64,000 nucleotides of DNA, from positions 1 to 64,000 of the forward strand of contig JAPLNM010000047.1 in assembly GCA_026692845.1 (NCBI GenBank), in the 5' to 3' direction. Under the pieces are notes generated by a model, which worked only from the letters and a program-made list of their open reading frames with translations, made no database searches and was not told where the DNA came from. Position numbers and translations under genes: made by a program. Of the stretch, positions 1 to 64,000 are shown one piece after another. Positions within the stretch are counted from its first letter, which is position 1; each line of letters starts with the position of its first letter. The DNA is from Planctomycetota bacterium. GTDB taxonomy: Bacteria > Planctomycetota > Planctomycetia > Pirellulales > Pirellulaceae.

Positions 1-717
1 GCTCTGACGACTCTGTTAGGCTTGGTCATCGTGTCTGTGATTGCTGTGGGAACTCGCCTGCTGCTCATGCAGACCATTCAGCGGCGACGCGAGCGGGAGA
101 ACCGTCAGATCAACGAGCGTCTGCGAACGCTCATTGCCGCTTACAAGATCTTGGGCGGTTCGTTCACGGGTGAGCTAAGCGTCGATCCTACCCACCTTCG
201 TGCGTTGCGAAAAATCAGCGAGAATGGGGACTTAGGAATCGATCCCATCGAAGGGAGCACCGAAATCGGATCGACTCTGGAGGCCGCATCGTCCGAACGA
301 CGCCGGAGAATCCGAGATGCCGTCGAAGCTGCGCTCTCGGATGTAATCTTGCTGGGTACTGAGGAGCAAGTACACCTAGCTGCACATGCTGCACGTGAAA
401 TGGTCGTGGGCAACAAAGTTCATTTGTCGGAGCTTATTGTGTCATTGCGGACTTTCATTCGCAATGCTCTGGATCTAGAGCCAATATCTCCCGAATTGCA
501 CATTCCAGACCAGGGGCCGCTCAGACCAACGGTTTCTAGTGGGAAGGCAGGTGGCGGGGGTCGCGGTGAAGGAACAGAGAAAGAAACTGGCGGTCGATCG
601 GGCTCCGACATGGCCTTAGGGGCCGAAGGTCTCGGAGCCATGGGACTGGGGCCTGCTCACGCCGCGGCGGCGAGAGTTCTAGAGGAGCATCCCACCGAGG
701 GCCTTGGTCCTCCCTAA
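1..717 (+). CDS. Membrane-anchored hypothetical protein, 5' end outside the window
   Basis: The reading frame is open from base 1, so the true start lies upstream; the first in-window start-like codon is TTG at 22. The visible part begins with a hydrophobic helix (about 20 residues, LLGLVIVSVIAVGT core) followed by a basic stretch (QRRRERENR), which fits a single N-terminal membrane anchor with a cytoplasmic body. The body, up to about residue 160, is helical and ends with a segment around VVSLRTF-like VSLRTFIRNALDLEPI. The last 70 residues are Gly- and Ala-rich and low in complexity. I recognise no enzyme motif. It resembles conserved hypothetical proteins with one membrane helix, but I cannot name a family. 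The hairpin repeat begins about 45 bp after the stop. Confidence 0.6.
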   Translation, partial: ALTTLLGLVIVSVIAVGTRLLLMQTIQRRRERENRQINERLRTLIAAYKILGGSFTGELSVDPTHLRALRKISENGDLGIDPIEGSTEIGSTLEAASSERRRRIRDAVEAALSDVILLGTEEQVHLAAHAAREMVVGNKVHLSELIVSLRTFIRNALDLEPISPELHIPDQGPLRPTVSSGKAGGGGRGEGTEKETGGRSGSDMALGAEGLGAMGLGPAHAAAARVLEEHPTEGLGPP

Positions 718-761
718 AAGGGTTGCTTACTGCAATCGCTCCGAGGCGTGCGATAGTCCAG

Positions 762-857
762 GACAGGTGGCTACGGGCTCTTCGTAGCCATCCGCTGCCA
801 AGCGGTGGGGGGGTGCGAGGAAGGCCTCCACCGTCTGGCGACAGGTGGGTGCGGTAG
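762..857 (+). repeat. Hairpin-rich intergenic repeat, copy 1
   Basis: Two hairpin modules sit between two genes. The first (762-812) contains GGCTACG and CGTAGCC around a 7-base loop, then CCGCT-gcca-AGCGG. The second (813-857) contains CCACCGTC-tggc-GAC-a-GGTGG. Both modules recur, in the opposite order, at 5121-5230, and a degenerate inverted relative lies at 1494-1558. It looks like a dispersed non-coding palindromic element comparable in style to REP/BIME elements. No family name can be given from sequence alone. Confidence 0.7.
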
Positions 858-907
858 TAGAATGATTTCTTGAATCCTGTTTCAATTGCATCGTGGGAGT
901 GGAAGTT

Positions 908-1444
908 ATGAGAACGTCTGGAGCGCAACGCGTGATTATGTCATTGAGCTTTTGGCTTTGTTGGCCGTTGTTATGCATTGCAACGGCAGATGCCGCTGAC
1001 CATCCGGCGTTCGAATCGGTAAAAGAACTGTTTGCTGCGATGTCTAAACATGATGGCAAAGCGATGCAGGAAACGGCAACAGAAGATTTCCAGTTGCTCG
1101 AGCATGGCGAAGACTGGACAATGCAGAGATTGATCGAAGCGGTCCAACCCAAAGGTAAGCCTTACGAGCGAAAGAACTTCTTTAGCCAGATTCGCGCCCG
1201 GCAAAATGGAGACGTTGCTTGGGTAAGCTACTGGAACAAAGCCGAGATCCGTAGCGAGAGTGGGCTGCGGACAATCGTCTGGCTCGAAAGTGCGGTCATG
1301 GTCAAAGAAGTCGGTCGCTGGAAAATCCAGCTATTGCACTCCACGCGTCTAGAACCAGAACACCATCCAATGGACATTGATTGGGTTCTGTTTGAAACGG
1401 CTCATGTCGACGTAAACCAGGTACACGATCGATCACCCAAATAG
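908..1444 (+). CDS. Secreted NTF2/SnoaL-like small protein
   Basis: A 178-residue protein with an N-terminal signal peptide (hydrophobic core MSLSFWLCWPLLCIATADA, probable cleavage after ADA). The mature part has the length and pattern of an NTF2-like (SnoaL/DUF4440) cone fold: an early helix with FAAMSKHDGKAMQETATEDF, then alternating strands such as VAWVSYWNKAEI and GRWKIQLLHSTRLEP. Such domains bind small ligands or act as accessory domains; no catalytic residues can be assigned. ATG 908 is preferred over the GTG at 893 because it directly precedes the signal peptide and has GGAAG just upstream. The gene is flanked on both sides by copies of the hairpin repeat and appears monocistronic. 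Confidence 0.65.
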   Translation: MRTSGAQRVIMSLSFWLCWPLLCIATADAADHPAFESVKELFAAMSKHDGKAMQETATEDFQLLEHGEDWTMQRLIEAVQPKGKPYERKNFFSQIRARQNGDVAWVSYWNKAEIRSESGLRTIVWLESAVMVKEVGRWKIQLLHSTRLEPEHHPMDIDWVLFETAHVDVNQVHDRSPK

Positions 1445-1493
1445 CCGAACGATTGTGGTAGAATCCGGAAGGGTCAATACGATTGAGTAGGGC

Positions 1494-1558
1494 TGGTCGA
1501 TGGCGCTGTCGACCGCTTGGCAGCGGGTGGCTACGGGGCAGCGGGTGGTTACGGGTTT
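1494..1558 (-). repeat. Hairpin-rich intergenic repeat, degenerate copy
   Basis: The segment holds ACCGCTTGGCAGCGGGTGGC, which is the reverse complement of the CCGCTgccaAGCGG module of copies 1 and 3, followed by two tandem GGTGGCTACGGGG / GGTGGTTACGGG half-modules. It lies between the stops of the converging genes at 1444 and 1580. It is partial and rearranged compared with the other two copies. Confidence 0.5.
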
Positions 1559-1579
1559 GCGTGTCGGTGGCTTATACCC

Positions 1580-4255
1580 CTATTTCTTGTCATCTTTGTC
1601 GCGAAGCGATTCGACGAACTCGGGGTCGTCGAGTTTGGTCTGAGGACCTTCGCTTCGGCGACGTTCGAATTTTGGATCGGTCGGATCGAAGGTATCCTCT
1701 GGTTTAAAGACGCGTGGATCTGAAGGTACTGCAAAGTAGGGACTGAAGTCGGGTCGCTCGGTAAACATGTCGCTGAGGTCGTTTGCCGTTGCATCGTAGA
1801 GATTGTTGGGGGGCAAGCCATGCAACCTGTAGATCGTCCGAATGATGCTCATGATCGAAGTGTGTTGGTGCGAGACATAGCCGCGTTTTGCCCATGGGCT
1901 GATGCACAGCACGAAGGAACGATGCCGATCGATCGAATCGTTGTCGCCACCGGAATCGTCCTGTGTGACAAAGATCGCCATTTGTTTCCACTCAGGTTGG
2001 CGTGAAAGGTAGGCTACGATCCGGCCCAACGCCAGGTCGTTGTCTGCCATGTAACTTGCGACGTAGGGATAGCCGCGTTTCGGATTCGCTCCTGCGCCGT
2101 GATCGTTGCAGATAGCTAAGTTGATGAAGCGAGGAAGCGTTCCTTGGTGCTCCTGGCGATACTGCTCAATATCCTCGACGAACCAATCCGCCCGGGCGAT
2201 GTCAGGAATATTGTTGTTATAGGCTGGGTAATCGAAGTCGGTATTCTCAAACAGGACCTTGGGCATCGGGTAATTGACCTTTGTGTAGGCACCGGAACGA
2301 TTGGCCATGGGTCCTTCATCGTTGTCGGGGAACTCAAATCCTTCCCCATAGTTGCGAAAAGGGATCCGACCACGGTGCAAGTGCTCGAACATGGAGCCGT
2401 TTTCGAGATAGTCCTCAGGGATCTGGGAGCCGTTGGACCCCATCACCACCATCCGCCCCCTCGCCGTTTCGCTCTTCTGAAATCCCCATCCCGAATAAAA
2501 AACGCGCGTTGTCCAAAAACTTGGGTAGACGCCGATCAACCATCGATGCCCATCTCCCGAAGCTTGTGGTTCCATATAAAAATTGTCCGATATCGAAAAC
2601 TGCTCGGCCAACCGCACATGGTTAGGCATGATCGGGACTCGCTCTTCTTTCCCATGCTCCTTGATCCAACCGTTGACACCAAATTCCGCATACTCGGGTT
2701 CACTGGTCGATCCGGGGAGCCCCCCGAAAATGCCGTCGAAGGTATGATTTTCTTTGGTGATGAAAACGACGTGTTGGATCGCTGGAGGTAGCCAAGCGGG
2801 AGATCGAGAGGCAAGGGCCATGCCGTTGTTCTTGAGTACCTGTTGTGTTTCGTCAACGCTTGGGTCAAGGTCGACGATATGCAACATACCCGGCATGTCG
2901 GGCAACCCAAATCGTTCGTCATCCATGTCGCGGCGGTGTTTTGGCCCTCGGGGCCCTCGCCCCAATCCTTTTTGGGTCGAGACCACAAGTTGTCTCTCGT
3001 CAGGAGTCAGTTTACATGAGGTTGGAAACCAACCCGTTGCTATCCAGCGGGTTGATTTGCCATTCTCCAAATCGATTGAAGCGATGGCGTTCAATCCTGA
3101 GGCGCAGACAAACAATCGCTTGCCGGCCCGATCGATTGTCATGCCCGTTGGGATCACGCCCCGCAATGTCGCGAGTTTTGGCTCCGGCGTTAGCTTGATC
3201 GTCTCCTGCAGTTCCATCGAGCTTGTATCGAAGATTTGCACGGTATCGTTGTTCGCGTTGCTAACGAATAAACGGTTGTGGTGGACAAGGAGACCGTTGG
3301 GTGAACTGCCTCCTACGGTGTGCCCGCGATCGGCTGGCGCCTGAAGCAACAATCCCGTCTTGACCTTAGCCTGTACCGTCGGATGGTCAGGCTGTGACAC
3401 ATCAAACATCCAAACCGAATGGGCATCTGCAACATGAGGGCTTCCGAGGCCTGGTACCATCTTTCCTTCTTTGCGAACCCCTTCTTCTGCTTCGACCGAC
3501 GGGAATCCGAAGGCGGGAGTCTTTAAACCACGAGGATCCCCCTCTTCATTGATGATCAATGAGTAGTCGAGCATGCCGATGTTCGCGACAAACAAACGTT
3601 TTCCATCTGACGATAGGGCGACGCTGAACGGTTCGCGCCCGGCCGGCGTGTCGCTGATCACTCGCTGTTCGACGAGATCAAAAACGACCATGCGTTGTCG
3701 AGCGACATCCGCCCCAAAAACGTATCGTTCATCCAAAGACAATGCCAGATCGTTGATGTAGCATTCGCGGTCTGCGAAAATCGATAAAACAACTTCCGGT
3801 TCGAGCTTCGCTAAACGCCCGCTAGGTTTCTGCGACCAGGACAAGGTAGAAAGAACTTGGATTCCGTGTCCTGAGTCTCCGCTCGAGATGACAAGCTTGC
3901 TGCTATCTTTCATGAATACGCCGCAAAATGCTGGCGATTTCCAAGGCAGCAGATGCGACGGTGCCCGCGGATCCATGTTCGATGCCTCGCAGACAACGAT
4001 CCCCGCGTTGCACATGCCTATGAGATACTTGCCGTCGGGGCTGGGGATAGAATTCCATAGGTTTTCGCCCGAGTATAAACGCGGCCCCTTGGGGGTCAGC
4101 AAGCGTCCGTTAGGAAGCACGGTTTCGCCATCGGGGACGATCTTGGCGAAACGATCTTCGGCGGGCGAGGAAAACAGCCATTCATCCTGGGCCGCAGCGA
4201 TCGATACGAACACGAGACAAACATACAACGCCACAAACTGAATTCGTAAGCTCAT
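1580..4255 (-). CDS. Secreted YVTN beta-propeller / phosphoesterase fusion protein
   Basis: An 891-residue exported protein. Residues 1-22 are a signal peptide ending AAA before QDEW. Roughly residues 60-440 form a YVTN/lactonase-type beta-propeller with recurring units such as SSDGKRLFVAN, HHNRLFVSNANNDTVQIFD and AGKRLFVCASG. From about residue 490 comes a phosphoesterase domain of the AcpA/phospholipase C superfamily: VVFITKENHTFDGIFG near its start, and later IFVTQDDSGGDNDSIDRHRS and SIMSIIRTIYRLHGLPP. Such proteins are annotated as bifunctional YVTN repeat/alkaline phosphatase family proteins; the substrate is not known. The gene is monocistronic; its stop is close to the degenerate hairpin repeat. 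The 5' side opens onto a 436-bp gap shared with a divergent gene. Confidence 0.85.
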   Translation of the reverse strand: MSLRIQFVALYVCLVFVSIAAAQDEWLFSSPAEDRFAKIVPDGETVLPNGRLLTPKGPRLYSGENLWNSIPSPDGKYLIGMCNAGIVVCEASNMDPRAPSHLLPWKSPAFCGVFMKDSSKLVISSGDSGHGIQVLSTLSWSQKPSGRLAKLEPEVVLSIFADRECYINDLALSLDERYVFGADVARQRMVVFDLVEQRVISDTPAGREPFSVALSSDGKRLFVANIGMLDYSLIINEEGDPRGLKTPAFGFPSVEAEEGVRKEGKMVPGLGSPHVADAHSVWMFDVSQPDHPTVQAKVKTGLLLQAPADRGHTVGGSSPNGLLVHHNRLFVSNANNDTVQIFDTSSMELQETIKLTPEPKLATLRGVIPTGMTIDRAGKRLFVCASGLNAIASIDLENGKSTRWIATGWFPTSCKLTPDERQLVVSTQKGLGRGPRGPKHRRDMDDERFGLPDMPGMLHIVDLDPSVDETQQVLKNNGMALASRSPAWLPPAIQHVVFITKENHTFDGIFGGLPGSTSEPEYAEFGVNGWIKEHGKEERVPIMPNHVRLAEQFSISDNFYMEPQASGDGHRWLIGVYPSFWTTRVFYSGWGFQKSETARGRMVVMGSNGSQIPEDYLENGSMFEHLHRGRIPFRNYGEGFEFPDNDEGPMANRSGAYTKVNYPMPKVLFENTDFDYPAYNNNIPDIARADWFVEDIEQYRQEHQGTLPRFINLAICNDHGAGANPKRGYPYVASYMADNDLALGRIVAYLSRQPEWKQMAIFVTQDDSGGDNDSIDRHRSFVLCISPWAKRGYVSHQHTSIMSIIRTIYRLHGLPPNNLYDATANDLSDMFTERPDFSPYFAVPSDPRVFKPEDTFDPTDPKFERRRSEGPQTKLDDPEFVESLRDKDDKK

Positions 4256-4691
4256 GATCCATTCACCCAGATCGCCAAAGTTCGAAAAGACTTTCTAGAT
4301 CCATCTGAATGAAATGTTTCTGCGATAGCAATCGGTGAATCCTTCTACCTAGTGGGTTACGCTGATTTCTCTTGCGAACTTAATCATTTCTTAAGATAAG
4401 ACAGGAAAAAAACGCTCGAGAGCCCGTCGCAATTGGTTTGCTTCATTCACTCGCTGGTGCTTCTAAGCAGATGGGATAGCCGACCAACGTGATTGAAGGG
4501 TGGTTTTTAAGTGGTTAGATAGAGCCATCATCCGAGCGTAGGCGGAGAATCAGAACAAGCTCACACTGCTTCTTCATCAGAAATTCATGGTAAACGGCAA
4601 AAGATTCATTGATGCGAATCGCGACGGATACTGGCGGAATCGAGCGTCGGTAACTGGAACAGCGCCAATCATTGAGATACGAGGTCTGAAC
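4256..4691. other. Intergenic gap between divergent genes, no gene seen
   Basis: This 436-bp stretch separates the phosphoesterase (minus) from the small membrane protein (plus). It must hold promoters for both. An AT-rich patch near 4370-4420 (CTTAATCATTTCTTAAG, a weak inverted repeat) is the only notable feature. A reading frame extends upstream of the chosen start at 4692 to 4587 but does not look like a signal or conserved domain. Confidence 0.4.
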
Positions 4692-5117
4692 ATGTTGGAA
4701 TCGCATTCAAGTGAACAGCTGGCGGCAAGCATCAATGACGGTAGATCGCACCGTCCGCAGAGAATCTTAGCGACAATGCTCGCGATTCCAACTTTAATCC
4801 TACTAGTGGCAGGGTTGGGAATGGCCGCTGAGATTATCCGAGGCGATTTGAAACTCCTAAAAGCGCTTCCTGTCATCGCACCGATCGCTTTCAGTAGTGG
4901 TGCCCTTTCTTACTCCTTCTATCGTGGACGTGGCCTTCCGTCTTGGTTTCTTCCCTGGGTTTGGACCATGATGACGGCTGCAGTTGTCTGGGCGACCATT
5001 TCCACAATTTGGAAATCCCTCAGGGACGGTAATGTTGATTTTGGAACTGTATTCGCTTGTGGCTTGCCCATCTTTATGTGTATTTATGCATTCAAGGTGT
5101 TTTGGGCTTCTAAATGA
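4692..5117 (+). CDS. Small four-helix membrane protein, unknown function
   Basis: A 141-residue protein with four predicted membrane helices: ILATMLAIPTLILLVAGLGM, VIAPIAFSSGALSYSFY, WVWTMMTAAVVWATISTIW and FACGLPIFMCIYAFKVFW. The N-terminal 30 residues are polar. No family is recognised. The start at ATG 4692 is chosen because a CGAGG purine stretch lies 8 bases upstream; an in-frame ATG at 4587 would add 35 residues. The stop is immediately followed by hairpin repeat copy 3, which begins at 5121. Confidence 0.55.
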   Translation: MLESHSSEQLAASINDGRSHRPQRILATMLAIPTLILLVAGLGMAAEIIRGDLKLLKALPVIAPIAFSSGALSYSFYRGRGLPSWFLPWVWTMMTAAVVWATISTIWKSLRDGNVDFGTVFACGLPIFMCIYAFKVFWASK

Positions 5118-5120
5118 TCG

Positions 5121-5230
5121 GCGCGAGTAAAGCCTCCACCGTCTGGCGACAGGTGGCTACGGGCGACAGGGGGTTACGGGCTCTTCGTAGCCATCCGCTG
5201 CCAAGCGGTGGTGCGGCGCGAGTAACGCCT
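5121..5230 (+). repeat. Hairpin-rich intergenic repeat, copy 3
   Basis: This is the most complete copy. It runs GCGCGAGTAAAGCCT, then CCACCGTC-tggc-GAC-a-GGTGG, then a duplicated CTACGGGC/TTACGGGC stretch, the GGCTACG-like/CGTAGCC hairpin, CCGCTgccaAGCGG, and finally the start of another unit (GCGCGAGTAACGCCT). It fills the space between a membrane protein stop (5117) and the stop codon of the RND pump pseudogene (5231), so its right edge touches that stop. The element may have been inserted there or may have supplied the 3' boundary. Confidence 0.7.
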
Positions 5231-8200
5231 TCACAAAACAGTAATCGAAGCGGGCTTGGCAAGTATGCAAAAGGCGAATTTGAAGGTGCACAGGATGGGC
5301 AGGATGACCAGATTGACCAGCGTTGCAGTGATCAGTCCAAATAGGATCACAAGGCCTAGAGGATACTCGATTTCTTGTCCAGGAATTTCGCCCGTCGCTA
5401 TGAGTGGAACGAGGGCCAGGCCGGTCGTAAGCGCCGTCATCAGGATCGGTGCAAGTCGCTCTTCAGCTCCACGCATCACGAGTTCTATTTGGTGGGTGAC
5501 GCCTTCTTGGGTGGCCAAATGCCGGTAATGGCTCATGAGCATGATGGCGTTGCGCGAAGCGATGCCGAGTACGGTCACAAAACCTACGAGCGAGCCAAGC
5601 GACAGAATACCACCGGAAGCGTGAACGCCGAGCACTCCGCCGAGTAAAGCTAAAGGTAGTGTGCAAAGGATCACGCCCACTAGTTTCCAAGATTGAAAGT
5701 CAATGTATAGGATTACGGCAATCGCACAGATGGAAGCAAGCGAAAGAAGCAGTAGTCGATTGCGTGAGGCTTTCGCCTCAGCATACTCGCCTAGAAACTC
5801 AGGATGATAGCCGTTCTTGAAGTCTACATTTGCGAGCACGGCACGCTCGATCTCGGTGGCAACGGCACCCAGATCCCTACCATCGACGTTGCAAGTTATA
5901 TCGATTCGGCGCGAAGCGGCTTCCCGTTTGATCTCATTGGGCGCAGGGACAATCGATAGCTCGGCGACATCACCCAAAGGGACTTGCCCGCCCCTCGGTG
6001 TGTCAATCATCAACTCGCTAAGTGTCCGCAGATCGCTATGCAAAGAGGTTTTCCCACGCACGATCACGCCGAAGATGTTCTGATCCTTGTAGATTTCACC
6101 GACCTGCATTCCATTGACCAAGGTTGTAACACTGCGCATTAGAGCACCGGGCGTGAGGTTGAATTGTGAGGCAGCCTCGGGGCGCATGTGTATGGATATC
6201 TGCGGTACGAGCACTTGGGGTTCGACCTTGAGTGTCGTGATGCCAGCGATTGGTTTGATTTGCGTTGCAACCAAGTTTGCTGTCGACCTGAGTTCATCCA
6301 TGTCAGGGCCAAAGACGCGAACGACAATCGATGCACTCGTGCCGGTGAGCACCTCTTTGATACGTTCTGTCAGGTAAGTCAGCAAGTCTCGATACAAGCC
6401 TGGGTAGCCATCGACGATCTCTTGGACCTGAGCCACCGTTGTGTCATAATCCCCCTTGTCGTCGATGCTTATCCACAGTTCAGTGAAGTTTGGGCCGACG
6501 ACTTCGTCGGCGACCGTAGCTCGTCCGATATGCGAACCGAAATTCAAAACTCCATCGACGGCCATCAGTTCTTGGCTGGCACGCAATGTGATGCGATCCA
6601 TTGCATCGATACCTATCCCGGGCTTTTCGACCCAGTGCATTAAAAAGTCCGTTTCGCGAAATTTGGGCATGAGCTGTTCACCCAATCGCGTGATCGTACC
6701 TGCGATGCCGATGAAAAGGACTGAGGTCACGATCAAAGTTGCCCAGCGAAAGCGAACGGCTTTTTCAAGTAGGAGACGATAGAAGCGTTTAAAGAAAAGT
6801 ACCAACGGTCCATCCTTGTGCCGCTTCGTGGCCGACTGGGGTAGCATGAACAGCGCCATGGCTGGCGTGACGGTTAAGGCAACAGCCAACGAAGCGAGAA
6901 TTGCCAGAATGTAGGATGCTGCCAGGGGCTTAAAAAATGCACCCGCCAAGCCAGTGAGAAAAAACACTGGCAAAAACGCTAAGATCACGATGATCGTGCC
7001 GTAGACCACGGAACTTCGCACTTCCATGGATGCGTCAAACATCACGTCGAATGCAGAGCGCGGATGCTCGGCGATCGCGTTCAATCGCAATCGTCTCATG
7101 ATGTTTTCGACGTCGATGATCGCATCATCCACGACTTCGCCCAAGGCGATCACGAGTCCGGCTAACACCATGGTGTTGAGATTGTGCCGCCTCGATAGTA
7201 CAACACCAGCATGGCCACGATGAGCGATAGTGGAATCGCCGTGGCGCTGATCAAGGCACAACGCCAATCGAACAGAAATAACACCAGAACGACGATTACC
7301 AGTACGCAGCCAAGCAACATCGAGTGGCTGAGATTCGTAAGTGAGCGCTCGATAAACGTCGCTGGACGAAAAATGGTCGTGTCATACTGCACCTCACCCA
7401 TAGCCGGTTTTAGATCCAACATCTCCTTCTCGACGAGCCGCGTCACATCGAGCGTATTTGCCCATGGTTGTTTTTCGACGATCAGTAGCAATCCTGGTCG
7501 ATTGTTGATGATTGCATCACCAATCGGAGGTGCGTGATCGAATAGGACTTCGGCAACGTCCCGAATTCGTAGCGGCGTACCATTGGCCGCCAATGCACTA
7601 TTGTCCGTTCGATTGGTAACGGATTGCGTTCGTGTGGTCTGAATCGGAATATCGCCGAGTTGTTCAGGGGTATAGACCGCAGGCACGTGCCGCAGCGCCA
7701 GACGTTGATTGGGCGTATCGACAAAACCGCCGGAACCGACGGCGGTCGCAGCGCGAACTGTCTGTAGCAACGAGTCGAGGGTAATGCTGTGATTGTTGAG
7801 CCTCACCGGATCAACAACCACTTGCAATTGCGGGTCCTTCTCGCCCCAGACCGCGACGTTGGCGACGCCGGCTATTCCCATCAAACGTGGCCGAATGGTC
7901 CACTTGGTTAGCGTGGTCATCTCCATTTGATTTTTGGTATCCGACCATAAACCAATCTTCAAACAGCGACTCAGTGACGAAAGAGGTGGCAAGATCACTG
8001 GAGGTCGAGCCACTTGGGGTAACGATGCCTGGGCAAGCGCCAGACGCTCTTGCGCAAGTTGTCTCGCTACCAACAGGTCGGTGCCCGGCTCAAAGATCAT
8101 TCGTACACTCGAAAGGCCCAATACGGATTTCGATCGGACGGTTTGTACGAACGGGATGCCATTGACGGCATTCTCGATCGGCACGGTAATAAGACTTTCG

Positions 8201-8379
8201 ACATCTTCTGTGGAAATTCCTGGTGCTTCCGTTTGGATTTCGACGAGCGGTGGAGCGAATTCCGGGAAGACATCCAGGGGTACCGAGCTGCTATTACGAA
8301 TGCCAACGACAACCAGCACGATCGCCAGAATGATGATCAGTAGTCGTAGTTCGAGTGAGGTTCTAATTAGCCAGCTCAT
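5231..8379 (-). pseudogene. RND efflux pump, CusA/CzcA type, broken by a frameshift
   Basis: The inner-membrane proton-driven pump of a tripartite heavy-metal efflux (HME-RND) system. The first part (8379 down to about 7180) starts [13 protein letters not shown] and ends in RGGTI, where the frame breaks. The second part, from [20 protein letters not shown] to ITVL, carries TM4 with the acidic GEVVDD pair and the rest of the pump. Removing two bases at the duplicated GA of 7178-7181 (TC on the coding strand) gives [12 protein letters not shown], the expected family sequence, and a 1048-residue protein, the normal length. The start ATG overlaps the adaptor's stop (ATGA). The metal specificity cannot be read. 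It is called a pseudogene, although a sequencing error would give the same picture. Confidence 0.85.
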
Positions 8380-9717
8380 TTGCCGGCTCCAAACTCGGTT
8401 CCAAACAACTCCGCAGCTCCATTGGTCACGATCATGGTTCCGACAGATGGCCCCTTGGAGAGGATCGCCGAGTCTCCCTCGACCCATTCAAGTAACACAC
8501 GACTGCGTGTGAACTTGGTCCCCTTTTCGGAAGTAGAGGATTGAACATAGACCCAAGTCCCGCCATAGATGTCATACAGAATCGCTGCAGCGGGAACGAC
8601 GAACGCCTCCGTAACACTGACCATAGGAATGTCGATGCCGACACGTTGGCCGGGCATCAACTGCAATTCGCGATTGTCGACTTCGTAGTACAAGTCGGCT
8701 GATGAACTTGCTGCATCGGCAGTGGGAGGAGCGGCGATTGGCTTGCCAACATGCGATGCGTCACCAAGGGATGCACCGTCGAGCGATACGAGTCGAACCG
8801 ATTGATCGCGTTTTAATTTTGGTAGCAGATCGACATAGACAGGCACCCTTATCCAAATCGTGCTTAGGTCTACGACCTCAAAGAGTGGTGCAGAGGATGT
8901 AACCGATTGTCCGGGCGAAACTTGCACGTTGCGAACGACACCCGTCAGCGGAGCGGTCAACGTCAATGGCGAGGCGGGGTCTCCTGGTCCGTTTTCGTTT
9001 TTTTTTATCGAGCAACTTTAACAGTGAGTTCAATTCCGTTTCGCGTTGCTTGGCAGCCTCGCGAACCGACTGCGCGACATTCAACATTGCTGCTGCATCA
9101 TCGAAAGCTCGCCGGCTCCCGGCCCGATCGGCGAGAAGTTTTTCAGCTCGATCACGTGCGATCTGCAGTCCCGCGATTTCCGACTCGCTACGAGCCAGTT
9201 CCCCTTGAGCGGTAACCAAAGCCACGATCAAATTCGCTTTCGCGCCAGTCATTTGAACTTGTTCGGCTGGCGTTGGTACATCGCGTTCCGGTGACAACAA
9301 CGGCTGAAGAATCATGAGTGATTGAGCTGCCGAAACTTTGGTTCCCGGCTGTGGAAATACGTTGTTCACTGCGGCGATGACACCAGGTACTGGAGCGGAG
9401 GCAATGATAGATCTACCTGGCGGAACGCTGGCTTCACCTGCTAAAGTTCGGTGGCGCGATACGTCGCGTTGGACAACAGGCACTACTTGGATCGCGAGGC
9501 GTTTAACGGCTTGGCTTGTCAGGCTCAGCGTTGCCAACTCCGTCTCATGAGGCACCATTTCGATCTTGGCCGGAGCAGTCTTGGCGGAAGAAGATTTTTC
9601 AGCTTTCCCTGAGCAACCCTCTGAGCAACCCATGGAAATGAGGAAAACGCACAGTGCGACATGTACCCATGCAGCAGTTTGAGAGGGCTTCGCGGATCGT
9701 AGTTCTTTCGTTATCAT
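8376..9717 (-). pseudogene. RND periplasmic adaptor (CusB/HlyD family), broken at an A9 run
   Basis: The membrane-fusion protein that links the RND pump to the outer membrane factor. ATG 9717 starts a hydrophobic leader (VALCVFLISMGC) that may be a lipoprotein signal with a weak lipobox. The first frame covers a coiled-coil hairpin (ARSESEIAGLQIARDRAEKL) and then leaves frame at nine consecutive A bases on the coding strand (8998-9006). With eight A bases the reading would be LLDKKNENGPGDPASPLTLTAPLTGVV, joining the lipoyl half-motif (APLTGVVRNVQVSPGQSV) and the beta-barrel part, for 446 residues. It overlaps the pump gene by four bases and follows the outer membrane factor by 77 bp. Confidence 0.85.
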
Positions 9718-9794
9718 GGATGGCCATTGTAGTCGAGATACTTCCTGATTCTCCGGATATGCTCTGCTTGGGATCATTTGGGATGAATCAAATT

Positions 9795-11179
9795 CTATTT
9801 GCCGACCTCCGGGGGACTTGTTGCTGCTAGAACTTCATCGACGGCAAGAGCAGGGGTGTTCAGGCTACGGCCGACGCTCCGTTCGAGTTCGGCGATGGCA
9901 CGATTGCAAGCGGCGGTTTGAGCCAGTAGCTGCCCTTTGGCGGTCAAGTACTGGGTCGTCGTCTGGAGCACGATCAAGTAATCAGAACCGCCATCTTCAA
10001 AGCCTTTCTTGGCAATTTGTAGCGATTGTATTAACGCTGGTTCGACATCGCGCTTGAGAATTATTAGATTCTTGTAAGCTTGATCTAACTGACGATACGC
10101 GGTGCGAACATCTGCGATGATTTGATCGGCAATTGCGTCTCTCGTGTGCATCGCGGCGTTGAGCTCCCAATCGGCACGGAGGATCCCACCCTGATTGCGA
10201 TTGAAAAGGGGAATGTCGAAGCGAAGACCAGAGCCTGTGTGCGTGTAGCCGCGACCATCGCGCACATCGAGCACTCCATCGAGCCTTAGCCACAACCATC
10301 GCGACAAACGGGAACGTTCAGTCGCGGCAGCAACTGCCCACTTCGCCGAGTGAAGATCGGGGCGACAGACCAGCGCCGCTTCAACGAGTTCTTCTTCGGT
10401 TTGAATTGGCGGTGTCGGTAGGGTCAATTCTCCCGGAACTAAAGCTTTCCCTAGTTGGGGGAGTCCTATGAGCGTTGCTAATCGAGCCTCAGCAATATAG
10501 ATCGATGCTTGTTGGACCCCCAGGTTCGCTTTGGCATTGAGTGCATCGACCTTTGCAGCGATCGTCTCGAGTTCGCTGATTTCGCCTTCTTTCAAACGCT
10601 CATGGGTCAAGTTTGATATTTGGTCACGAATCTCTTCGGCCTCGTGTGCAAGGTTCGCCTGCTCGTTGGCTAACACCCAATCCGCATAGGCCAAACGAAC
10701 ATCGCGTGAAAGATTGAGCCCATTCTGGACCAATTGCTCTCCGACGCGACGGTACTCACGATTGGCAACTTTGACGCGTGCTGGGCGCAACAGGTAGGAT
10801 TCAATCGGCGCATAGAGCGTATACTGCCCTTCCTTGGCTCCACTGGGAAAATAAGTGAGGAATTGAGGGTTCGCAAGCAGCGACGCTTGTACCGCATCGC
10901 CGCCGGCTGTCTTAGCTGCGCCAAGGTTGCTTGAAAAGCGGAGTTGTTCGACAGAGCCGTTAGAATCGCTTCCTCTTCACTCAGTCCATCTTCCAACAAC
11001 ACGCTCGAAGGCACTCGGGTTTGGCAAGGCAGCACCGTCTCCATGGACTTGGATATCCGGCATACCATTTGTCGTGAAACCATGTGCGGATCAGAGCATG
11101 GTGTCGTCGTGCGACAACCGACAACCGGCAGGGTAAAACAGCAAAGGATCGCTGCGCATGCACGAAATTGGACATCCAT
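9795..11179 (-). pseudogene. TolC-family outer membrane factor lipoprotein, broken by a frameshift
   Basis: The outer membrane channel of the same tripartite efflux operon. ATG 11179 begins a lipoprotein signal ending in LPVVGC. The first frame runs to TLAQL and then breaks. The second frame resumes with KTAGGDAVQASLLANPQF and continues through the two TolC-type helical repeats (LSRDVRLAYADWVLANEQA; IADVRTAYRQLDQAYKNL). Adding one base near 10912-10913 (CTAAG to CTAAAG on the coding strand) gives LAQLKTAGGDAVQASLL and a 461-residue protein, the usual family length. It is the first gene of the operon, so it is followed by the adaptor and the pump. Confidence 0.85.
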
Positions 11180-11525
11180 GTCGTTACTCCGAGACCAATG
11201 CATCCAAGCCGCATAAAGCGTATATTGCCTACCGTCGTTTCGACCCAACTCCCATCATGCATTGATTATTCGCGGAGCATCCGTACTAACCGCTACAACC
11301 GAACCTGCGTGGCGAGTCATGAGAAAAGAAAGAGACACTCCACTTCTTACCGACACAGAAGTCGCTCGATTCTCCTTATTTTTTCCGCATAATTAATAAA
11401 CTTACCAAAGTTCGGCTTGTAGCACCGTCGCACACACACCTATTGTTCCTTCGGGTCACAGCGCGATGGTTCCTCCATGCGGGGCTCGAAATACGCGCCG
11501 TTGCAACTGAAGGCTGTTGTTGTCC
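11180..11525. other. Divergent promoter region, no gene seen
   Basis: A 346-bp gap between the divergent starts of the broken outer membrane factor and the PAP2-like lipoprotein. An AT-rich tract at about 11374-11407 (TTATTTTTTCCGCATAATTA) is the most promoter-like part. No regulator gene of the MerR, CopY or two-component type, which often sits next to metal-efflux operons, is present here. Confidence 0.4.
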
Positions 11526-12650
11526 ATGAATTGGCTCCCACGATCGAGGCACGCTTCCAAGAAGAGAACGGTGAAAGGCGTCTTTTTAGTTGCTAGCATT
11601 CTTCTGTTGGGGTTAGGTTGCCGAGTTCCCTTTTTGAATCCGCATGCATCGCGGAACGTGACCGCATCGGTCCACCGGGTGTCGTTGGAGACTCCCTCTA
11701 AGTCGACAGAGGCTTGGCCGATCCTGATCGATTCAGGAATGCGTTCCATCATGTCGATTGATCGGTCCGCAGAGAGCGAGTCGCCGCGCGATGTTTGGGT
11801 AGGGAATGACCATCCCATGGTTCAGAGCGGAGCGGAATCAAATTTGGCTGCGGAGACTTCATGGAAATTCGACCCGCTAACTGACGCACGAACCGATCTA
11901 GGGGATTTCAGCGGACCGTTGGAGCAAAACCGTCCCGCTTCTTTGCTTGGCCGAATGTGGGACGACCAAAAGAGCTTCTATTCACCGGAGTCCTTAACCT
12001 TGCTGGGCGGAGGTTTGATTGTAGGTGGCGCGATGGCCAACTCATCGATCGACGATGGGTTGCATCGACATTTTCAAAGTAGCGTACGTGGCGCAACGTC
12101 GGATGATTGGTTTAAATCCCTGCACACGAGCAAGGAAGTCGGCAACGGAATGTACACACTACCCGTTTTCGCAACCGCTTGGGCTGCCGGTGGACTGTTT
12201 CCAGATAACGAAATTGCGGAAACGAGCGGACGCTGGGGAGAACGAATCATTCGCGGCTTTATCGTTGGTGCGCCCCCCTTGATCCTCATGCAACAGTTAA
12301 CGGGAGGATCAAGGCCGACGGAAACAGATGAAAGTTCCGAGTGGCATCCGATGCGGGACAACAATGGGATCAGCGGTCACGCATTCATGGGCTCGCTGCC
12401 TTTCATCACGGCCGCTAAGATGACGGACAACCGTGGCTACAAGATACTCCTCTATGCGGGTTCAGCCATCGCACCCCTTTCGAGGGTCAACGACAACGCA
12501 CACTACCCCTCGCAGGTCGCATTGGGATGGTGGATGGCTTACCTCGCGGCTAGTGCGATCGGCGCAACAGACAATCCTGATTCTCGATGGCGGTTTTATC
12601 CCTATTCTTCTGGTGAAGGCTCTGGGATCACGGCTGAATTTCGATTTTGA
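11526..12650 (+). CDS. PAP2-superfamily lipoprotein with an altered active site
   Basis: A 374-residue protein with a lipoprotein signal (FLVASILLLGLGC). The C-terminal 200 residues match a PAP2 (type 2 phosphatidic acid phosphatase) domain: motif 2 is ISGHAFMGSLPF and motif 3 is SRVNDNAHYPSQVALGWW. In classical PAP2 enzymes motif 3 reads SR-x5-H-x3-D. Here Ser, Arg and His are present but the Asp is Gln. The His of motif 2 (SGH) is kept. Catalysis might still occur, since the nucleophilic His is the motif 3 His. ATG 11526 is chosen over TTG codons at 11517 and 11520. It converges on the 172-bp repeat array. Confidence 0.75.
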   Translation: MNWLPRSRHASKKRTVKGVFLVASILLLGLGCRVPFLNPHASRNVTASVHRVSLETPSKSTEAWPILIDSGMRSIMSIDRSAESESPRDVWVGNDHPMVQSGAESNLAAETSWKFDPLTDARTDLGDFSGPLEQNRPASLLGRMWDDQKSFYSPESLTLLGGGLIVGGAMANSSIDDGLHRHFQSSVRGATSDDWFKSLHTSKEVGNGMYTLPVFATAWAAGGLFPDNEIAETSGRWGERIIRGFIVGAPPLILMQQLTGGSRPTETDESSEWHPMRDNNGISGHAFMGSLPFITAAKMTDNRGYKILLYAGSAIAPLSRVNDNAHYPSQVALGWWMAYLAASAIGATDNPDSRWRFYPYSSGEGSGITAEFRF

Positions 12651-12773
12651 TGAAAGGATAAGCTCGTCGAACGGCCCGAGCACATCGGGGGTAGCATGTT
12701 TGGTCATGGCTAGGAAAGAAATTAGTTGTCCGGTTTGGTGGGTCTAGGCGCCGGTTAAAATGGCTGTTGGGGT

Positions 12774-13576
12774 GGCTCACGCGTTGAATCACCTGCCGGT
12801 GAGCCAACCAGCGCAAGCGGTTGGGCGATTTAAATTAACCCCCAACGACGCTTCGTTTAGGCCCGGGCAGGTAAAGAATTCCGGCGGTGTAGCACAATCA
12901 AGTTGGTGCGTGGCTGATGGCAATAGCCCGCGGCTGGCGCCTTGCGGCTCACGCGTTGAATCACCTGCCGGTGAGCCAACCAGCGCAAGCGGTTGGGCGA
13001 TTTAAATTAGCCCCCAACGACGCTGCGTTTAGGCCCGGGCAGGTAAAGAATTTCGGTTGTGTAGCACAATCAAGTTGGTAGGGGGCTTATGGCAATAGCC
13101 CGCGGCTGGCGCCTAGCGGCTCACGCGTTGAATCACCTGCCGGTGAGCCAACCAGCGCAAGCGGTTGGGCGATTTAAATTAGCCCCCAACGACGCTGCGT
13201 TTAGGCCAGCGCAAGCGGTTGGGCGATTTAAATTAGCCCCCAACGACGCTTCGTTTAGGCCCGGGCAGGTAAAGAATTCCGGCGGTGTAGCACAATCAAG
13301 TTGGTGCGTGGCTTATGGCAATAGCCCGCGGCTGGCGCCTAGGCGGCTCACGCGTTGAATCACCTGCCGGTGAGCCAACCAGCGCAAGCGGTTGGGCGAT
13401 TTAAATTAACCCCCAACGACGCTTCGTTTAGGCCCGGGCAGGTAAAGAATTTCGGCCGCGTAGCACAATCGATTTGGTGCGTGGCTGATGGCAACAGCCC
13501 GCGGCTGGCGCCTTGCGGCTCACGGGTTGAACACCTTACGGTGAGCCAACCAGCGCGAGCGGTTGGGCGATTAGCC
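12774..13576 (+). repeat. Tandem array of a 172-bp structured repeat, about 4.3 copies
   Basis: Units start at 12774, 12946, 13118, 13345 and 13517, each with GGCTCACGCGTTGAATCACC or a close variant. The spacing is 172, 172, 227 and 172 bp. The 227-bp unit carries an internal duplication of about 55 bp (CCAGCGCAAGCGG to GTTTAGG). Each unit contains several short inverted repeats: GGCTCAC...GTGAGCC, CCAACC-agcgcaagc-GGTTGG, AACGA-cgct-TCGTT, ATTTAAAT, GCCCGGGC, and AGCC-cgc-GGCT. The array fills the gap between the convergent PAP2 and glycosyltransferase genes, and the last truncated unit reaches the glycosyltransferase stop codon (13571-13573). The period is not a multiple of three, so the short ORFs inside it are not a repeat protein. 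Confidence 0.9.
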
Positions 13577-14797
13577 CAAATGGGTGGTGCTGGTTCTTGA
13601 TGCGAGCCGCTGGACTATTCGCTCGGTGATCTGCGATTGAAAGTTGCTCAGGCTGTGGAATTCCACGAATCGCTTCGATCGGTCGTCGACGCTGTACTCC
13701 TGGGCTCCTTCGGTGATCGTTCGTAGCATCTGAGCAAACTCGATGGGATTCCTCGTGTCGCAGACCCACCCCAAACCAAATCGTTCTGTCACGTCCTGCA
13801 TCCATCCGATCGCGTTGGCAAGAACCGGTACGCCGACCGACGCGGCACGAATGAGAAGGCTCGCCGAATACTGATGATTGGGATAAGGCGTCGTAACGAC
13901 GTCCGAGGCGATGCACGCGGCCCAGAGTTCGGATGGACTCAAATGACGATCGAATACGACCACACGGCCACTCAAGACCAAGTCGCCGTATTCTGCTGCC
14001 AGCAATTCGCGAGCTTCCAGAGAGTTCTTTCCCGCAAGAAGGATCTTGGCTGGCGAATCCGATTGCGTTGCGAGTTCCTTGGCGGCAGCAAGCAAATCGT
14101 GTACCCCTTTACGTTTGTCGATCAATCCGATGAGTGAGATGTATTTCGCGGCCGGATCAAGTCCGAGCATGGCTTTGGCTTGCGATTTGGTCATCGAGGG
14201 TGCTGGATCTACCGGATCGGCTAGCAAGTGAGCCATTCCCCGGAGTCGAGAACTGTGCCGATGCATCACTTCGACTGCATGAGGCACGATATGGTGGATG
14301 CGGGTCCAAGGCCCGTTTGCGAGCAATTGCAAGGCTACTTGCTGCTTGGCTTTGGAGCTTAGGTCCGAATGGTTGTAAGCGTATTTGCCAAAGAGCAGGA
14401 CGATTTCCGACTCGATTCCCTGCTGGCGGAGCGATCGTGAGACTGGGTTTGGGATCCCCAGGGCGTGGGCAAGTGGGTTGCCAAACGGCAGATAGAAGTG
14501 ATCTGGCCGAGCGGTTTTGAGCTCCCCGAGCAGCGAGCGCATCGAGGCAAACAAGCCACCTGGGCCATTGACCCGCACGCCGCTTGCCTTGGAGGAATTC
14601 GAAAACAGATCCGAGGCGGTGATAGACAATGCATGGGAGATTTCTCCGAGGTGTTTACCGAATTCCTCGGATTCAACCGCCTGGCGGCTGGTGAGCAAGT
14701 GAACCTCAACTCCCAGGTGCAAAAGGGCTTGGGCAATGTGGCGTACATACACCAAATTGTGGCCGGCGAACTGGGGTTCGAAGATCAAAGCGCGCAT
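13571..14797 (-). CDS. Glycosyltransferase, GT4-like (GT-B fold)
   Basis: A 408-residue cytoplasmic protein that probably transfers a sugar from a nucleotide-sugar donor in envelope polysaccharide or glycolipid synthesis. The N-terminal Rossmann domain starts MRALIFEPQFAGHNLVYVRH. The C-terminal domain has the typical order: LIGLIDKRKGVHDLLAAAKE, KILLAGKNS, VVVFDRHLSPSELWAACIAS, then the donor-site region with YSASLLIRAASVGVPVLAN. The classical EX7E element is not intact (the first position of the SASLLIRAASVG region lacks Glu). Acceptor and donor are unknown. No partner glycosylation genes adjoin it. Its last codons and TAA lie at the edge of the tandem repeat array. Confidence 0.75.
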   Translation of the reverse strand: MRALIFEPQFAGHNLVYVRHIAQALLHLGVEVHLLTSRQAVESEEFGKHLGEISHALSITASDLFSNSSKASGVRVNGPGGLFASMRSLLGELKTARPDHFYLPFGNPLAHALGIPNPVSRSLRQQGIESEIVLLFGKYAYNHSDLSSKAKQQVALQLLANGPWTRIHHIVPHAVEVMHRHSSRLRGMAHLLADPVDPAPSMTKSQAKAMLGLDPAAKYISLIGLIDKRKGVHDLLAAAKELATQSDSPAKILLAGKNSLEARELLAAEYGDLVLSGRVVVFDRHLSPSELWAACIASDVVTTPYPNHQYSASLLIRAASVGVPVLANAIGWMQDVTERFGLGWVCDTRNPIEFAQMLRTITEGAQEYSVDDRSKRFVEFHSLSNFQSQITERIVQRLASRTSTTHLG

Positions 14798-14970
14798 GCG
14801 ATGGGCGTTCCCAAGGGTCTCTCTGGATCGATCACTGCCTTATAAAGTCGCAAAATTTACCGTTCAGGGCCATAGCAGTTGCCCAGTTGTCTGTTCCGGA
14901 AGCCTCAGAATGCTCGAAATAGTTACCGTGGCACTTGCCCGGAGGCTTTGGTTTTACGCTATGAATCTGA

Positions 14971-14987
14971 GGAATATCGTATATTCC
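14971..14987. promoter_or_regulatory. Short palindrome upstream of the dockerin metalloprotease
   Basis: GGAATAT-cgt-ATATTCC is a perfect 7-bp inverted repeat with a 3-base spacer, about 85 bp before the ATG at 15073, in the 275-bp gap between divergent genes. It could be an operator or a small transcript hairpin; there is no direct evidence for either. Confidence 0.3.
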
Positions 14988-15072
14988 CCTGAGCCACGCA
15001 CGTATAAGATATGGCTCGGTTGTAGCGCCGGCTGATTGGACTGGTTCCGTTCTCTGTTTGCGAGATGTTTCG

Positions 15073-17334
15073 ATGAAGCGCCGAAGCCCGTTGACCAGAA
15101 GGAGACTGCGTTTCGAGCGGCTTGAATCCCGGGCCCTGTTGACCGCCGAGGGTCAAGCTTATGCATTCGACCAGACGCTCGACGTCTCGGACTTGTATGG
15201 AAACGTCACTGGTGCGATTGCCTGGGGGGATGGGACCGCCAGTTCTGCGACGATTCAAAATCCGCCTGCGACGGGTTCGATCCGATTCCGTTTCGACTAT
15301 TCGCTCGATACGACGGGCTTTTTTTCCGACGCATCGCGTCGAGTGTTATTGCAGACGGCAGCCGACATGGTTTCTTCGAAATTCACCGATTCGCTCGGGG
15401 CGATCCAGCCTCAGGCGGGCGATACCTGGGAGGCTCGTTTTCTCGATCCGATCACTGGCCTTCGCGTAACAAGGACAAATCTTACGATTGCTGCGAACGA
15501 GCTTTTGGTGTTCGTGGGGGCAAGGAATCTTGGGGCAGCCGAGGGTGGTGTAGCTGATCGGGGCGGGTTTTCGGCCCAATCTCCCAGGCCGGCGTTTCTT
15601 AGTGCGGTGCAGTCTCGCGGGCAGGCAGGCGCTTTGGCAAGCCCAGTGACCGACGTGGGGCCCTGGGGCGGATCGATCGCATTTGATTCGGCGAAGAATT
15701 GGTACTTTGGGGCGAATTCCGCAAATTTGAAAAGCAATCAACTCGATTTTGTCTCTGTGGCAACCCATGAGCTCATGCATGTGATGGGTTTTGGTACTAC
15801 CCCTGTCTGGGACAGCAAGGTGGTCAACAGCCTATTTGTTGGGGCCAATGCCGTCGCGGTCTTTGGAGCGGCGGTGCCGATGGCCGATGGCGATCATTTT
15901 TCTAACAGCGTAACGATCGACGCAAGACGCCCGGCGATGGTCCAAATTTTTCAAACCGGAGAGCGTTTGTTGCCGAGTCGATTGGATTTGGCCGGTCTCA
16001 AAGACATCGGTTGGGAGTTGATTCCGCAGACGGTTCGGGTCACAGGCAGCCACAACTACGGCGACAATGCCGACTTGAGTGTGCGTGTGACCTTGGTCGG
16101 CGCATCGTTAGGAAGTAAGTCCACGACCAGTGCGGTGTCGATCGCCAATGCGCCCCCTGTCCTGGCGTCGATCAGCAATAAAACCGCGCAAGCGGGTGTA
16201 CCTTTCGTCCAGCCTGGGTTGGGACAGTTCACCGACAGCGGGTTCGGAATGCCGCTGGCCACACCTTCACGGTCCGAAACCTTTACTTACCGCATTCAAT
16301 GGGGAGATGGCAGTCCGGACCAATCCGGTCCTGCGATTATTTCGAGTTTAGGTAGTCCAGGACAAGCGACGGTGGGTTTTTTCGATGCCTTGCACACCTA
16401 CCAAAGTTCTGGAACGTTTACCACGACGGTTCGAGTCAGCGATGACGACGGAGGATTTGCCGATCGATCCTTTCAGGTGACTGTAGCACAAAGTGGCAGG
16501 GTTAGCTTGAGTTTGGACAAGTCCGCGGTGTCGGAGAATGCGGGTCCTGGTGCGGCGGTTTTGACCGTGACTCGTTCAGGCACAAGTCTAACGAATCCTC
16601 TTTTGGTCACATTGACCAGCAGCGACACCAGCGAAGCGACAGTGCCTGCGATTGCGACGATCCCGGCAAATCAGGCCAGTACGACCGTTTCGATCACCGC
16701 CGTCGATGATGCGTTGTTCGACGGCACACAACGGGTGAATTTCACCCCTGGAGCTTTGGGAGTTGAACTCGTGGGCGTGTCGCTCGACGTGACCGATTTC
16801 CAACCGCTAATACTTACCGCGACCCGGTCGGAACTTCAGGAGGGAGTCGATGGGGAATCGTCCACGGTCGCAACGGTCAATATCCGATCTCCGGCGCCTG
16901 CTGGTGGGGTTTTGGTCAATCTGGTTGCCAATCCGGCGGGGGTGCTGGTTTTCCCGGCCAGCGTCTTGATCCCGGCTGGGAGTACACAGGCCAGTTGGAC
17001 CGTTTCGGTATTCAATGATGATCGGCCATCGAATCCCCGGACTGTCGTCTTGAGCAGCAGCGGACCGGGGGTGATCCCTGGCACGTTGAACCTGTTGGTC
17101 CGAGACGATGATCCAGCACGATGGACCAATCCGATCAACCCTTACGATATCGATCAGTCAGGCGCTCTGAATCCGTTGGATGTTTTGTTGCTGATCGATG
17201 AGATCAATCGAAGTAGATCGCGTGTGTTGGACCCGATCAGCGATGCGGGATTGCTCTTTGTGGATCCGAATCGCGATGGAGCTTTGGATCCTTTGGACGT
17301 TCTGTTTGTGATCGATCAGATCAACCGTCGTTAG
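15073..17334 (+). CDS. Secreted metalloprotease-like protein with PKD, Calx-beta and dockerin domains
   Basis: A 753-residue exported protein. Near the N-terminus RFERLESRALLTAEG is the LEPR-XLL-like motif found at the start of many planctomycete surface proteins. Residues 232-236 are HELMH within HELMHVMGFG, a zinc-protease HExxHxxG core; the third metzincin ligand position (11th residue) is Thr rather than His. Next come a PKD-like domain (IQWGDGSPDQSG, YQSSGTFTTTVRVSDDDGG), a Calx-beta domain (SENAGPGAAVLTVTRSG) and a C-terminal planctomycete-type dockerin with two calcium loops (DIDQSGALNPLDVLLLID, DPNRDGALDPLDVLFVID). Dockerins suggest docking to other surface proteins. The start is ATG 15073; a TTG at 15058 is possible. 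It overlaps the convergent S9 peptidase by 14 bp. Confidence 0.8.
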   Translation: MKRRSPLTRRRLRFERLESRALLTAEGQAYAFDQTLDVSDLYGNVTGAIAWGDGTASSATIQNPPATGSIRFRFDYSLDTTGFFSDASRRVLLQTAADMVSSKFTDSLGAIQPQAGDTWEARFLDPITGLRVTRTNLTIAANELLVFVGARNLGAAEGGVADRGGFSAQSPRPAFLSAVQSRGQAGALASPVTDVGPWGGSIAFDSAKNWYFGANSANLKSNQLDFVSVATHELMHVMGFGTTPVWDSKVVNSLFVGANAVAVFGAAVPMADGDHFSNSVTIDARRPAMVQIFQTGERLLPSRLDLAGLKDIGWELIPQTVRVTGSHNYGDNADLSVRVTLVGASLGSKSTTSAVSIANAPPVLASISNKTAQAGVPFVQPGLGQFTDSGFGMPLATPSRSETFTYRIQWGDGSPDQSGPAIISSLGSPGQATVGFFDALHTYQSSGTFTTTVRVSDDDGGFADRSFQVTVAQSGRVSLSLDKSAVSENAGPGAAVLTVTRSGTSLTNPLLVTLTSSDTSEATVPAIATIPANQASTTVSITAVDDALFDGTQRVNFTPGALGVELVGVSLDVTDFQPLILTATRSELQEGVDGESSTVATVNIRSPAPAGGVLVNLVANPAGVLVFPASVLIPAGSTQASWTVSVFNDDRPSNPRTVVLSSSGPGVIPGTLNLLVRDDDPARWTNPINPYDIDQSGALNPLDVLLLIDEINRSRSRVLDPISDAGLLFVDPNRDGALDPLDVLFVIDQINRR

Positions 17335-19684
17335 GTTGTTTCAGATAAGTATCGAGCCACTGTACCATTTCGTGTTGCATGTGCATGACGGATTGTCGAG
17401 CGCGATAGCCGTGGCCTTCGTAGGGCAGCATCACGAGTTTAGCGAGCCCTCCGTTTCCTTGGATGGCTTGAAACATTCGCTGCGACTGCATGGGAAAGGT
17501 TCCTGGATTGTTGTCCATTTCTCCGTGGATCAGCAGCATGGGGGTTTTGATTCGATCTGCATGCATCAACGGGGAGATATCGACATACACGGACTTGGCC
17601 TCCCAGAGTGGGCGTCTTTCGGATTGAAAGCCAAAAGGGGTCAGGGTACGGTTGTAAGCTCCGCTTCGAGCGATCCCGGCTTTGAATCGATCGCTGTGGG
17701 CCAACACATTGGCGGTCATGAATGCGCCGTAGCTATGTCCGCCGATTGCGATTCGGTTTGGATCGGCAATACCCATCGCCACGGCGTGATCGATAGCGGC
17801 ATGAGCGGATTGGACGATTTGCTCGATGAACGAATCGTTCATGGTTTCCGGATCGCCGATCACAGGCATGGCGGCTTCATCCATGATCGCGTAGCCTTGC
17901 AAGAGCAGAGCTAAGTGGCTGCTGCCAGCGATTCGCAGAAAGGAATTCGGGTTCCCTGAAACTTGGCCTGCGGTATCTGGATCGTTGTACTCCATGGGAT
18001 AAGCCCACAAGACCAGGGGCAAACGGGTTCCGGGTTGGTAGTTTGCTGGCAAGTACAACGTTGCCGACAGGGGCACTCCGTCGTGTCTTTGGTAGCGCAC
18101 GATCTGCTTGGTGATACCCCGAATCTCGGGGTTTTGATCGACGAAATCGGTAAGGGGTTCGGAGCTTTGGCGTTGGAGCGATCGCAGGTAATAGTTTGGG
18201 GGCTCGCAGGCGGATTCACTTCGAGTTAATAAAGTGATATTTGAGTCCGAGTTCAAGACAGCCACGACGTTTTCGGCGCGGTCGTCAGAACATCTCCAGA
18301 GTCTTTGCGTTTGAAGATTTCGAAGGCTTTTTAGGTCCAGAAACGGTCGGTTGCCTTGTGGACTTGCACCGATTCCCGCCAGGAGAACTTGGTCTTTGAT
18401 CTGTTTGGCGACGGAGAAACCGGCCAAGTCCGCTTCGAGCAGGATGCGTCCTGGGTCCCCGTAGCGATCGCGAATGCTGCGGTCGAAAAAGACTCGGGAT
18501 TCCAATTCAGGTTTGTTTTGGGATTCGTCGAGAAGGCGATGAATCGTCGAGGTCGTCCATCGCCGGTCTCGGTCGTACTGGGTGGTCATCCATTGTTTTG
18601 GATCGCGAAAGAAGGTCGTGCCCGAGTAGCGGCCTTGCAACTGCAGAACTCGGATCGCTGGCTGGTTGAACGGTGCGTCTTGGTAGTAGAGTTGCTCGCG
18701 TAGGTCGACCTTGCGATTCGGATCCCCGCCATCGAGCGCTTCGGTCCATAGTAGCCGCCCCGGGTAGCCGGGCCACCAGCGCACTGCGCGGGGTCCGGTG
18801 CGGACCCCTTCGATCGGGATGTTATCGCACAGCGGCACATCGGCAAGCTGCATCAGGACCGACCCATCGGATCGACGCACCTCGATTTTTCGGGGAAAGA
18901 AATCAACCGGGAGCGCTTGGGAAAAAGGTTTCTTCAAACAGACAGTCAGCAAAGATCCGCCATCGGGAGAGACAGAAACGTGGCTAAACATATCCGCGGG
19001 TCCGACGTAGTCCGGGAGGCAACCTGGGCGAAGGATGGTGATTCGAGACGTCGCATGGTATTCGAAGAGGGCTTCGTCATCGGTATTTTTAAGAAGATCT
19101 TGGTAGGTTCTCGCGGGCGATTTTCGACCTTCGGCAAATTGAATATTCGGACCGGCTGGGAGTTTCGATGGCATGGGAGCCTCGGGTCGATCGTTTGGGA
19201 TCGTTCCGCACAAGATCCCTGTTCCATCGGGCATCCAATCGATCCCCATCAGGACGGTGTGAAGTCGGTCGGTCAGTCGTATGGGCCGATTGGGTTCATC
19301 GCAACGGACGTACCACAGTTCGGTTCCGGTATGGGTAAGACTCGAAAACACGAACGCATCGCTGCGATGGGACCAGGAGACAAAACCGATACGGCATGAT
19401 CGAGCGTTTTGGGTGTCCGGCAGCCGGATCGTAGCGAGCAGATTTCCCGATCGATCACGAAGGTTCAGACCGCAGTAGAAATCGATTTGGAAGCCGCAGT
19501 TACCGACCGGGTCGATACGCATCCCAGCCAAGGGGTGCATGGTTCTGGCCAAATCGGTAAGGTCAGGTAAAGGATCGCGGTAACCTAGAACGGCCCACGC
19601 CGCATCGGGGCTCCAGAGGACCGCTGGATCTGGGATCGTCTCTAGGACACGGGCAACGTTCTCAGGTGGCAATCGGTAGGACAC
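17321..19684 (-). CDS. S9-family serine peptidase, glutamyl-endopeptidase-like, without signal peptide
   Basis: A 787-residue alpha/beta-hydrolase peptidase. The C-terminal third carries the catalytic triad: Ser651 in GGHSYGAF, Asp724 in GEMDNNPGT and His758 in YEGHGY. The N-terminal part is a beta-propeller-like region (PDPAVLWSPDAAWAVLGYRD at the start, VSPDGGSLLTVCL later), as in prolyl-oligopeptidase relatives. No signal peptide is visible, so it appears cytoplasmic unless the start is wrong. The gene begins 3 bp after the stop of the Gfo/Idh/MocA oxidoreductase, so the two are probably translated from one mRNA. A functional link between them is not obvious. Confidence 0.8.
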   Translation of the reverse strand: MSYRLPPENVARVLETIPDPAVLWSPDAAWAVLGYRDPLPDLTDLARTMHPLAGMRIDPVGNCGFQIDFYCGLNLRDRSGNLLATIRLPDTQNARSCRIGFVSWSHRSDAFVFSSLTHTGTELWYVRCDEPNRPIRLTDRLHTVLMGIDWMPDGTGILCGTIPNDRPEAPMPSKLPAGPNIQFAEGRKSPARTYQDLLKNTDDEALFEYHATSRITILRPGCLPDYVGPADMFSHVSVSPDGGSLLTVCLKKPFSQALPVDFFPRKIEVRRSDGSVLMQLADVPLCDNIPIEGVRTGPRAVRWWPGYPGRLLWTEALDGGDPNRKVDLREQLYYQDAPFNQPAIRVLQLQGRYSGTTFFRDPKQWMTTQYDRDRRWTTSTIHRLLDESQNKPELESRVFFDRSIRDRYGDPGRILLEADLAGFSVAKQIKDQVLLAGIGASPQGNRPFLDLKSLRNLQTQRLWRCSDDRAENVVAVLNSDSNITLLTRSESACEPPNYYLRSLQRQSSEPLTDFVDQNPEIRGITKQIVRYQRHDGVPLSATLYLPANYQPGTRLPLVLWAYPMEYNDPDTAGQVSGNPNSFLRIAGSSHLALLLQGYAIMDEAAMPVIGDPETMNDSFIEQIVQSAHAAIDHAVAMGIADPNRIAIGGHSYGAFMTANVLAHSDRFKAGIARSGAYNRTLTPFGFQSERRPLWEAKSVYVDISPLMHADRIKTPMLLIHGEMDNNPGTFPMQSQRMFQAIQGNGGLAKLVMLPYEGHGYRARQSVMHMQHEMVQWLDTYLKQPNDG

Positions 19685-19687
19685 GCA

Positions 19688-21061
19688 TCAAACCTGGTTC
19701 GGTTCGGGGTGGATCCAAGGTGCCCTGTAGGGTCGACGCAGCATCGCTGTGGCTTGTTCGTCTCCGATGACCTGATGGCTGCTTGGATCGAACGTCAGTG
19801 TACGACCGAGCTTCATCGACAGGTTTGCAAGGATGCAAGAAGCCGTCGAGATGTGTCCTTGTTCGATGTCCGCAATTGGCTTGCCTCGTTCTGCGATCGC
19901 TTTGAGGAAATCGAGCATGTGAACTCGGATCGCTGGAGCGACGTGCCTTTCGAGGTCCTTTTCGACTTTGTCTTCTGGGTACTCGTCGAGTTCAAGTTTC
20001 ACATCGCGGTGAATGGGCTTGGCATCGCCGCCTCGGGGGATGAAGTCGTAGCTCTGTACGCTCAGTTTGAGCGTCCCTTTTTCGCCGTACAGGGTTGCAC
20101 CCCATGGGTACGCAGGATCGGGTGGATCTCCCCAACTGCGGTGGGTCCAAAGCACGTTCAATTCCGGAAACTCAAAGACAGCCGATTGCGTATCTGAGAT
20201 GTTGGCTTTCGAAGCTTTATCGACAAAGATGCCTCCTTGGCTCGATACCTTCGTGGGCCAGCCGAGTCCGAGCATCCAGCGGACCGTATCGAGCATGTGG
20301 ATGCACATGTCTCCGACGATACCGTTGCCGTATTCGTTGAAGGCTCGCCACGACCTCGGGTGTACAAGCTTGTTATAGGGAAGCAAGGGTGCCGGTCCGG
20401 TCCACATTTCGTAATCAAGGTTTGCTGGCGGAGCAGAATCCGGTGGGTTTTCGCGCGCCCGCATGTGGTAATAGCAGTAGACCTCGGCGTGGGATATTTT
20501 CCCAAGCAGACCGGCATCGATGACTTGTTTTTTGGCATCGATCAAATGAGGGGTGCTGCGCCGCTGCGTACCGACTTGGACCACGCGATTGTATTTGCGG
20601 GCTGCGGCGAGCATCGCTTGGCCTTCGACCACATCGACGCTGATCGGCTTTTGCACGTAGACATCGGCACCGTTTTTGACGGCTTCGATCATCGGCAGAG
20701 CGTGCCAGTGGTCTGGGGTTGCGATCAGAACGATGTCTAGATCTTTTTCGGCAAGGAGTTTCCGATAGTCCGAGTAGGTCCTAGGCTTTTGACCTGATTT
20801 TTGGCGATCTTTGACCATGTCGGCCGCTTCGCTGAGCATGTTGCTGTCGACATCGCACAGCGAGACGACTTCTACCGGTGCGACTTGAAGGAGCCGAAAC
20901 AGGTCTGCTTTTCCGTACCAACCGGTTCCGATGAGCCCTACACGTTTTTTCGGGGCATCCTGCATCGCAGCGATCGTTTCGCGATAGGGGATTAGGAAAC
21001 TGCTGGTGGCCGCAAGTCCGGCCCCCAAGATCTTGCGTCGTGCTAGGGAAGTGTGCATCAA
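19688..21061 (-). CDS. Gfo/Idh/MocA-family oxidoreductase with Tat-type signal
   Basis: A 457-residue NAD(P)-dependent oxidoreductase, probably acting on a sugar or inositol derivative. The N-terminus reads ARRKILGAGLAATSS, a twin-arginine export signal typical of planctomycete members of this family. The Rossmann fold follows (RVGLIGTGWYGKADLFR, then VVSLCDVD). The signature EKP motif of the family appears as VYVQKPIS, and DHWHALPMIEAVKNG is the usual preceding segment. The C-terminal part (IVGDMCIHMLDTVRWMLGLG) fits the family's substrate domain, with the conserved DxxxHxxD-like pattern. It is the first gene of a two-gene unit with the S9 peptidase. Confidence 0.85.
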   Translation of the reverse strand: MMHTSLARRKILGAGLAATSSFLIPYRETIAAMQDAPKKRVGLIGTGWYGKADLFRLLQVAPVEVVSLCDVDSNMLSEAADMVKDRQKSGQKPRTYSDYRKLLAEKDLDIVLIATPDHWHALPMIEAVKNGADVYVQKPISVDVVEGQAMLAAARKYNRVVQVGTQRRSTPHLIDAKKQVIDAGLLGKISHAEVYCYYHMRARENPPDSAPPANLDYEMWTGPAPLLPYNKLVHPRSWRAFNEYGNGIVGDMCIHMLDTVRWMLGLGWPTKVSSQGGIFVDKASKANISDTQSAVFEFPELNVLWTHRSWGDPPDPAYPWGATLYGEKGTLKLSVQSYDFIPRGGDAKPIHRDVKLELDEYPEDKVEKDLERHVAPAIRVHMLDFLKAIAERGKPIADIEQGHISTASCILANLSMKLGRTLTFDPSSHQVIGDEQATAMLRRPYRAPWIHPEPNQV

Positions 21062-21154
21062 ATCTCAACCTCTTGGAGTCTCTATCTCGGGTTGTTGTAA
21101 AACCTGCCCGAAGTATAACCGATAGGTGCCGTTTCGGGACCTAGAGGATCAAAA

Positions 21155-22459
21155 ATGCAAGCCGACGAATACTTAGAAAAACTTCAGAACCAACGCTGGG
21201 ATGCGATCATCGTCGGCGGTGGGGCCGCGGGTCTTTGGGCTGCTGGAACCGCCGCCCAACGAGGCAAAAAAGTATTGGTTTTGGAAAAAAACAACAAGGC
21301 TGGGGTCAAAATTCTTATGTCCGGTGGGACTCGATGCAACATCACCCACCATGCAGATAGCCGGAAAATCGCCGAAGCTTTCGGCAAGCAAGGACGGGTC
21401 TTGCTCTCGGTCCTCAAAAGGCTATCGCCTGAGGATGTGGTACGGGAATTTGAGTCCGAAGGGGTTCAGACCAAGGTCGAAGAGACCGGAAAAGTGTTTC
21501 CTGTAAGCGACCGGGCGATCGATGTTCGCGATGCTGTCGTGCGTCGATTGGCACGTTTCGGCGCAGAGTTGCTCTGTGGATGCGCGGTCGAATCGGTCGG
21601 TCCCGATGCCACAGGCGATGGATTTCGGATCGAGGCAACCGTTCAGGGCAGGCCGATGCAAACCCATTGCAAGACCGTATTGGTCACCACGGGCGGGTTG
21701 AGTTACAGCGGATGCGGTACCACCGGAGACGGATACGCTTGGCTCAAGAACATGGGGCACTCGATCACCCCGCTGCGACCTGCACTTACACCGCTTACTT
21801 CTCCGGAATCCCGTGTGCATGAGCTCAGCGGACTGACGCTTGAGGATGTGTTGGTCCGCGCCGAGGTCGTTGCGCAGACTCGCGACACCAAGCCACTGAA
21901 ACTCGAGCGTAGGGAGTCGCGAGGCGGGTTTCTTTGGACCCACAAGGGGTGCAGCGGACCGACTTGCATGAACGTCTCGCGGTGTTTTTCCGATCGAGGC
22001 CTTGAGGATCGCCTTGAGTTGGTCGTCGATCTATTGCCCGACGCGTCGGTTCAGCAACTCGAAGAGTGGATCGCCCAAGAGACACGGCAAAGCAACCGTG
22101 CGTTGTCGACGGTTCTTTCTCACCGAATCCCAAAGCGGCTGGCTAGCTCGATTCTCCAAAGCATTGGGGCCAATTACGATCCGCACATGGCCGAACTACC
22201 CAAAGCGATCCGAGTGAAAATGATCGAAAGCTTGAAACAGTACCGAATTGCGATCTCAGGGACCTTGGGATACCCCAAGGCCGAGGTGACCGCGGGAGGA
22301 GTCGAGCTTGGTGAAGTCAACTTCCAAGACATGCAGAGCCGCCACCAAGCGGGCCTATACCTAGCCGGAGAGATCCTCGACCTCGACGGACCGATCGGCG
22401 GCTATAACTTTCAGGCCGCCTGGAGCACCGGCCACAGCGCCGGCCTGCACTTGGGCTAA
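21155..22459 (+). CDS. FAD-dependent oxidoreductase, HI0933/YhiN family
   Basis: A 434-residue flavoprotein of the family annotated as aminoacetone oxidase or NAD(P)/FAD-dependent oxidoreductase. Features: the dinucleotide-binding motif AIIVGGGAAGLWAAGTAAQRG near residue 15, the family signature GGTRCNITHH, and the FAD-binding C-terminal GEILDLDGPIGGYNFQAAW. The length is normal. The physiological substrate of these enzymes is poorly defined. It lies upstream of dnaN on the same strand with a 139-bp gap, so co-transcription is uncertain. Confidence 0.85.
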   Translation: MQADEYLEKLQNQRWDAIIVGGGAAGLWAAGTAAQRGKKVLVLEKNNKAGVKILMSGGTRCNITHHADSRKIAEAFGKQGRVLLSVLKRLSPEDVVREFESEGVQTKVEETGKVFPVSDRAIDVRDAVVRRLARFGAELLCGCAVESVGPDATGDGFRIEATVQGRPMQTHCKTVLVTTGGLSYSGCGTTGDGYAWLKNMGHSITPLRPALTPLTSPESRVHELSGLTLEDVLVRAEVVAQTRDTKPLKLERRESRGGFLWTHKGCSGPTCMNVSRCFSDRGLEDRLELVVDLLPDASVQQLEEWIAQETRQSNRALSTVLSHRIPKRLASSILQSIGANYDPHMAELPKAIRVKMIESLKQYRIAISGTLGYPKAEVTAGGVELGEVNFQDMQSRHQAGLYLAGEILDLDGPIGGYNFQAAWSTGHSAGLHLG

Positions 22460-22480
22460 AAACCTGGAAGTTTCCGTAGA

Positions 22481-22494
22481 TTTTCGATCGAAAA
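22481..22494. promoter_or_regulatory. 14-bp perfect palindrome upstream of dnaN
   Basis: TTTTCGATCGAAAA is a perfect 14-bp palindrome 105 bp before the dnaN start, in the only gap between the flavoprotein gene and dnaN. It has no spacer, so it is more likely a protein-binding site than a terminator. TCGATCGA-rich sequences are common in this genome, so chance is possible. Confidence 0.3.
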
Positions 22495-22598
22495 CGGGAT
22501 CTTCCAAGCCGTCTACAAAAGAACGGCAAAAAGGGTACAACATTAAGGACGTGCAGAGGGTAGTTTCGAACCGTTGAAACGAAGCGAAAAGCGACGAT

Positions 22599-23711
22599 AT
22601 GAAGATTGTATGCAACCGTGAAAAATTCCTGAGCGGGTTTCTGATTGTCTCAGGTTTGGTACCTACCCGCAGCCCCAAGGACATCCTGAGCAACATCAAA
22701 CTCGAAGCCATCGACGGGAAACTTGTCCTCATGGCCACCGATCAGGAAGCCGGTATTCGCTTGGAGATCTTAGATGTGGAAATCCTCACGCCCGGCAAAG
22801 CGCTGCTAAACGTCCAGCGGATCGGAAATATCTTGCGGGAAGCAAGCGACGATACCCTTACTTTCGAAACGACCTCCAATTCGCTCGACATCCACGGAGT
22901 GAACTCTGAGTTCCACCTTCAATTGGCCAACCCAGACGAGTATCCATCGGTCGGTAAGTTCGTAGAAGACACTTACTTTGAAATGCCGGCGATCGCTTTT
23001 CGGGAAATGGTTCGGCGAACGATTTTCGCAACCGATACGGAAAGCACCCGCTATCAACTCGGTGGCGTTCTTTTTGAGATGGAAGGTGAAGACATCACCA
23101 CCGTGGCTACCGATGGCCGACGCTTGGCCTGCATGAGGGGCAAAGGGATGTCGGTCAACGGGTTTAAAAATGTCGGGGCTTCGACGATTGTCCCTACCAA
23201 AACTCTCCAGACCATCGAGCGCTCGATCGCCGATTCGGACTCGAATGTAAAGATCGCAGCACGCACCAACGATATCCTTTTCAAAACCGATCGTTGCATG
23301 TTGTTTTCTAGATTGGTCGAAGGCCGTTATCCGAACTGGAAGTCGGTGATACCCACCTCCGAAGGACGCACGCGCATCTCCGGTTTGGTTGGACCGTTTT
23401 TCGCTTCGGTCCGACAAGCATCCATTGTTGCGGATCCCGAAAGCCGAGGGATCGAGTTCCAATTTGGGAACGGGTCGATGATTGTCGGCGCGAAAACCGC
23501 AGACATCGGGCAATCCAGGGTCGAGATCCCGATCGATTTCCACGAAGCTCCCTTGGCATTGACCATGGACTATCGCTTTGTATTAGATTTTTTCAAGGTT
23601 TTGCCTCCCGAGAGCACCTTCAATCTTTTGGTGAAGTCCAACACCGAACCGGCCCTGTATAACACCGATGACGGATATACCTATGTCGTCATGCCCATGT
23701 CGCGCCACTAA
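22599..23711 (+). CDS. dnaN: DNA polymerase III beta subunit (sliding clamp)
   Basis: A 370-residue ring-forming processivity clamp that tethers the replicative polymerase to DNA. All three clamp subdomains are present: MKIVCNREKFLSGFLIVSGL at the start, the middle domain around TRYQLGGVLFEMEGEDITTV and ATDGRRLACMRG, and the third with LVEGRYPNWKSVIP and a C-terminal YVVMPMSRH. The usual VMPMRL C-terminus, which contributes to the partner-binding pocket, reads VMPMSRH. No dnaA, recF or gyrB is in this window and no DnaA-box cluster is seen nearby, so dnaN is apart from the classical origin cluster, at least within this range. Confidence 0.97.
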   Translation: MKIVCNREKFLSGFLIVSGLVPTRSPKDILSNIKLEAIDGKLVLMATDQEAGIRLEILDVEILTPGKALLNVQRIGNILREASDDTLTFETTSNSLDIHGVNSEFHLQLANPDEYPSVGKFVEDTYFEMPAIAFREMVRRTIFATDTESTRYQLGGVLFEMEGEDITTVATDGRRLACMRGKGMSVNGFKNVGASTIVPTKTLQTIERSIADSDSNVKIAARTNDILFKTDRCMLFSRLVEGRYPNWKSVIPTSEGRTRISGLVGPFFASVRQASIVADPESRGIEFQFGNGSMIVGAKTADIGQSRVEIPIDFHEAPLALTMDYRFVLDFFKVLPPESTFNLLVKSNTEPALYNTDDGYTYVVMPMSRH

Positions 23712-24705
23712 AAACACCGGAAGGCAAATCGCTAGGTTCCTAAACGGCTTTGCGCGCCAGGCCCTCGGTACCACGATTCTATTCCTTGCGAGCGATGGGT
23801 TGATTGCAGAAGATCCGCCGGTGGTCGATGGGAACCAATCGATTTCGATCGATCTCGACGGTACGCCTTTGACGATCACGACGACATCGCGCTTGGCCGG
23901 TGCTGTCCATTCGATACGATGGCGAAATCATGAGTTCATCGACAGCGTCGACCACGGGCGCCAATTGCAGTCGGCTTGTAGTTTCGATGCGATGTGCGAT
24001 GAACCTTTCTGGGCAGAACGGTTCAATCCCACCGAAGCTGGCTCGCGACGCGACGGTGTAGGCCAACGAACTACGAGCCAACTTCTTGCAATTCAACGCG
24101 ACGAACGCGAAGTGCGTACCTCCACGAAAATGGCATTTTGGCTCGCCCCGGGAGAAAAGTCCGAAGGACGGTCCGCACTAAACACCCGCGTTTTATCCGG
24201 TCACCAACTGCACAAGCGCATACGTTTGGGCGCGTACGACGATCCGCACGTGATTCAAATCGACAACACCTTTGAATTGGATAGCAACCAGGCGAATCGC
24301 TTTGCCCAGTTCGAGGTTCTAACCGGCTACATGCCAAAAGAATTCTCGGAGTTCTGGAAAGTTACAGCGCCGAATGGAGAACTCCATAAACTCGACGACG
24401 GCCCCGGAGAGCAACCCGATCCGGTGATCCTCTCGACGCCGGATCGTCAATTTGCAATGGGTACGATTTCCGCAGGGCGTCCCGATTGGATCGATTCGCA
24501 AGCAGGCTATGGTCGATTTCGTTTTCCATCCGAGCAGGTCGTCAAGTGGAATGTGGTGTACCGTTACCGCGAAATCCCTTCGATCACCAAACCGAAAGCC
24601 AGCTTTCGCGTTTTAGTGGCAGTCGGTACCCTTGCGCAAGTCCACAGCGCGCTGCGCAAGGCGATCGATGGAAAACTTGTCCCACTAACCAGGGATGGTT
24701 TTTGA
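23668..24705 (+). CDS. Secreted hypothetical protein overlapping dnaN
   Basis: A 345-residue protein whose apparent ATG lies 44 bp inside the 3' end of dnaN. The first 50 residues contain a possible signal peptide (ALGTTILFLASDGLIAEDPP). The body is rich in beta-strand-like segments (SISIDLDGTPLTITTTSR, AGAVHSIRWRNHEFIDSVDHGR) and contains CSFDAMCDEPFWAERFNP. This pattern recalls secreted carbohydrate-active or mutarotase-like beta-sandwich proteins, but I cannot assign a family. The overlap suggests translational coupling with the clamp gene or a later true start. No alternative ATG follows for more than 80 codons. Confidence 0.6.
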   Translation: MTDIPMSSCPCRATKNTGRQIARFLNGFARQALGTTILFLASDGLIAEDPPVVDGNQSISIDLDGTPLTITTTSRLAGAVHSIRWRNHEFIDSVDHGRQLQSACSFDAMCDEPFWAERFNPTEAGSRRDGVGQRTTSQLLAIQRDEREVRTSTKMAFWLAPGEKSEGRSALNTRVLSGHQLHKRIRLGAYDDPHVIQIDNTFELDSNQANRFAQFEVLTGYMPKEFSEFWKVTAPNGELHKLDDGPGEQPDPVILSTPDRQFAMGTISAGRPDWIDSQAGYGRFRFPSEQVVKWNVVYRYREIPSITKPKASFRVLVAVGTLAQVHSALRKAIDGKLVPLTRDGF

Positions 24706-24743
24706 GCTCGAACCTTTTTTGCGGATCGCACCGAGTTTGTTCA

Positions 24744-25430
24744 TCAACTGAGAGCGACACCTGCTGTTTGGAATTTCGGCCAGTAGATCGGCAGGTCGGC
24801 ACAGATCTTCAGCCGTTGCTTAGTCGTTGGATGTTCGAATTCCAAGCGTTGGCAGTGCAATGCGATGCCTTGTGGAAAACTTTCGTCGGATCCATAGAGT
24901 CGGTCGCCGAGGATAGGACAATCGATCGCTGCCAATTGGCAGCGGATTTGGTGCTTGCGTCCTGTGATTAAACGGATGCAAAGCAGCGTGTGTTTTGTTG
25001 CGCAGGCGAGAACCCGATATTCGAGGATCGCTTGTTGTCCTTCGGGATGATCCGCAGCGACAAGGCGCGTGATGGTATCCTGAGGGCGACGAAGCAAGGT
25101 CTGTTCGAGGCGCGCTTCGATCGCCGAGGGGCATCCAGAGACGATCGCCCAGTATTCTTTCTCTACGCTATGTTCGCGGAACTGTTGGCTGAGTCTTGCG
25201 GCGCACTTGCTAGTGCGGGCAAAGGGTACCGCGCCGGTGACGGGGGCATCGAGCCTGCTGACGACCCCGAGATAGACGTTGCCTGGTTTATGGTATTTAT
25301 GTTTCAGATAGAGACGTGCCGATTCGAGCAAGCTACGATCGTCGGTCGATGCTCCTTGGACGATCCAATCGGCGGGCTTGTTGAGTACGAGTAAATGGTT
25401 GTCTTCGTAAAGGATTTGCGAGGCGTGCAC
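24744..25430 (-). CDS. RluA-family pseudouridine synthase
   Basis: A 228-residue enzyme that isomerises specific uridines in rRNA or tRNA to pseudouridine. The catalytic Asp lies in VSRLDAPVTG (family HRLD-x-x-TSG). Other family marks are LYEDNHLLVLNKPAD at the N-terminus, KEYWAIVSG, and ITGRKHQIRCQLA with the final GDRLYG. There is no N-terminal S4 RNA-binding domain, so it is the short single-domain kind. The target uridine cannot be predicted. Confidence 0.88.
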   Translation of the reverse strand: MHASQILYEDNHLLVLNKPADWIVQGASTDDRSLLESARLYLKHKYHKPGNVYLGVVSRLDAPVTGAVPFARTSKCAARLSQQFREHSVEKEYWAIVSGCPSAIEARLEQTLLRRPQDTITRLVAADHPEGQQAILEYRVLACATKHTLLCIRLITGRKHQIRCQLAAIDCPILGDRLYGSDESFPQGIALHCQRLEFEHPTTKQRLKICADLPIYWPKFQTAGVALS

Positions 25431-25475
25431 GTTGGAAGTCTAAGCCGTATACGATAGGGATGGGGTTTCTTGCGT

Positions 25476-27629
25476 TTACTCGAGCCCGAAATTCTTCCAA
25501 ACAAAAGCCAGAGTGTCTGCAGCGGTTTCGATCAGTTTGGATACTGGGGTACCGGCCCCGTGCCCAGCACTGGTTTCGATTCGAATCAGCGTTGGCCGTG
25601 TCCCGCTCTGGCAGCTTTGCAACCGCGCGGCAAATTTGTAGGAGTGTCCGGGCACCACGCGGTCATCATGGTCTCCGGTGGTGATCAAGGTGGCTGGATA
25701 CCGTGTGGCAGGCTTGAGCCGATGCAAGGGCGAATAATTGAGCAAATTGCCGAATTGATCTGGGTTTTCAGAGCTTCCAAACTCGCTGACCCAAGCCCAA
25801 CCGATCGTGAATCGATGGAAACGGAGCATATCCATCACCCCAACGGCCGGAAGGGCCACGGCGAATAGATCGGGTCTTTGGGTCATCGTCGCACCGACCA
25901 GCAGGCCGCCGTTGCTTCGGCCCGAAATCGCAAGCTTGGTGCTGTCGGTATATTTCTCCGAAACAAGAAACTCTGCGGCTGCTATAAAATCATCGAAGAC
26001 TCGCTGTTTGTTTTCTAGCATTCCCGATTCATGCCAATTCCGACCGTACTCGCCTCCGCCCCGCAAGTTCGCTACGGCATACATTCCCCCTTGCTCCATC
26101 CAGGCCAGATTGGCTGGAGAGAAGTTCGGTGTGATCGAGATATTGAACCCACCGTAGCCGTAGAGAATGGTGGGTAGGCGACTATTTTTTTCGATTCCCT
26201 TTTTTCGCGAGAGAAGCATCGGGATGCGGGTCCCATCCTTGCTGTTGTAGAACACTCGCTCGGTAAGATAATCTGCAGGATCGAATTCTAATTTGGGAGA
26301 TTTCCAAACCTCCGATTCGAGGTTTGTCAAATCCAGACGCAGAACCGTCGGCGGGATGATGTAATTGGTAAAGGAGAAAAACGTTTCGATTGCGGTTCGT
26401 TTGCCTTCGAATCCAGCGACAGTTCCGAGATCAGGGATGCGGATTTCCTTTCCGAGCTTCCCATCGGTCGAGTATTCCTGGACAAAACTCGTCGCATCGC
26501 GCAGGTAGTGCACGAGCAATCGCTCACCGAGCAAGCTTGCGCTCTCGATCGATTCGTCAGATTCAGGAACAATGGTTTTCCATTGAGATCTTTCGGGATT
26601 ATCGATAGCGATCGCCACAATCCGATGCTTGGGCGCTTGGTCGTCGGATTCAAAATAAAAGCGTTTGTCGTCGTTGCCAAGAAACTGCCAATCGGCGGTG
26701 AATTCCGGGATCAATTCAACGACATCCGATTTGTTCGGAATCGCTCCGTTTGCGATCGGAGCATAGAACAGGAGGTTTTTCTTTTCGGTTCCGCGCCAGA
26801 CCGAAAGCAGCAGGTACTTGCCATCATCGGAGACCGACGCACCGAAGCCCCATTCCTTTTGATCGGGTCGATCGTAAACAAGCACATCGGTGGCTTGTTC
26901 GGTTCCAAGGCGATGGTAATAGAGCTTTTGATAGTAGTTTACCCCAGTGAATTCGTCCTGCTTGGGGGCATCGTATCGGCTGTAGAAGAAGCCTAAATGG
27001 TCGGCCGTCCAAGCGACGGAGCTGAACTTGACCCACTGGATCGTCTCTGGAAGATCCTTACCGGATTGAACATCGCGGATGTGCCATGCATTCCAATCGC
27101 TTCCGGACTGAGCGACCCCGTAAGCCAGATAGTGTCCGTCGTCGCTTGGCACATATCCGCTCAGAGCTACCGTGCCATCCTGGCTCAGAAGATTCGGGTC
27201 GAGCAACAGTTTTTGCTGCGATAGCCCTAGGGCATCGATCGAGTCGGCGGTGTAAAGTACGTTCTGGTTTTGCAGTCCGTTGTTGTAGGTATAGAAATAG
27301 GTTTTGCCGTATTGGCGTGGCAGTCCGTAGCGTTCGAAGTTCCAAAGTTTGGTCAAGCGATCTTTGAAACGTGCTCTTGCGGGAATGGCACCGAGGTAAT
27401 CGAAAGTCAGCTGATTTTGCTCAGCGACCCAGGACTTGGTCTCTTGTGCATCTACATCTTCAAGCCAACGGAATGGGTCGTCGATTTTTTTTCCATGATA
27501 ATCATCGACTTGCGGGACGACCTTGGACTTTGGATAAGCCAGCGTTAGGTTTGGGTCCTGGGCGTTGCTGTGCGTCTCAAGGAAAAACAAGATCACAGTC
27601 CAGGTAGCTGCTCTAAGCAATCGGTTCAT
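25476..27629 (-). CDS. Secreted prolyl oligopeptidase (S9A)
   Basis: A 717-residue exported peptidase that would cleave short peptides after proline. Signal peptide: LLRAATWTVILFFLETHSNA. The beta-propeller begins with DDYHGKKIDDPFRWLEDVD, the characteristic start of the family. Catalytic triad: Ser572 in ISGRSNGGLLVG (the family usually has GGSNGG), Asp in GDHDDRVVP and His690 in SAGHGAGTP. Length is normal. It stands alone on its strand; the divergent M20 gene starts 172 bp away. Confidence 0.92.
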   Translation of the reverse strand: MNRLLRAATWTVILFFLETHSNAQDPNLTLAYPKSKVVPQVDDYHGKKIDDPFRWLEDVDAQETKSWVAEQNQLTFDYLGAIPARARFKDRLTKLWNFERYGLPRQYGKTYFYTYNNGLQNQNVLYTADSIDALGLSQQKLLLDPNLLSQDGTVALSGYVPSDDGHYLAYGVAQSGSDWNAWHIRDVQSGKDLPETIQWVKFSSVAWTADHLGFFYSRYDAPKQDEFTGVNYYQKLYYHRLGTEQATDVLVYDRPDQKEWGFGASVSDDGKYLLLSVWRGTEKKNLLFYAPIANGAIPNKSDVVELIPEFTADWQFLGNDDKRFYFESDDQAPKHRIVAIAIDNPERSQWKTIVPESDESIESASLLGERLLVHYLRDATSFVQEYSTDGKLGKEIRIPDLGTVAGFEGKRTAIETFFSFTNYIIPPTVLRLDLTNLESEVWKSPKLEFDPADYLTERVFYNSKDGTRIPMLLSRKKGIEKNSRLPTILYGYGGFNISITPNFSPANLAWMEQGGMYAVANLRGGGEYGRNWHESGMLENKQRVFDDFIAAAEFLVSEKYTDSTKLAISGRSNGGLLVGATMTQRPDLFAVALPAVGVMDMLRFHRFTIGWAWVSEFGSSENPDQFGNLLNYSPLHRLKPATRYPATLITTGDHDDRVVPGHSYKFAARLQSCQSGTRPTLIRIETSAGHGAGTPVSKLIETAADTLAFVWKNFGLE

Positions 27630-27801
27630 AGGAGAAATCGAACAGTGGAGAAATCGAACAGGATCAATGAAGTTTTCCGAAACGCCCAGGCGGTGATTGT
27701 AATCGATACCGAGACCTTTTTTTATGGATCTGATAAGATACCTGCGGGTACTTGCGCCCCCTCCATTGACCCTGCCCCCTTGCTAGCTGTGGCTACGTTG
27801 C

Positions 27802-28968
27802 ATGACCATCGATCCGATTCGAATCCTATCCGACTTGGTCCGTATCAACAGCATCAATGCGTTTTACCAGGATGGACCTGGGGAAGGCGGTTTGGCGAAT
27901 TACATCGAGGCGTTCTGGGAATCGCATGGAATTCAAACTTGGCGTCAACCCGTCCTACCTGGACGTGACAATGTGATTGCGAGGCTTCCGGGGCGTCGAG
28001 GAGAACCTCAGACCGAAGCCAGTCCGTCTGCAGATCGACGACTGTTGCTCGAAGCCCACATGGATACTGTTACGGTTTCTGGGATGACGATCGATCCCTT
28101 TGAACCGAAGATCGAACATGGCCGCATGTATGGACGTGGATCGTGCGACACCAAAGCCGGGTTGGCCTGCATGATGGCTGCCATGGCACAGACCAAGCGT
28201 GACCGATTTGTCCCCGATGGCGAGATCTGGATGGCCAGTGTGGTTGATGAGGAGTTTTCTTGCTTAGGGGTTATCCAGTTGTGCGAATCGCTGCAAGCTA
28301 CCGCGGCGATTGTGGCCGAGCCTACCGAACTCAAGACCGTTATCGCGAGCAAGGGAGTATTGCGTTGGAGAATCGTTGCGTTGGGCAAGCAGGCGCATAG
28401 CTCGAAGGTCCACTTGGGGATCAACGCGATCCATCACATGGCAAAATTGGTTTCGGCGATCGAAATCTTCCACGGAACCCTCGGTTCGATCCAACACCCC
28501 TTGCTCGGTCCTGCAACGGGCAACATCGGACTGATCGAAGGGGGGGTACAAGTCAACTTTGTGCCGGAGCGTTGCTCGATCCAAATCGATCGACGGTTAC
28601 TCCCGTTTGAAGATATCCGAGAGGTCCTAGCCGGGTACCAAGCGGTCATCGATACGGTCGCAGCCTCGACTCCCGGCTCCCGGTTCGAAATGGAACCTCC
28701 TTTACTTTATGACCGTGGTTTAGAGACGGCTGCCGATGCACCCATCGCCCGATTATCCTGCGATATTCTTAAGAAAATGGGGTATAGTGATGCGGTCGAG
28801 GGGGTCGCTTATGGTTCCGACGGAACGCATATCCGGCAATTGGGGATCGATACGATCATTTTCGGACCCGGTAGTATCGACCAAGCGCACACCGAATGCG
28901 AGTACATCGCGCTCGACCAAGTCCGGGCAGCCTTTGACTATTACCGAGGGATCATTCAGGAGTTTTAA
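27802..28968 (+). CDS. M20-family metallopeptidase/deacylase (ArgE/DapE/ACY1 type)
   Basis: A 388-residue zinc hydrolase. Motifs: LLLEAHMDTV (first metal His and Asp), MYGRGSCDTKAGLACMM (bridging Asp), VVDEEFSCLG (catalytic Glu pair), and a late GSDGTHIRQLG plus HTECEYI (last metal His). A dimerisation domain starts near KGVLRWRIVALGKQAHSSK. The substrate cannot be told: acetylornithine, succinyl-diaminopimelate or a peptide are all possible. The amidohydrolase gene begins 2 bp after its stop, so these two form an operon. Confidence 0.85.
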   Translation: MTIDPIRILSDLVRINSINAFYQDGPGEGGLANYIEAFWESHGIQTWRQPVLPGRDNVIARLPGRRGEPQTEASPSADRRLLLEAHMDTVTVSGMTIDPFEPKIEHGRMYGRGSCDTKAGLACMMAAMAQTKRDRFVPDGEIWMASVVDEEFSCLGVIQLCESLQATAAIVAEPTELKTVIASKGVLRWRIVALGKQAHSSKVHLGINAIHHMAKLVSAIEIFHGTLGSIQHPLLGPATGNIGLIEGGVQVNFVPERCSIQIDRRLLPFEDIREVLAGYQAVIDTVAASTPGSRFEMEPPLLYDRGLETAADAPIARLSCDILKKMGYSDAVEGVAYGSDGTHIRQLGIDTIIFGPGSIDQAHTECEYIALDQVRAAFDYYRGIIQEF

Positions 28969-28970
28969 CG

Positions 28971-29942
28971 ATGAATCACCGAACGCAACAACGCAATGTT
29001 TGGAGTCGAAGGAATCTTTTGGCTGCAGGCTCCTCCATGGCCCTCTGTGCATCGGCAAAAACGGCCTCGCAAGCGACCGCCGCGTTCGAGGCCAGTTTCC
29101 TCGAATCCGGATTCATCGATGCCCACGTGCATGTTTGGCCTAAGACTTCTGATGACTATCCGTTGGATACCAAGTACACGGCAAGCGACGTCGTGCCCGA
29201 ATCGTTTACCCCTGAGGCGATCTTGAAACTTGCAGGGACCGAAAACGTGCGCCGCGTGGTTTTGATCCAAATGAGTTTCTTTGGGTTCGACAACAAGTAC
29301 ATGCTCGATTGCATCCGGAAACAACCCCAGCAGTTCAAAGGTGTCGCGATTATCGATCACAACGCGCCGGACATTGAGTCAACGATGAGCGGGTTGTTCG
29401 AACAAGGCATCCGAGGATTTCGGTTGTATGCCAACGCAACAAATGTTGCCCAGTGGGATGGAAACCCTGGAATCGATACGATGTTCAAGACGGCTGCGAA
29501 GACCAAGCAGGCGATCTGCTTGTTATCGGATCCTGAAGTGCTTCCGGCGATTGAAGCGATGGCGACGAAGTATCCCAGGACGAAGTTCGTCATCGATCAC
29601 TTTTCCAGAATCGGGATGCGTGGCCAGATCGATCCACAGGACCTCAACAAACTCTGTGGCCTCTCGAGATTCAAAAAAGTTTTCGTCAAAACGTCGGCCT
29701 TTTACGCGTTGGGGGCGAAACAAGCCCCTTATACGGATCTTTTGCCCATGATCAAGCAGCTTCGTGACGCCTTTACCGCCAATCGATTGATGTGGGGCAG
29801 CGATTGCCCTTATCAGGTCCAACTACCGCACAACTACAAAAGTTCCTTTGCTTTGATCGGAACGCAGTCCCCATTTCTCAATGAAATCGAGGTCAAAGCC
29901 ATCCTCGCCCGAACAGCCGACGAGGTCTTTTTCCAAGATTGA
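28971..29942 (+). CDS. Exported amidohydrolase-2 family TIM-barrel protein
   Basis: A 323-residue protein. The N-terminus (WSRRNLLAAGSSMALCASA) looks like a Tat signal. The mature TIM barrel starts with GFIDAHVHVWP (HxH metal ligands), has KFVIDHFSRIG (later His) and ends with RLMWGSDCPYQVQLP (catalytic Asp). These match amidohydrolase family 2 (PF04909), which includes lactonases and decarboxylases. AGGAG lies about 10 bases before the ATG, inside the end of the upstream M20 gene, so the two are probably co-translated. Unlike the M20 enzyme it is exported, so they may not act on the same pool. Confidence 0.8.
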   Translation: MNHRTQQRNVWSRRNLLAAGSSMALCASAKTASQATAAFEASFLESGFIDAHVHVWPKTSDDYPLDTKYTASDVVPESFTPEAILKLAGTENVRRVVLIQMSFFGFDNKYMLDCIRKQPQQFKGVAIIDHNAPDIESTMSGLFEQGIRGFRLYANATNVAQWDGNPGIDTMFKTAAKTKQAICLLSDPEVLPAIEAMATKYPRTKFVIDHFSRIGMRGQIDPQDLNKLCGLSRFKKVFVKTSAFYALGAKQAPYTDLLPMIKQLRDAFTANRLMWGSDCPYQVQLPHNYKSSFALIGTQSPFLNEIEVKAILARTADEVFFQD

Positions 29943-29983
29943 TAAGGATCTGCGTGAAAGCCACTTTTTTAGGGAGTCGGCTT

Positions 29984-31333
29984 TTAAGGAGTCGGCAGGG
30001 CCGGTTCGATTCGCTCGATGAAGCTCGTCCATTTCCCGTTCTCGACGCGTGTTTCGGTTCGTTGGCCGACGTGGACTTGTTCAACGCGAGATAAAATTGC
30101 TCCCTTTTGTGCATCCATGGTCAATGAATAGCCGCGAGCGAGCGTCTTTAGGGGGCTGATCGTTTCGAGCTGGCTAGCTATTTTCGCGAATTCGAACTCG
30201 CGTTTCTCGAGTTGCCGATCGAGCGACTCGGTCAAGCGATAATCGATTTCATCCAATCGCTGGATCGACGAATCGAGCATTCTTTCGGGTTGTTCGATTA
30301 CCGGCCGGCGCGCTAGCCCGTGGAGACGGGATTCGAGTTCACGGATTTTGCTTGCGACGATCGAAGCGAGCCGATGCTTATACAATTGGAGGGTTTCAAG
30401 CATTTCCTCGCGATTCGGTGCGATCCTTTCGGCAGCTTCTGAAGGGGTCAAGGCGCGGACATCGGCAGCAAGGTCGCACAGGGTCACATCGATCTCGTGG
30501 CCGACGGCCGATACGACGGGAATCCTTGAAGCGACCACCGCGCGAACCACGACTTCTTCGTTAAAGGCCCAGAGGTCCTCGATCGAGCCCCCTCCACGTC
30601 CGACGACTAGGACATCCAAAGGCGGATCGATTCGGTTTGCCATCGCGATTCCGTTGGCAATTTCCTCAGCCGCTCCGGGGCCTTGGACTTTGGCAGGTAC
30701 GACCAAAACATTGATTTGGGGCCACCGTCGTCGAAGGACCTCCAGGAAGTCGTGAATCGCAGCCCCGTGTGGGCTGGTGACAAACCCGATTCGTTTGGGA
30801 AAGCGAGGCAAAGCTCGCTTGCGCTCGGGAAGAAATAACCCTTCGGCAGCCAACTGCGCATGGAGTTTTCGGAACGCGATTTGTAACGGCCCGAGCCCTT
30901 GGGGTTCGATCTTTTGCAAGACGACTTGGTAAGTTCCCCTCGGCCCATAGACATCGAGTTTGCCCATCCCCAGGACGGACATCCCTTCTTTGATGTCAAA
31001 TTTGCATCGTTCCCAACTCGAACGCCAGATCACTGCACCGATTTGGCTCGTGGCATCCTTGATCGTCAGGTACACGTGCCCTGAACTCGCCTTGGTGACG
31101 TTGCTGACCTCCCCGGCAATCCAGAAGCTCGCGATATTCTGATCGAGGGTGCGTTTGATCCAAGCGGTCAATTGGGTCACCGACAGAGGGCATCCGTCGG
31201 AGACACCTGGGGTCAGGTTTTTTTCGTTTTTGAGGTTGTCTGTGGATCGACGGTTCCGACTCGTCGATGGCTTGCCATCGGTTTCCTTTGAAAAGAACTC
31301 ATCGGCTTCGTCACCAAAAAGAAATCCCGTCAT
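29984..31333 (-). CDS. xseA: Exodeoxyribonuclease VII large subunit
   Basis: A 449-residue subunit of the single-strand-specific exonuclease VII. Order: a 48-residue polar N-terminal extension, then the OB-fold (LSVTQLTAWIKRTLD, FWIAGEVSNVTKASSGHVY), then the catalytic domain with IGFVTSPHGAAIHDFLEVL, VVGRGGGSIEDLWAFNEE and VVSAVGHEIDVTLCDLAADV, followed by long coiled-coil helices. AAGGA lies 7 bases before the ATG. The small subunit gene xseB is not adjacent; either it lies elsewhere or it is too short to be seen here. Confidence 0.93.
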   Translation of the reverse strand: MTGFLFGDEADEFFSKETDGKPSTSRNRRSTDNLKNEKNLTPGVSDGCPLSVTQLTAWIKRTLDQNIASFWIAGEVSNVTKASSGHVYLTIKDATSQIGAVIWRSSWERCKFDIKEGMSVLGMGKLDVYGPRGTYQVVLQKIEPQGLGPLQIAFRKLHAQLAAEGLFLPERKRALPRFPKRIGFVTSPHGAAIHDFLEVLRRRWPQINVLVVPAKVQGPGAAEEIANGIAMANRIDPPLDVLVVGRGGGSIEDLWAFNEEVVVRAVVASRIPVVSAVGHEIDVTLCDLAADVRALTPSEAAERIAPNREEMLETLQLYKHRLASIVASKIRELESRLHGLARRPVIEQPERMLDSSIQRLDEIDYRLTESLDRQLEKREFEFAKIASQLETISPLKTLARGYSLTMDAQKGAILSRVEQVHVGQRTETRVENGKWTSFIERIEPALPTP

Positions 31334-31618
31334 GGTGCATCCTTCGAATCAAAACGTTCTGTCGCTCTGGGGGTGAAGTACCATTGTAATGGATGACCGC
31401 TGGACGTTTTGAGTCCAGAAACCTACCGTTGGGATAAGACGCAGCGAAATTTTGCGCCAGCCCCCCTGCCCTCACGGTTTCTCGTTGATTTCGTTTTCGT
31501 GCGAATCTCATCGTGTTTGGATCTGAAAAAAAGATTTTGTTTTCTGACAGAATTCCTAGTGCCATGACGTTTAACCTCTGGGGCGTTAACTCGACCGATG
31601 TAGAACCAAGGAGATTGG

Positions 31619-32197
31619 ATGATGGAAATCAGACTGAGAGTGGCCGGCATTTACTTCAACCGAAAGCGGAATATCCCACCGAATGCGGATGGTACGGCAA
31701 TTACGATCAAAAACGCGATGGATTTTTTTAAAGCACAGTACCCCATCGGCGGAACTGGCGGTTTTGATTATGGTCCTAAGACAGTTGACTTGCCGGATGG
31801 AACGAAGTTTTCTCTCGTCGAGTCGATTAGTCACAATTTCTCGGGTGCTTACGACTTCAATGGGGACGGGAAGATCACGGCGGGGAAGGACAACAAGGGG
31901 AAAACACTCGGAAATAACAACCGCGATGGCGGTCTGTATGCGCTCAAATCACAGATGATTCAGACTTCGCCAAAAATAAATTTGGTGTGGCAATACTACG
32001 TCCGCGAACGCGACGGAGAAGGTACTTTGCGAAGTCGCACCACTCCGGGCGACAATGGATTTACCGGTTTTGACAATTTCGAATTGAAGGACGGAGACGA
32101 ATTGCTCTGGCGTCTAGTAACGATCCAGTTTGAACCGTTGATCCCAGCGGAGAAGATGACTCCCAAGCTTGCCTTTAACGCCTTGCGTTACTTGTAG
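31619..32197 (+). CDS. Hypothetical protein with an EF-hand-like loop
   Basis: A 192-residue protein of unknown function with a good ribosome binding site (AAGGAGA, 5-8 bases before tandem ATGs at 31619 and 31622). There is no signal peptide. DFNGDGKITAGKDNKGK resembles the first half of an EF-hand or dockerin calcium loop, but the 12th position is Lys rather than an acidic residue. The rest is a globular Gly/Asp-rich protein with aromatic strands (NLVWQYYVRERDGEG, DELLWRLVTIQFEPL). No partner gene is next to it. Its stop overlaps the convergent sulfatase by 10 bp. Confidence 0.55.
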   Translation: MMEIRLRVAGIYFNRKRNIPPNADGTAITIKNAMDFFKAQYPIGGTGGFDYGPKTVDLPDGTKFSLVESISHNFSGAYDFNGDGKITAGKDNKGKTLGNNNRDGGLYALKSQMIQTSPKINLVWQYYVRERDGEGTLRSRTTPGDNGFTGFDNFELKDGDELLWRLVTIQFEPLIPAEKMTPKLAFNALRYL

Positions 32198-33555
32198 GGC
32201 ATTGGGCCTGCTCCCCAAAGAGGAGCGATGTTCGAGGCGTTCCAAGCGTCCCAATCGGCTTGGAGCGCCCGGGTGAGTTCGGGCTTTTGCTCGGACAGAT
32301 CGTGGTCTTCATGGATGTCTTTGGACAAATCATAAAGCTTGACCGATGTGACCCGAGCTCGGGGGCCTGCGCCTGTGGAATTGCCATCGGCGGCTTTGTC
32401 GTAGCGAACCAGTTTCCAGTCCCCTTTTCGGATCGCCATTTGCGGTCCGAAACGCCAATACAATGCACCATGGGGAGCCGCTTGGTTGGCACCTGTGATG
32501 TATGGGATCAGATCGACACCGTCGAGCTTCCAATCGCTGAGTTCGGGGACTTGGCAAGCTGCCAGAGCCGTTGCGCACAGATCGATTTGGATCACCGGTT
32601 GGTGATACTCCCCGGGCTTGATCACTCCTGGCCAGGAAAGGACGAACGGGACCCGCACCCCCCCTTCGAGTGTCGTTCGTTTGCTTCCGCGGAGCGGAGC
32701 GTTATTCGAACCGTTGACGGTTACCCCCTGCATTGTTGGACCACCGTTATCGCTGATGAACGCGACGAGCGTTCGCTGATCTTGTTCGGTGGTTTTCAAT
32801 GCCGCTTGAACCGAACCGATTGCATCGTCCATCGCTGACATCATCGCTGCGTATTTGCGGCGCTGGGGATCCTCGATCGAAGCGAACTTGCGCAGGCGTT
32901 CCTCGGTTGCATGCATCGGAGTGTGCACCGCATTGAACGCCAGGTACAGAAACCAAGGTTCGTCGCGATGGGTTTGGACAAACGCAACCGCTTCTTTACC
33001 GAAAGCGTCGGTTGCATAGTCGATCGCTTCGGCGGGTTGATCGCCGCGAAAAATTCCTTCGGCTGCAAAGTAGCTGTGAGCACCCCCCAAGAAGCCGAAG
33101 AACTCTTCAAAACCTCTGCGTAAGGGACGCCGATCCGGAGTGTTGCCCAGATGCCACTTGCCGACCAGTGCGGTTTTGTACCCGACGGCTTGCAAACGAT
33201 CGGCCAGAGTCTTCTCGGCAATCGGCAGTCCTTCGGCGTTGCCGCCGGGATTGAATTCGTGTCCGAACCGCTGTTGGTAGCGGCCTGTAAGCAGAGCGGC
33301 TCGCGTCGGTGAGCAATACGGACCGCTGACATAACCCGAGGTGAATCTCATGCCGCTTGCGGCTAGTGCATCCAAGTTGGGTGTCGGGATGTCCTTGCAT
33401 CCGTGGAATCCCACATCGGCATATCCCATGTCGTCTCCAACGATCAATAATACGTTCGGGCGGGCAGAAAGAGAATTTTCCGCAGCGATGACGCTAGGAA
33501 AGGAGGCCGCCAAGACGTGGACGACCAAGTAAAGACGGATAAGCACTCGTGTCAT
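32188..33555 (-). CDS. Secreted sulfatase (arylsulfatase type)
   Basis: A 455-residue exported sulfatase for sulfated glycans or sulfate esters, a class abundant in marine planctomycetes. Signal peptide: VLIRLYLVVHVLAASFPSVI. NVLLIVGDDMGYADVG gives the metal-binding Asp pair. The active-site signature is GPYCSPTRAALLTGRYQ, with the Cys that must be converted to formylglycine. KWHLGNTPDRRPLRRGFEEF and ALVAFISDNGG-type FISDNGGPT complete the site. ATG 33555 is preferred over GTG 33585 because GAGG precedes it and it directly starts the signal. No formylglycine-generating enzyme is in the window. Confidence 0.9.
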   Translation of the reverse strand: MTRVLIRLYLVVHVLAASFPSVIAAENSLSARPNVLLIVGDDMGYADVGFHGCKDIPTPNLDALAASGMRFTSGYVSGPYCSPTRAALLTGRYQQRFGHEFNPGGNAEGLPIAEKTLADRLQAVGYKTALVGKWHLGNTPDRRPLRRGFEEFFGFLGGAHSYFAAEGIFRGDQPAEAIDYATDAFGKEAVAFVQTHRDEPWFLYLAFNAVHTPMHATEERLRKFASIEDPQRRKYAAMMSAMDDAIGSVQAALKTTEQDQRTLVAFISDNGGPTMQGVTVNGSNNAPLRGSKRTTLEGGVRVPFVLSWPGVIKPGEYHQPVIQIDLCATALAACQVPELSDWKLDGVDLIPYITGANQAAPHGALYWRFGPQMAIRKGDWKLVRYDKAADGNSTGAGPRARVTSVKLYDLSKDIHEDHDLSEQKPELTRALQADWDAWNASNIAPLWGAGPMPYK

Positions 33556-33740
33556 AGCGAAGGATACCTCAATTCGATGATTCACTACCTAGCAAGGGTG
33601 ATCTCCTAGCGGCTAGGCCTGCCTGGCGGGACAAGCTAAAAGTTTAGCTGATCGAAAGGACCCAAGAGGATCGCAGATACAAAAATAAAGGGCGGCACCT
33701 GGATACCTAGGGGTGACCTAGGCGATCGATGGTTCCGTAA

Positions 33741-33777
33741 CGACAGCGAGGCGTGGGAAACCCACGCCTCGCTGTCG
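33741..33777. terminator. 17-bp perfect stem hairpin downstream of the ammonium transporter
   Basis: CGACAGCGAGGCGTGGG, a three-base AAA loop, and the exact complement form a perfect 17-bp GC-rich stem. It lies 66 bp after the transporter stop and 186 bp before the sulfatase start, both on the minus strand. There is no T tract on either side, so it is not a textbook intrinsic terminator, but position and strength suggest transcript ending or 3'-end protection. Confidence 0.55.
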
Positions 33778-33842
33778 GTTGATCTTCGCTCCGGGCGTCG
33801 GACGCGAGTCGATGATTTCAGAAGTACTAGGAGTCAGAAATA

Positions 33843-35309
33843 CTAGGAGTTCGTGTAGGCCGTCTCAGCATGATCGGTTAGATCCAGGCCGATTTTTTCA
33901 CCGTCCTCGGTAGTTCGAAGCCCGATCGTCCAATCGATGACTTTCAGGATCAGCGCCGTAAGGATTGCGGAATAAACAATGGTCACGACTGCTGCTTTGC
34001 CTTGCAACATCAACTGTTCGATGCTGCCGCCAGCACGATGGACACCGACACCTGGCAAGGCCAAGAGTCCTGTAGCAAGAGATCCGAAGATACCTGCCAT
34101 GCCGTGAACTCCAAAAACGTCAAGCGAGTCATCGTACTTCAACGCCGGTTTGACGAATGCGACGAAGAAGTAGCTGACGATGGTCGCACCAAAACCGATG
34201 ATCAACGCACCCCGGACGTCGACGAAGCCGGCAGCGGGGGTAATACCGACAAGACCAGCGACCACACCGGTGATCATGCCAAGAACTGTTGGCTTACCAT
34301 TGCGAACCATCTCGATGATCGCCCATGTTAAACCAGCCGTGGCAGCAGCCACTTGGGTTGTGACGAAGGCTTGGACGGCTTGAGGGGTTGCGCCGAAAGC
34401 ACTACCACCGTTGAATCCGAACCATCCGAACCACAACAATCCTGCACCCAAGACTGCGAATGGCAGGTTGTGCGGAGGATTGATTTGCCTTGGAAATCCA
34501 CGGCGTGGGCCAATGATCAAGCAGGTGACCAAAGCGGCGATTCCGGCGTTGATGTGAACGACCGTACCACCAGCAAAATCTAACGCCCCTTCAGGCACAG
34601 CATCTTTGGCGTTGAAACTACCCAATCCAAAGATCGAGTGCGTCGGTCCGTACCAAACCCAGTGCGCCACAGGGCTGTACACCAAGAGCGACCATAAAGC
34701 GATAAAAAGCGTGAATGCCGTGAACTTCATTCGCTCGGCAAACGCTCCTACGATCAGTGCTGGCGTGATGATCGCGAACATCATCTGAAAGACCATGAAC
34801 ATCTGCTGGCTGAGTCCAAGCGAAAAGCCGGGGACCGGTTGAAAGGGCTTGTCCGTCGCAACATCCTGGAGCAGAAAGTGCGTCATAGGATTTCCACAGA
34901 AGCCCTCGCCGATCTCGGTCCCAGAAAACGCGATGCTGTAGCCAACCAATACCCAAAGCACCGTGACGACAGACATGCTCATGAAGCACTGCATCAAAAT
35001 GCTAAGAATGTTCTTTCGACCGACCAATCCACCGTAAAAGAAGGCCAAACCTGGAGTCATCAGCAAGACTAGCGCAGCACAAGTTAGCATCCAAGCTTGA
35101 TCGCCAGAATTCAGAGTCGGTGCGGCGGGTACAGCGGGTGCCGCAATCTCGGCCATAATGGTGTTTTCAACCGTTTCTTGCACCACAGCGGCTACATATT
35201 GTGCAATCTCCGCTGTTGCCTCTTGCGCGTAGACCAAACTACCGCAGATCAATTGGAACACCACAAAACTTTTCATCAAACGCATCATCGCAAACACCGC
35301 CTTTTCCAT
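33843..35309 (-). CDS. amt: Ammonium transporter with N-terminal signal peptide
   Basis: A 488-residue Amt/Mep/Rh channel for ammonium uptake at the inner membrane. A cleavable signal (FVVFQLICGSLVYAQ) and a low-complexity Ala/Glu segment precede the 11-helix core. Core marks: GLAFFYGGLVGRKNILS, MFAIITPALIVGAFAERMKF, WLVYSPVAHWVWY-like YSPVAHWVWY, and DFAGGTVVHINAGIAALV with the conserved pore His. CVHGMAGIFGSLATGLLA-like VFGVHGMAGIFGS carries the second pore His. GGAGAG lies 2 bases before ATG 35309. No glnK/glnB gene is adjacent, unlike the common arrangement. Confidence 0.93.
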   Translation of the reverse strand: MEKAVFAMMRLMKSFVVFQLICGSLVYAQEATAEIAQYVAAVVQETVENTIMAEIAAPAVPAAPTLNSGDQAWMLTCAALVLLMTPGLAFFYGGLVGRKNILSILMQCFMSMSVVTVLWVLVGYSIAFSGTEIGEGFCGNPMTHFLLQDVATDKPFQPVPGFSLGLSQQMFMVFQMMFAIITPALIVGAFAERMKFTAFTLFIALWSLLVYSPVAHWVWYGPTHSIFGLGSFNAKDAVPEGALDFAGGTVVHINAGIAALVTCLIIGPRRGFPRQINPPHNLPFAVLGAGLLWFGWFGFNGGSAFGATPQAVQAFVTTQVAAATAGLTWAIIEMVRNGKPTVLGMITGVVAGLVGITPAAGFVDVRGALIIGFGATIVSYFFVAFVKPALKYDDSLDVFGVHGMAGIFGSLATGLLALPGVGVHRAGGSIEQLMLQGKAAVVTIVYSAILTALILKVIDWTIGLRTTEDGEKIGLDLTDHAETAYTNS

Positions 35310-35721
35310 TTCTCTCCGTAACTAGGCCGTCAGCATACCATTGCCGAGAGATTGCGCAGGTATACCGCCTGAGATTACTGCCAGCAAATGCAGGGCCAAA
35401 TAGATTCAGGAATCCTAATGACTCCGTTTCGAATAGAGTTTCCCATGGGTAATAAATCGCACCGATTCTCGATTAGGCGAATCGATTGTCCAGTCCGGGG
35501 GGATTTGCCTACTTGCACTGCAATAGAGCGAAAAACGCATGTTTTGTTAGCAACCGTATCTCTAGGACCCCAAGCGGGTCCCTTAGCGTAGCTCGAATGC
35601 CGTAATGGAGAACCTTGGGATTTTGCAATCGATGAAGGATGGGAATCCGGATACACTAATGTCCATAGAGGTGGCTTCCGAGGTCACCCAACGATCAAAA
35701 CGTATGTTTAGGATTTCGTGT
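35310..35721. other. Divergent intergenic region, no gene seen
   Basis: A 412-bp gap between the divergent ammonium transporter and the deacetylase. A short inverted repeat GGACCC-caagc-GGGTCC lies near 35567-35583. An open frame extends upstream of the deacetylase start to 35605, but it lacks a convincing ribosome binding site. No riboswitch or small RNA pattern was recognised. Confidence 0.35.
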
Positions 35722-36450
35722 ATGAGCCACTTGGAGGAGTCACTAGACATCATCGCCGTTGGAGCCCACCCCGACGATGTGGAAATCTCTTGCGGGGGGA
35801 CCTTGGCCTCTTTGGTCCAACAAGGTTACCGGGTAGGGATCATCGATCTTACTGATGGAGAACCGACACCGCTTTCACCGGGTCCGCATGTCCGTCTGGC
35901 CGAGGCTGCTGCGGCTGCCGAGGTCCTGGGGGTGCATGTTCGCAAGACGTTGAGCTTCACCAATCGAAGCTTGATGGATGGCTTTGACGAACGCGTGGCT
36001 TTGGCACTCGAGTTTCGCAAGTATCGACCGAAAATTGTCTTGGGTTTCGGTAGCAAGACCCCCATGGCTTCACCGGACCATTACCAAGCGATGCAGATTA
36101 CCGACGCGGCAGTCTTCTACTCCCGGCTGACCAAGTGGGACAATTACTTTCAAGGGCTCCCGCCCCATATGATCGATCGCCAGCTCTATTTCCGTTTGTC
36201 CTTCGAGCCGGCCCCTCCATCGGGAATCGAAAACTCGATCACGATGGATATCACCGATACGTTGGAACAGAAACTCGAAGCGATCCGATGCTATAAGACC
36301 CAATTCCCACCTTCAAAGGCCTATGTCTTCGATCGGGTCCGAGGCTTGGCGATCGCCGCGGGCGCTGCTGCCAACTGCTATGCTGGAGAGACCTTCATTT
36401 CAACCCGTGCGCTTCGCACGAGGGATCTGCTCCAATCCCTGCTAGGGTAA
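35722..36450 (+). CDS. PIG-L family deacetylase, BshB1-like
   Basis: A 242-residue zinc-dependent N-deacetylase of the LmbE/PIG-L family. Metal motif: [17 protein letters not shown] (AHPDD near residue 16) and a later [19 protein letters not shown] (His ligand). Length and sequence ([35 protein letters not shown]) fit the BshB1 branch, which deacetylates GlcNAc-malate in bacillithiol synthesis. BshA and BshC genes are not in the window, so that role is unproven. ATG 35722 gives the normal family length and is preceded by AGGA. It may be co-transcribed with ribF 39 bp downstream. Confidence 0.8.
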
Positions 36451-36489
36451 AGGACCTCGGTTTGTCTCTCGGATTCAATCCAAGTTTCT

Positions 36490-37407
36490 ATGAATAGCCG
36501 TCAATCATCTTCACCGCTCGCGGGTTGCGTTCTGACGATCGGCAACTTCGATGGCGTCCACCTAGGACATCGAGCGTTGATCGAGAAGCTCACTGGCATG
36601 AGCCAGCGACTCAAGGTCCCGTCGGTGGTCTTTAGTTTCGATCCACCCCCATTGAAACTGCTTCGTCCTGAACTAGTTCCCAAACCCCTTACCTGGAACG
36701 ATCGTCGCGAGAAGCTTCTTAGGAAACTTCGCATCGACCGTGTCCATTTCTTTCCGACGACGCACGAACTTTTGCAGCAATCCCCTAGCGAGTTTTTCGA
36801 GCGGATACTCGTCGGACAACTGGGTGTGAAAGGAATCGTTGAAGGTCCTAATTTTCGCTTTGGCAAAGGGCGAGTTGGAGACGTTCAAACCTTGAGAGAG
36901 CTATGCGATCTGCATAGGGTAGAACTCGAAATCGCCGATCCTCAAACTCTCGATCAACGCCTTATCTCGAGCACGCAAATCCGCGAATGGATCGAACTCG
37001 GTCAGGTTCAAGCGGCCAACGAGCTGCTCGTCGAACCTTATCGAATCGCAGGTCGAGTGGCACACGGAGCCGCACGAGGCCGAACCTTGGGTTTTCCAAC
37101 AGCCAACCTCGAAGGCATCGAGGTGTTGATCCCCAAGCATGGTGTTTACGCAGCGCGCGTCGCGGCGCCTAGCGAACTTGCTGGCCACCCAGTTGCTTTG
37201 CATATCGGCCCGAATCCGACATTTGGAGAGGACATAAGCAAAGTCGAAGCCCATCTGATCGGTTTCCAGGGAGATCTTTACGGGAGTTTTTTGGAATTAG
37301 AAATCATCGACTGCATCCGCAGCGTCCGCAAGTTCAGCTCCAAAGACGAGCTCCTTAGCCAGCTTCAAATCGACATAGCCCAAGCTCTCCAGATCGCAAC
37401 GCTTTAG
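36490..37407 (+). CDS. ribF: Bifunctional riboflavin kinase / FAD synthetase
   Basis: A 305-residue enzyme that phosphorylates riboflavin to FMN and adenylylates FMN to FAD. The N-terminal nucleotidyltransferase domain has TIGNFDGVHLGHRALI and later the STQIREWIE segment (usually SSTxIR). The C-terminal kinase domain has GRVAHGAARGRTLGFPTANL and HIGPNPTFGED. Length and order are normal. It is close downstream of the PIG-L deacetylase. No FMN riboswitch was recognised upstream. Confidence 0.95.
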   Translation: MNSRQSSSPLAGCVLTIGNFDGVHLGHRALIEKLTGMSQRLKVPSVVFSFDPPPLKLLRPELVPKPLTWNDRREKLLRKLRIDRVHFFPTTHELLQQSPSEFFERILVGQLGVKGIVEGPNFRFGKGRVGDVQTLRELCDLHRVELEIADPQTLDQRLISSTQIREWIELGQVQAANELLVEPYRIAGRVAHGAARGRTLGFPTANLEGIEVLIPKHGVYAARVAAPSELAGHPVALHIGPNPTFGEDISKVEAHLIGFQGDLYGSFLELEIIDCIRSVRKFSSKDELLSQLQIDIAQALQIATL

Positions 37408-37523
37408 GCGAACACCCGCATAATCCTCAGGATCTGCAGAAACCCAACCGCAGTTTTTTTCCTCATGAAGCTTCCTAAGGTTCCATCGATCGTCGATGGC
37501 CATCCGGTCGATTCCGGAAGAAT

Positions 37524-38609
37524 ATGGGATGGATCAATAAAACCAATCTGTTGCTTGCTGGTGTTTTAGGGGGCGGACTTTATTTTGCCTCCCAGCACTA
37601 CACCCTAAGCGGCTGGGACCAGATCCGGCTCGAGTCCCGAGATGCGAATGCTCCGGTTCGCGATTGGGCGGATCCACGAACCTGGTTGCCGGTCACCCAC
37701 AGCAACTCATCATCCAGCGCTGCATCGATCGATCGAAATTCGGTTTTGCCCTCGAAGTCCGACGGCATGGATCTGATGCCCACGAAGCCCGTGACTCCGA
37801 CGGTGCGCATCGCCAGTTTTGATTTGAGCGACTTCGATGACCGAAAAGTGCAAAGCGTGGCTATCTCAGAAATCCTCGTGAGGCTATTGCGAAATTTCGA
37901 TGTGATTGCTCTGCAAGGGATAACGTCCAAACAACGCGATACGCTTCCCAAACTCGTCGATCGAATCAACGAACAGAAGCTGGCTTACGACTATATGATC
38001 GGACCGAGAGTCGGGCCCGTCCACGAGTCGATGCATCTGGCGTTTCTGTACAACACCCAACGCATCGAAACCGATCGCTATCAACTCTACACCGTAGAGG
38101 ACCCAGGTGAATTGCTCGATTTTGAACCCTTGGTCGGCTGGTTTCGCACCAAGACCGTTTCGCCAGAGCGTGCCTTGACGTTTTCGCTTGTAAACCTCTA
38201 CCTTTCACCCACTCGCATCGATCAGGAGATCAACCTGCTGGCGGCTTTGTCCGAGAGTATTCAGCGCGATGGTCGTGGCGAGGACGATATCGTTCTGGCT
38301 GGTGGATTTTCATGCTCGGACAAACAGCTAGGGGCACTGAGCCAGCGCAAGTGGGGGTTCGCAATCGAGAATCTTCCAACAACGGTCGCTGGGGACGAAA
38401 TGCTCGATCAAATTGTCTTTTCTCCACAGACTGCCGATGAATTCACGGGAAGAGCGGGTGTAATCGATTTCTTGCGCAAGTTCAATTTGACGTTGGACCA
38501 AGCCAACCAAGTCAGTCGGCATCTTCCGGTCTGGTGTGAGTTTTTCGCTGAGGAAGGTGGATATCCCGGCTACCAACCGCAAGCCCAAGACTTACGGGTG
38601 TCACCGTAG
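37524..38609 (+). CDS. Endonuclease/exonuclease/phosphatase-fold protein lacking catalytic residues
   Basis: A 361-residue membrane-anchored protein (TM helix NLLLAGVLGGGLYFAS). From residue 95 on, it follows a planctomycete DNase I-like family in order, but the active site is gone: the Asn of ASFN is Asp100, the metal Glu of ALQEI is Gly132, the GDxN pair is Gly261 and Ser263 (LAGGFSC), the Asn of DN is Gln296, and the Asp of SDHLPVW is Arg332. Only His333 remains. It therefore looks like a pseudoenzyme with a binding or structural role. The gene is otherwise intact, with no frameshift. It is 116 bp after ribF. Confidence 0.75.
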   Translation: MGWINKTNLLLAGVLGGGLYFASQHYTLSGWDQIRLESRDANAPVRDWADPRTWLPVTHSNSSSSAASIDRNSVLPSKSDGMDLMPTKPVTPTVRIASFDLSDFDDRKVQSVAISEILVRLLRNFDVIALQGITSKQRDTLPKLVDRINEQKLAYDYMIGPRVGPVHESMHLAFLYNTQRIETDRYQLYTVEDPGELLDFEPLVGWFRTKTVSPERALTFSLVNLYLSPTRIDQEINLLAALSESIQRDGRGEDDIVLAGGFSCSDKQLGALSQRKWGFAIENLPTTVAGDEMLDQIVFSPQTADEFTGRAGVIDFLRKFNLTLDQANQVSRHLPVWCEFFAEEGGYPGYQPQAQDLRVSP

Positions 38610-38637
38610 AGAGTGGTGACATTAGATGAGTTCAAAG

Positions 38638-38721
38638 TGCGGTCGAGAGGGCTCGAACCTCCAAGGTATTTCTACCACTAGCCCCTCAAGCTAGCGCGTC
38701 TGCCAGTTTCGCCACGACCGC
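38638..38721 (-). tRNA. tRNA-Leu (anticodon GAG)
   Basis: Read on the minus strand, the acceptor stem is GCGGTCG pairing with CGACCGC, with discriminator A at 38638. The D arm (TGGCGAAACTGGCAGACGC) is of leucine type. The anticodon stem CTAGC/GCTAG holds the loop TTGAGGG, giving anticodon GAG. A long class II variable arm (TGGTAGAAATACCTT) and a T arm with TTCGAGC follow. The 84-nt gene does not encode the CCA end (ACT follows). There is no sign of an integrated element beside it. Confidence 0.95.
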
Positions 38722-38865
38722 ATCAATCCAGATCAAGCACAGCGTGTTTCTTGTGCTTCGTCTGAGGATTTCAAAGTGTATGAATTCGCGATCCTACGTC
38801 AAGGGGATTTCCAGGATCGCCACCGGCTAATCCGTTTAGAAATCCACTCCGTGGTGGGATTCTCA

Positions 38866-40644
38866 TCAGCGGACCAGTTCCGGCAGATACTTCACCGGGA
38901 TCGTCCCACAATTGAGGACTTGCTCGTGGAATTCCTGCAGATCGAACTTCTCTGCCCTTGCTCGTTGGACATTTTGCCTGAGACGGTAAAAGGCAGTTCG
39001 TCCGACGAAGTAGGTCGAAAGTTGGCAGGAACTCTGCTTGGCTCTCTGAACTTTTCCGAACGCTTCTGCTTCGGTTTGATACCCGCGACCGACTAGCAAT
39101 TCCATGGCTTGTTCGTCGGTCATCTCGGAGCAGTGCATTGAATGGTCGAGGATCGCGTTGAGAACCGCGCGCAGGTAAAACTTAAGCTGATGCAACCGCA
39201 GCGCCAAATCGCCATTGCCGTACCCTTGGTCAAGCATCATTTGTTCGGTGTAGACCGCCCAGCCTTCGGCGAACGCTCCAGAAGAGAGGATTTTGCGGAT
39301 CGGGGAGCGCACGCGGTTCGAGTAGTCGAGCTGGACGTAGTGCCCGGGATAAGCTTCGTGGATCGTGAGGATTTGAAGCATGTACTTGTTGTACTCTTGG
39401 AAGAACGCTTCTTGGCGTTCGGCGGGCCAGTCCGATGGAGGAGGAGCGATCGCATAGAGGCTTTTGGCATTGGGGTCCAAAGCGGGCGCTGGATTCAGAT
39501 AAGCCGCCGAGAATCCGCGTTGAAACTCCGGCATCTCGATGATATCGCATTGGTCGGGGTCAGGTAGCGTCAGGATCTTTTCGCGGCGAATCATCTCCTT
39601 GATCGAAGCGACCGTATCCTGTGCGTCTTTGACCAACCCGTCTGGTTTGCCATGTTGTTTTCCAAGTTCCCCTAAGACCCGGCGGATGGTATCTCTTCGA
39701 CCTTGCTGGTCGTCAGGGGGCAGGCTTGTTTTGTCGAAGAGCGAGTTCCATAGTTGTTTGGCGACATAATACATTTCTTGCTCGACTCGATCCGCTTCGG
39801 CGTTCGCAGCCTGGATGACCTCTGCGGCGGTCAAACCCGCATCGAGCTCAAGTTCTAGCTTCTTTGCGAACTTGTCTTTACCGATACGCCAGTCCCCATC
39901 GGAGCGTGGAAGCACCTGTTCTTGTAGGAACTTTTTGTAATCCTTGAGGCTTGCAACCGCGCTGCGACTAGGGGACTGCAATGGGCTGAGCTGGGGCGAT
40001 TCTTCAGCGAGTTTGAAGATTTCGCTTTCATAAAACGCGATCGCTCCATCGGTGCGTTTGATCGCGATTTCCGTAAGAATCCTAGGGGGGGTGCCGATCG
40101 ATTCCTTGGCGGCCTGGACGATACTTGGAATCTTCTCGATCCGTTTGGCTGCGTTCTGGATATTCCGATGTTTGGGCAAAGTCGATTGCGTCAGCAGCGT
40201 AAAAACACTATCGGACGCATACGTTAAATACACTCTTGGATCGTTTGCAAAGTCGTTGCTCTGGGTTGCTTGCCAGATCCGGTACTCCAGAAAGTGCTGC
40301 CAGATTTCCAAATCGATCTGGGAGTTGCGAGACAGCCGCTTGAGGTCTACTTGCTGTTGCAAATCTGCAAGCACCTTCTTGTCGTTCGCGACGTCCAGTG
40401 CTCGGGCTTGAGGGGACAGGTCGTCGAGCTCGTGATCGTAGTCGTGATTGCCCAAATAGGTTGCGAACATCGGATGCCGCTTGCACTGATCCTCGAGCCA
40501 CTCTTTGAACCTTGTCGCTAGCCTGGCGTCCTCTTGAGCCGTTTCTTGGGCCGCAGTGCATGGTTTGGAAAGAATTTCTGGAAGCCCCAAAACCGTCGAT
40601 CCGAGCGACAGCGATAAGAGTAAACCTTGGGATAGCCGATTCAT
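38866..40644 (-). CDS. DUF885-family zinc peptidase-like secreted protein
   Basis: A 592-residue exported protein (signal GLLLSLSLGSTVLGLPEIL region). The DUF885 core carries HEAYPGHYVQ (HExxxxH, residues 429-435) and a downstream Glu460 in GAFAEGWAVYTEQ, an arrangement like gluzincin metallopeptidases. N-terminal DHELDDLSPQARALDVAND is typical for the family. Biochemically the family is little known; peptidase activity is inferred. A GGAG sits inside the end of hisB, 9 bases before the ATG, and the start codon directly follows the hisB stop, so it is translated from the hisB message. Confidence 0.8.
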   Translation of the reverse strand: MNRLSQGLLLSLSLGSTVLGLPEILSKPCTAAQETAQEDARLATRFKEWLEDQCKRHPMFATYLGNHDYDHELDDLSPQARALDVANDKKVLADLQQQVDLKRLSRNSQIDLEIWQHFLEYRIWQATQSNDFANDPRVYLTYASDSVFTLLTQSTLPKHRNIQNAAKRIEKIPSIVQAAKESIGTPPRILTEIAIKRTDGAIAFYESEIFKLAEESPQLSPLQSPSRSAVASLKDYKKFLQEQVLPRSDGDWRIGKDKFAKKLELELDAGLTAAEVIQAANAEADRVEQEMYYVAKQLWNSLFDKTSLPPDDQQGRRDTIRRVLGELGKQHGKPDGLVKDAQDTVASIKEMIRREKILTLPDPDQCDIIEMPEFQRGFSAAYLNPAPALDPNAKSLYAIAPPPSDWPAERQEAFFQEYNKYMLQILTIHEAYPGHYVQLDYSNRVRSPIRKILSSGAFAEGWAVYTEQMMLDQGYGNGDLALRLHQLKFYLRAVLNAILDHSMHCSEMTDEQAMELLVGRGYQTEAEAFGKVQRAKQSSCQLSTYFVGRTAFYRLRQNVQRARAEKFDLQEFHEQVLNCGTIPVKYLPELVR

Positions 40645-41238
40645 TTAGAGAACTCCTTTGGAGCTAGGTATGCCGTTTTGCCTGGGATCATTTTCTATCG
40701 CGATGCGGATGGCCCTGGCGGTTGCCTTGAAAATCGCTTCGGCGATGTGATGGGTGTTTCGTCCGTAGTGAAGGAGGATATGCAGATTGCACTTGGCATT
40801 GTTGGCGAAAGCCTGCCAGAAATCTTCGACCAGTTCGCTGTCGAAATCCCCGAGTTTCGGCGAGGGCATCGGTGCATTGAATACCAAGTAACTCCGTCCA
40901 CTGAAGTCGACCGCCGAGGTGACCAGGGTCTCTTCCATCGGCAAGACCAAGTGCCCGTAGCGTCGAATCCCCGACTTGTCTCCTAGACTGTCGCCGAGGG
41001 CTTGACCTAAGCAGATCGCAACGTCCTCGGTCGTATGGTGCGCATCGACTTGCAAATCCCCTTGGGCTTGTACCTCGAGGTCAATCAAAGCGTGTTTTGC
41101 AAAAAGAACCAGCATGTGGTCGAGAAAGCCTACCCCGGTTTCGATCGAATGCTTGCCCGTGCCATCCAAATTGATTTTCAGAGCGATTTTCGTTTCGGCC
41201 GTCTTGCGTTCGAGTTGGCTGGTCCGATGCGGTGTCAT
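40645..41238 (-). CDS. hisB: Imidazoleglycerol-phosphate dehydratase
   Basis: A 197-residue enzyme for the sixth step of histidine synthesis (IGP to imidazole acetol phosphate). Motifs: [32 protein letters not shown] (manganese ligands) and [17 protein letters not shown], the second metal-binding HH. It is the single-domain kind, without the fused histidinol phosphatase of enteric bacteria. AGGAG is 8 bases before ATG 41238. It is apart from other his genes, as is usual in this phylum, and is followed directly by a DUF885 gene. Confidence 0.97.
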
Positions 41239-41423
41239 CTTTGTTTCTCCTAAGCGAATTTAGCTGATGGATCAATTATGCTCGAAAACGCTCCAATCAC
41301 CAACAGCATCCAGCAGATCCGTCTTATCCAGCGGATCCAGCGGATTTTTTGTGGTATCATAGAAGCCCTTCCTCGGGACGTCCCGTCCCCCCATCCCAAC
41401 CACTTTATTTGAGTGATCGGTCC

Positions 41424-44400
41424 ATGTACTCACCCAGATCTGCCTTGCGTTTAACCCGCTTAGCCCGTTGTTGTCTGTTTGTTGCTTTATTGGTTTTCGG
41501 GAATGTGCAGGCCGCACCGCCCCTTCAGTTACGCAAAGGGGACCATATTGCCTACATCGGCAATGCCACGGCGGACCGAATGCAGCACTCGGCTTGGTTG
41601 GAGACCTACATCCACGCGATGTTTCCAGACTACGACCTGACGGTGCGAAACCTGGGCTATCCAGGCGATGAACTCAAAACCCGAAATCGGGAAGAAAATT
41701 TCGGTAGTCCCGACGAATGGTTGACGAAAGTCCAAGCGAGCGTCGTGTTTTGTTTCTTTGGGCACAACGAGGCCCTCAAGGGACCGGGAGCACTCGAAGG
41801 CTTTAAAAAGGACCTTTCCGAAACCATCGACAGCATGCTCGCTCAAAAATATGACGGGCAAACCCCACCGCGCCTGGTTTTCTTCTCGCCGATCGCTCAT
41901 GAGAACCTCAACGATCCGAACTTACCTAACGGCGATGCGAACAACGCGAACTTTGCGATGTACACCCGAGCGATGCAAGAGGTATGCGAATCGAAGAATG
42001 TCCTTTTCGTCGATATTTTCGCTCCATCGAAAGCACTTTACTCGAAGGCGACAAAGCCTTTGACCATCAACGGGATTCACTTAGACGACAACGGCGACGA
42101 AGCTGTCTCGCAGGTGATTGCCAAGGCGTTGTTCCCCAACGAAAAGCTGCGTATGGATTCCAACGGAATCGGAAAACTACGCGATGCTGTCTTGGATAAG
42201 AATGATCATTGGTTCAATCGATACCGAGTCGTCGACGGCTACAACGTCTTCGGAGGGCGATCGAAATTGGCTTGGTTCGGCCAGTCCAATGCGGACGTCA
42301 TGATGCGGGAGATGGAGATTTTCGATGTTAAAACCGAAAACCGTGACCTGCGGGTATGGGCCGTGGCCAAGGGTTCGGATCTGGAAGTCAAAGACGACAA
42401 TCTACCCGAAGTGATCGCAGTGAAAACGAATATCCCAGGTGCGCTTGCCGATGGCAAACACAAGTACATGGGGGGCCAAGAGGCGATCAGCAAAATGAAA
42501 GTCGCCCAAGGCATGAAGGTGAACCTTTTCGCGAGCGAAGAGATGTTTCCGGAATTGATCAATCCGGTGCAAATGGCTGTCGATCCCGACGGACGACTCT
42601 TCGCTTCGGTTTGGCCGTCCTATCCTCACTGGAATCCGACGCAGCCAAGGAAAGACAAGATTATTTGCTTGCCCGACGACAATAGCGACGGAGTTGCCGA
42701 TCGCTGCGTGACGTTTGCCGACGAGCTCAACAGCGTCACAGGTTTTGAATTCTGGAATGGTGGGATGCTCGTCGCAGCCCTTCCGGAAATCTGGTTCCTC
42801 AAAGATACCGACGGCGACGAGAAAGCGGATTTGAAAATCCGCATGCTCCAAGGGGTCTGCAGCGCTGACTCCCACCACTCGGCCAACGCGATGCTCATCG
42901 GTCCCGACGGATGGCTTTATTGGTCGCGCGGGATTTTCAATATCGCTGCTATGGAAACCCCGACGAAAACCGTTCGATCGGGAGAAAGTGGCGTTCACCG
43001 TTTCAATCCACGCACCTTCGAAATGGAGTTTCACTTCCCGATCGGTCCGAACCCGCACGGAGATGTTTTCGACCAATGGGGCTATCAATTCGCCAACGAT
43101 GGAACCAGCGGCACGGGCTCCTACGTCAACATCGGCAAAGGGATCGGGAACAAGCAATGGTTCAAAATGCGGGTTCGTCCGGTGGCCGCCACGGGAATCC
43201 TCTCAAGCAGTTTATTCCCCGAGGAGAACCAAGGGAATTTCTTGATCTGCAACTGCATCGGATTTTTAGGTGTTCTTCAGCATAAGGTCCAATACAACGG
43301 CGCGGATATCACGTGCCAGGAAGTCGAACCGATCGTCGTTTCGAGCGACCCGAACTTCCGACCCAGCGATGTCGAAGTCGGAGGCGACGGAGCTTTGTAT
43401 GTCGCTGACTGGCAAAATGCGATCATCGGGCATATGCAGCACAACATGCGAGATCCAAACCGAGATGACCAACACGGGCGGATCTATCGGGTAACGGCAG
43501 AGGGCAAAGAGGCACTCAAAACGACGAAGTTGCGAGGCAAACCGATCCCGGAAGTCCTAGGAGCCTTTATGTCCAAGGAAAACGGGACACGGTACCGTAC
43601 CCGGATCGAACTCAGCGGACGAAAAGCCGACGATGTGGTCGCTTCGCTAAACGCTTGGTCCAAAACCCTCGACCCAGCAAATCCAACGCATGCACAAGCC
43701 CTCTTGGAAGGACTCTGGGTTCTTGAGGAACATCGCCGACCTGACTTGGGCTGGATCGCCAAGACCTATCTTGCGGCCGATCCCCGAGTGCGCGCCGCCG
43801 CGATCCGCACCCTAGGTCACTGGTCGGGTCGTATCGAAAATTGGGGTCCGATCCTCCTGACGGCTGCCAAGGACGAGGCGGCATTGGTACGTGCCGAGGC
43901 GGTCAAAGCAGCCGTTGAATTCGACGGCTATGACGCGATCGAAGCGATCTTTGAGGCATCGGTCCGTCCGACCGATGCGGAACTCGATACGGTCATTCGC
44001 TATGCCAAACAGCGAGCCAAAATCGATCAAGGATTGCAAGACGCAATCGCCTCGAACAAACAACTCTCCGAGGCAGCGATGGAATATGCGCTCAAGAACG
44101 CTGGTCCAGAATCCTTGCTGAAATTGCCACAGTCGGAGCGGATTTATCAAGCGATTCTCGATCGATCCAACGCTTCGACCGGAGCCCTTCGAGAGGCCTT
44201 GCAAGGTCTCTCGAAAATGCGAAAAGAAAGCTCGATCCCTGTGGTGCTCAAGCTCGTCAATGATCGGGATCAAGCCGGGCAAACCGAGGCCCTCAAAGGC
44301 TTGCGAGAATTGCTCTTGGAACAACCCTTGGGTGAAATCCGCAAATACCGAGGAGCGCTTCAAAACCTCGCCACCAAGGCCAAACAGGCCGATACCCGAC

Positions 44401-46385
44401 AGCTCGGCTTTGCAGCTTGGGCTACCGCAGAAGGCAACGGCGATGCTCCTTTTGCCACCGCATCGGCGAGCAAACAGGGGCTAGAAGATCTTCTCAAGGC
44501 AATCCCCGGAATCCAAAACGCAGAGGTAAAGAAAAACCTTTTCTCGTCGGCCCGTGCGCTGATGTTCGATCTGCCTGCGTCGCTCGGGACCGAACCGAGC
44601 GGCAGCGGTCTCCAACAGCCAGGAATCCAAGTCGATTACTTTTATCCAGCGACTGACAATGTCGCTGCAGAAACCCTCGCGGCTATGAAGCCTACCGATA
44701 GCGGAATCGTTCCGCAGATCGTTATGAACGTCCCGCAACGCAAGCAAGCCGACAACTTCGCATTGCGATTTGCTGGAAATCTCAACATTCCTCAGGCAGG
44801 AAAATACACCTTCTTTGTCGCTTCGGATGACGGGTCTCGGATCTATCTCGACGACAAACTCTTGGTCGACAACGACCGATTGCAAGGGATGACCGAACGA
44901 TCCGCTACGGTCGATCTGGCAGCCGGTCCGCACAAGCTCATGGTCACCTATTTTGATAATGGTGGAGGAGACGGACTGAGCGTCGCATGGAGCGGTCCGG
45001 GGATCCAAAAGCAACCGATCCCAACCGATCGATTGACCGCAGGGGGAACTGGCGAGACGCTCCATGATCTTGCCATCCGGGCAGTGAACTCGATTCCAGG
45101 CAATGAAAAAGAAAAGTTCGCCGACTTTACCAAGCTCATCAAATCCGATCGCCAAAGAACGACCGCCGTACAAGCGTTGCGACTGCTTCCCGATACGAGT
45201 TGGGATGCGAAGGAACTGCCGAGCTTGGTCGACAACCTTGTCGGCTACCTCAGTTCGATTCCCGCCAAACTCCGGACCAGCGGTCCAGCCACCGACACGG
45301 TCGAATTGGTCAAGTCCCTTTCGAGCAAATTGCCAGCAGACTCGGCCAAGGCCGTTTCCGACCGACTCGGCAATCTCGATGTGCGAACCATCGCTGTTGG
45401 CGCCGTCGTAGAGCGAATGATCTACGATAAAGAGCGAATCGTTGTCGAGGCCGGCAAGCCTATCGAGTTCCGGTTCGCGAATACCGACAACATGCCGCAC
45501 AACTTCGTCATCGTCAAACCCGGATCGCTCGAGGAGGTTGGTTTGAGTTCCGATGCTTCGGCACAAGACCCAGACGCTCGCGAAAGAAACTTTGTTCCCA
45601 AGTCCGACAAGATCCTGCTTGCGAGCAAATTGATCGGACCGGGCGAATCGCAAGCGATCAGCTTCGAGGTGCCTAAGGAACCTGGAATGTACCCCTATGT
45701 CTGCACGTATCCAGGTCACTGGCGACGGATGTTCGGTGTCTTGGTCGTCGTTTCGAGCATCGAGCAGTACAACAACAATCCGGAAGCTTATCTTGCGGCC
45801 AACCCCCTGGAAATCCAGGACGAATTGCTCAAATCGATCGGTCGGAATACCGAATGGAAAATCGAGGATCTGGCCGGGGAACTCAAGGGGCTCAAGCAAG
45901 GCCGATCCTACGAGGTCGGCAAGAGTCTGTTCGCGGCGGCAAGTTGCATTGGATGCCACAAACTCGCAGGGGAAGGCAAAGAGTTCGGACCGGACTTGAG
46001 CAAACTCGATGAGAAGAAAATGTCCGCCGATTCTATTTTAAAATCACTCCTGATGCCCTCTGCCGACATCGAGGACAAGTACCGCGCACGGATCTTCCAG
46101 ATGGATTCCGATGCGATCATTACGGGGATGGTCGTCGAGGAATCGGACAAAGAAATCAAAGTGATGGTCGATCCGTTAGCCAAGGGCGAACCTACCGTTC
46201 TGGATAAGGAAGAGATTGTCGGACAGAAAGTCTCGGCCGTTTCAACCATGCCTCAAGGATTGCTCAACAAATTGACGAAAGAAGAGATTCTCGACCTGAT
46301 GGCCTATGTTTTGGCTCGCGGAGACAAAAAGGCCCCGGCGTTCCAAGGTCATGAGCATGGCGACGCTACTCATGGTGACCATTAA
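41424..46385 (+). CDS. Giant exported SGNH/PVC-dehydrogenase/PA14/cupredoxin/cytochrome c fusion
   Basis: A 1653-residue exported protein (signal CCLFVALLVFGNVQAA). In order: an SGNH hydrolase-like domain (HIAYIGNATADRMQHSAWLE, later GIHLDDNGDEAVSQ); the PVC-type membrane-bound dehydrogenase beta-propeller (LINPVQMAVDPDGRLFASVW, DTDGDEKADLKIRML); alpha-helical HEAT-like repeats; a PA14 domain (AGKYTFFVASDDGSRIYLDD); a type 1 copper domain with NMPHNF and YVCTYPGHWRRMFG (His, Cys, His, Met); and cytochrome c with CIGCH at 1508-1512. The tail HEHGDATHGDH is His-rich. A redox role at the cell surface is likely; the substrate is unknown, sugars being the common guess for the family. The start at 41424 fits the signal peptide. 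Confidence 0.85.
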   Translation: MYSPRSALRLTRLARCCLFVALLVFGNVQAAPPLQLRKGDHIAYIGNATADRMQHSAWLETYIHAMFPDYDLTVRNLGYPGDELKTRNREENFGSPDEWLTKVQASVVFCFFGHNEALKGPGALEGFKKDLSETIDSMLAQKYDGQTPPRLVFFSPIAHENLNDPNLPNGDANNANFAMYTRAMQEVCESKNVLFVDIFAPSKALYSKATKPLTINGIHLDDNGDEAVSQVIAKALFPNEKLRMDSNGIGKLRDAVLDKNDHWFNRYRVVDGYNVFGGRSKLAWFGQSNADVMMREMEIFDVKTENRDLRVWAVAKGSDLEVKDDNLPEVIAVKTNIPGALADGKHKYMGGQEAISKMKVAQGMKVNLFASEEMFPELINPVQMAVDPDGRLFASVWPSYPHWNPTQPRKDKIICLPDDNSDGVADRCVTFADELNSVTGFEFWNGGMLVAALPEIWFLKDTDGDEKADLKIRMLQGVCSADSHHSANAMLIGPDGWLYWSRGIFNIAAMETPTKTVRSGESGVHRFNPRTFEMEFHFPIGPNPHGDVFDQWGYQFANDGTSGTGSYVNIGKGIGNKQWFKMRVRPVAATGILSSSLFPEENQGNFLICNCIGFLGVLQHKVQYNGADITCQEVEPIVVSSDPNFRPSDVEVGGDGALYVADWQNAIIGHMQHNMRDPNRDDQHGRIYRVTAEGKEALKTTKLRGKPIPEVLGAFMSKENGTRYRTRIELSGRKADDVVASLNAWSKTLDPANPTHAQALLEGLWVLEEHRRPDLGWIAKTYLAADPRVRAAAIRTLGHWSGRIENWGPILLTAAKDEAALVRAEAVKAAVEFDGYDAIEAIFEASVRPTDAELDTVIRYAKQRAKIDQGLQDAIASNKQLSEAAMEYALKNAGPESLLKLPQSERIYQAILDRSNASTGALREALQGLSKMRKESSIPVVLKLVNDRDQAGQTEALKGLRELLLEQPLGEIRKYRGALQNLATKAKQADTRQLGFAAWATAEGNGDAPFATASASKQGLEDLLKAIPGIQNAEVKKNLFSSARALMFDLPASLGTEPSGSGLQQPGIQVDYFYPATDNVAAETLAAMKPTDSGIVPQIVMNVPQRKQADNFALRFAGNLNIPQAGKYTFFVASDDGSRIYLDDKLLVDNDRLQGMTERSATVDLAAGPHKLMVTYFDNGGGDGLSVAWSGPGIQKQPIPTDRLTAGGTGETLHDLAIRAVNSIPGNEKEKFADFTKLIKSDRQRTTAVQALRLLPDTSWDAKELPSLVDNLVGYLSSIPAKLRTSGPATDTVELVKSLSSKLPADSAKAVSDRLGNLDVRTIAVGAVVERMIYDKERIVVEAGKPIEFRFANTDNMPHNFVIVKPGSLEEVGLSSDASAQDPDARERNFVPKSDKILLASKLIGPGESQAISFEVPKEPGMYPYVCTYPGHWRRMFGVLVVVSSIEQYNNNPEAYLAANPLEIQDELLKSIGRNTEWKIEDLAGELKGLKQGRSYEVGKSLFAAASCIGCHKLAGEGKEFGPDLSKLDEKKMSADSILKSLLMPSADIEDKYRARIFQMDSDAIITGMVVEESDKEIKVMVDPLAKGEPTVLDKEEIVGQKVSAVSTMPQGLLNKLTKEEILDLMAYVLARGDKKAPAFQGHEHGDATHGDH

Positions 46386-46400
46386 GCCTGAGCGTGGTGT

Positions 46401-47615
46401 ATGAAACTAGGATTGCAGACCGGAGCTATCGGCGAACTGATTTGGAACGTCGATAGCTCGATGGTCATCACGCTCGGGGGCGATTCGCGAGCCACGGTTT
46501 TCTCGACTCCCAACATGATTATGTTGATGGAGCGCGCAGCGCGTGAGGCGGTGCGTCCTTATCTGGAACCTGGGGAGGAGTCCGTTGGGACCGATGTCCA
46601 GATCCAGCATGTCAGCGGTGCTGGGATCGGCTCGGTGGTTCGAGGCGAAGCCCGGGTGACGCATATGGATGGCAAAAGGATCCATTTCGATGTGGCAGCT
46701 TGGTGTGGGGAGCGCCAACTGGGGTTTGGAAAGCACACGCGAGCGCTGGTCAAACTCGAACGACTTATCGAGAATTTGGAAAAGCAAAACCAGGAAGAAC
46801 CCAGGGCCATGCGATTGACCCCAAACGCGTCGGAATTGCCATCCCTCAAGACGTTGCTCGTGGAGTTATCGGGGAAAATCGTTACGGTGACTTTGAATCG
46901 ACCTCGATCACTCAACGCGGTAAACGCAGAGATGACAGGAGATTTCGAGAAGCTTGTCAGTTGGTTATTAGGGCATAAAGATCAGTTTCGTGTGGTATTG
47001 CTTCGCGGGGCGGGAGATGCATTTTGCGCCGGGGATGACATCAAGGAACTGCCTGGTTTTACGCCGGAGTTTTCCAGAGAATTGAGTTTGCGCCAGGCCG
47101 AGTTGTATTTGGCTTGGGAACGCTTGCCACAGATTGTCATTGCCATCGTGCATGGCGATGCGATGGGTGGCGGATGTGTCGCAGCTTACTCGGCAGACTT
47201 TCGGCTCGCATCGCATGACGCTCGCTTTGGGATGCCCGAGATCAAACTTGGGTGGCCACCCGGTTATGGGATCGCCCAGCTAACGAATTTGATCGGCAAA
47301 TCGCGAGCCCTCGAGATGTGCTTGCTCGGCGAGCCGATCAACGCGCAGAAAGCTCTCGAATGGGGCTTGGTCCATGAACTCGCACCCCGAGGGCAACTAG
47401 CTCAACGTGGGCAGTGGTGGGCTGAGCGTTTGTTGAAGCTACCTGCCGAAGCGATCCGGGCGACCAAGATGCTGGTTCATTTGGATGAGGGTGCGCAGCC
47501 TAAAGTAGCCTACCGAGGCGACACGGAAGCTTACGTGCGTTGCTTGCAATTGCCCGATGCGATTGAGGGAATCCGAGCATTCATCGAAAAGCGCCCGCCA
47601 AACTTCGGCCGCTAA
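46401..47615 (+). CDS. Hotdog thioesterase fused to a crotonase-family enzyme
   Basis: A 404-residue two-domain protein. Residues 1-120 match the FlK-like hotdog thioesterases: Thr36 in FSTPNMIMLMERAAREAV, Glu44, and His70 in DVQIQHVSG lie where the FlK catalytic Thr/Glu/His do. After a linker (125-148) residues 150-404 are an enoyl-CoA hydratase/isomerase domain: NRPRSLNAVNAEM, oxyanion loop GAGDAFCAGDDIKEL, GDAMGGGCVAAYSADFRLAS and FGMPEIKLGWPPGYG. The second crotonase Glu is kept (Glu280), but the first is Val260, so simple hydration is doubtful. It lies 16 bp after the giant cytochrome gene. The acyl-CoA substrate is unknown. Confidence 0.8.
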   Translation: MKLGLQTGAIGELIWNVDSSMVITLGGDSRATVFSTPNMIMLMERAAREAVRPYLEPGEESVGTDVQIQHVSGAGIGSVVRGEARVTHMDGKRIHFDVAAWCGERQLGFGKHTRALVKLERLIENLEKQNQEEPRAMRLTPNASELPSLKTLLVELSGKIVTVTLNRPRSLNAVNAEMTGDFEKLVSWLLGHKDQFRVVLLRGAGDAFCAGDDIKELPGFTPEFSRELSLRQAELYLAWERLPQIVIAIVHGDAMGGGCVAAYSADFRLASHDARFGMPEIKLGWPPGYGIAQLTNLIGKSRALEMCLLGEPINAQKALEWGLVHELAPRGQLAQRGQWWAERLLKLPAEAIRATKMLVHLDEGAQPKVAYRGDTEAYVRCLQLPDAIEGIRAFIEKRPPNFGR

Positions 47616-47655
47616 CGCTCGCACTCGGTCAATGCCGGTAGATATCATCAACAAT

Positions 47656-49404
47656 TTAGAGAGTTTTTTCGATTTCCTTGCCGAATTCGATAGGCAGAAC
47701 GACGCGGAAGGTACTGCCTTGTCCAAGCTGACTAGTGAGTCCGATATCGCCTCCTAGGAGGCGACATAATTCACGGACGATCGACAGCCCCAATCCGGTT
47801 CCTGAGTGCTCTCGTGTAAGGGCATCTTTGCCGACCTCGCCAGAGACTTGCCGAAACTTCTCAAAGACCACCTCGTGTTCATAGGGTGCGATTCCAACGC
47901 CGGTATCGGCCACTGAAATCCCAAGTGTTCCATCCTCATTGGGCTCTGCACAGATCGTCACGAGACCACCCTCGGGGGTAAATTTGATCGCATTGGAGAT
48001 CAGGTTCGTAAGGATTTGAGAGATCTTGCCTTGGTCTTGCGTTACCCTGAGTTCTTGGACGCTTGAGTCGACCTGCAAGTCGATATTTTTGTCCTCGGCC
48101 ATTTTGCGAAATAGTTCGATCTGAGCCTGGATCAATCCCAAGAGATCGAAATGGGTTGGCCGAACCTCCATTTTACCGGCCTCGATTTTTGCAAGATCGA
48201 GGATGTCGTTGATCATTTCCAACAGGACACGGCCTGAGTTTTGAATGTTACCGACCCAACGCCGCTGTTTGTCGGTCAATGACTCGATTCCTGCAAGCAC
48301 ATCGCTAAAACCCAAAATGCTATTGAGTGGGGTTCGCAACTCATGGCTCATGTTCGCCAAAAACTCCCCTTTGAGCCTATTGGCTTCGTACAACTGCAGG
48401 TTGACGCTGGCCAATTCATCGATCCGCGAATCGAGTTCTTGATTGACCGCTTGGATCTCTTTTTGAGTCGTTGTGATGTGTCGAAGCATCCGGTTGAAGG
48501 ATTCCGAGAGTTCCGTGAACTCGTCGTTGGTATCGACTTGGAACTCCAAATCGGTTTTTCCATTGGTGATCTCATCGGAAACAAATTTCAGTTCTGAGAG
48601 TGGGTTGATGACCAAGCGTTTGAGGACCCAGTGGATAAAGAACAGCGAAAGGGCAAGGGTTGCAATGCCGATTGCTGAGAGTAGCGAATAGCTCCAGATT
48701 CTCCAGAATCTCTTGTCGGTAACGGGGATGCGAATCTGTAGGACACGAAAAGGGTCGACCGACATCACCGAAAGCTTGGGGAGGGAAAGGGCTTCGTTGC
48801 GGCCGTGGCATTCGCGACAAGACTCTCGAAAATGAAGAGGTTGATAATAGAGGTGGTACCCGTCGATCGGTCCAACTTCTGCGAATACCGTTTGGGTCGG
48901 ACCGGCGATTAGGTCCCAGTTGCCTTGCTGGGAAACTGGTTCGGCTGTTGGATTGCTTTTCACCGGTGTGGAATTCTTGGCCGCATCGGCACGCGCTTGC
49001 GTTTTGGCCTGCTCTTCGAGTTCGGAGAGTTTGGTATGGATTCGGTTGAGAATCTTCAAGTCATCATCAACGGCTAGGCGTCCACCGAGCGAGTTATGTT
49101 CAAGGCCGTCGTTGATACGTAGCAAAGCCGATTCGTATTGGTTGCTCGGTGTTTGTTGATCAAAATCAGAGGGCCCGGAACCCTCGGTCCCCTGTTTGCT
49201 GGTCATCACGACAGTGTGCGTGCGCCAAATCACCATATTTGCGTGGTCGCGGGCCGATTGTCGGATGGTTTCGCTCACGAGCCGTTCGGCAACCAATTGC
49301 ACGGCGACTGCTCCTAGGATCAAGGAGAAAAGCAAGGCGAGCCCTAAAAAGAAGAGAGCTTTTTTTTCTAGCGACCACTCTGTAAACAAGCTCTTGAACA
49401 ACAC
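47656..49404 (-). CDS. Heme-binding periplasmic sensor histidine kinase
   Basis: A 582-residue inner-membrane kinase. TM1 is at about 17-38, followed by a periplasmic sensor of about 195 residues that holds CRECH (196-200), a c-type heme attachment motif within a DUF3365/Tll0287-like domain; TM2 at about 236-258, HAMP at about 260-312, and a coiled coil. The HisKA H-box is ANMSHELRTPLNSILGFS with His354. The ATPase domain has NLISNAIKFTPEGG, VADTGVGIAP and HSGTGLGLSIVRELCRLLGG. There is no receiver domain and no response regulator gene nearby, so it is an orphan kinase. The heme suggests sensing of redox state or a gas. Confidence 0.85.
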   Translation of the reverse strand: MLFKSLFTEWSLEKKALFFLGLALLFSLILGAVAVQLVAERLVSETIRQSARDHANMVIWRTHTVVMTSKQGTEGSGPSDFDQQTPSNQYESALLRINDGLEHNSLGGRLAVDDDLKILNRIHTKLSELEEQAKTQARADAAKNSTPVKSNPTAEPVSQQGNWDLIAGPTQTVFAEVGPIDGYHLYYQPLHFRESCRECHGRNEALSLPKLSVMSVDPFRVLQIRIPVTDKRFWRIWSYSLLSAIGIATLALSLFFIHWVLKRLVINPLSELKFVSDEITNGKTDLEFQVDTNDEFTELSESFNRMLRHITTTQKEIQAVNQELDSRIDELASVNLQLYEANRLKGEFLANMSHELRTPLNSILGFSDVLAGIESLTDKQRRWVGNIQNSGRVLLEMINDILDLAKIEAGKMEVRPTHFDLLGLIQAQIELFRKMAEDKNIDLQVDSSVQELRVTQDQGKISQILTNLISNAIKFTPEGGLVTICAEPNEDGTLGISVADTGVGIAPYEHEVVFEKFRQVSGEVGKDALTREHSGTGLGLSIVRELCRLLGGDIGLTSQLGQGSTFRVVLPIEFGKEIEKTL

Positions 49405-49475
49405 TTGGCTCCTGGCGGTCCGACCTCGGATCCAATGACGCGTGCGAGCTAGATTATACTCAAATTCTCGTCAGC

Positions 49476-50426
49476 TTACAGCATCCCACGAACATCCGCT
49501 GCGGTGGTATATCCGTTTTCGATTGCGAGCCAGATCAAAAGCCCTTTTTGAGCATGCAAACGATTTCCTGCCTGCTCAAACACCAGACTATTTTTCGAAT
49601 CGATCACCGCATCGGTAATTTCCATCCCACGGCGTGCAGGCAAGCAGTGCAGAACCTTGCATCGATCGGGCGCCATCCCCATGAGCTTGGTGTTGACCTG
49701 ATAAGGTCCAAAGGCGGCTTTGCGAGCCTCGTTTTCCTCTTCCTGCCCCATGCTCGTCCAAACATCGGTGTAGATAAAATCGGCGTCTTTGATCATCGAT
49801 CGGATGTCATCGCTCTGATCGAAATCCAATTTCCCAACCTTACGAACTTCGTCGAGAAACCCGTTTGGAATTTGGTACTTTTCGGGGCAAGCGAGTCGGA
49901 AACGCAGTCCGCTCATGGCCGCGGCCCGGATCAGCGATCGCACGACGTTGTTCCCATCACCGACAAATGTCAGCTGTTTTCCTCGCAAGTTGCCTCCGGT
50001 CGATTCATCGATGGTCATGACATCGGCTAACGCCTGGCATGGGTGCGAATCATCGGTAAGACCATTGATGATAGGGACCGCGTTGTGTCGGACCAGCTCC
50101 TCGATCGTTGTTTGGGAGAATGCTCTGCAGACGAGAAAATCGCAGTATTCTCCGAGAACTCGCACGAAATCTCCGATCGTCTCCCGCTCGCGCCAACCGG
50201 CATCGCCGGTCAAGTACAAAGCGGTTCCGCCGAGTTGGGCCATCGCGGTTTCGAAACTAACGCGAGTTCTCAAACTCGCCTTCTCGAATACCAACGCACA
50301 GGTCCGGTTCTTGAGTAGGTCCGGTCGATGTCCCTGGCTCAAATGTTTTTTGAGTTGGTGCGACCAATCCATGATCGTTTGAAATTCGTCGATTCGCAAA
50401 TCGACAAGCGATCTTAAATGTCTCAT
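49476..50426 (-). CDS. argF: Ornithine carbamoyltransferase
   Basis: A 316-residue enzyme making citrulline from ornithine and carbamoyl phosphate in arginine synthesis. Carbamoyl-phosphate motif: FEKASLRTRVSFE (the SLRTR variant of STRTR). Further marks are NGLTDDSHPCQALADVMT and HCLPARRGMEI, the ornithine-binding region. The start at ATG 50426 (MRHLRSLVDL) matches the family; an upstream open frame to 50588 is not credible. argB ends 14 bp before it on the same strand, so argB-argF form a unit. Confidence 0.95.
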   Translation of the reverse strand: MRHLRSLVDLRIDEFQTIMDWSHQLKKHLSQGHRPDLLKNRTCALVFEKASLRTRVSFETAMAQLGGTALYLTGDAGWRERETIGDFVRVLGEYCDFLVCRAFSQTTIEELVRHNAVPIINGLTDDSHPCQALADVMTIDESTGGNLRGKQLTFVGDGNNVVRSLIRAAAMSGLRFRLACPEKYQIPNGFLDEVRKVGKLDFDQSDDIRSMIKDADFIYTDVWTSMGQEEENEARKAAFGPYQVNTKLMGMAPDRCKVLHCLPARRGMEITDAVIDSKNSLVFEQAGNRLHAQKGLLIWLAIENGYTTAADVRGML

Positions 50427-50440
50427 CGTAGGATCTTTGC

Positions 50441-51352
50441 TTAGATTCGCGAAGCGGCCGTGTTGCGTTGTTGCAGGATCTCCGTGCCTACCCCAGCCGT
50501 TGTGTAGATCTCCAGTAAGAGCGAATGGCGCAACTGGCCATCGATGATATGTACCTTCCCAACACCCCGGTTCAAGGTAGACAGGCAAGCCTCGACCTTA
50601 GGGATCATCCCACCACTGATAACGCCTTGCTCAATCAACGACTTTGCTTCCGCGGCAGTCATCGAATGGATCACACTCTTTGGATCGTCTTTGTCCTGTC
50701 GCACTCCATTGACATCGCTGATAAAGATCAGCTTTTCTGCCCCCAAGGCTTCCGCCACAGCCATCGCTGCGGTGTCGGCGTTGACATTGTACTTCTGCCC
50801 TTGAGGGTCGATGCACATCGACGGAATGAAGGGGATTTGCCCTGTATAGGTCAGGCTTTCGATCGTCTGACGGTCGACCCGGGTCACCTGCCCAACATAC
50901 CCTAAATCGATCGGATCGCTGCCGACTTCCTCAAGAAGCAATTTTTCGCCGAAAAGAACATTGGTGGTGCGGAAGTTCAAATTCATCGCTCGTCCCCCGA
51001 GCCGTTCGACCTCTTCGGTCAAAAACGTATTCAAGTCGTATCCGAGTGTTTGCTCGACAATATCGAGCGTCTTGGCGTCGGTCACCCGGCGTCCCTTGAC
51101 CCATACCGGCTCGATTGCCGCGGCCTCCATCGCCTTGTTGATCGACGGGCCCCCTCCATGGACCACCACCGGTCGCATCCCGACGGTTTCCATGAAAATG
51201 ATGTCCAAAAGCGTATGGTGCATCGCCTCGGGGTTGGCCATGAGCGAACCTCCGAGCTTGATGACAGTCGTTTTGCCTCGAAAACGACGGATCCAGCCCA
51301 TCGCTTCGATTAGTACGTCGGCCTTTTGGACCGCTTGGGTTTGGTCGTCCAC
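50441..51352 (-). CDS. argB: Acetylglutamate kinase
   Basis: A 303-residue kinase that phosphorylates N-acetylglutamate, the second step of arginine synthesis. Motifs: [50 protein letters not shown] and [11 protein letters not shown]. The GTG at 51352 is chosen because AGGA lies 6-7 bases upstream and the length is normal; a GTG at 51394 would add 14 residues but has no ribosome binding site. A hairpin (CGCCGA...TCGGCG, 51386-51411) overlaps the region before the start. Confidence 0.93.
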
Positions 51353-51532
51353 GTTGGTTCCTGCAATTGAGCTATAAAACAACAACGCCGACACGCTCTA
51401 GCGCATCGGCGCATTGGAAGTTTCCCAGGGAAATCAACCTGCAATCTTTGGACATCAGACGAATCAGTCCGCGCCAAACCGAGATTTTAGCCTCAATAGC
51501 CACCTATTTCAACTGAAACCGATCATAGACCA

Positions 51533-53359
51533 CTAAGGCTTCGGCATCAACTTCCCTAATTCTGCTGTTGCTTTCGTTACGATCGGTACAGCCCAAGCCT
51601 CTTTACCATACAAATCGATTAGGCCTCGCAAGCGTAGCGTGAGTTCTTCGGGTGCCGATGCCGAACCGAGAACCCTAGCATAATAGCTTTCGAGTTGCGA
51701 ATATCTGATTTTGTCCGATTCAGATTCCCGCTGCGCTTCTAGTTCCTCTTCGAGTCGTTTTGCGAATCGGAACCAAACTTCCTCGTCTTTATCGAGTAGT
51801 TCGACAGGGTATGCATTTTGGAACGCGATGAGCTTGGACCTTGCCAATGCGACTTGGGTGTCTTTGATATTTACAATTTCTCGCAAAACGCAAACCATCG
51901 CATCCTGGCCTTGAAACCGTGTACTCGATCGACGTTGCAGAAAACGCAGACGCTTGAAATAAGCGATTTGTTCGGATGCCGCTTCGAGTTTATCTATCCG
52001 CGAATCCTTCGGATATTTGGCCCGAAAGGCTTCGATCTGATCTTCGATGTCGAGCAATCGGGATTCGTCCCCACTGAGGATCGCTGCCTCGATGGGCTCG
52101 TATAGCCGGTCGGGATTCACGGGTTGAGAAAAATAGTAAAATCCTCCGACGCATGCGAGTAGCGCACCGAGGATCAACAGGATTTCCCCCCAGCGTTCAC
52201 GTTTCTCGAGCTCAGGACTTGGACCTTCAAAGATCGAAACCTTCGCTCGGTCTTGGTCGCTGACCTCGGTAAAGGATGTCCGGCGAGCGGGTGTGATAGT
52301 GGAATTAGTCTGCGGTTGGAACTGCGAGCCGCCGGTGATGTGTTCTTTAGTCGGTTCGTCTAGGGGTACGATTTCAATGCGAGTGGCGTCATGGTAGGGC
52401 GAGTCCGACAAATCGGCGATCGAAGGCAGTTCCTTGACGTCGATGCTTGTTTTCGGGCTGTTGGTCGGCACATCGGGAACCTCAGTGGGTTGTTTATCCA
52501 ACTTCGATTCCTGCTGCTTGGCCTCGCGTTGGCGAAGCCCTGCTCGAAGGGCTTGGAGCAAGTTCATGGTCAGATAAGCGGTCGCTGGTCGTTTTTTCGG
52601 ATCGCGACTGAGCAAATCATCGATTATTTTGCAAAACTCTTCTGGCACCTCAGTTACAAGGTGGCTCATCGGAGTGTAGGGCCCATACCGAATATTGAAG
52701 AGAATCTCAGGGATGTTTTTTCCCGTAAATGGAGCGCGTCCTGCTAAGCATGCGTAACAAATTGCACCCAATGCGTACAAATCGCTTCGGGGACTGACCG
52801 CGGCCCCTTCGGCTTGCTCAGGTGGCATGAAGTCGGCGGTTCCAACCGTCGCGCCTGGCTGTGTGAACCCGTCGCCTCCAAACAACTTGGATATACCGAA
52901 ATCCAAGAGTTTGATCGTATTGGCTTGGGTGACCATCATATTTGCGGGTTTCAAGTCGCGATGGATGATTCCAAAATCGTGTGCTTGTTTGAGCGCTCCT
53001 GCGATCTGGATTGCCCAATCCAGGACGATCTGCCATTCGATCCTTCGCTCGAGCTTGAGTTTTTGATGCAGATTCAACCCATCGACGAATTCCATCGAGT
53101 AGAAGGGCAAGGATTCGGCTTCCCCGATCCCGATCAAGCGGACGATGTTTGGGTGTTTGAGTCGGATAAGTGTTTGAATTTCGGATTCAAACCGGCTATG
53201 AAACCTTGGTTCCTTGGAAAGTTCCTCCGATATGATCTTTACGGCAACGCGTTCGTGGCTCTCCTCGTGGATCGCTTCGTAGACGACTCCCATGCCACCG
53301 CGCCCTAGGAGGCTAACAACCCGATAAGGACCGATAAATTCCGGTAAGGCTCCTAACAT
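51533..53359 (-). CDS. PknB-type Ser/Thr protein kinase, membrane-anchored
   Basis: A 608-residue kinase. Kinase domain about 12-270: glycine loop LLGRGGMGVVYEA, Lys41, catalytic HRDLKPAN (133-140), DFG (153-155) and PPE in place of APE (FMPPEQAEG). A disordered Ser/Pro/Thr-rich region is followed by a TM helix (EILLILGALLACVGGFYYF) and a 190-residue extracytoplasmic domain rich in charged helices, without a recognised fold (no PASTA repeats). It starts 3 bp after the ceramidase-fusion stop (AGAGG abuts the ATG), so it may be coupled to it. Confidence 0.9.
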   Translation of the reverse strand: MLGALPEFIGPYRVVSLLGRGGMGVVYEAIHEESHERVAVKIISEELSKEPRFHSRFESEIQTLIRLKHPNIVRLIGIGEAESLPFYSMEFVDGLNLHQKLKLERRIEWQIVLDWAIQIAGALKQAHDFGIIHRDLKPANMMVTQANTIKLLDFGISKLFGGDGFTQPGATVGTADFMPPEQAEGAAVSPRSDLYALGAICYACLAGRAPFTGKNIPEILFNIRYGPYTPMSHLVTEVPEEFCKIIDDLLSRDPKKRPATAYLTMNLLQALRAGLRQREAKQQESKLDKQPTEVPDVPTNSPKTSIDVKELPSIADLSDSPYHDATRIEIVPLDEPTKEHITGGSQFQPQTNSTITPARRTSFTEVSDQDRAKVSIFEGPSPELEKRERWGEILLILGALLACVGGFYYFSQPVNPDRLYEPIEAAILSGDESRLLDIEDQIEAFRAKYPKDSRIDKLEAASEQIAYFKRLRFLQRRSSTRFQGQDAMVCVLREIVNIKDTQVALARSKLIAFQNAYPVELLDKDEEVWFRFAKRLEEELEAQRESESDKIRYSQLESYYARVLGSASAPEELTLRLRGLIDLYGKEAWAVPIVTKATAELGKLMPKP

Positions 53360-53362
53360 CCT

Positions 53363-56300
53363 CTAGTCCCCTTTCCTCGGTCCAGAGGATCTAAGGTAGC
53401 TAATAATACCTGCGATTTCCTCAGGACTGAGCAACTGTTCAAAGCCTTCGGGCATCAGGGACCGCTCGGACTGGCGGAATTCGAAAATATCGGACTTCTT
53501 GAGGTTGTCGATTCTTCCGTTGCTATCGACCCATTCGATGCTCGATTCATCCTCTCGGAGTTTCAAGCCCGTCAAGACCTGTGCGTCATGCGTGCTGGCT
53601 TGAAAGACCCAGTACTTTTCCTCGATGGATCGATTCGGATCCAAGATGCCGATCGCCCAAGCTTCGTTGGTCCAATGGGCTAGACCGCGAAGATTCGGCG
53701 CCAGGCTCTCCTGGGTGCCATCTTCGGCTTTGCGTCCTTCATGGCACGATGCGCAATGCTTCCTATAAGCGACTTGGCCGATACTCACATCGGCCTTTTT
53801 GGGCCAAGCAAGCAGTGCTTGGCGAACCAGAGCCGGTCGATCGGCTCCCGGTGCGGGTCCGAATACCTCGATGGCCAATTGGGATACTTGTTCGGAAACA
53901 TCGGATCGCATCTGTTGAATCGTGATTGCATCGATATCACCGGCTGGAATTTTCCCCTTTCGAACCGCATCGAGAATTTCCATGGAACCCGCTGGGCCCT
54001 GGGATAGCTTGCTCAAGACGCCCGATCGAGTCGTCTGGGACAAATCTCGCCATCGGTCGATCAGTTGCGCGGAGGCTTGGCCGCCTAGATTCAATAAACC
54101 GAGGGCCAATTCCCCATCGATCGGCATGTTTTCGCCTCGCACTAACGCCCCAAGCATCAGCGCATGGTCATCGGTCCAAGTTGATCCCATCCGTGAGGAA
54201 AGTAGGTTCACACCGGCGAGCACTCGGCTTGGGTCGACTTTGGTTGCGTCTTGATTGTACAAACGCAATGAAGCGCGAGCGGAGTCAAGAATACGCACGA
54301 TGGATGCTTCGTCCAAGCCCGAGATATCGGCCGCCGCAAACTGCTTGGCCAAGAGATAATGCCAAGTTGGCCTCGGGCCGGTTTCGTTTGCCACCGATGC
54401 GAGCAACTCAGCGCGATACGTTGCCGAAATCCTCGGTACAAGTTTCTCGGCAATCTTTTGCATATTGGGGATCTGCGCCTTGCCATTGAGCACAGCTCGT
54501 AGAACCCCATCGACACTTGTTGGATTTAAAAAATGGATCGATTCCTGGACCCAAGCATCCTGCGCGTGGACCGACAACGCGTTTGCGATCCATTCGATCG
54601 GCGGATCATTGCCTTGACTGGATTCAACGGCTGCGACCATCGCTAAAGAGGGCCACGAGGCGATCGACTCTTGGGGAATTGAACTCCAAAAACGTTTTCT
54701 CACTTCGGGATCCAGTCCGAGTGAATTGACGTTCTGGGCTAGGAAACGGAGTGTTTGTGGATCGCTCAAACGGACCAAATCATCGAATTGGTCGATCGGG
54801 AAACTTCCCAGCGCCATGAGCACACTCGCGACACGAACGCGGGTGCCTGGCCGATCGGTCTGCAGGAGTAATTCTTGAAGCGGCGTAGCGACCGTCGCGA
54901 TGCCTTGGCGATCTTTCCAACGACTCAAGAGCGTTTGCTGTGCAAGATCGGATCTTGCCGAGTTCAGGCCAGCGATCTCTTGAATCAACAAGCTATCCTT
55001 TTTATTCGAAAAGTCCTCGATCGTTCGTGGAGCGTAATCCGTTCGGCGAATGCGGTAGATACGTCCTCGATCTTCTCCGGCTCGCACATTGATCCGCCGC
55101 TGCCACTCCTCGGGGATCCACTCGGGATGCTCGATCACATAGCGGTACATGTCGACGACCCACATCGTACCGTCGGGGGCGTTTTCGATGCGTACGGGGC
55201 GAAACCAAGGGTCGCTGCTGCGTAGGAACTCGCTCTTCGAATCGGTACCGATACGGTTTGCAGACCACGTCGCTCCGGATGCGGAAAGTTCATACCGCAC
55301 GACGAGGTTATGGACAGGCTCGCACACCAACGCAAATCCTCGCATCGCCTCGCCTTGGCCCTCCCCACGATTGATTACTGTACTACAAGCCGAAGTGAAG
55401 CGGTTGATCGCATAAAGATCGTTGAAGCGGTCGGCTTGTTGACTGAGCGGAAATACCGGAGGAATGACCGGAGGGTTGGTGATCAACTGATAACGCCGCT
55501 TGGGCTTGTACCCACTTCGTTCGATCCAACGCTGCGGATAGACGTAATGGAACATCGGCAAACTGTTTTCGTTGCCGAACCAATTTCCCACCTCATCGGT
55601 CGTTCGAATGTACTGGGTAACGCCGGTTTCGAGCCGCAGATCGCCGGTGTCTGGGTCGAGGCTCAAATCCGATCCAGAAATCGTCATTTGTTGGGCAGGC
55701 CGTTGGGAAACCAAACCGTTGCCTGTGACGGTTACGTTATTGGCGCCTCCGCCGGGTCCGAAATACAAACGGTGGTCCAAGCCGTAGGTAAATCCATGAA
55801 CCCGATGCTGCGGATTGCCTTCAGGAAACCCCGTGACGAGCACGACCTTTTCGTCGCATTTGCCATCCCCATCGGTGTCGCGCGCAAAGAAGATATCCGG
55901 TGCACAAGCGATGACGACTCCATCGCGCCAGGCATAGATCCCGGCTGGGTAATTCAATCCGTCGAGAAACATCGTGCTTTGATCCATCACTCCATCGGCG
56001 TCGGTGTCGGTCAACGTTTTGACGCAACCGGTCTTCGGTCCGCCCAGCGGATAGTCACCCATTTGGACCACCCAAACTTTTCCGTCTTTGCCCCAAGCGA
56101 TCCCGACCGGATCGGTCACAAGCGGCTCACTGGCAACCAGTTCGATGGTGTAGCCGTCGGGAACCTCCATCGATGCAAGCGATTGTTCGGGGCTTCGCGG
56201 TTGGTCGGCCAACTGTTGCTGCTGGGTCATCTGCAACACGCGATCGACGATCTTTTCCTCGGTCCCCGACTCCCAACGGCCGGGCTGCCCGTAATAGAGC

Positions 56301-57763
56301 ATCGAACCGTCGACTTCGTAGCCTCCTTCTTCCCGAACCCGTTCACTTGCCACGTAGGCGAACACATCATCGACGTAGCCTGCGACCCAGACATTGGCAA
56401 ACTGACTCAATTCTTTTTCGAGCCGAATTTGATAATCGACGACGACTTCTCCTCCCATGAAGACCCAGGCTAGCTCTTTGCCGAAACTCCAAAGGTGCAA
56501 CGGTGCAGGATAAGTCTCCGGGATACGGTCCTTGCGCGATAGCAGTTCGAGCCACTGATTGGCAAAGTTCCGTTCGTGGGCCGAGCCGTTCTTTTGCATT
56601 CCCTCGAGCGTCGCTTTGTTTGGCCGTTGGCTAGCAAGGGCCACCAGTACAAATGCCGCATGAGTAGGCTTGGGCAAGGCTTTAAGCTCCTTGCCAAGGA
56701 CCTCTTGTACCGATGCGGCCATTTCGGCCCCATGCTTGCGAGAAAGTTCGATCGTGCCTCGCGGATTTGGATTCGCATCGGCACCGCATCCGATGATCGG
56801 CAAAGCGACGCAGCCGGGATTTTTTTCTTCGAGTATCGCCGCGGAGATTCCACCCCAGTCGCCACTGATCTTGTTGGCATCCGGGGAGATCGAGGTGCTG
56901 TGGCAAGCGTATTGGTAGGAAACCGCGACGAGTTTCCCTGCGTCGTCCCGCACACGCAGAATGCGAACATTCCGATCGACCGGACCATCATCTACCGTTC
57001 CTATTCCTACCCACTGCTTGTCCTTGAGCATTCGGCGATTGATTGCAAACTCAGCCCGACCTAGCCCATAATCGACTGTCCCAGCCTTGAGGTTCGCAGC
57101 CGCCTCGAGAACCGCCTTAGAGATCCCATCGATCGTCTTCTGGGTGGTGCGCAGCATCGCTTCATTTTCCGCCTGTGGCATCGCTACCCCGAAGAGGTTT
57201 CGGATCACGCCATCCAAATGCGGGGCGGTGTGGGAGTGGGTTGTGCAAAAAACGATTCGCGACCGGGGGATTTTGAGCGTCGGCAAAACTTTTTCGAGAA
57301 CCCGCTCGGTCATCACCGCCGAGATGCCGATCGCATCGATCGAAACGATCACGAGCGCATTGCCATCGAGCTCCTGGGCTCCGGGCCGAGCCGTCCGGGA
57401 TGAAGTGCTACTGGATGGATCTGATTTGGGCTGAGCTAAATCGGGTGGATCCGTCAGGAGGCTGGGACTCGGGGCAATTGGCGAGATCACCAAAGCTCTG
57501 GCCGACAAGCGATCCTCGATCCCTTGACTGGCTGTCAATCGACTTGCGTATCCGCTCAGGCGGACTGGTTCGTCAGGAGTGATATCCACCTTTGAAGCCC
57601 CTACAAGCCAAGCGGTCTTTTCGGGCCGAGCGGTGTTTTCAGGTTCAGATGCGCACAGCAGGGTGCATGGTTGGAGCTTTTCTAGCCCTAGAGCCCCTAA
57701 GGAAAGCAAAACGAATAAAACGCCGAGAAACCGGTTCGGAATGATCAGGGCTTTCATCATCAC
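53363..57763 (-). CDS. Exported ceramidase-like / PVC-dehydrogenase / cytochrome c fusion
   Basis: A 1466-residue exported protein (N-terminal hydrophobic LGVLFVLLSLGALGLEKL). Residues about 50-500 are a neutral/alkaline ceramidase-type domain with the zinc motif TTHSHTAPH (174-182). Then comes the PVC-type membrane-bound dehydrogenase propeller (LVTDPVGIAWGKDGKVWVVQ, DTDADGVMDQSTMFLDGLNY), HEAT-like helical repeats, and cytochrome c with CASCH at 1337-1341 (HCASCHEGRKAEDG). This pairing of hydrolase and redox modules in one chain is typical of the phylum but the physiological substrate is unknown. The kinase gene downstream starts 3 bp after the stop. Confidence 0.83.
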   Translation of the reverse strand: MMMKALIIPNRFLGVLFVLLSLGALGLEKLQPCTLLCASEPENTARPEKTAWLVGASKVDITPDEPVRLSGYASRLTASQGIEDRLSARALVISPIAPSPSLLTDPPDLAQPKSDPSSSTSSRTARPGAQELDGNALVIVSIDAIGISAVMTERVLEKVLPTLKIPRSRIVFCTTHSHTAPHLDGVIRNLFGVAMPQAENEAMLRTTQKTIDGISKAVLEAAANLKAGTVDYGLGRAEFAINRRMLKDKQWVGIGTVDDGPVDRNVRILRVRDDAGKLVAVSYQYACHSTSISPDANKISGDWGGISAAILEEKNPGCVALPIIGCGADANPNPRGTIELSRKHGAEMAASVQEVLGKELKALPKPTHAAFVLVALASQRPNKATLEGMQKNGSAHERNFANQWLELLSRKDRIPETYPAPLHLWSFGKELAWVFMGGEVVVDYQIRLEKELSQFANVWVAGYVDDVFAYVASERVREEGGYEVDGSMLYYGQPGRWESGTEEKIVDRVLQMTQQQQLADQPRSPEQSLASMEVPDGYTIELVASEPLVTDPVGIAWGKDGKVWVVQMGDYPLGGPKTGCVKTLTDTDADGVMDQSTMFLDGLNYPAGIYAWRDGVVIACAPDIFFARDTDGDGKCDEKVVLVTGFPEGNPQHRVHGFTYGLDHRLYFGPGGGANNVTVTGNGLVSQRPAQQMTISGSDLSLDPDTGDLRLETGVTQYIRTTDEVGNWFGNENSLPMFHYVYPQRWIERSGYKPKRRYQLITNPPVIPPVFPLSQQADRFNDLYAINRFTSACSTVINRGEGQGEAMRGFALVCEPVHNLVVRYELSASGATWSANRIGTDSKSEFLRSSDPWFRPVRIENAPDGTMWVVDMYRYVIEHPEWIPEEWQRRINVRAGEDRGRIYRIRRTDYAPRTIEDFSNKKDSLLIQEIAGLNSARSDLAQQTLLSRWKDRQGIATVATPLQELLLQTDRPGTRVRVASVLMALGSFPIDQFDDLVRLSDPQTLRFLAQNVNSLGLDPEVRKRFWSSIPQESIASWPSLAMVAAVESSQGNDPPIEWIANALSVHAQDAWVQESIHFLNPTSVDGVLRAVLNGKAQIPNMQKIAEKLVPRISATYRAELLASVANETGPRPTWHYLLAKQFAAADISGLDEASIVRILDSARASLRLYNQDATKVDPSRVLAGVNLLSSRMGSTWTDDHALMLGALVRGENMPIDGELALGLLNLGGQASAQLIDRWRDLSQTTRSGVLSKLSQGPAGSMEILDAVRKGKIPAGDIDAITIQQMRSDVSEQVSQLAIEVFGPAPGADRPALVRQALLAWPKKADVSIGQVAYRKHCASCHEGRKAEDGTQESLAPNLRGLAHWTNEAWAIGILDPNRSIEEKYWVFQASTHDAQVLTGLKLREDESSIEWVDSNGRIDNLKKSDIFEFRQSERSLMPEGFEQLLSPEEIAGIISYLRSSGPRKGD

Positions 57764-57904
57764 CTCGCAAGTTAAAGAAGAACATCAGCAAAGATTATAA
57801 CCGATAGGAATGCGTCTTGGGGAAACCCTTTTGGAACAACTCCTGGCCTGAGTGGGTGGTTCCTCAGTGCGTTTGCCTAGGCGTCTTGTGTGGAGTTATC
57901 CCTG

Positions 57905-57952
57905 CTCAGTACAATCCGTGTTTAGTACAATCCGTGCTCGGTACCATCGGGG
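57905..57952 (+). promoter_or_regulatory. Three 16-bp direct repeats upstream of the uronate isomerase-like gene
   Basis: CTCAGTACAATCCGTG, TTTAGTACAATCCGTG and the divergent CTCGGTACCATCGGGG lie head to tail with a period of exactly 16 bp, 58 bp before the ATG at 58011. The first two differ in two bases. Tandem direct repeats of this length upstream of a carbohydrate gene may be regulator binding sites, but no regulator gene is beside it. Confidence 0.4.
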
Positions 57953-58010
57953 TTTGCCCGGAGCCTTTTTCTGCACCTTTGCATTCTGTTTGTTGGATTC
58001 GAGTTTTCTG

Positions 58011-59297
58011 ATGACTTTGACACAAACCTTATTCCAAGCTTTCGACAGGGTTCCGTTGATAGACCCGCACTCGCATATCAATCCGCGTAGGCCGGCTTCG
58101 ACGAACATCAGCGATTTGCTTGGGTATCATTATTATACAGAATTGGCGCACAGTGCCGGAATGCCCCGCGAGTGGATCGAGGAGTCAGGGATTGCGCCTG
58201 AGGAGAAAGTGGCACGTCTATTCGAGTACTTGCACCAGATCAACCACACGGTTCAATGGTCTTGGTTTCTTGAGTTATCGAAAGATCTATTCGGCTTTGA
58301 AGCCGATGGTATCGATCGGGGCAACTGGAGAGATCTGTACGATCTTTCCCTCAAAAAAATGTCGCAAAAAGACTGGGAGGAGGAGGTCTTGCGCAAGAGC
58401 AATGTCGAGCGGATTTTTCTCACCAATGATTTCGACGATCCACTCGATGATTTCGACACCTACCGCTATGTGCCGTGCTTGCGGACCGATGACTTGGTAT
58501 TCCACTTAGCCCAAGGCACGACGCGAGAACGCGTGGCCAAGGCGACCGGCATTGAGGTCGGAACGCTTCAAGACTTGCAAAAAGCGATTGGAGCGTTGTT
58601 TACTCATTTCATGCGAAACCAAGTTCGGGCTTGTGCGATCTCGCTTCCGCCTTGGTTTGCACCACGAGCCGTGGCCATCGATGATGCGTCGGCTCGAAGC
58701 GCTTGGGAGCGACTTGTTTCAAACCAGGAACCATCCCAAGCCGATCGAGAAACCATCGCCTATTGGGTCTTTTGGCGATTGGCTGAATTCTGTGAAGAAC
58801 TAAAACTACCGTTCGATCTGATGATCGGTGTGAATCGCAAGGTATATCCAGAAGGGGTATACCAAGGCCAGGACTTGTACGATTCGCGGTGGTCGATGAT
58901 CCAGTACGGCGGGCTTTTTAACGCATTTCCAAGGGTAAAATTTCCGATTTCGGTACTAGCTTCGGTCAGCAATCAGGAACTGGTCGACTACGCTTGGATT
59001 TTCCCGAATGTCATCGCAAACGGGCACTGGTGGTACAGCAACACCCCAACCTATATCCGCCATGACTTGCAAGCCCGTATCGATGCAATCCCAAGGAACA
59101 AGATCATCGGCTACTACAGCGACGCTTACAAACTCGAATTCATCTTACCGAAGTACCGCATGTTCAAGCGGATCCTTGCAGATATACTCGCCGAATCGAT
59201 CGTCAAGCAGCGCGGCCTCTCAGAGTCGTTTGCCATCGACCTAGGGACACAAATCTTGCGAGGAAATGTCGAATCGATTTTCTTTGAACAGGAGTAA
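58011..59297 (+). CDS. Uronate (glucuronate) isomerase-like amidohydrolase-fold protein
   Basis: A 428-residue cytoplasmic TIM-barrel protein. The start VPLIDPHSHINPRRPAST holds the HxH metal motif at about residues 19-21. The C-terminal part (ANGHWWYSNTPTYIRHDLQ) and the overall length suit uronate isomerases, though the resemblance is moderate. ATG 58011 fits the family; a larger frame opens at 57852 but starts with a region of tandem repeats and is not credible. If it is an isomerase it would turn D-glucuronate or galacturonate into the ketose form. Confidence 0.65.
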   Translation: MTLTQTLFQAFDRVPLIDPHSHINPRRPASTNISDLLGYHYYTELAHSAGMPREWIEESGIAPEEKVARLFEYLHQINHTVQWSWFLELSKDLFGFEADGIDRGNWRDLYDLSLKKMSQKDWEEEVLRKSNVERIFLTNDFDDPLDDFDTYRYVPCLRTDDLVFHLAQGTTRERVAKATGIEVGTLQDLQKAIGALFTHFMRNQVRACAISLPPWFAPRAVAIDDASARSAWERLVSNQEPSQADRETIAYWVFWRLAEFCEELKLPFDLMIGVNRKVYPEGVYQGQDLYDSRWSMIQYGGLFNAFPRVKFPISVLASVSNQELVDYAWIFPNVIANGHWWYSNTPTYIRHDLQARIDAIPRNKIIGYYSDAYKLEFILPKYRMFKRILADILAESIVKQRGLSESFAIDLGTQILRGNVESIFFEQE

Positions 59298-59329
59298 GTC
59301 GCTACGGGTTGGTTCGGATACGAGCGACT
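59297..59329. terminator. Possible bidirectional terminator hairpin
   Basis: AGTCGCT (59297-59303) and AGCGACT (59323-59329) are exact complements around a 19-base loop, between two convergent gene ends (59297 and 59349). No T tract follows, so this is only a weak call. Confidence 0.25.
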
Positions 59330-59348
59330 CGAAGTCTACTCGAAGCGA

Positions 59349-60068
59349 TTAGGTTTCGAAATGGGTATCGTCTTGAAAATACCCGTCGATCCCTAAGCGG
59401 CATTGGAATGAATCGAATTGATCGATATACCGATCGGTGCTGCTATGGACATGCTCGGCTTCGGTGATGAATCGCATGTTTCCATCGGGGTACACATCGT
59501 GCTTGATCAGAACCCTTTCGTAGAGTTCTTGCGGCGTTCCGTAACAGATCAGCAGTTTGTGCTCGTCGAACTGGATTTCTTGCTTGCGCTGAGGATTGAC
59601 CACAGCGATTCCAGTACAACCATCATTCAACAGGATATCTTCAAATTCGTACAATAAGCTCGATAGTACCGGTACATCGATATGCTCACGAACGAAATCC
59701 TGATGTGTACCGGTATCGCCATGATGGCTCGTTTCGAGAACCACGTTGACGATATCACCAAGGCATGCAACGAGGTCGATAAACAAATCGAAAAGTCGCT
59801 CTCGCGATGCTGAAGCCAGAATCACAGGAACGCATGTCTTGGAATCCGGGTCATTGTACTGGTCGTGTCGAAAACCTTGGCGAGGAACAATCTGCATGTT
59901 GTAGGAAGGTCGAATCGCATCGGTCAGTTCGAATGTGCCATAGCGAGCACGCTCCATGTGCATCTCGAGCTCGTCGGGCGACAGGGAAGCGAAACTCGAG
60001 GTTGGGGTTGAACGCGACTCGCAAAAATTGCGTTTGCTCTGACCGGATCGGAAGCCTGGGAAGCCCAT
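59349..60068 (-). CDS. Conserved hypothetical protein, unknown function
   Basis: A 239-residue soluble protein without a signal peptide or membrane helix. The N-terminal 35 residues are Ser-rich and may not be translated; a second ATG at 59963 gives MHMERARYGTFELTDAIRPS. The core is compact, with EYVTD-free segments such as VPVILASASRERLFDLFIDL, VNVVLETSHHGDT and GIAVVNPQRKQEIQFDEHK. HHGDTGTH and HDQY could bind metal or phosphate, but no known motif is present. I do not recognise the family. It is single on its strand, converging with the uronate isomerase-like gene. Confidence 0.6.
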   Translation of the reverse strand: MGFPGFRSGQSKRNFCESRSTPTSSFASLSPDELEMHMERARYGTFELTDAIRPSYNMQIVPRQGFRHDQYNDPDSKTCVPVILASASRERLFDLFIDLVACLGDIVNVVLETSHHGDTGTHQDFVREHIDVPVLSSLLYEFEDILLNDGCTGIAVVNPQRKQEIQFDEHKLLICYGTPQELYERVLIKHDVYPDGNMRFITEAEHVHSSTDRYIDQFDSFQCRLGIDGYFQDDTHFET

Positions 60069-60353
60069 GGTGTTTTGTCGATTTGGAGAATGAATAGTCC
60101 ATCCGAGCCTTCTAAACTTGAATGGAACTTGCCCGGAATATCCAAAAATAGGTCAGGCTCCTACGCAAGGCACGCAAACTCCGTAAATTCCCCGGCTTTT
60201 CTTATCGCTACGATCGTTGCAATCCGAACAGCAGGAATAAGAGATCCAAGGGAATAGCCCCCAATGGTTGGAGAGTTGAACGGATCGATTTCGATATTTT
60301 TTATTGGTTTGGACTCCATGCGAATTCTCCACATCGCTCGAAGGCTCACGACG

Positions 60354-62207
60354 ATGAACGATAGCCGTCTGCTCACTTTTCATTCCTGCATCCTAGGGAT
60401 TGGAATGCTCTTGATCTCTGGGTGCGATTACCGCCAAAAGCCCTCCGGCGGAGTCGAAGCCCAACAAACCGCTTCGCGTGAGAGCTTGGTCCGCGAAATC
60501 GGGCTTCCGATCCGCGAAACGCCTCCGGCTGAAACGCCGCCGACAACTCCCGAGCCGAGTCGAAACTCAGAGATCGAACCCAACCGAACGAAGACATCCG
60601 AAACGCTGTCCAATACGCCAGCGATCCCACCGAACCCTACGCAAACTGCAAAGCCACCGCAGCCCCCGAAAACGGATTTACCGAAAACGGATTTGGGAAA
60701 TGTATGGATCGATCCAAGCAGCCTGCCAGTCCTTCAGTGGGAAATCACTTATCTGGGCAATCGACCTGTAGGTTACACGCGTCGAAGCATCGAGACAGCG
60801 TCCCCTAAGCGACTCGAATCGATCGGAGTTTCCAACACGTCGGCTACGACCCCGTTACTGTGCCTGGAGGCCGAAAGCCGTATTCGGATCAGCCGCAAGA
60901 CCTCCGATGCGATCGATCAAACGGTTTTTCTCAGGACCATAGAAAAGCTCGACGGTGAATTGGTTGGTATCGAAGGGAACATCGATACAGGCATCAACAA
61001 GCGGAAATTCGTAGGAGTGGTCCGAGACGGAGCGTTAAACATTCAAAGTACCGAAGACAAAGTTACTTCGAGCAATTCCGTCCCCTGGGACCCTAGTTAT
61101 CGAGGACCCTTTGCCATCGAGCAATCGTTGCGTAAGTCTCCGATGAAACTTAAAGAAATCCGTGTCGTAAGGTACCTTGATCCTTTCCAAATGGCAATTA
61201 CCGAAAGTTCGCTTGAAGGTCTGACCGAGGGCGAGACAGTCGACTTCGAGGGTGAATTTGCCATTCGGCTCGAGATCGAAAATCGGTCGACTTCCCAGGG
61301 TCGAACGACGAGCTCCCTGATATGGACCGATGGATTGGGTATTGTCCGCAAGTCCTACACTGCCAGTTTGGATCGCCAAACCTATGACTGCGATCCGGTC
61401 ACGGCACGGTTGGTGATATCCAAGGAGGAATTCGATGCGACGGTGTTCAAGGATCTCCCGTTGCTCGGATCGTTTGCGAAGCTGCCTGATGCCGGATCGG
61501 GGATCTTCCGCATTGCATCAGAATTCCTTCGTTCCGATGGCTCGATCAGCAGCAAAACCAATCAAAACCCACAGCGGGTCAACGAAAAAACGTGGGATAT
61601 CCAGGTAAACTCGATCACCAGCGAGGACCTTGAAGACCAAACTACCGATTCGCCCGAGCACGACGCATTGGCTTCAACAGGACTCATCGATTGGAAAGAG
61701 CCCACGATCGAGCGATGGCTCTCCTCGCAGCTTGATGCTACCGCGTTGCCGACCCAAGAATCTTCAAGCGACATCAGCCAGCAACGTCGCAACCGCGCGG
61801 GGATGACTCGGGCTTGGATATCGAAAAACGTGGGGCGAACTGAGCTTGACCGCAATCTCCAATCGGCAACAAGCACCCTGAGGAATCGCAAGGGAGATTC
61901 GATCGACCACGCGATTTTGCTCACGGCAGCTCTGCGAGGTTTGTCCATCCCGGCGCGTGTGGCGATTGGATTCCGAGCCAGCCCCTCGGGTATCCGACCG
62001 ACCTATCAGCTCCATCTTTGGGCCGAGTACCACGATTCGATCCGCTGGATTCCCATCGATTCCTTTCTCGACACCGATACGGTTCCAATCGATCGGATTA
62101 AAATAACCGAGTCGACTATGCCGTCGATCAACGCTTACGAGCCTATACTCACCGCGATTCGGTTAACTGCAGACATGGAACTCACGGCCAGGACCAGGAA
62201 ACCTTGA
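60354..62207 (+). CDS. Transglutaminase-like lipoprotein with Ser in place of the catalytic Cys
   Basis: A 617-residue lipoprotein: LLTFHSCILGIGMLLISGC is a signal with a lipobox. A Pro/Thr-rich linker follows, then a domain of about 350 residues with many beta strands, and at the C-terminus a transglutaminase/protease-like core: RNRKGDSIDHAILLTAALRG, SIPARVAIGF, then LHLWAEYHDSIRWIPIDSF with the His and Asp. In active enzymes the first motif reads GDC; here it is GDS (TCG at 61899-61901). The His and Asp remain. It is likely a degenerate or altered enzyme. ATG 60318 is also possible. It overlaps the downstream gene by TTGA. Confidence 0.75.
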   Translation: MNDSRLLTFHSCILGIGMLLISGCDYRQKPSGGVEAQQTASRESLVREIGLPIRETPPAETPPTTPEPSRNSEIEPNRTKTSETLSNTPAIPPNPTQTAKPPQPPKTDLPKTDLGNVWIDPSSLPVLQWEITYLGNRPVGYTRRSIETASPKRLESIGVSNTSATTPLLCLEAESRIRISRKTSDAIDQTVFLRTIEKLDGELVGIEGNIDTGINKRKFVGVVRDGALNIQSTEDKVTSSNSVPWDPSYRGPFAIEQSLRKSPMKLKEIRVVRYLDPFQMAITESSLEGLTEGETVDFEGEFAIRLEIENRSTSQGRTTSSLIWTDGLGIVRKSYTASLDRQTYDCDPVTARLVISKEEFDATVFKDLPLLGSFAKLPDAGSGIFRIASEFLRSDGSISSKTNQNPQRVNEKTWDIQVNSITSEDLEDQTTDSPEHDALASTGLIDWKEPTIERWLSSQLDATALPTQESSSDISQQRRNRAGMTRAWISKNVGRTELDRNLQSATSTLRNRKGDSIDHAILLTAALRGLSIPARVAIGFRASPSGIRPTYQLHLWAEYHDSIRWIPIDSFLDTDTVPIDRIKITESTMPSINAYEPILTAIRLTADMELTARTRKP

Positions 62208-63667
62208 GCGGCGAGAAGCTCGGCACGAAGTACGACCCGAAGTACGCTCCGAAGTACGTACGGAGCTCGACGGCAACCATCGTCGCTTTGGCACTCGCGC
62301 TGAGGATCCTCGCTGCGTTGGCCTGGCAGTCGCAATGCAGTTTGCTCGACACGACTCTGAAATTTGGAGACAGCCATTCCTATTGGACAATCGCTTCGAA
62401 TTTGGCAGTCGAGGGTCAGTATCAATACGGAAGCGATCAATCGAAAATATTCCGATCCCCTGCCTACCCGTTGTTTCTTGTACCTTTCGCTTGGAGCGAA
62501 AGTTTTTTCTCAACCCAGCGCGCGCAATTGCCCTTTGTGCTGGGGGCAAGAATCGCTGGGTGTATTTTAGGGGCGATAACCGTCTGGATCTTGATACGTT
62601 GGACTCGCTGTGTCGCAGGATTGGCGGCAGGTATTTTTGCAGGACTCTTGGCAGCGACCTACTGCGGTGCGGTAGGAATGAGCATCTTTGTCTTGAGCGA
62701 GGCAATCGCCACCCCGCTTATGGTCCTCTCTTGCTGGATGCTCTGGAGATCGACTCAAAAGGATCCAGACCTACGCTGGTCGAATCGCTGGTTTTCGAAT
62801 CGCTGGTTTACGACCGCTTGTTCGGCTCTTGCGCTGGGGTTGGCGTGCTTGGCCAGACCTAGTTGGGGTCTATGGCCAGCGGTCGCCTTTGCGCTCGTTG
62901 CGTTTGCTAGCAATCGATGCGATTTATTTTTTTGGAGGAACTGGATTGTTCAGGGTTTGTTTTTTTTAGGAATTTTGTGCTGCCTAATGGCACCTTGGTG
63001 GGTTCGCAATTATTCGATTACGGGCAAGTTCGTACCATCGACGCTCCAGGTTGGAGCGAGCTTGTACGATGGATGGCATGCTGGAGCGAGCGGTTCGAGC
63101 GACGAAAACATGGCTTTTTCGATCGAAACGATGCAGCGGATCCTCCGCGAAGAAACGATGCTAGCAAACCCTTCCTTGGGGGTCGAATCGACCTTGGAAT
63201 GGCGGATTGACCATCGGTTGCACAAGGAGGCCTGGGCGTGGGCTGGTGAAAATCCATCTGACGCTCTATGGCTAGGATTGGTAAAGTTCCGAAAGACTTG
63301 GTCGCCTTTTCCTACAGCGCGAGAGTTGTCGAATCCCATAGTTGTGCTGTGGGAGGCCGGCAGTTACTTGTTCATTTTGAGCATGAGTGCAGTGGGTTTG
63401 TGGAGTTTGCGGTCAGACCGCAGGCGATGGACCGAAGCGTGTTGGTTCATCGCCCCGTGTGTTTACTTGGCGATGCTCCACATGGTCTTCGTCGGATCGG
63501 TACGCTACAGGCAACCAGGAGTTTTGATGCTGTGCGGCTTGGCTGGAATTGGCCTAAGTGCCGTGTGGACTAGATACATCGACAGAGCGCGGGATAGACC
63601 AACCGGATGGAATAGGATCGCCAACGGATGCCGACGGAAACAGAGTCCAAACAAAACCTCAACTTGA
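62204..63667 (+). CDS. Membrane glycosyltransferase, GT39/ArnT-like
   Basis: A 487-residue polytopic protein. After a polar N-terminus with a KYDPKYAPKY repeat, GDSHSYWTIA and FRSPAYPLFLVPFAW match the first loop of dolichyl-phosphate-mannose-type glycosyltransferases (Asp in the first periplasmic loop). Several hydrophobic helices follow (ATIVALALALRILAALAWQS at the start, GLWPAVAFALVAFAS, VQGLFFLGILCCLMAPWW). A short tandem repeat gives WSNRWFSNRWF. The TTG start codon overlaps the lipoprotein stop by four bases, and the next gene starts inside its 3' end, so these three genes form one operon. Confidence 0.75.
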   Translation: MSGEKLGTKYDPKYAPKYVRSSTATIVALALALRILAALAWQSQCSLLDTTLKFGDSHSYWTIASNLAVEGQYQYGSDQSKIFRSPAYPLFLVPFAWSESFFSTQRAQLPFVLGARIAGCILGAITVWILIRWTRCVAGLAAGIFAGLLAATYCGAVGMSIFVLSEAIATPLMVLSCWMLWRSTQKDPDLRWSNRWFSNRWFTTACSALALGLACLARPSWGLWPAVAFALVAFASNRCDLFFWRNWIVQGLFFLGILCCLMAPWWVRNYSITGKFVPSTLQVGASLYDGWHAGASGSSDENMAFSIETMQRILREETMLANPSLGVESTLEWRIDHRLHKEAWAWAGENPSDALWLGLVKFRKTWSPFPTARELSNPIVVLWEAGSYLFILSMSAVGLWSLRSDRRRWTEACWFIAPCVYLAMLHMVFVGSVRYRQPGVLMLCGLAGIGLSAVWTRYIDRARDRPTGWNRIANGCRRKQSPNKTST

Positions 63668-64000
63668 CGAGACCCAGATCGGGCGGACGCCTGAGTTGGA
63701 TTTTGTTGCTATGCGCATCGGCCGTGATGGCCTACTATGTCTTGTTCGACAGGGTGGATCACACGTTGACCTCAGAGATCCAGAGCCGGTTGCGGAAGCA
63801 GTTTCCGGAGCATTGCATCAAGGTAGATCGGGCGCGTTTGGTTCCGGGTAAGTCCATTCTCATCGATGGATTGAGCATCTGCAAATCGACCGAGCAGGGC
63901 ATGCGGGACGTGGTCAAGATCGCCAGGGTCCAGTGCAACGGGCCGATTGATTTGATGGGGATTTTGCAGGGGCAGACGATTGTCGACTCGGTGCTAATCG
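63628..64000 (+). CDS. Single-pass membrane protein, AsmA-like, cut by the window end
   Basis: The frame from ATG 63628 stays open to the window end (124 codons visible), so this is a truncated gene. After a polar start comes one helix (LSWILLLCASAVMAYYVLF), then an extracytoplasmic beginning RVDHTLTSEIQSRLRKQFPE and LVPGKSILIDGLSICKS. This start resembles the N-terminus of AsmA/TamB-like proteins, which is only a guess. It overlaps the upstream glycosyltransferase by 40 bp, so it belongs to the same operon. Confidence 0.6.
   Translation, partial: MPTETESKQNLNLTRPRSGGRLSWILLLCASAVMAYYVLFDRVDHTLTSEIQSRLRKQFPEHCIKVDRARLVPGKSILIDGLSICKSTEQGMRDVVKIARVQCNGPIDLMGILQGQTIVDSVLI

Follow-up and report, generated by a model that had tools for sequence, protein, structure and literature searches.

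An FlK-type hotdog thioesterase fused to a crotonase with a single catalytic glutamate: a rare and patchily distributed protein of Planctomycetota, Verrucomicrobiota and Acidobacteria

The thioesterase FlK hydrolyses fluoroacetyl-CoA and discriminates against acetyl-CoA, and among the crotonases hydroxycinnamoyl-CoA hydratase-lyase (HCHL) is thought to activate water with a glutamate and other side chains. The activity of AcuH is lost if either of its glutamates is replaced by alanine (PMC5651017), and the E121A mutant of DmdD is inactive (PMC3660561); a review associates isomerases with a single catalytic glutamate, PaaG having only one (PMC4498308). Fusions of hotdog domains are also known, and the accessible sections of Dillon and Bateman (PMC516016) name LpxC-FabZ, HAD-hotdog, 3HCDH-hotdog and a few others, as well as the fcb operon. 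The locus described here lies in a window of 64,000 nucleotides of a Planctomycetota contig (the whole stretch of DNA that was analysed) and comprises the following features.

41349 to 46385, plus strand: upstream neighbour of 1678 amino acids with GDSL, DUF7133, HEAT, PA14, cupredoxin and cytochrome c matches, given as context only, no functional link to the fusion being implied
46401 to 47615, plus strand: fusion gene of 404 amino acids, FlK-type hotdog thioesterase and crotonase, a single open frame with an ATG start
46449 to 46754, plus strand: FlK-type hotdog domain (PF22636), residues 17-118, Pfam E 3.7e-28
46506 to 46508, 46530 to 46532 and 46608 to 46610, plus strand: codons of Thr36, Glu44 and His70, respectively
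46755 to 46871, plus strand: linker and lead-in to the crotonase, residues 119-157
46872 to 47609, plus strand: crotonase domain (PF00378), residues 158-403, Pfam E 2e-48
47178 to 47180 and 47238 to 47240, plus strand: codons of Val260 (site of the first catalytic glutamate) and Glu280 (second glutamate)

An in-frame stop lies three codons ahead of the ATG of the fusion, 15 bases separate its start from the end of the 1678-residue frame on the same strand, and a convergent frame of 582 amino acids lies 40 bases past its end. On the opposite strand, the single reverse frame that was translated over the fusion is interrupted by stops, and the longest of the reverse-strand open reading frames listed over this stretch has 126 amino acids. 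Elsewhere in the window, a frame of 1466 amino acids on the minus strand (53363-57763) falls in the same cluster as the secreted-looking 1678-residue frame (41349-46385, plus strand).

By the tested criteria, the two domains are members of PF22636 and PF00378, as judged from the protein sequence. The fusion lies above the curated cut-off of PF22636 (FlK; 98.1 bits against 27) and of PF00378 (ECH_1; 165.4 bits against 27), a 4HBT match of Pfam likewise exceeds its cut-off, and in phmmer residues 32-122 align with solved FlK chains at E 3.5e-14. The first-pass annotation had proposed an FlK-like thioesterase, with Thr36, Glu44 and His70 in the right order, linked in one chain to a crotonase; both proposals are borne out, the three residues being correctly placed and one frame carrying both matches, at this locus and in its full-length homologues. 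The predicted structure has a mean pLDDT of 87.1 and a pTM of 0.65, values of pLDDT below 50 being confined to linker residues 130-136, and a fold search, whose matches are crotonase rows only, supports the crotonase fold (3pea, Z 35.1, rmsd 1.6 over 256 residues). Among the best 60 of 212 solved chains, the one nearest to the family profile is the 3-hydroxypropionyl-CoA dehydratase 5zai (E 1.1e-64). The best NCBIfam match reaches 171.9 bits against a cut-off of 400; the top matches are hydratases, far under the cut-off, which is reached by none of the best 25 of 59 models (E 1e-20) and by none of the best 25 of 73.

Thr36, Glu44, His70, Val260 and Glu280 are invariant in all 32 aligned rows, and the loss of the first catalytic glutamate with retention of the second, noticed earlier in the one sequence, is therefore a property of the whole alignment. 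Standalone FlK rows carry Thr, Glu and His in the same columns as the fusion; we take Thr36, Glu44 and His70 to be the FlK-type catalytic set. In the crotonase half, Gly211, Asp213, Gly256 and Gly258 are invariant (32/32), the oxyanion-hole glycines being kept, and Cys259, Trp285 and Gly288 are also identical in 32 of 32 rows, Tyr378 in all 31 rows that reach its column and Tyr289 in 31 of 32. Against three close relatives, an in-house Nei-Gojobori script put dN/dS at 0.079-0.092 in the FlK half and at 0.036-0.048 in the crotonase half, values that are only rough because dS of the crotonase half exceeds 1. Both halves look to be under purifying selection from these codon comparisons, the constraint on the crotonase half being no weaker than that on the FlK half, and the identities of the two halves correlate (r 0.89 over 465 pairs). 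Within the linker, position 137 (46809-46811) holds Met in 22 of 32 rows; the DNA ahead of this codon is purine-rich, and Met137 may be what is left of the start codon of a crotonase that was formerly a gene of its own. A linker ATG is present in 25 of 30 loci with a mean anti-Shine-Dalgarno pairing of -6.4, against -1.5 for 271 other internal ATGs and -1.9 for 30 real starts. An internal translation start at this place was nevertheless rejected: reshuffling of synonymous codons gives similar pairing (mean p 0.42), and the pairing is no evidence for such a start because residue make-up alone explains the signal.

When 84,980 species genomes were scanned with exact patterns, 122 stretches matched; a relative is encoded by 104 of these, and the best 80 were kept, corresponding to 79 distinct loci. 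The full-length two-domain protein occurs at at least 28 of these 79 loci, with 42-91% identity to the protein of the window, and no internal stop was found in any fusion homologue; the count is a lower bound because the scan uses exact patterns. The search for the two-domain architecture that had been suggested at the outset thus places the fusion well beyond its own genome. One further fusion (L020) runs off the end of its contig, and at L031 and L033 the crotonase part alone is present, at a contig start. The full-length homologues come from metagenome-assembled genomes (MAGs) labelled Planctomycetota, Verrucomicrobiota and Acidobacteria, the labels including Pirellula, other Planctomycetota, Opitutae, Verrucomicrobiales, 'Akkermansia muciniphila' MAGs and Acidobacteria. 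Within its own genus, 16 of 27 genomes (own included) match at E 1e-40, one gene being split over two contigs (G005) and one truncated, and at the same threshold a set of 33 genomes, one from each of 33 further genera of the family and order, gave no match. A sample of the phylum yielded the fusion in 4 of 392 genomes, one of them from another genus of the same family; the remaining 19 matches at E 1e-60 are crotonase-only in 18 cases and two separate genes in one (G429). In the phyla of L013 and L016, sampled at E 1e-90, the seed alone was found (1/387 and 1/396, respectively). The fusion family is genuine, rare and patchy.

A profile of the fused crotonases gives full-length members at least 372 bits and other crotonases at most 228; L031 and L033, which are partial and stand outside the profile, reach at least 400 bits, and the contig-cut members 262 and 109. 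The crotonase phylogeny was read from a quick tree only, in which the fusion crotonases form one clade (SH-aLRT 97) with long-branch warnings. FlK proteins also occur alone, and in the FlK quick tree the standalone rows lie among the fused ones, with open forks and no clean fused clade, so that a single fusion event is not established from this half. In planctomycetes, FlK-like and crotonase genes are found adjacent and unfused at L101 (24 bases apart) and at L134 (one small frame between them). The FlK search yielded 11 standalone FlK loci, and only one of them (L134) has a crotonase within its 1.5-kb flanks, L101 having come from a crotonase search. At L101 (1477-4205, planctomycete G429), an FlK-like gene, a two-glutamate crotonase and a second crotonase stand in a row, an unfused counterpart of the fusion. 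The L101 and L134 pairs share with the fusion the two kinds of gene, their order and their strand; however, they are unfused, and the chemistry at L101 need not match that of the fusion because its first crotonase keeps both glutamates.

The carriers were counted under 25 handles, which stand for 24 distinct genomes (G423 and G466 give the same coordinates), and every absence reported from them is limited by MAG incompleteness. The fusion is the sole PF00378 match in 6 of the 24 carriers and one of two such matches in 12 more, the second being below the cut-off in G454 and G456. A 3HCDH_N match is absent from 3 of 24 carriers, weaker than 1e-10 in 7 more and strong in 14, the genome of the window included, and in four carriers (G278, G457, G458 and G460) a single frame matches crotonase as well as 3HCDH_N, the arrangement of FadB; carriers therefore do not generally lack beta-oxidation. 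The genome of the window has two crotonase matches, one acyl-CoA dehydrogenase match and one strong 3HCDH_N match, and the FlK match of the fusion is the only one found in it. Its only other crotonase match (L121 1465-2244, C102) has Ala and Ser at the columns of the catalytic glutamates.

No conserved operon that would name a pathway surrounds the fusion, and no gene is common to all fusion neighbourhoods. A homologue of the 1678-residue gene lies directly upstream of the fusion in 10 of 30 neighbourhoods (window included), and the other scanned neighbours (20 proteins) comprise sulfatases, GFO/IDH/MocA oxidoreductases, a zinc alcohol dehydrogenase, PEP carboxylase, a TonB receptor and housekeeping genes. 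Two big clusters of minus-strand frames (29 and 25 loci) were discarded as conserved neighbours, being antisense to the fusion: 45 of 64 and 38 of 38 members overlap it on the opposite strand, and the other 19 were not counted as genes. RhaT, of the rhamnose symporter family, is the gene next to the fusion at 4 of 29 loci, which belong to two phyla and show two arrangements: on the same strand and less than 100 bases upstream in L021 and L025, and convergent in L015 and L016. L021 and L025 each carry an MGH1-like glycoside hydrolase as well, to which L025 adds an alpha-L-rhamnosidase. For the family at large, rhamnose cannot be the explanation, since RhaT is present under only 5 of the 25 carrier handles (24 distinct genomes), in 4 of these 5 next to the fusion. 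A link to sugar catabolism via RhaT is a weak lead, and stays a lead because many neighbours were looked over first and the four loci amount to two related pairs. A tblastn search with 18 acyl-CoA and sugar-metabolism queries in 29 loci (370 kb) and the window returned RhaT (four loci) and one SDR (L032) only. The queries for acyl-CoA dehydrogenase, ligase fragment, CoA-transferase, SDR, epimerase, FAH and RhaT were shown to work; the silence of eight others (FadA, the dehydrogenase part of FadB, PaaH, PaaI, PaaJ, PaaK, PaaZ and MenE) says little, because these missed all nine control loci too. No fluoride riboswitch was found at 38000-52000 of the window at the gathering threshold, and fluoroacetate detoxification was set aside on this ground.

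The reading preferred here, to which we give a probability of roughly 0.45, is that the fusion is one bifunctional enzyme whose one-glutamate crotonase does enolate chemistry independent of activated water and whose FlK-type domain releases the acid. The oxyanion hole of the crotonase would hold a thioester enolate, Glu280 would be its only acid/base, and the reaction, proceeding without activated water, would be a double-bond shift of the Delta3-Delta2 type or the cleavage of a C-C bond, not a hydration; the FlK-type domain, with its Thr, Glu and His, would then hydrolyse the thioester, and the free acid would leave. That both domains act on one substrate would be the ordinary meaning of a conserved fusion, and this substrate is probably not an intermediate of fatty-acid beta-oxidation. 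The fusion crotonase has the one catalytic glutamate that serves as a criterion for Delta3-Delta2 enoyl-CoA isomerase. PaaG is a functional and not a positional parallel, and no direct model, because its acid lies outside the Glu280 column; in the alignment it has Phe at this column and Asp at that of Gly288. A beta-oxidation hydratase is disfavoured by Val260, by the few crotonases in carriers and by the lack of pathway neighbours for the queries shown to work. A hydrolase of the HIBCH type is disfavoured as well: the motif, which we take from plant CHY1 to be an Asp eight residues after the Glu, meets Gly288 in 32 of 32 rows where Asp is expected, and the match to PF16113 (ECH_2, HIBCH-type), though above its cut-off (101.4 bits against 27.2), covers model positions 3-178 of 335 only. 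It is a long shot that the substrate of the two-step enzyme, the only crotonase in some carriers, is an acyl-CoA derived from a sugar or deoxysugar, which would be isomerised or cleaved before release of the acid; if true, it would mean a CoA-dependent branch of sugar catabolism that is patchy over Planctomycetota, Verrucomicrobiota and Acidobacteria.

It is conceivable, though unlikely, that the crotonase is instead a hydratase or hydratase-lyase in which water is activated by Glu280 and other side chains, the hotdog domain hydrolysing substrate or product. Cys259, Trp285 and Tyr378, all invariant, and Tyr289 (31/32) lie near the site and could replace the lost glutamate, the nearest solved chain among the best 60 of 212 is a dehydratase (5zai, E 1.1e-64), and hydratase models head the NCBIfam matches, albeit with scores far below the cut-off. 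On the other hand, HCHL forms a long, unsure branch of the quick tree, the HCHL record used being an automatic annotation, and the loss of the first glutamate speaks against hydration because its mutation abolishes this activity in AcuH and DmdD (PMC5651017, PMC3660561). Rather improbable is an arrangement in which the thioesterase alone works as a housekeeping acyl-CoA hydrolase, the crotonase being a sensor of CoA esters or a scaffold that sets the oligomer. Such a role would agree with a first catalytic glutamate gone in every row, with the lack of conserved pathway neighbours and with the existence of FlK proteins on their own, but not with Glu280, Gly211, Asp213, Gly256 and Gly258 kept in 32 of 32 rows, nor with a crotonase half constrained at least as much as its partner.

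The remaining alternatives carry far less weight. A fusion of MenB (DHNA-CoA synthase) with the DHNA-CoA thioesterase of menaquinone synthesis is very improbable, even though E. coli MenB has Val at the Val260 column and, according to a survey (PMC3914697), MenB is a crotonase whose next step belongs to a hotdog thioesterase. MenB has Gly at the Glu280 column, the MenB chains 2iex and 2uzf score well below the hydratases by the family profile, and the SGGDQ and GSFDGG stretches of E. coli MenB are absent, the fusion having CAGDDIK and LGWPPGYG instead. In the same survey (PMC3914697), none of 5 Planctomycetes and none of 5 Acidobacteria proteomes contained MenB, and all of these had futalosine genes, whereas MenB was present in 3 of 4 Verrucomicrobia proteomes. 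An assembly or gene-calling join, the concern raised in the first-pass annotation, can practically be dismissed: the named sources of full-length fusions are MAGs and the G005 gene is split over two contigs, but at least 28 full-length homologues from many assemblies, none with an internal stop, refute it.

Conservation of the fusion suggests that its two acyl-CoA activities have a substrate or a branch point in common, and the fusion is for this reason a handle on a pathway unseen by annotation, which would label one half 'thioesterase' and the other 'enoyl-CoA hydratase', the second name being probably unfitting. In the six carriers where it is the sole crotonase match, the fusion is not one more paralogue of fatty-acid enzymes. 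If the bifunctional enzyme works as proposed, a one-glutamate crotonase joined to a thioesterase would be a compact system for how the superfamily steers enolates away from hydration.

With FlK (PF22636; PDB 3p3f and 3kv7), the fusion shares the family by cut-off, the match over residues 32-122 and the order of Thr, Glu and His; however, FlK is a stand-alone protein of about 140 amino acids, whereas the domain of the fusion is joined to a crotonase, and the place of Phe36, which we take to be the lid residue of FlK, is not conserved in the fusion. Another FlK-like gene, on the Delftia plasmid pUO1 (L158 3869-6761), adjoins an alpha/beta hydrolase and has a CrcB fluoride exporter close by, a setting that would be compatible with fluoroacetate metabolism. 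The two-glutamate hydratases (rat ECH 1dub, 6lvp, 5zai and E. coli PaaF) have in common with the fusion the fold, the oxyanion-hole glycines and the second glutamate, with 33-39% identity to the nearest, but keep Glu144 and Glu164 (rat ECH numbering), the fusion having Val260 in place of the first in all 32 rows. The crotonases of L155 and L156, at about 39-41% identity, share the motif Pro-Glu-Ile-(Lys/Thr)-Leu-Gly-Trp with the fusion but are unfused, keep the first glutamate and stand apart from it in the quick tree. On Sinorhizobium and Streptomyces plasmids (L155 639-9258, L156 736-7032), they belong to sugar-transport clusters together with aldose 1-epimerase, SDR and CoA-transferase, which suggests a CoA-dependent sugar route for these clusters.

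DmdD resembles the proposed enzyme in that one polypeptide performs both chain chemistry and thioester hydrolysis, but in DmdD both reactions take place in one two-glutamate site (PMC3660561), whereas hydrolysis in the fusion would sit in a second domain. PaaG and PaaI likewise bring together a one-glutamate crotonase and a hotdog thioesterase in one operon; unlike the fusion, they are separate genes, and according to the review PaaI acts on phenylacetyl-CoA and not on the product of PaaG (PMC4498308). In the hotdog fusions covered by the accessible sections of PMC516016, as here, the hotdog domain is joined to an enzyme of a neighbouring step, and no fusion of crotonase and hotdog is noted there. 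No description of an FlK-crotonase fusion was found in the full-text literature searched, which covers few subscription journals, and no chain with both domains among the best 60 of 212 solved ones; the earlier claim of a new combination holds, as far as this coverage goes, for this order of domains, and has to be given up for the kind of enzyme in general. An acyl-CoA enzyme that acts with, or is fused to, a hotdog thioesterase is already known, and it is the thioesterase-crotonase variant of this arrangement that is new.
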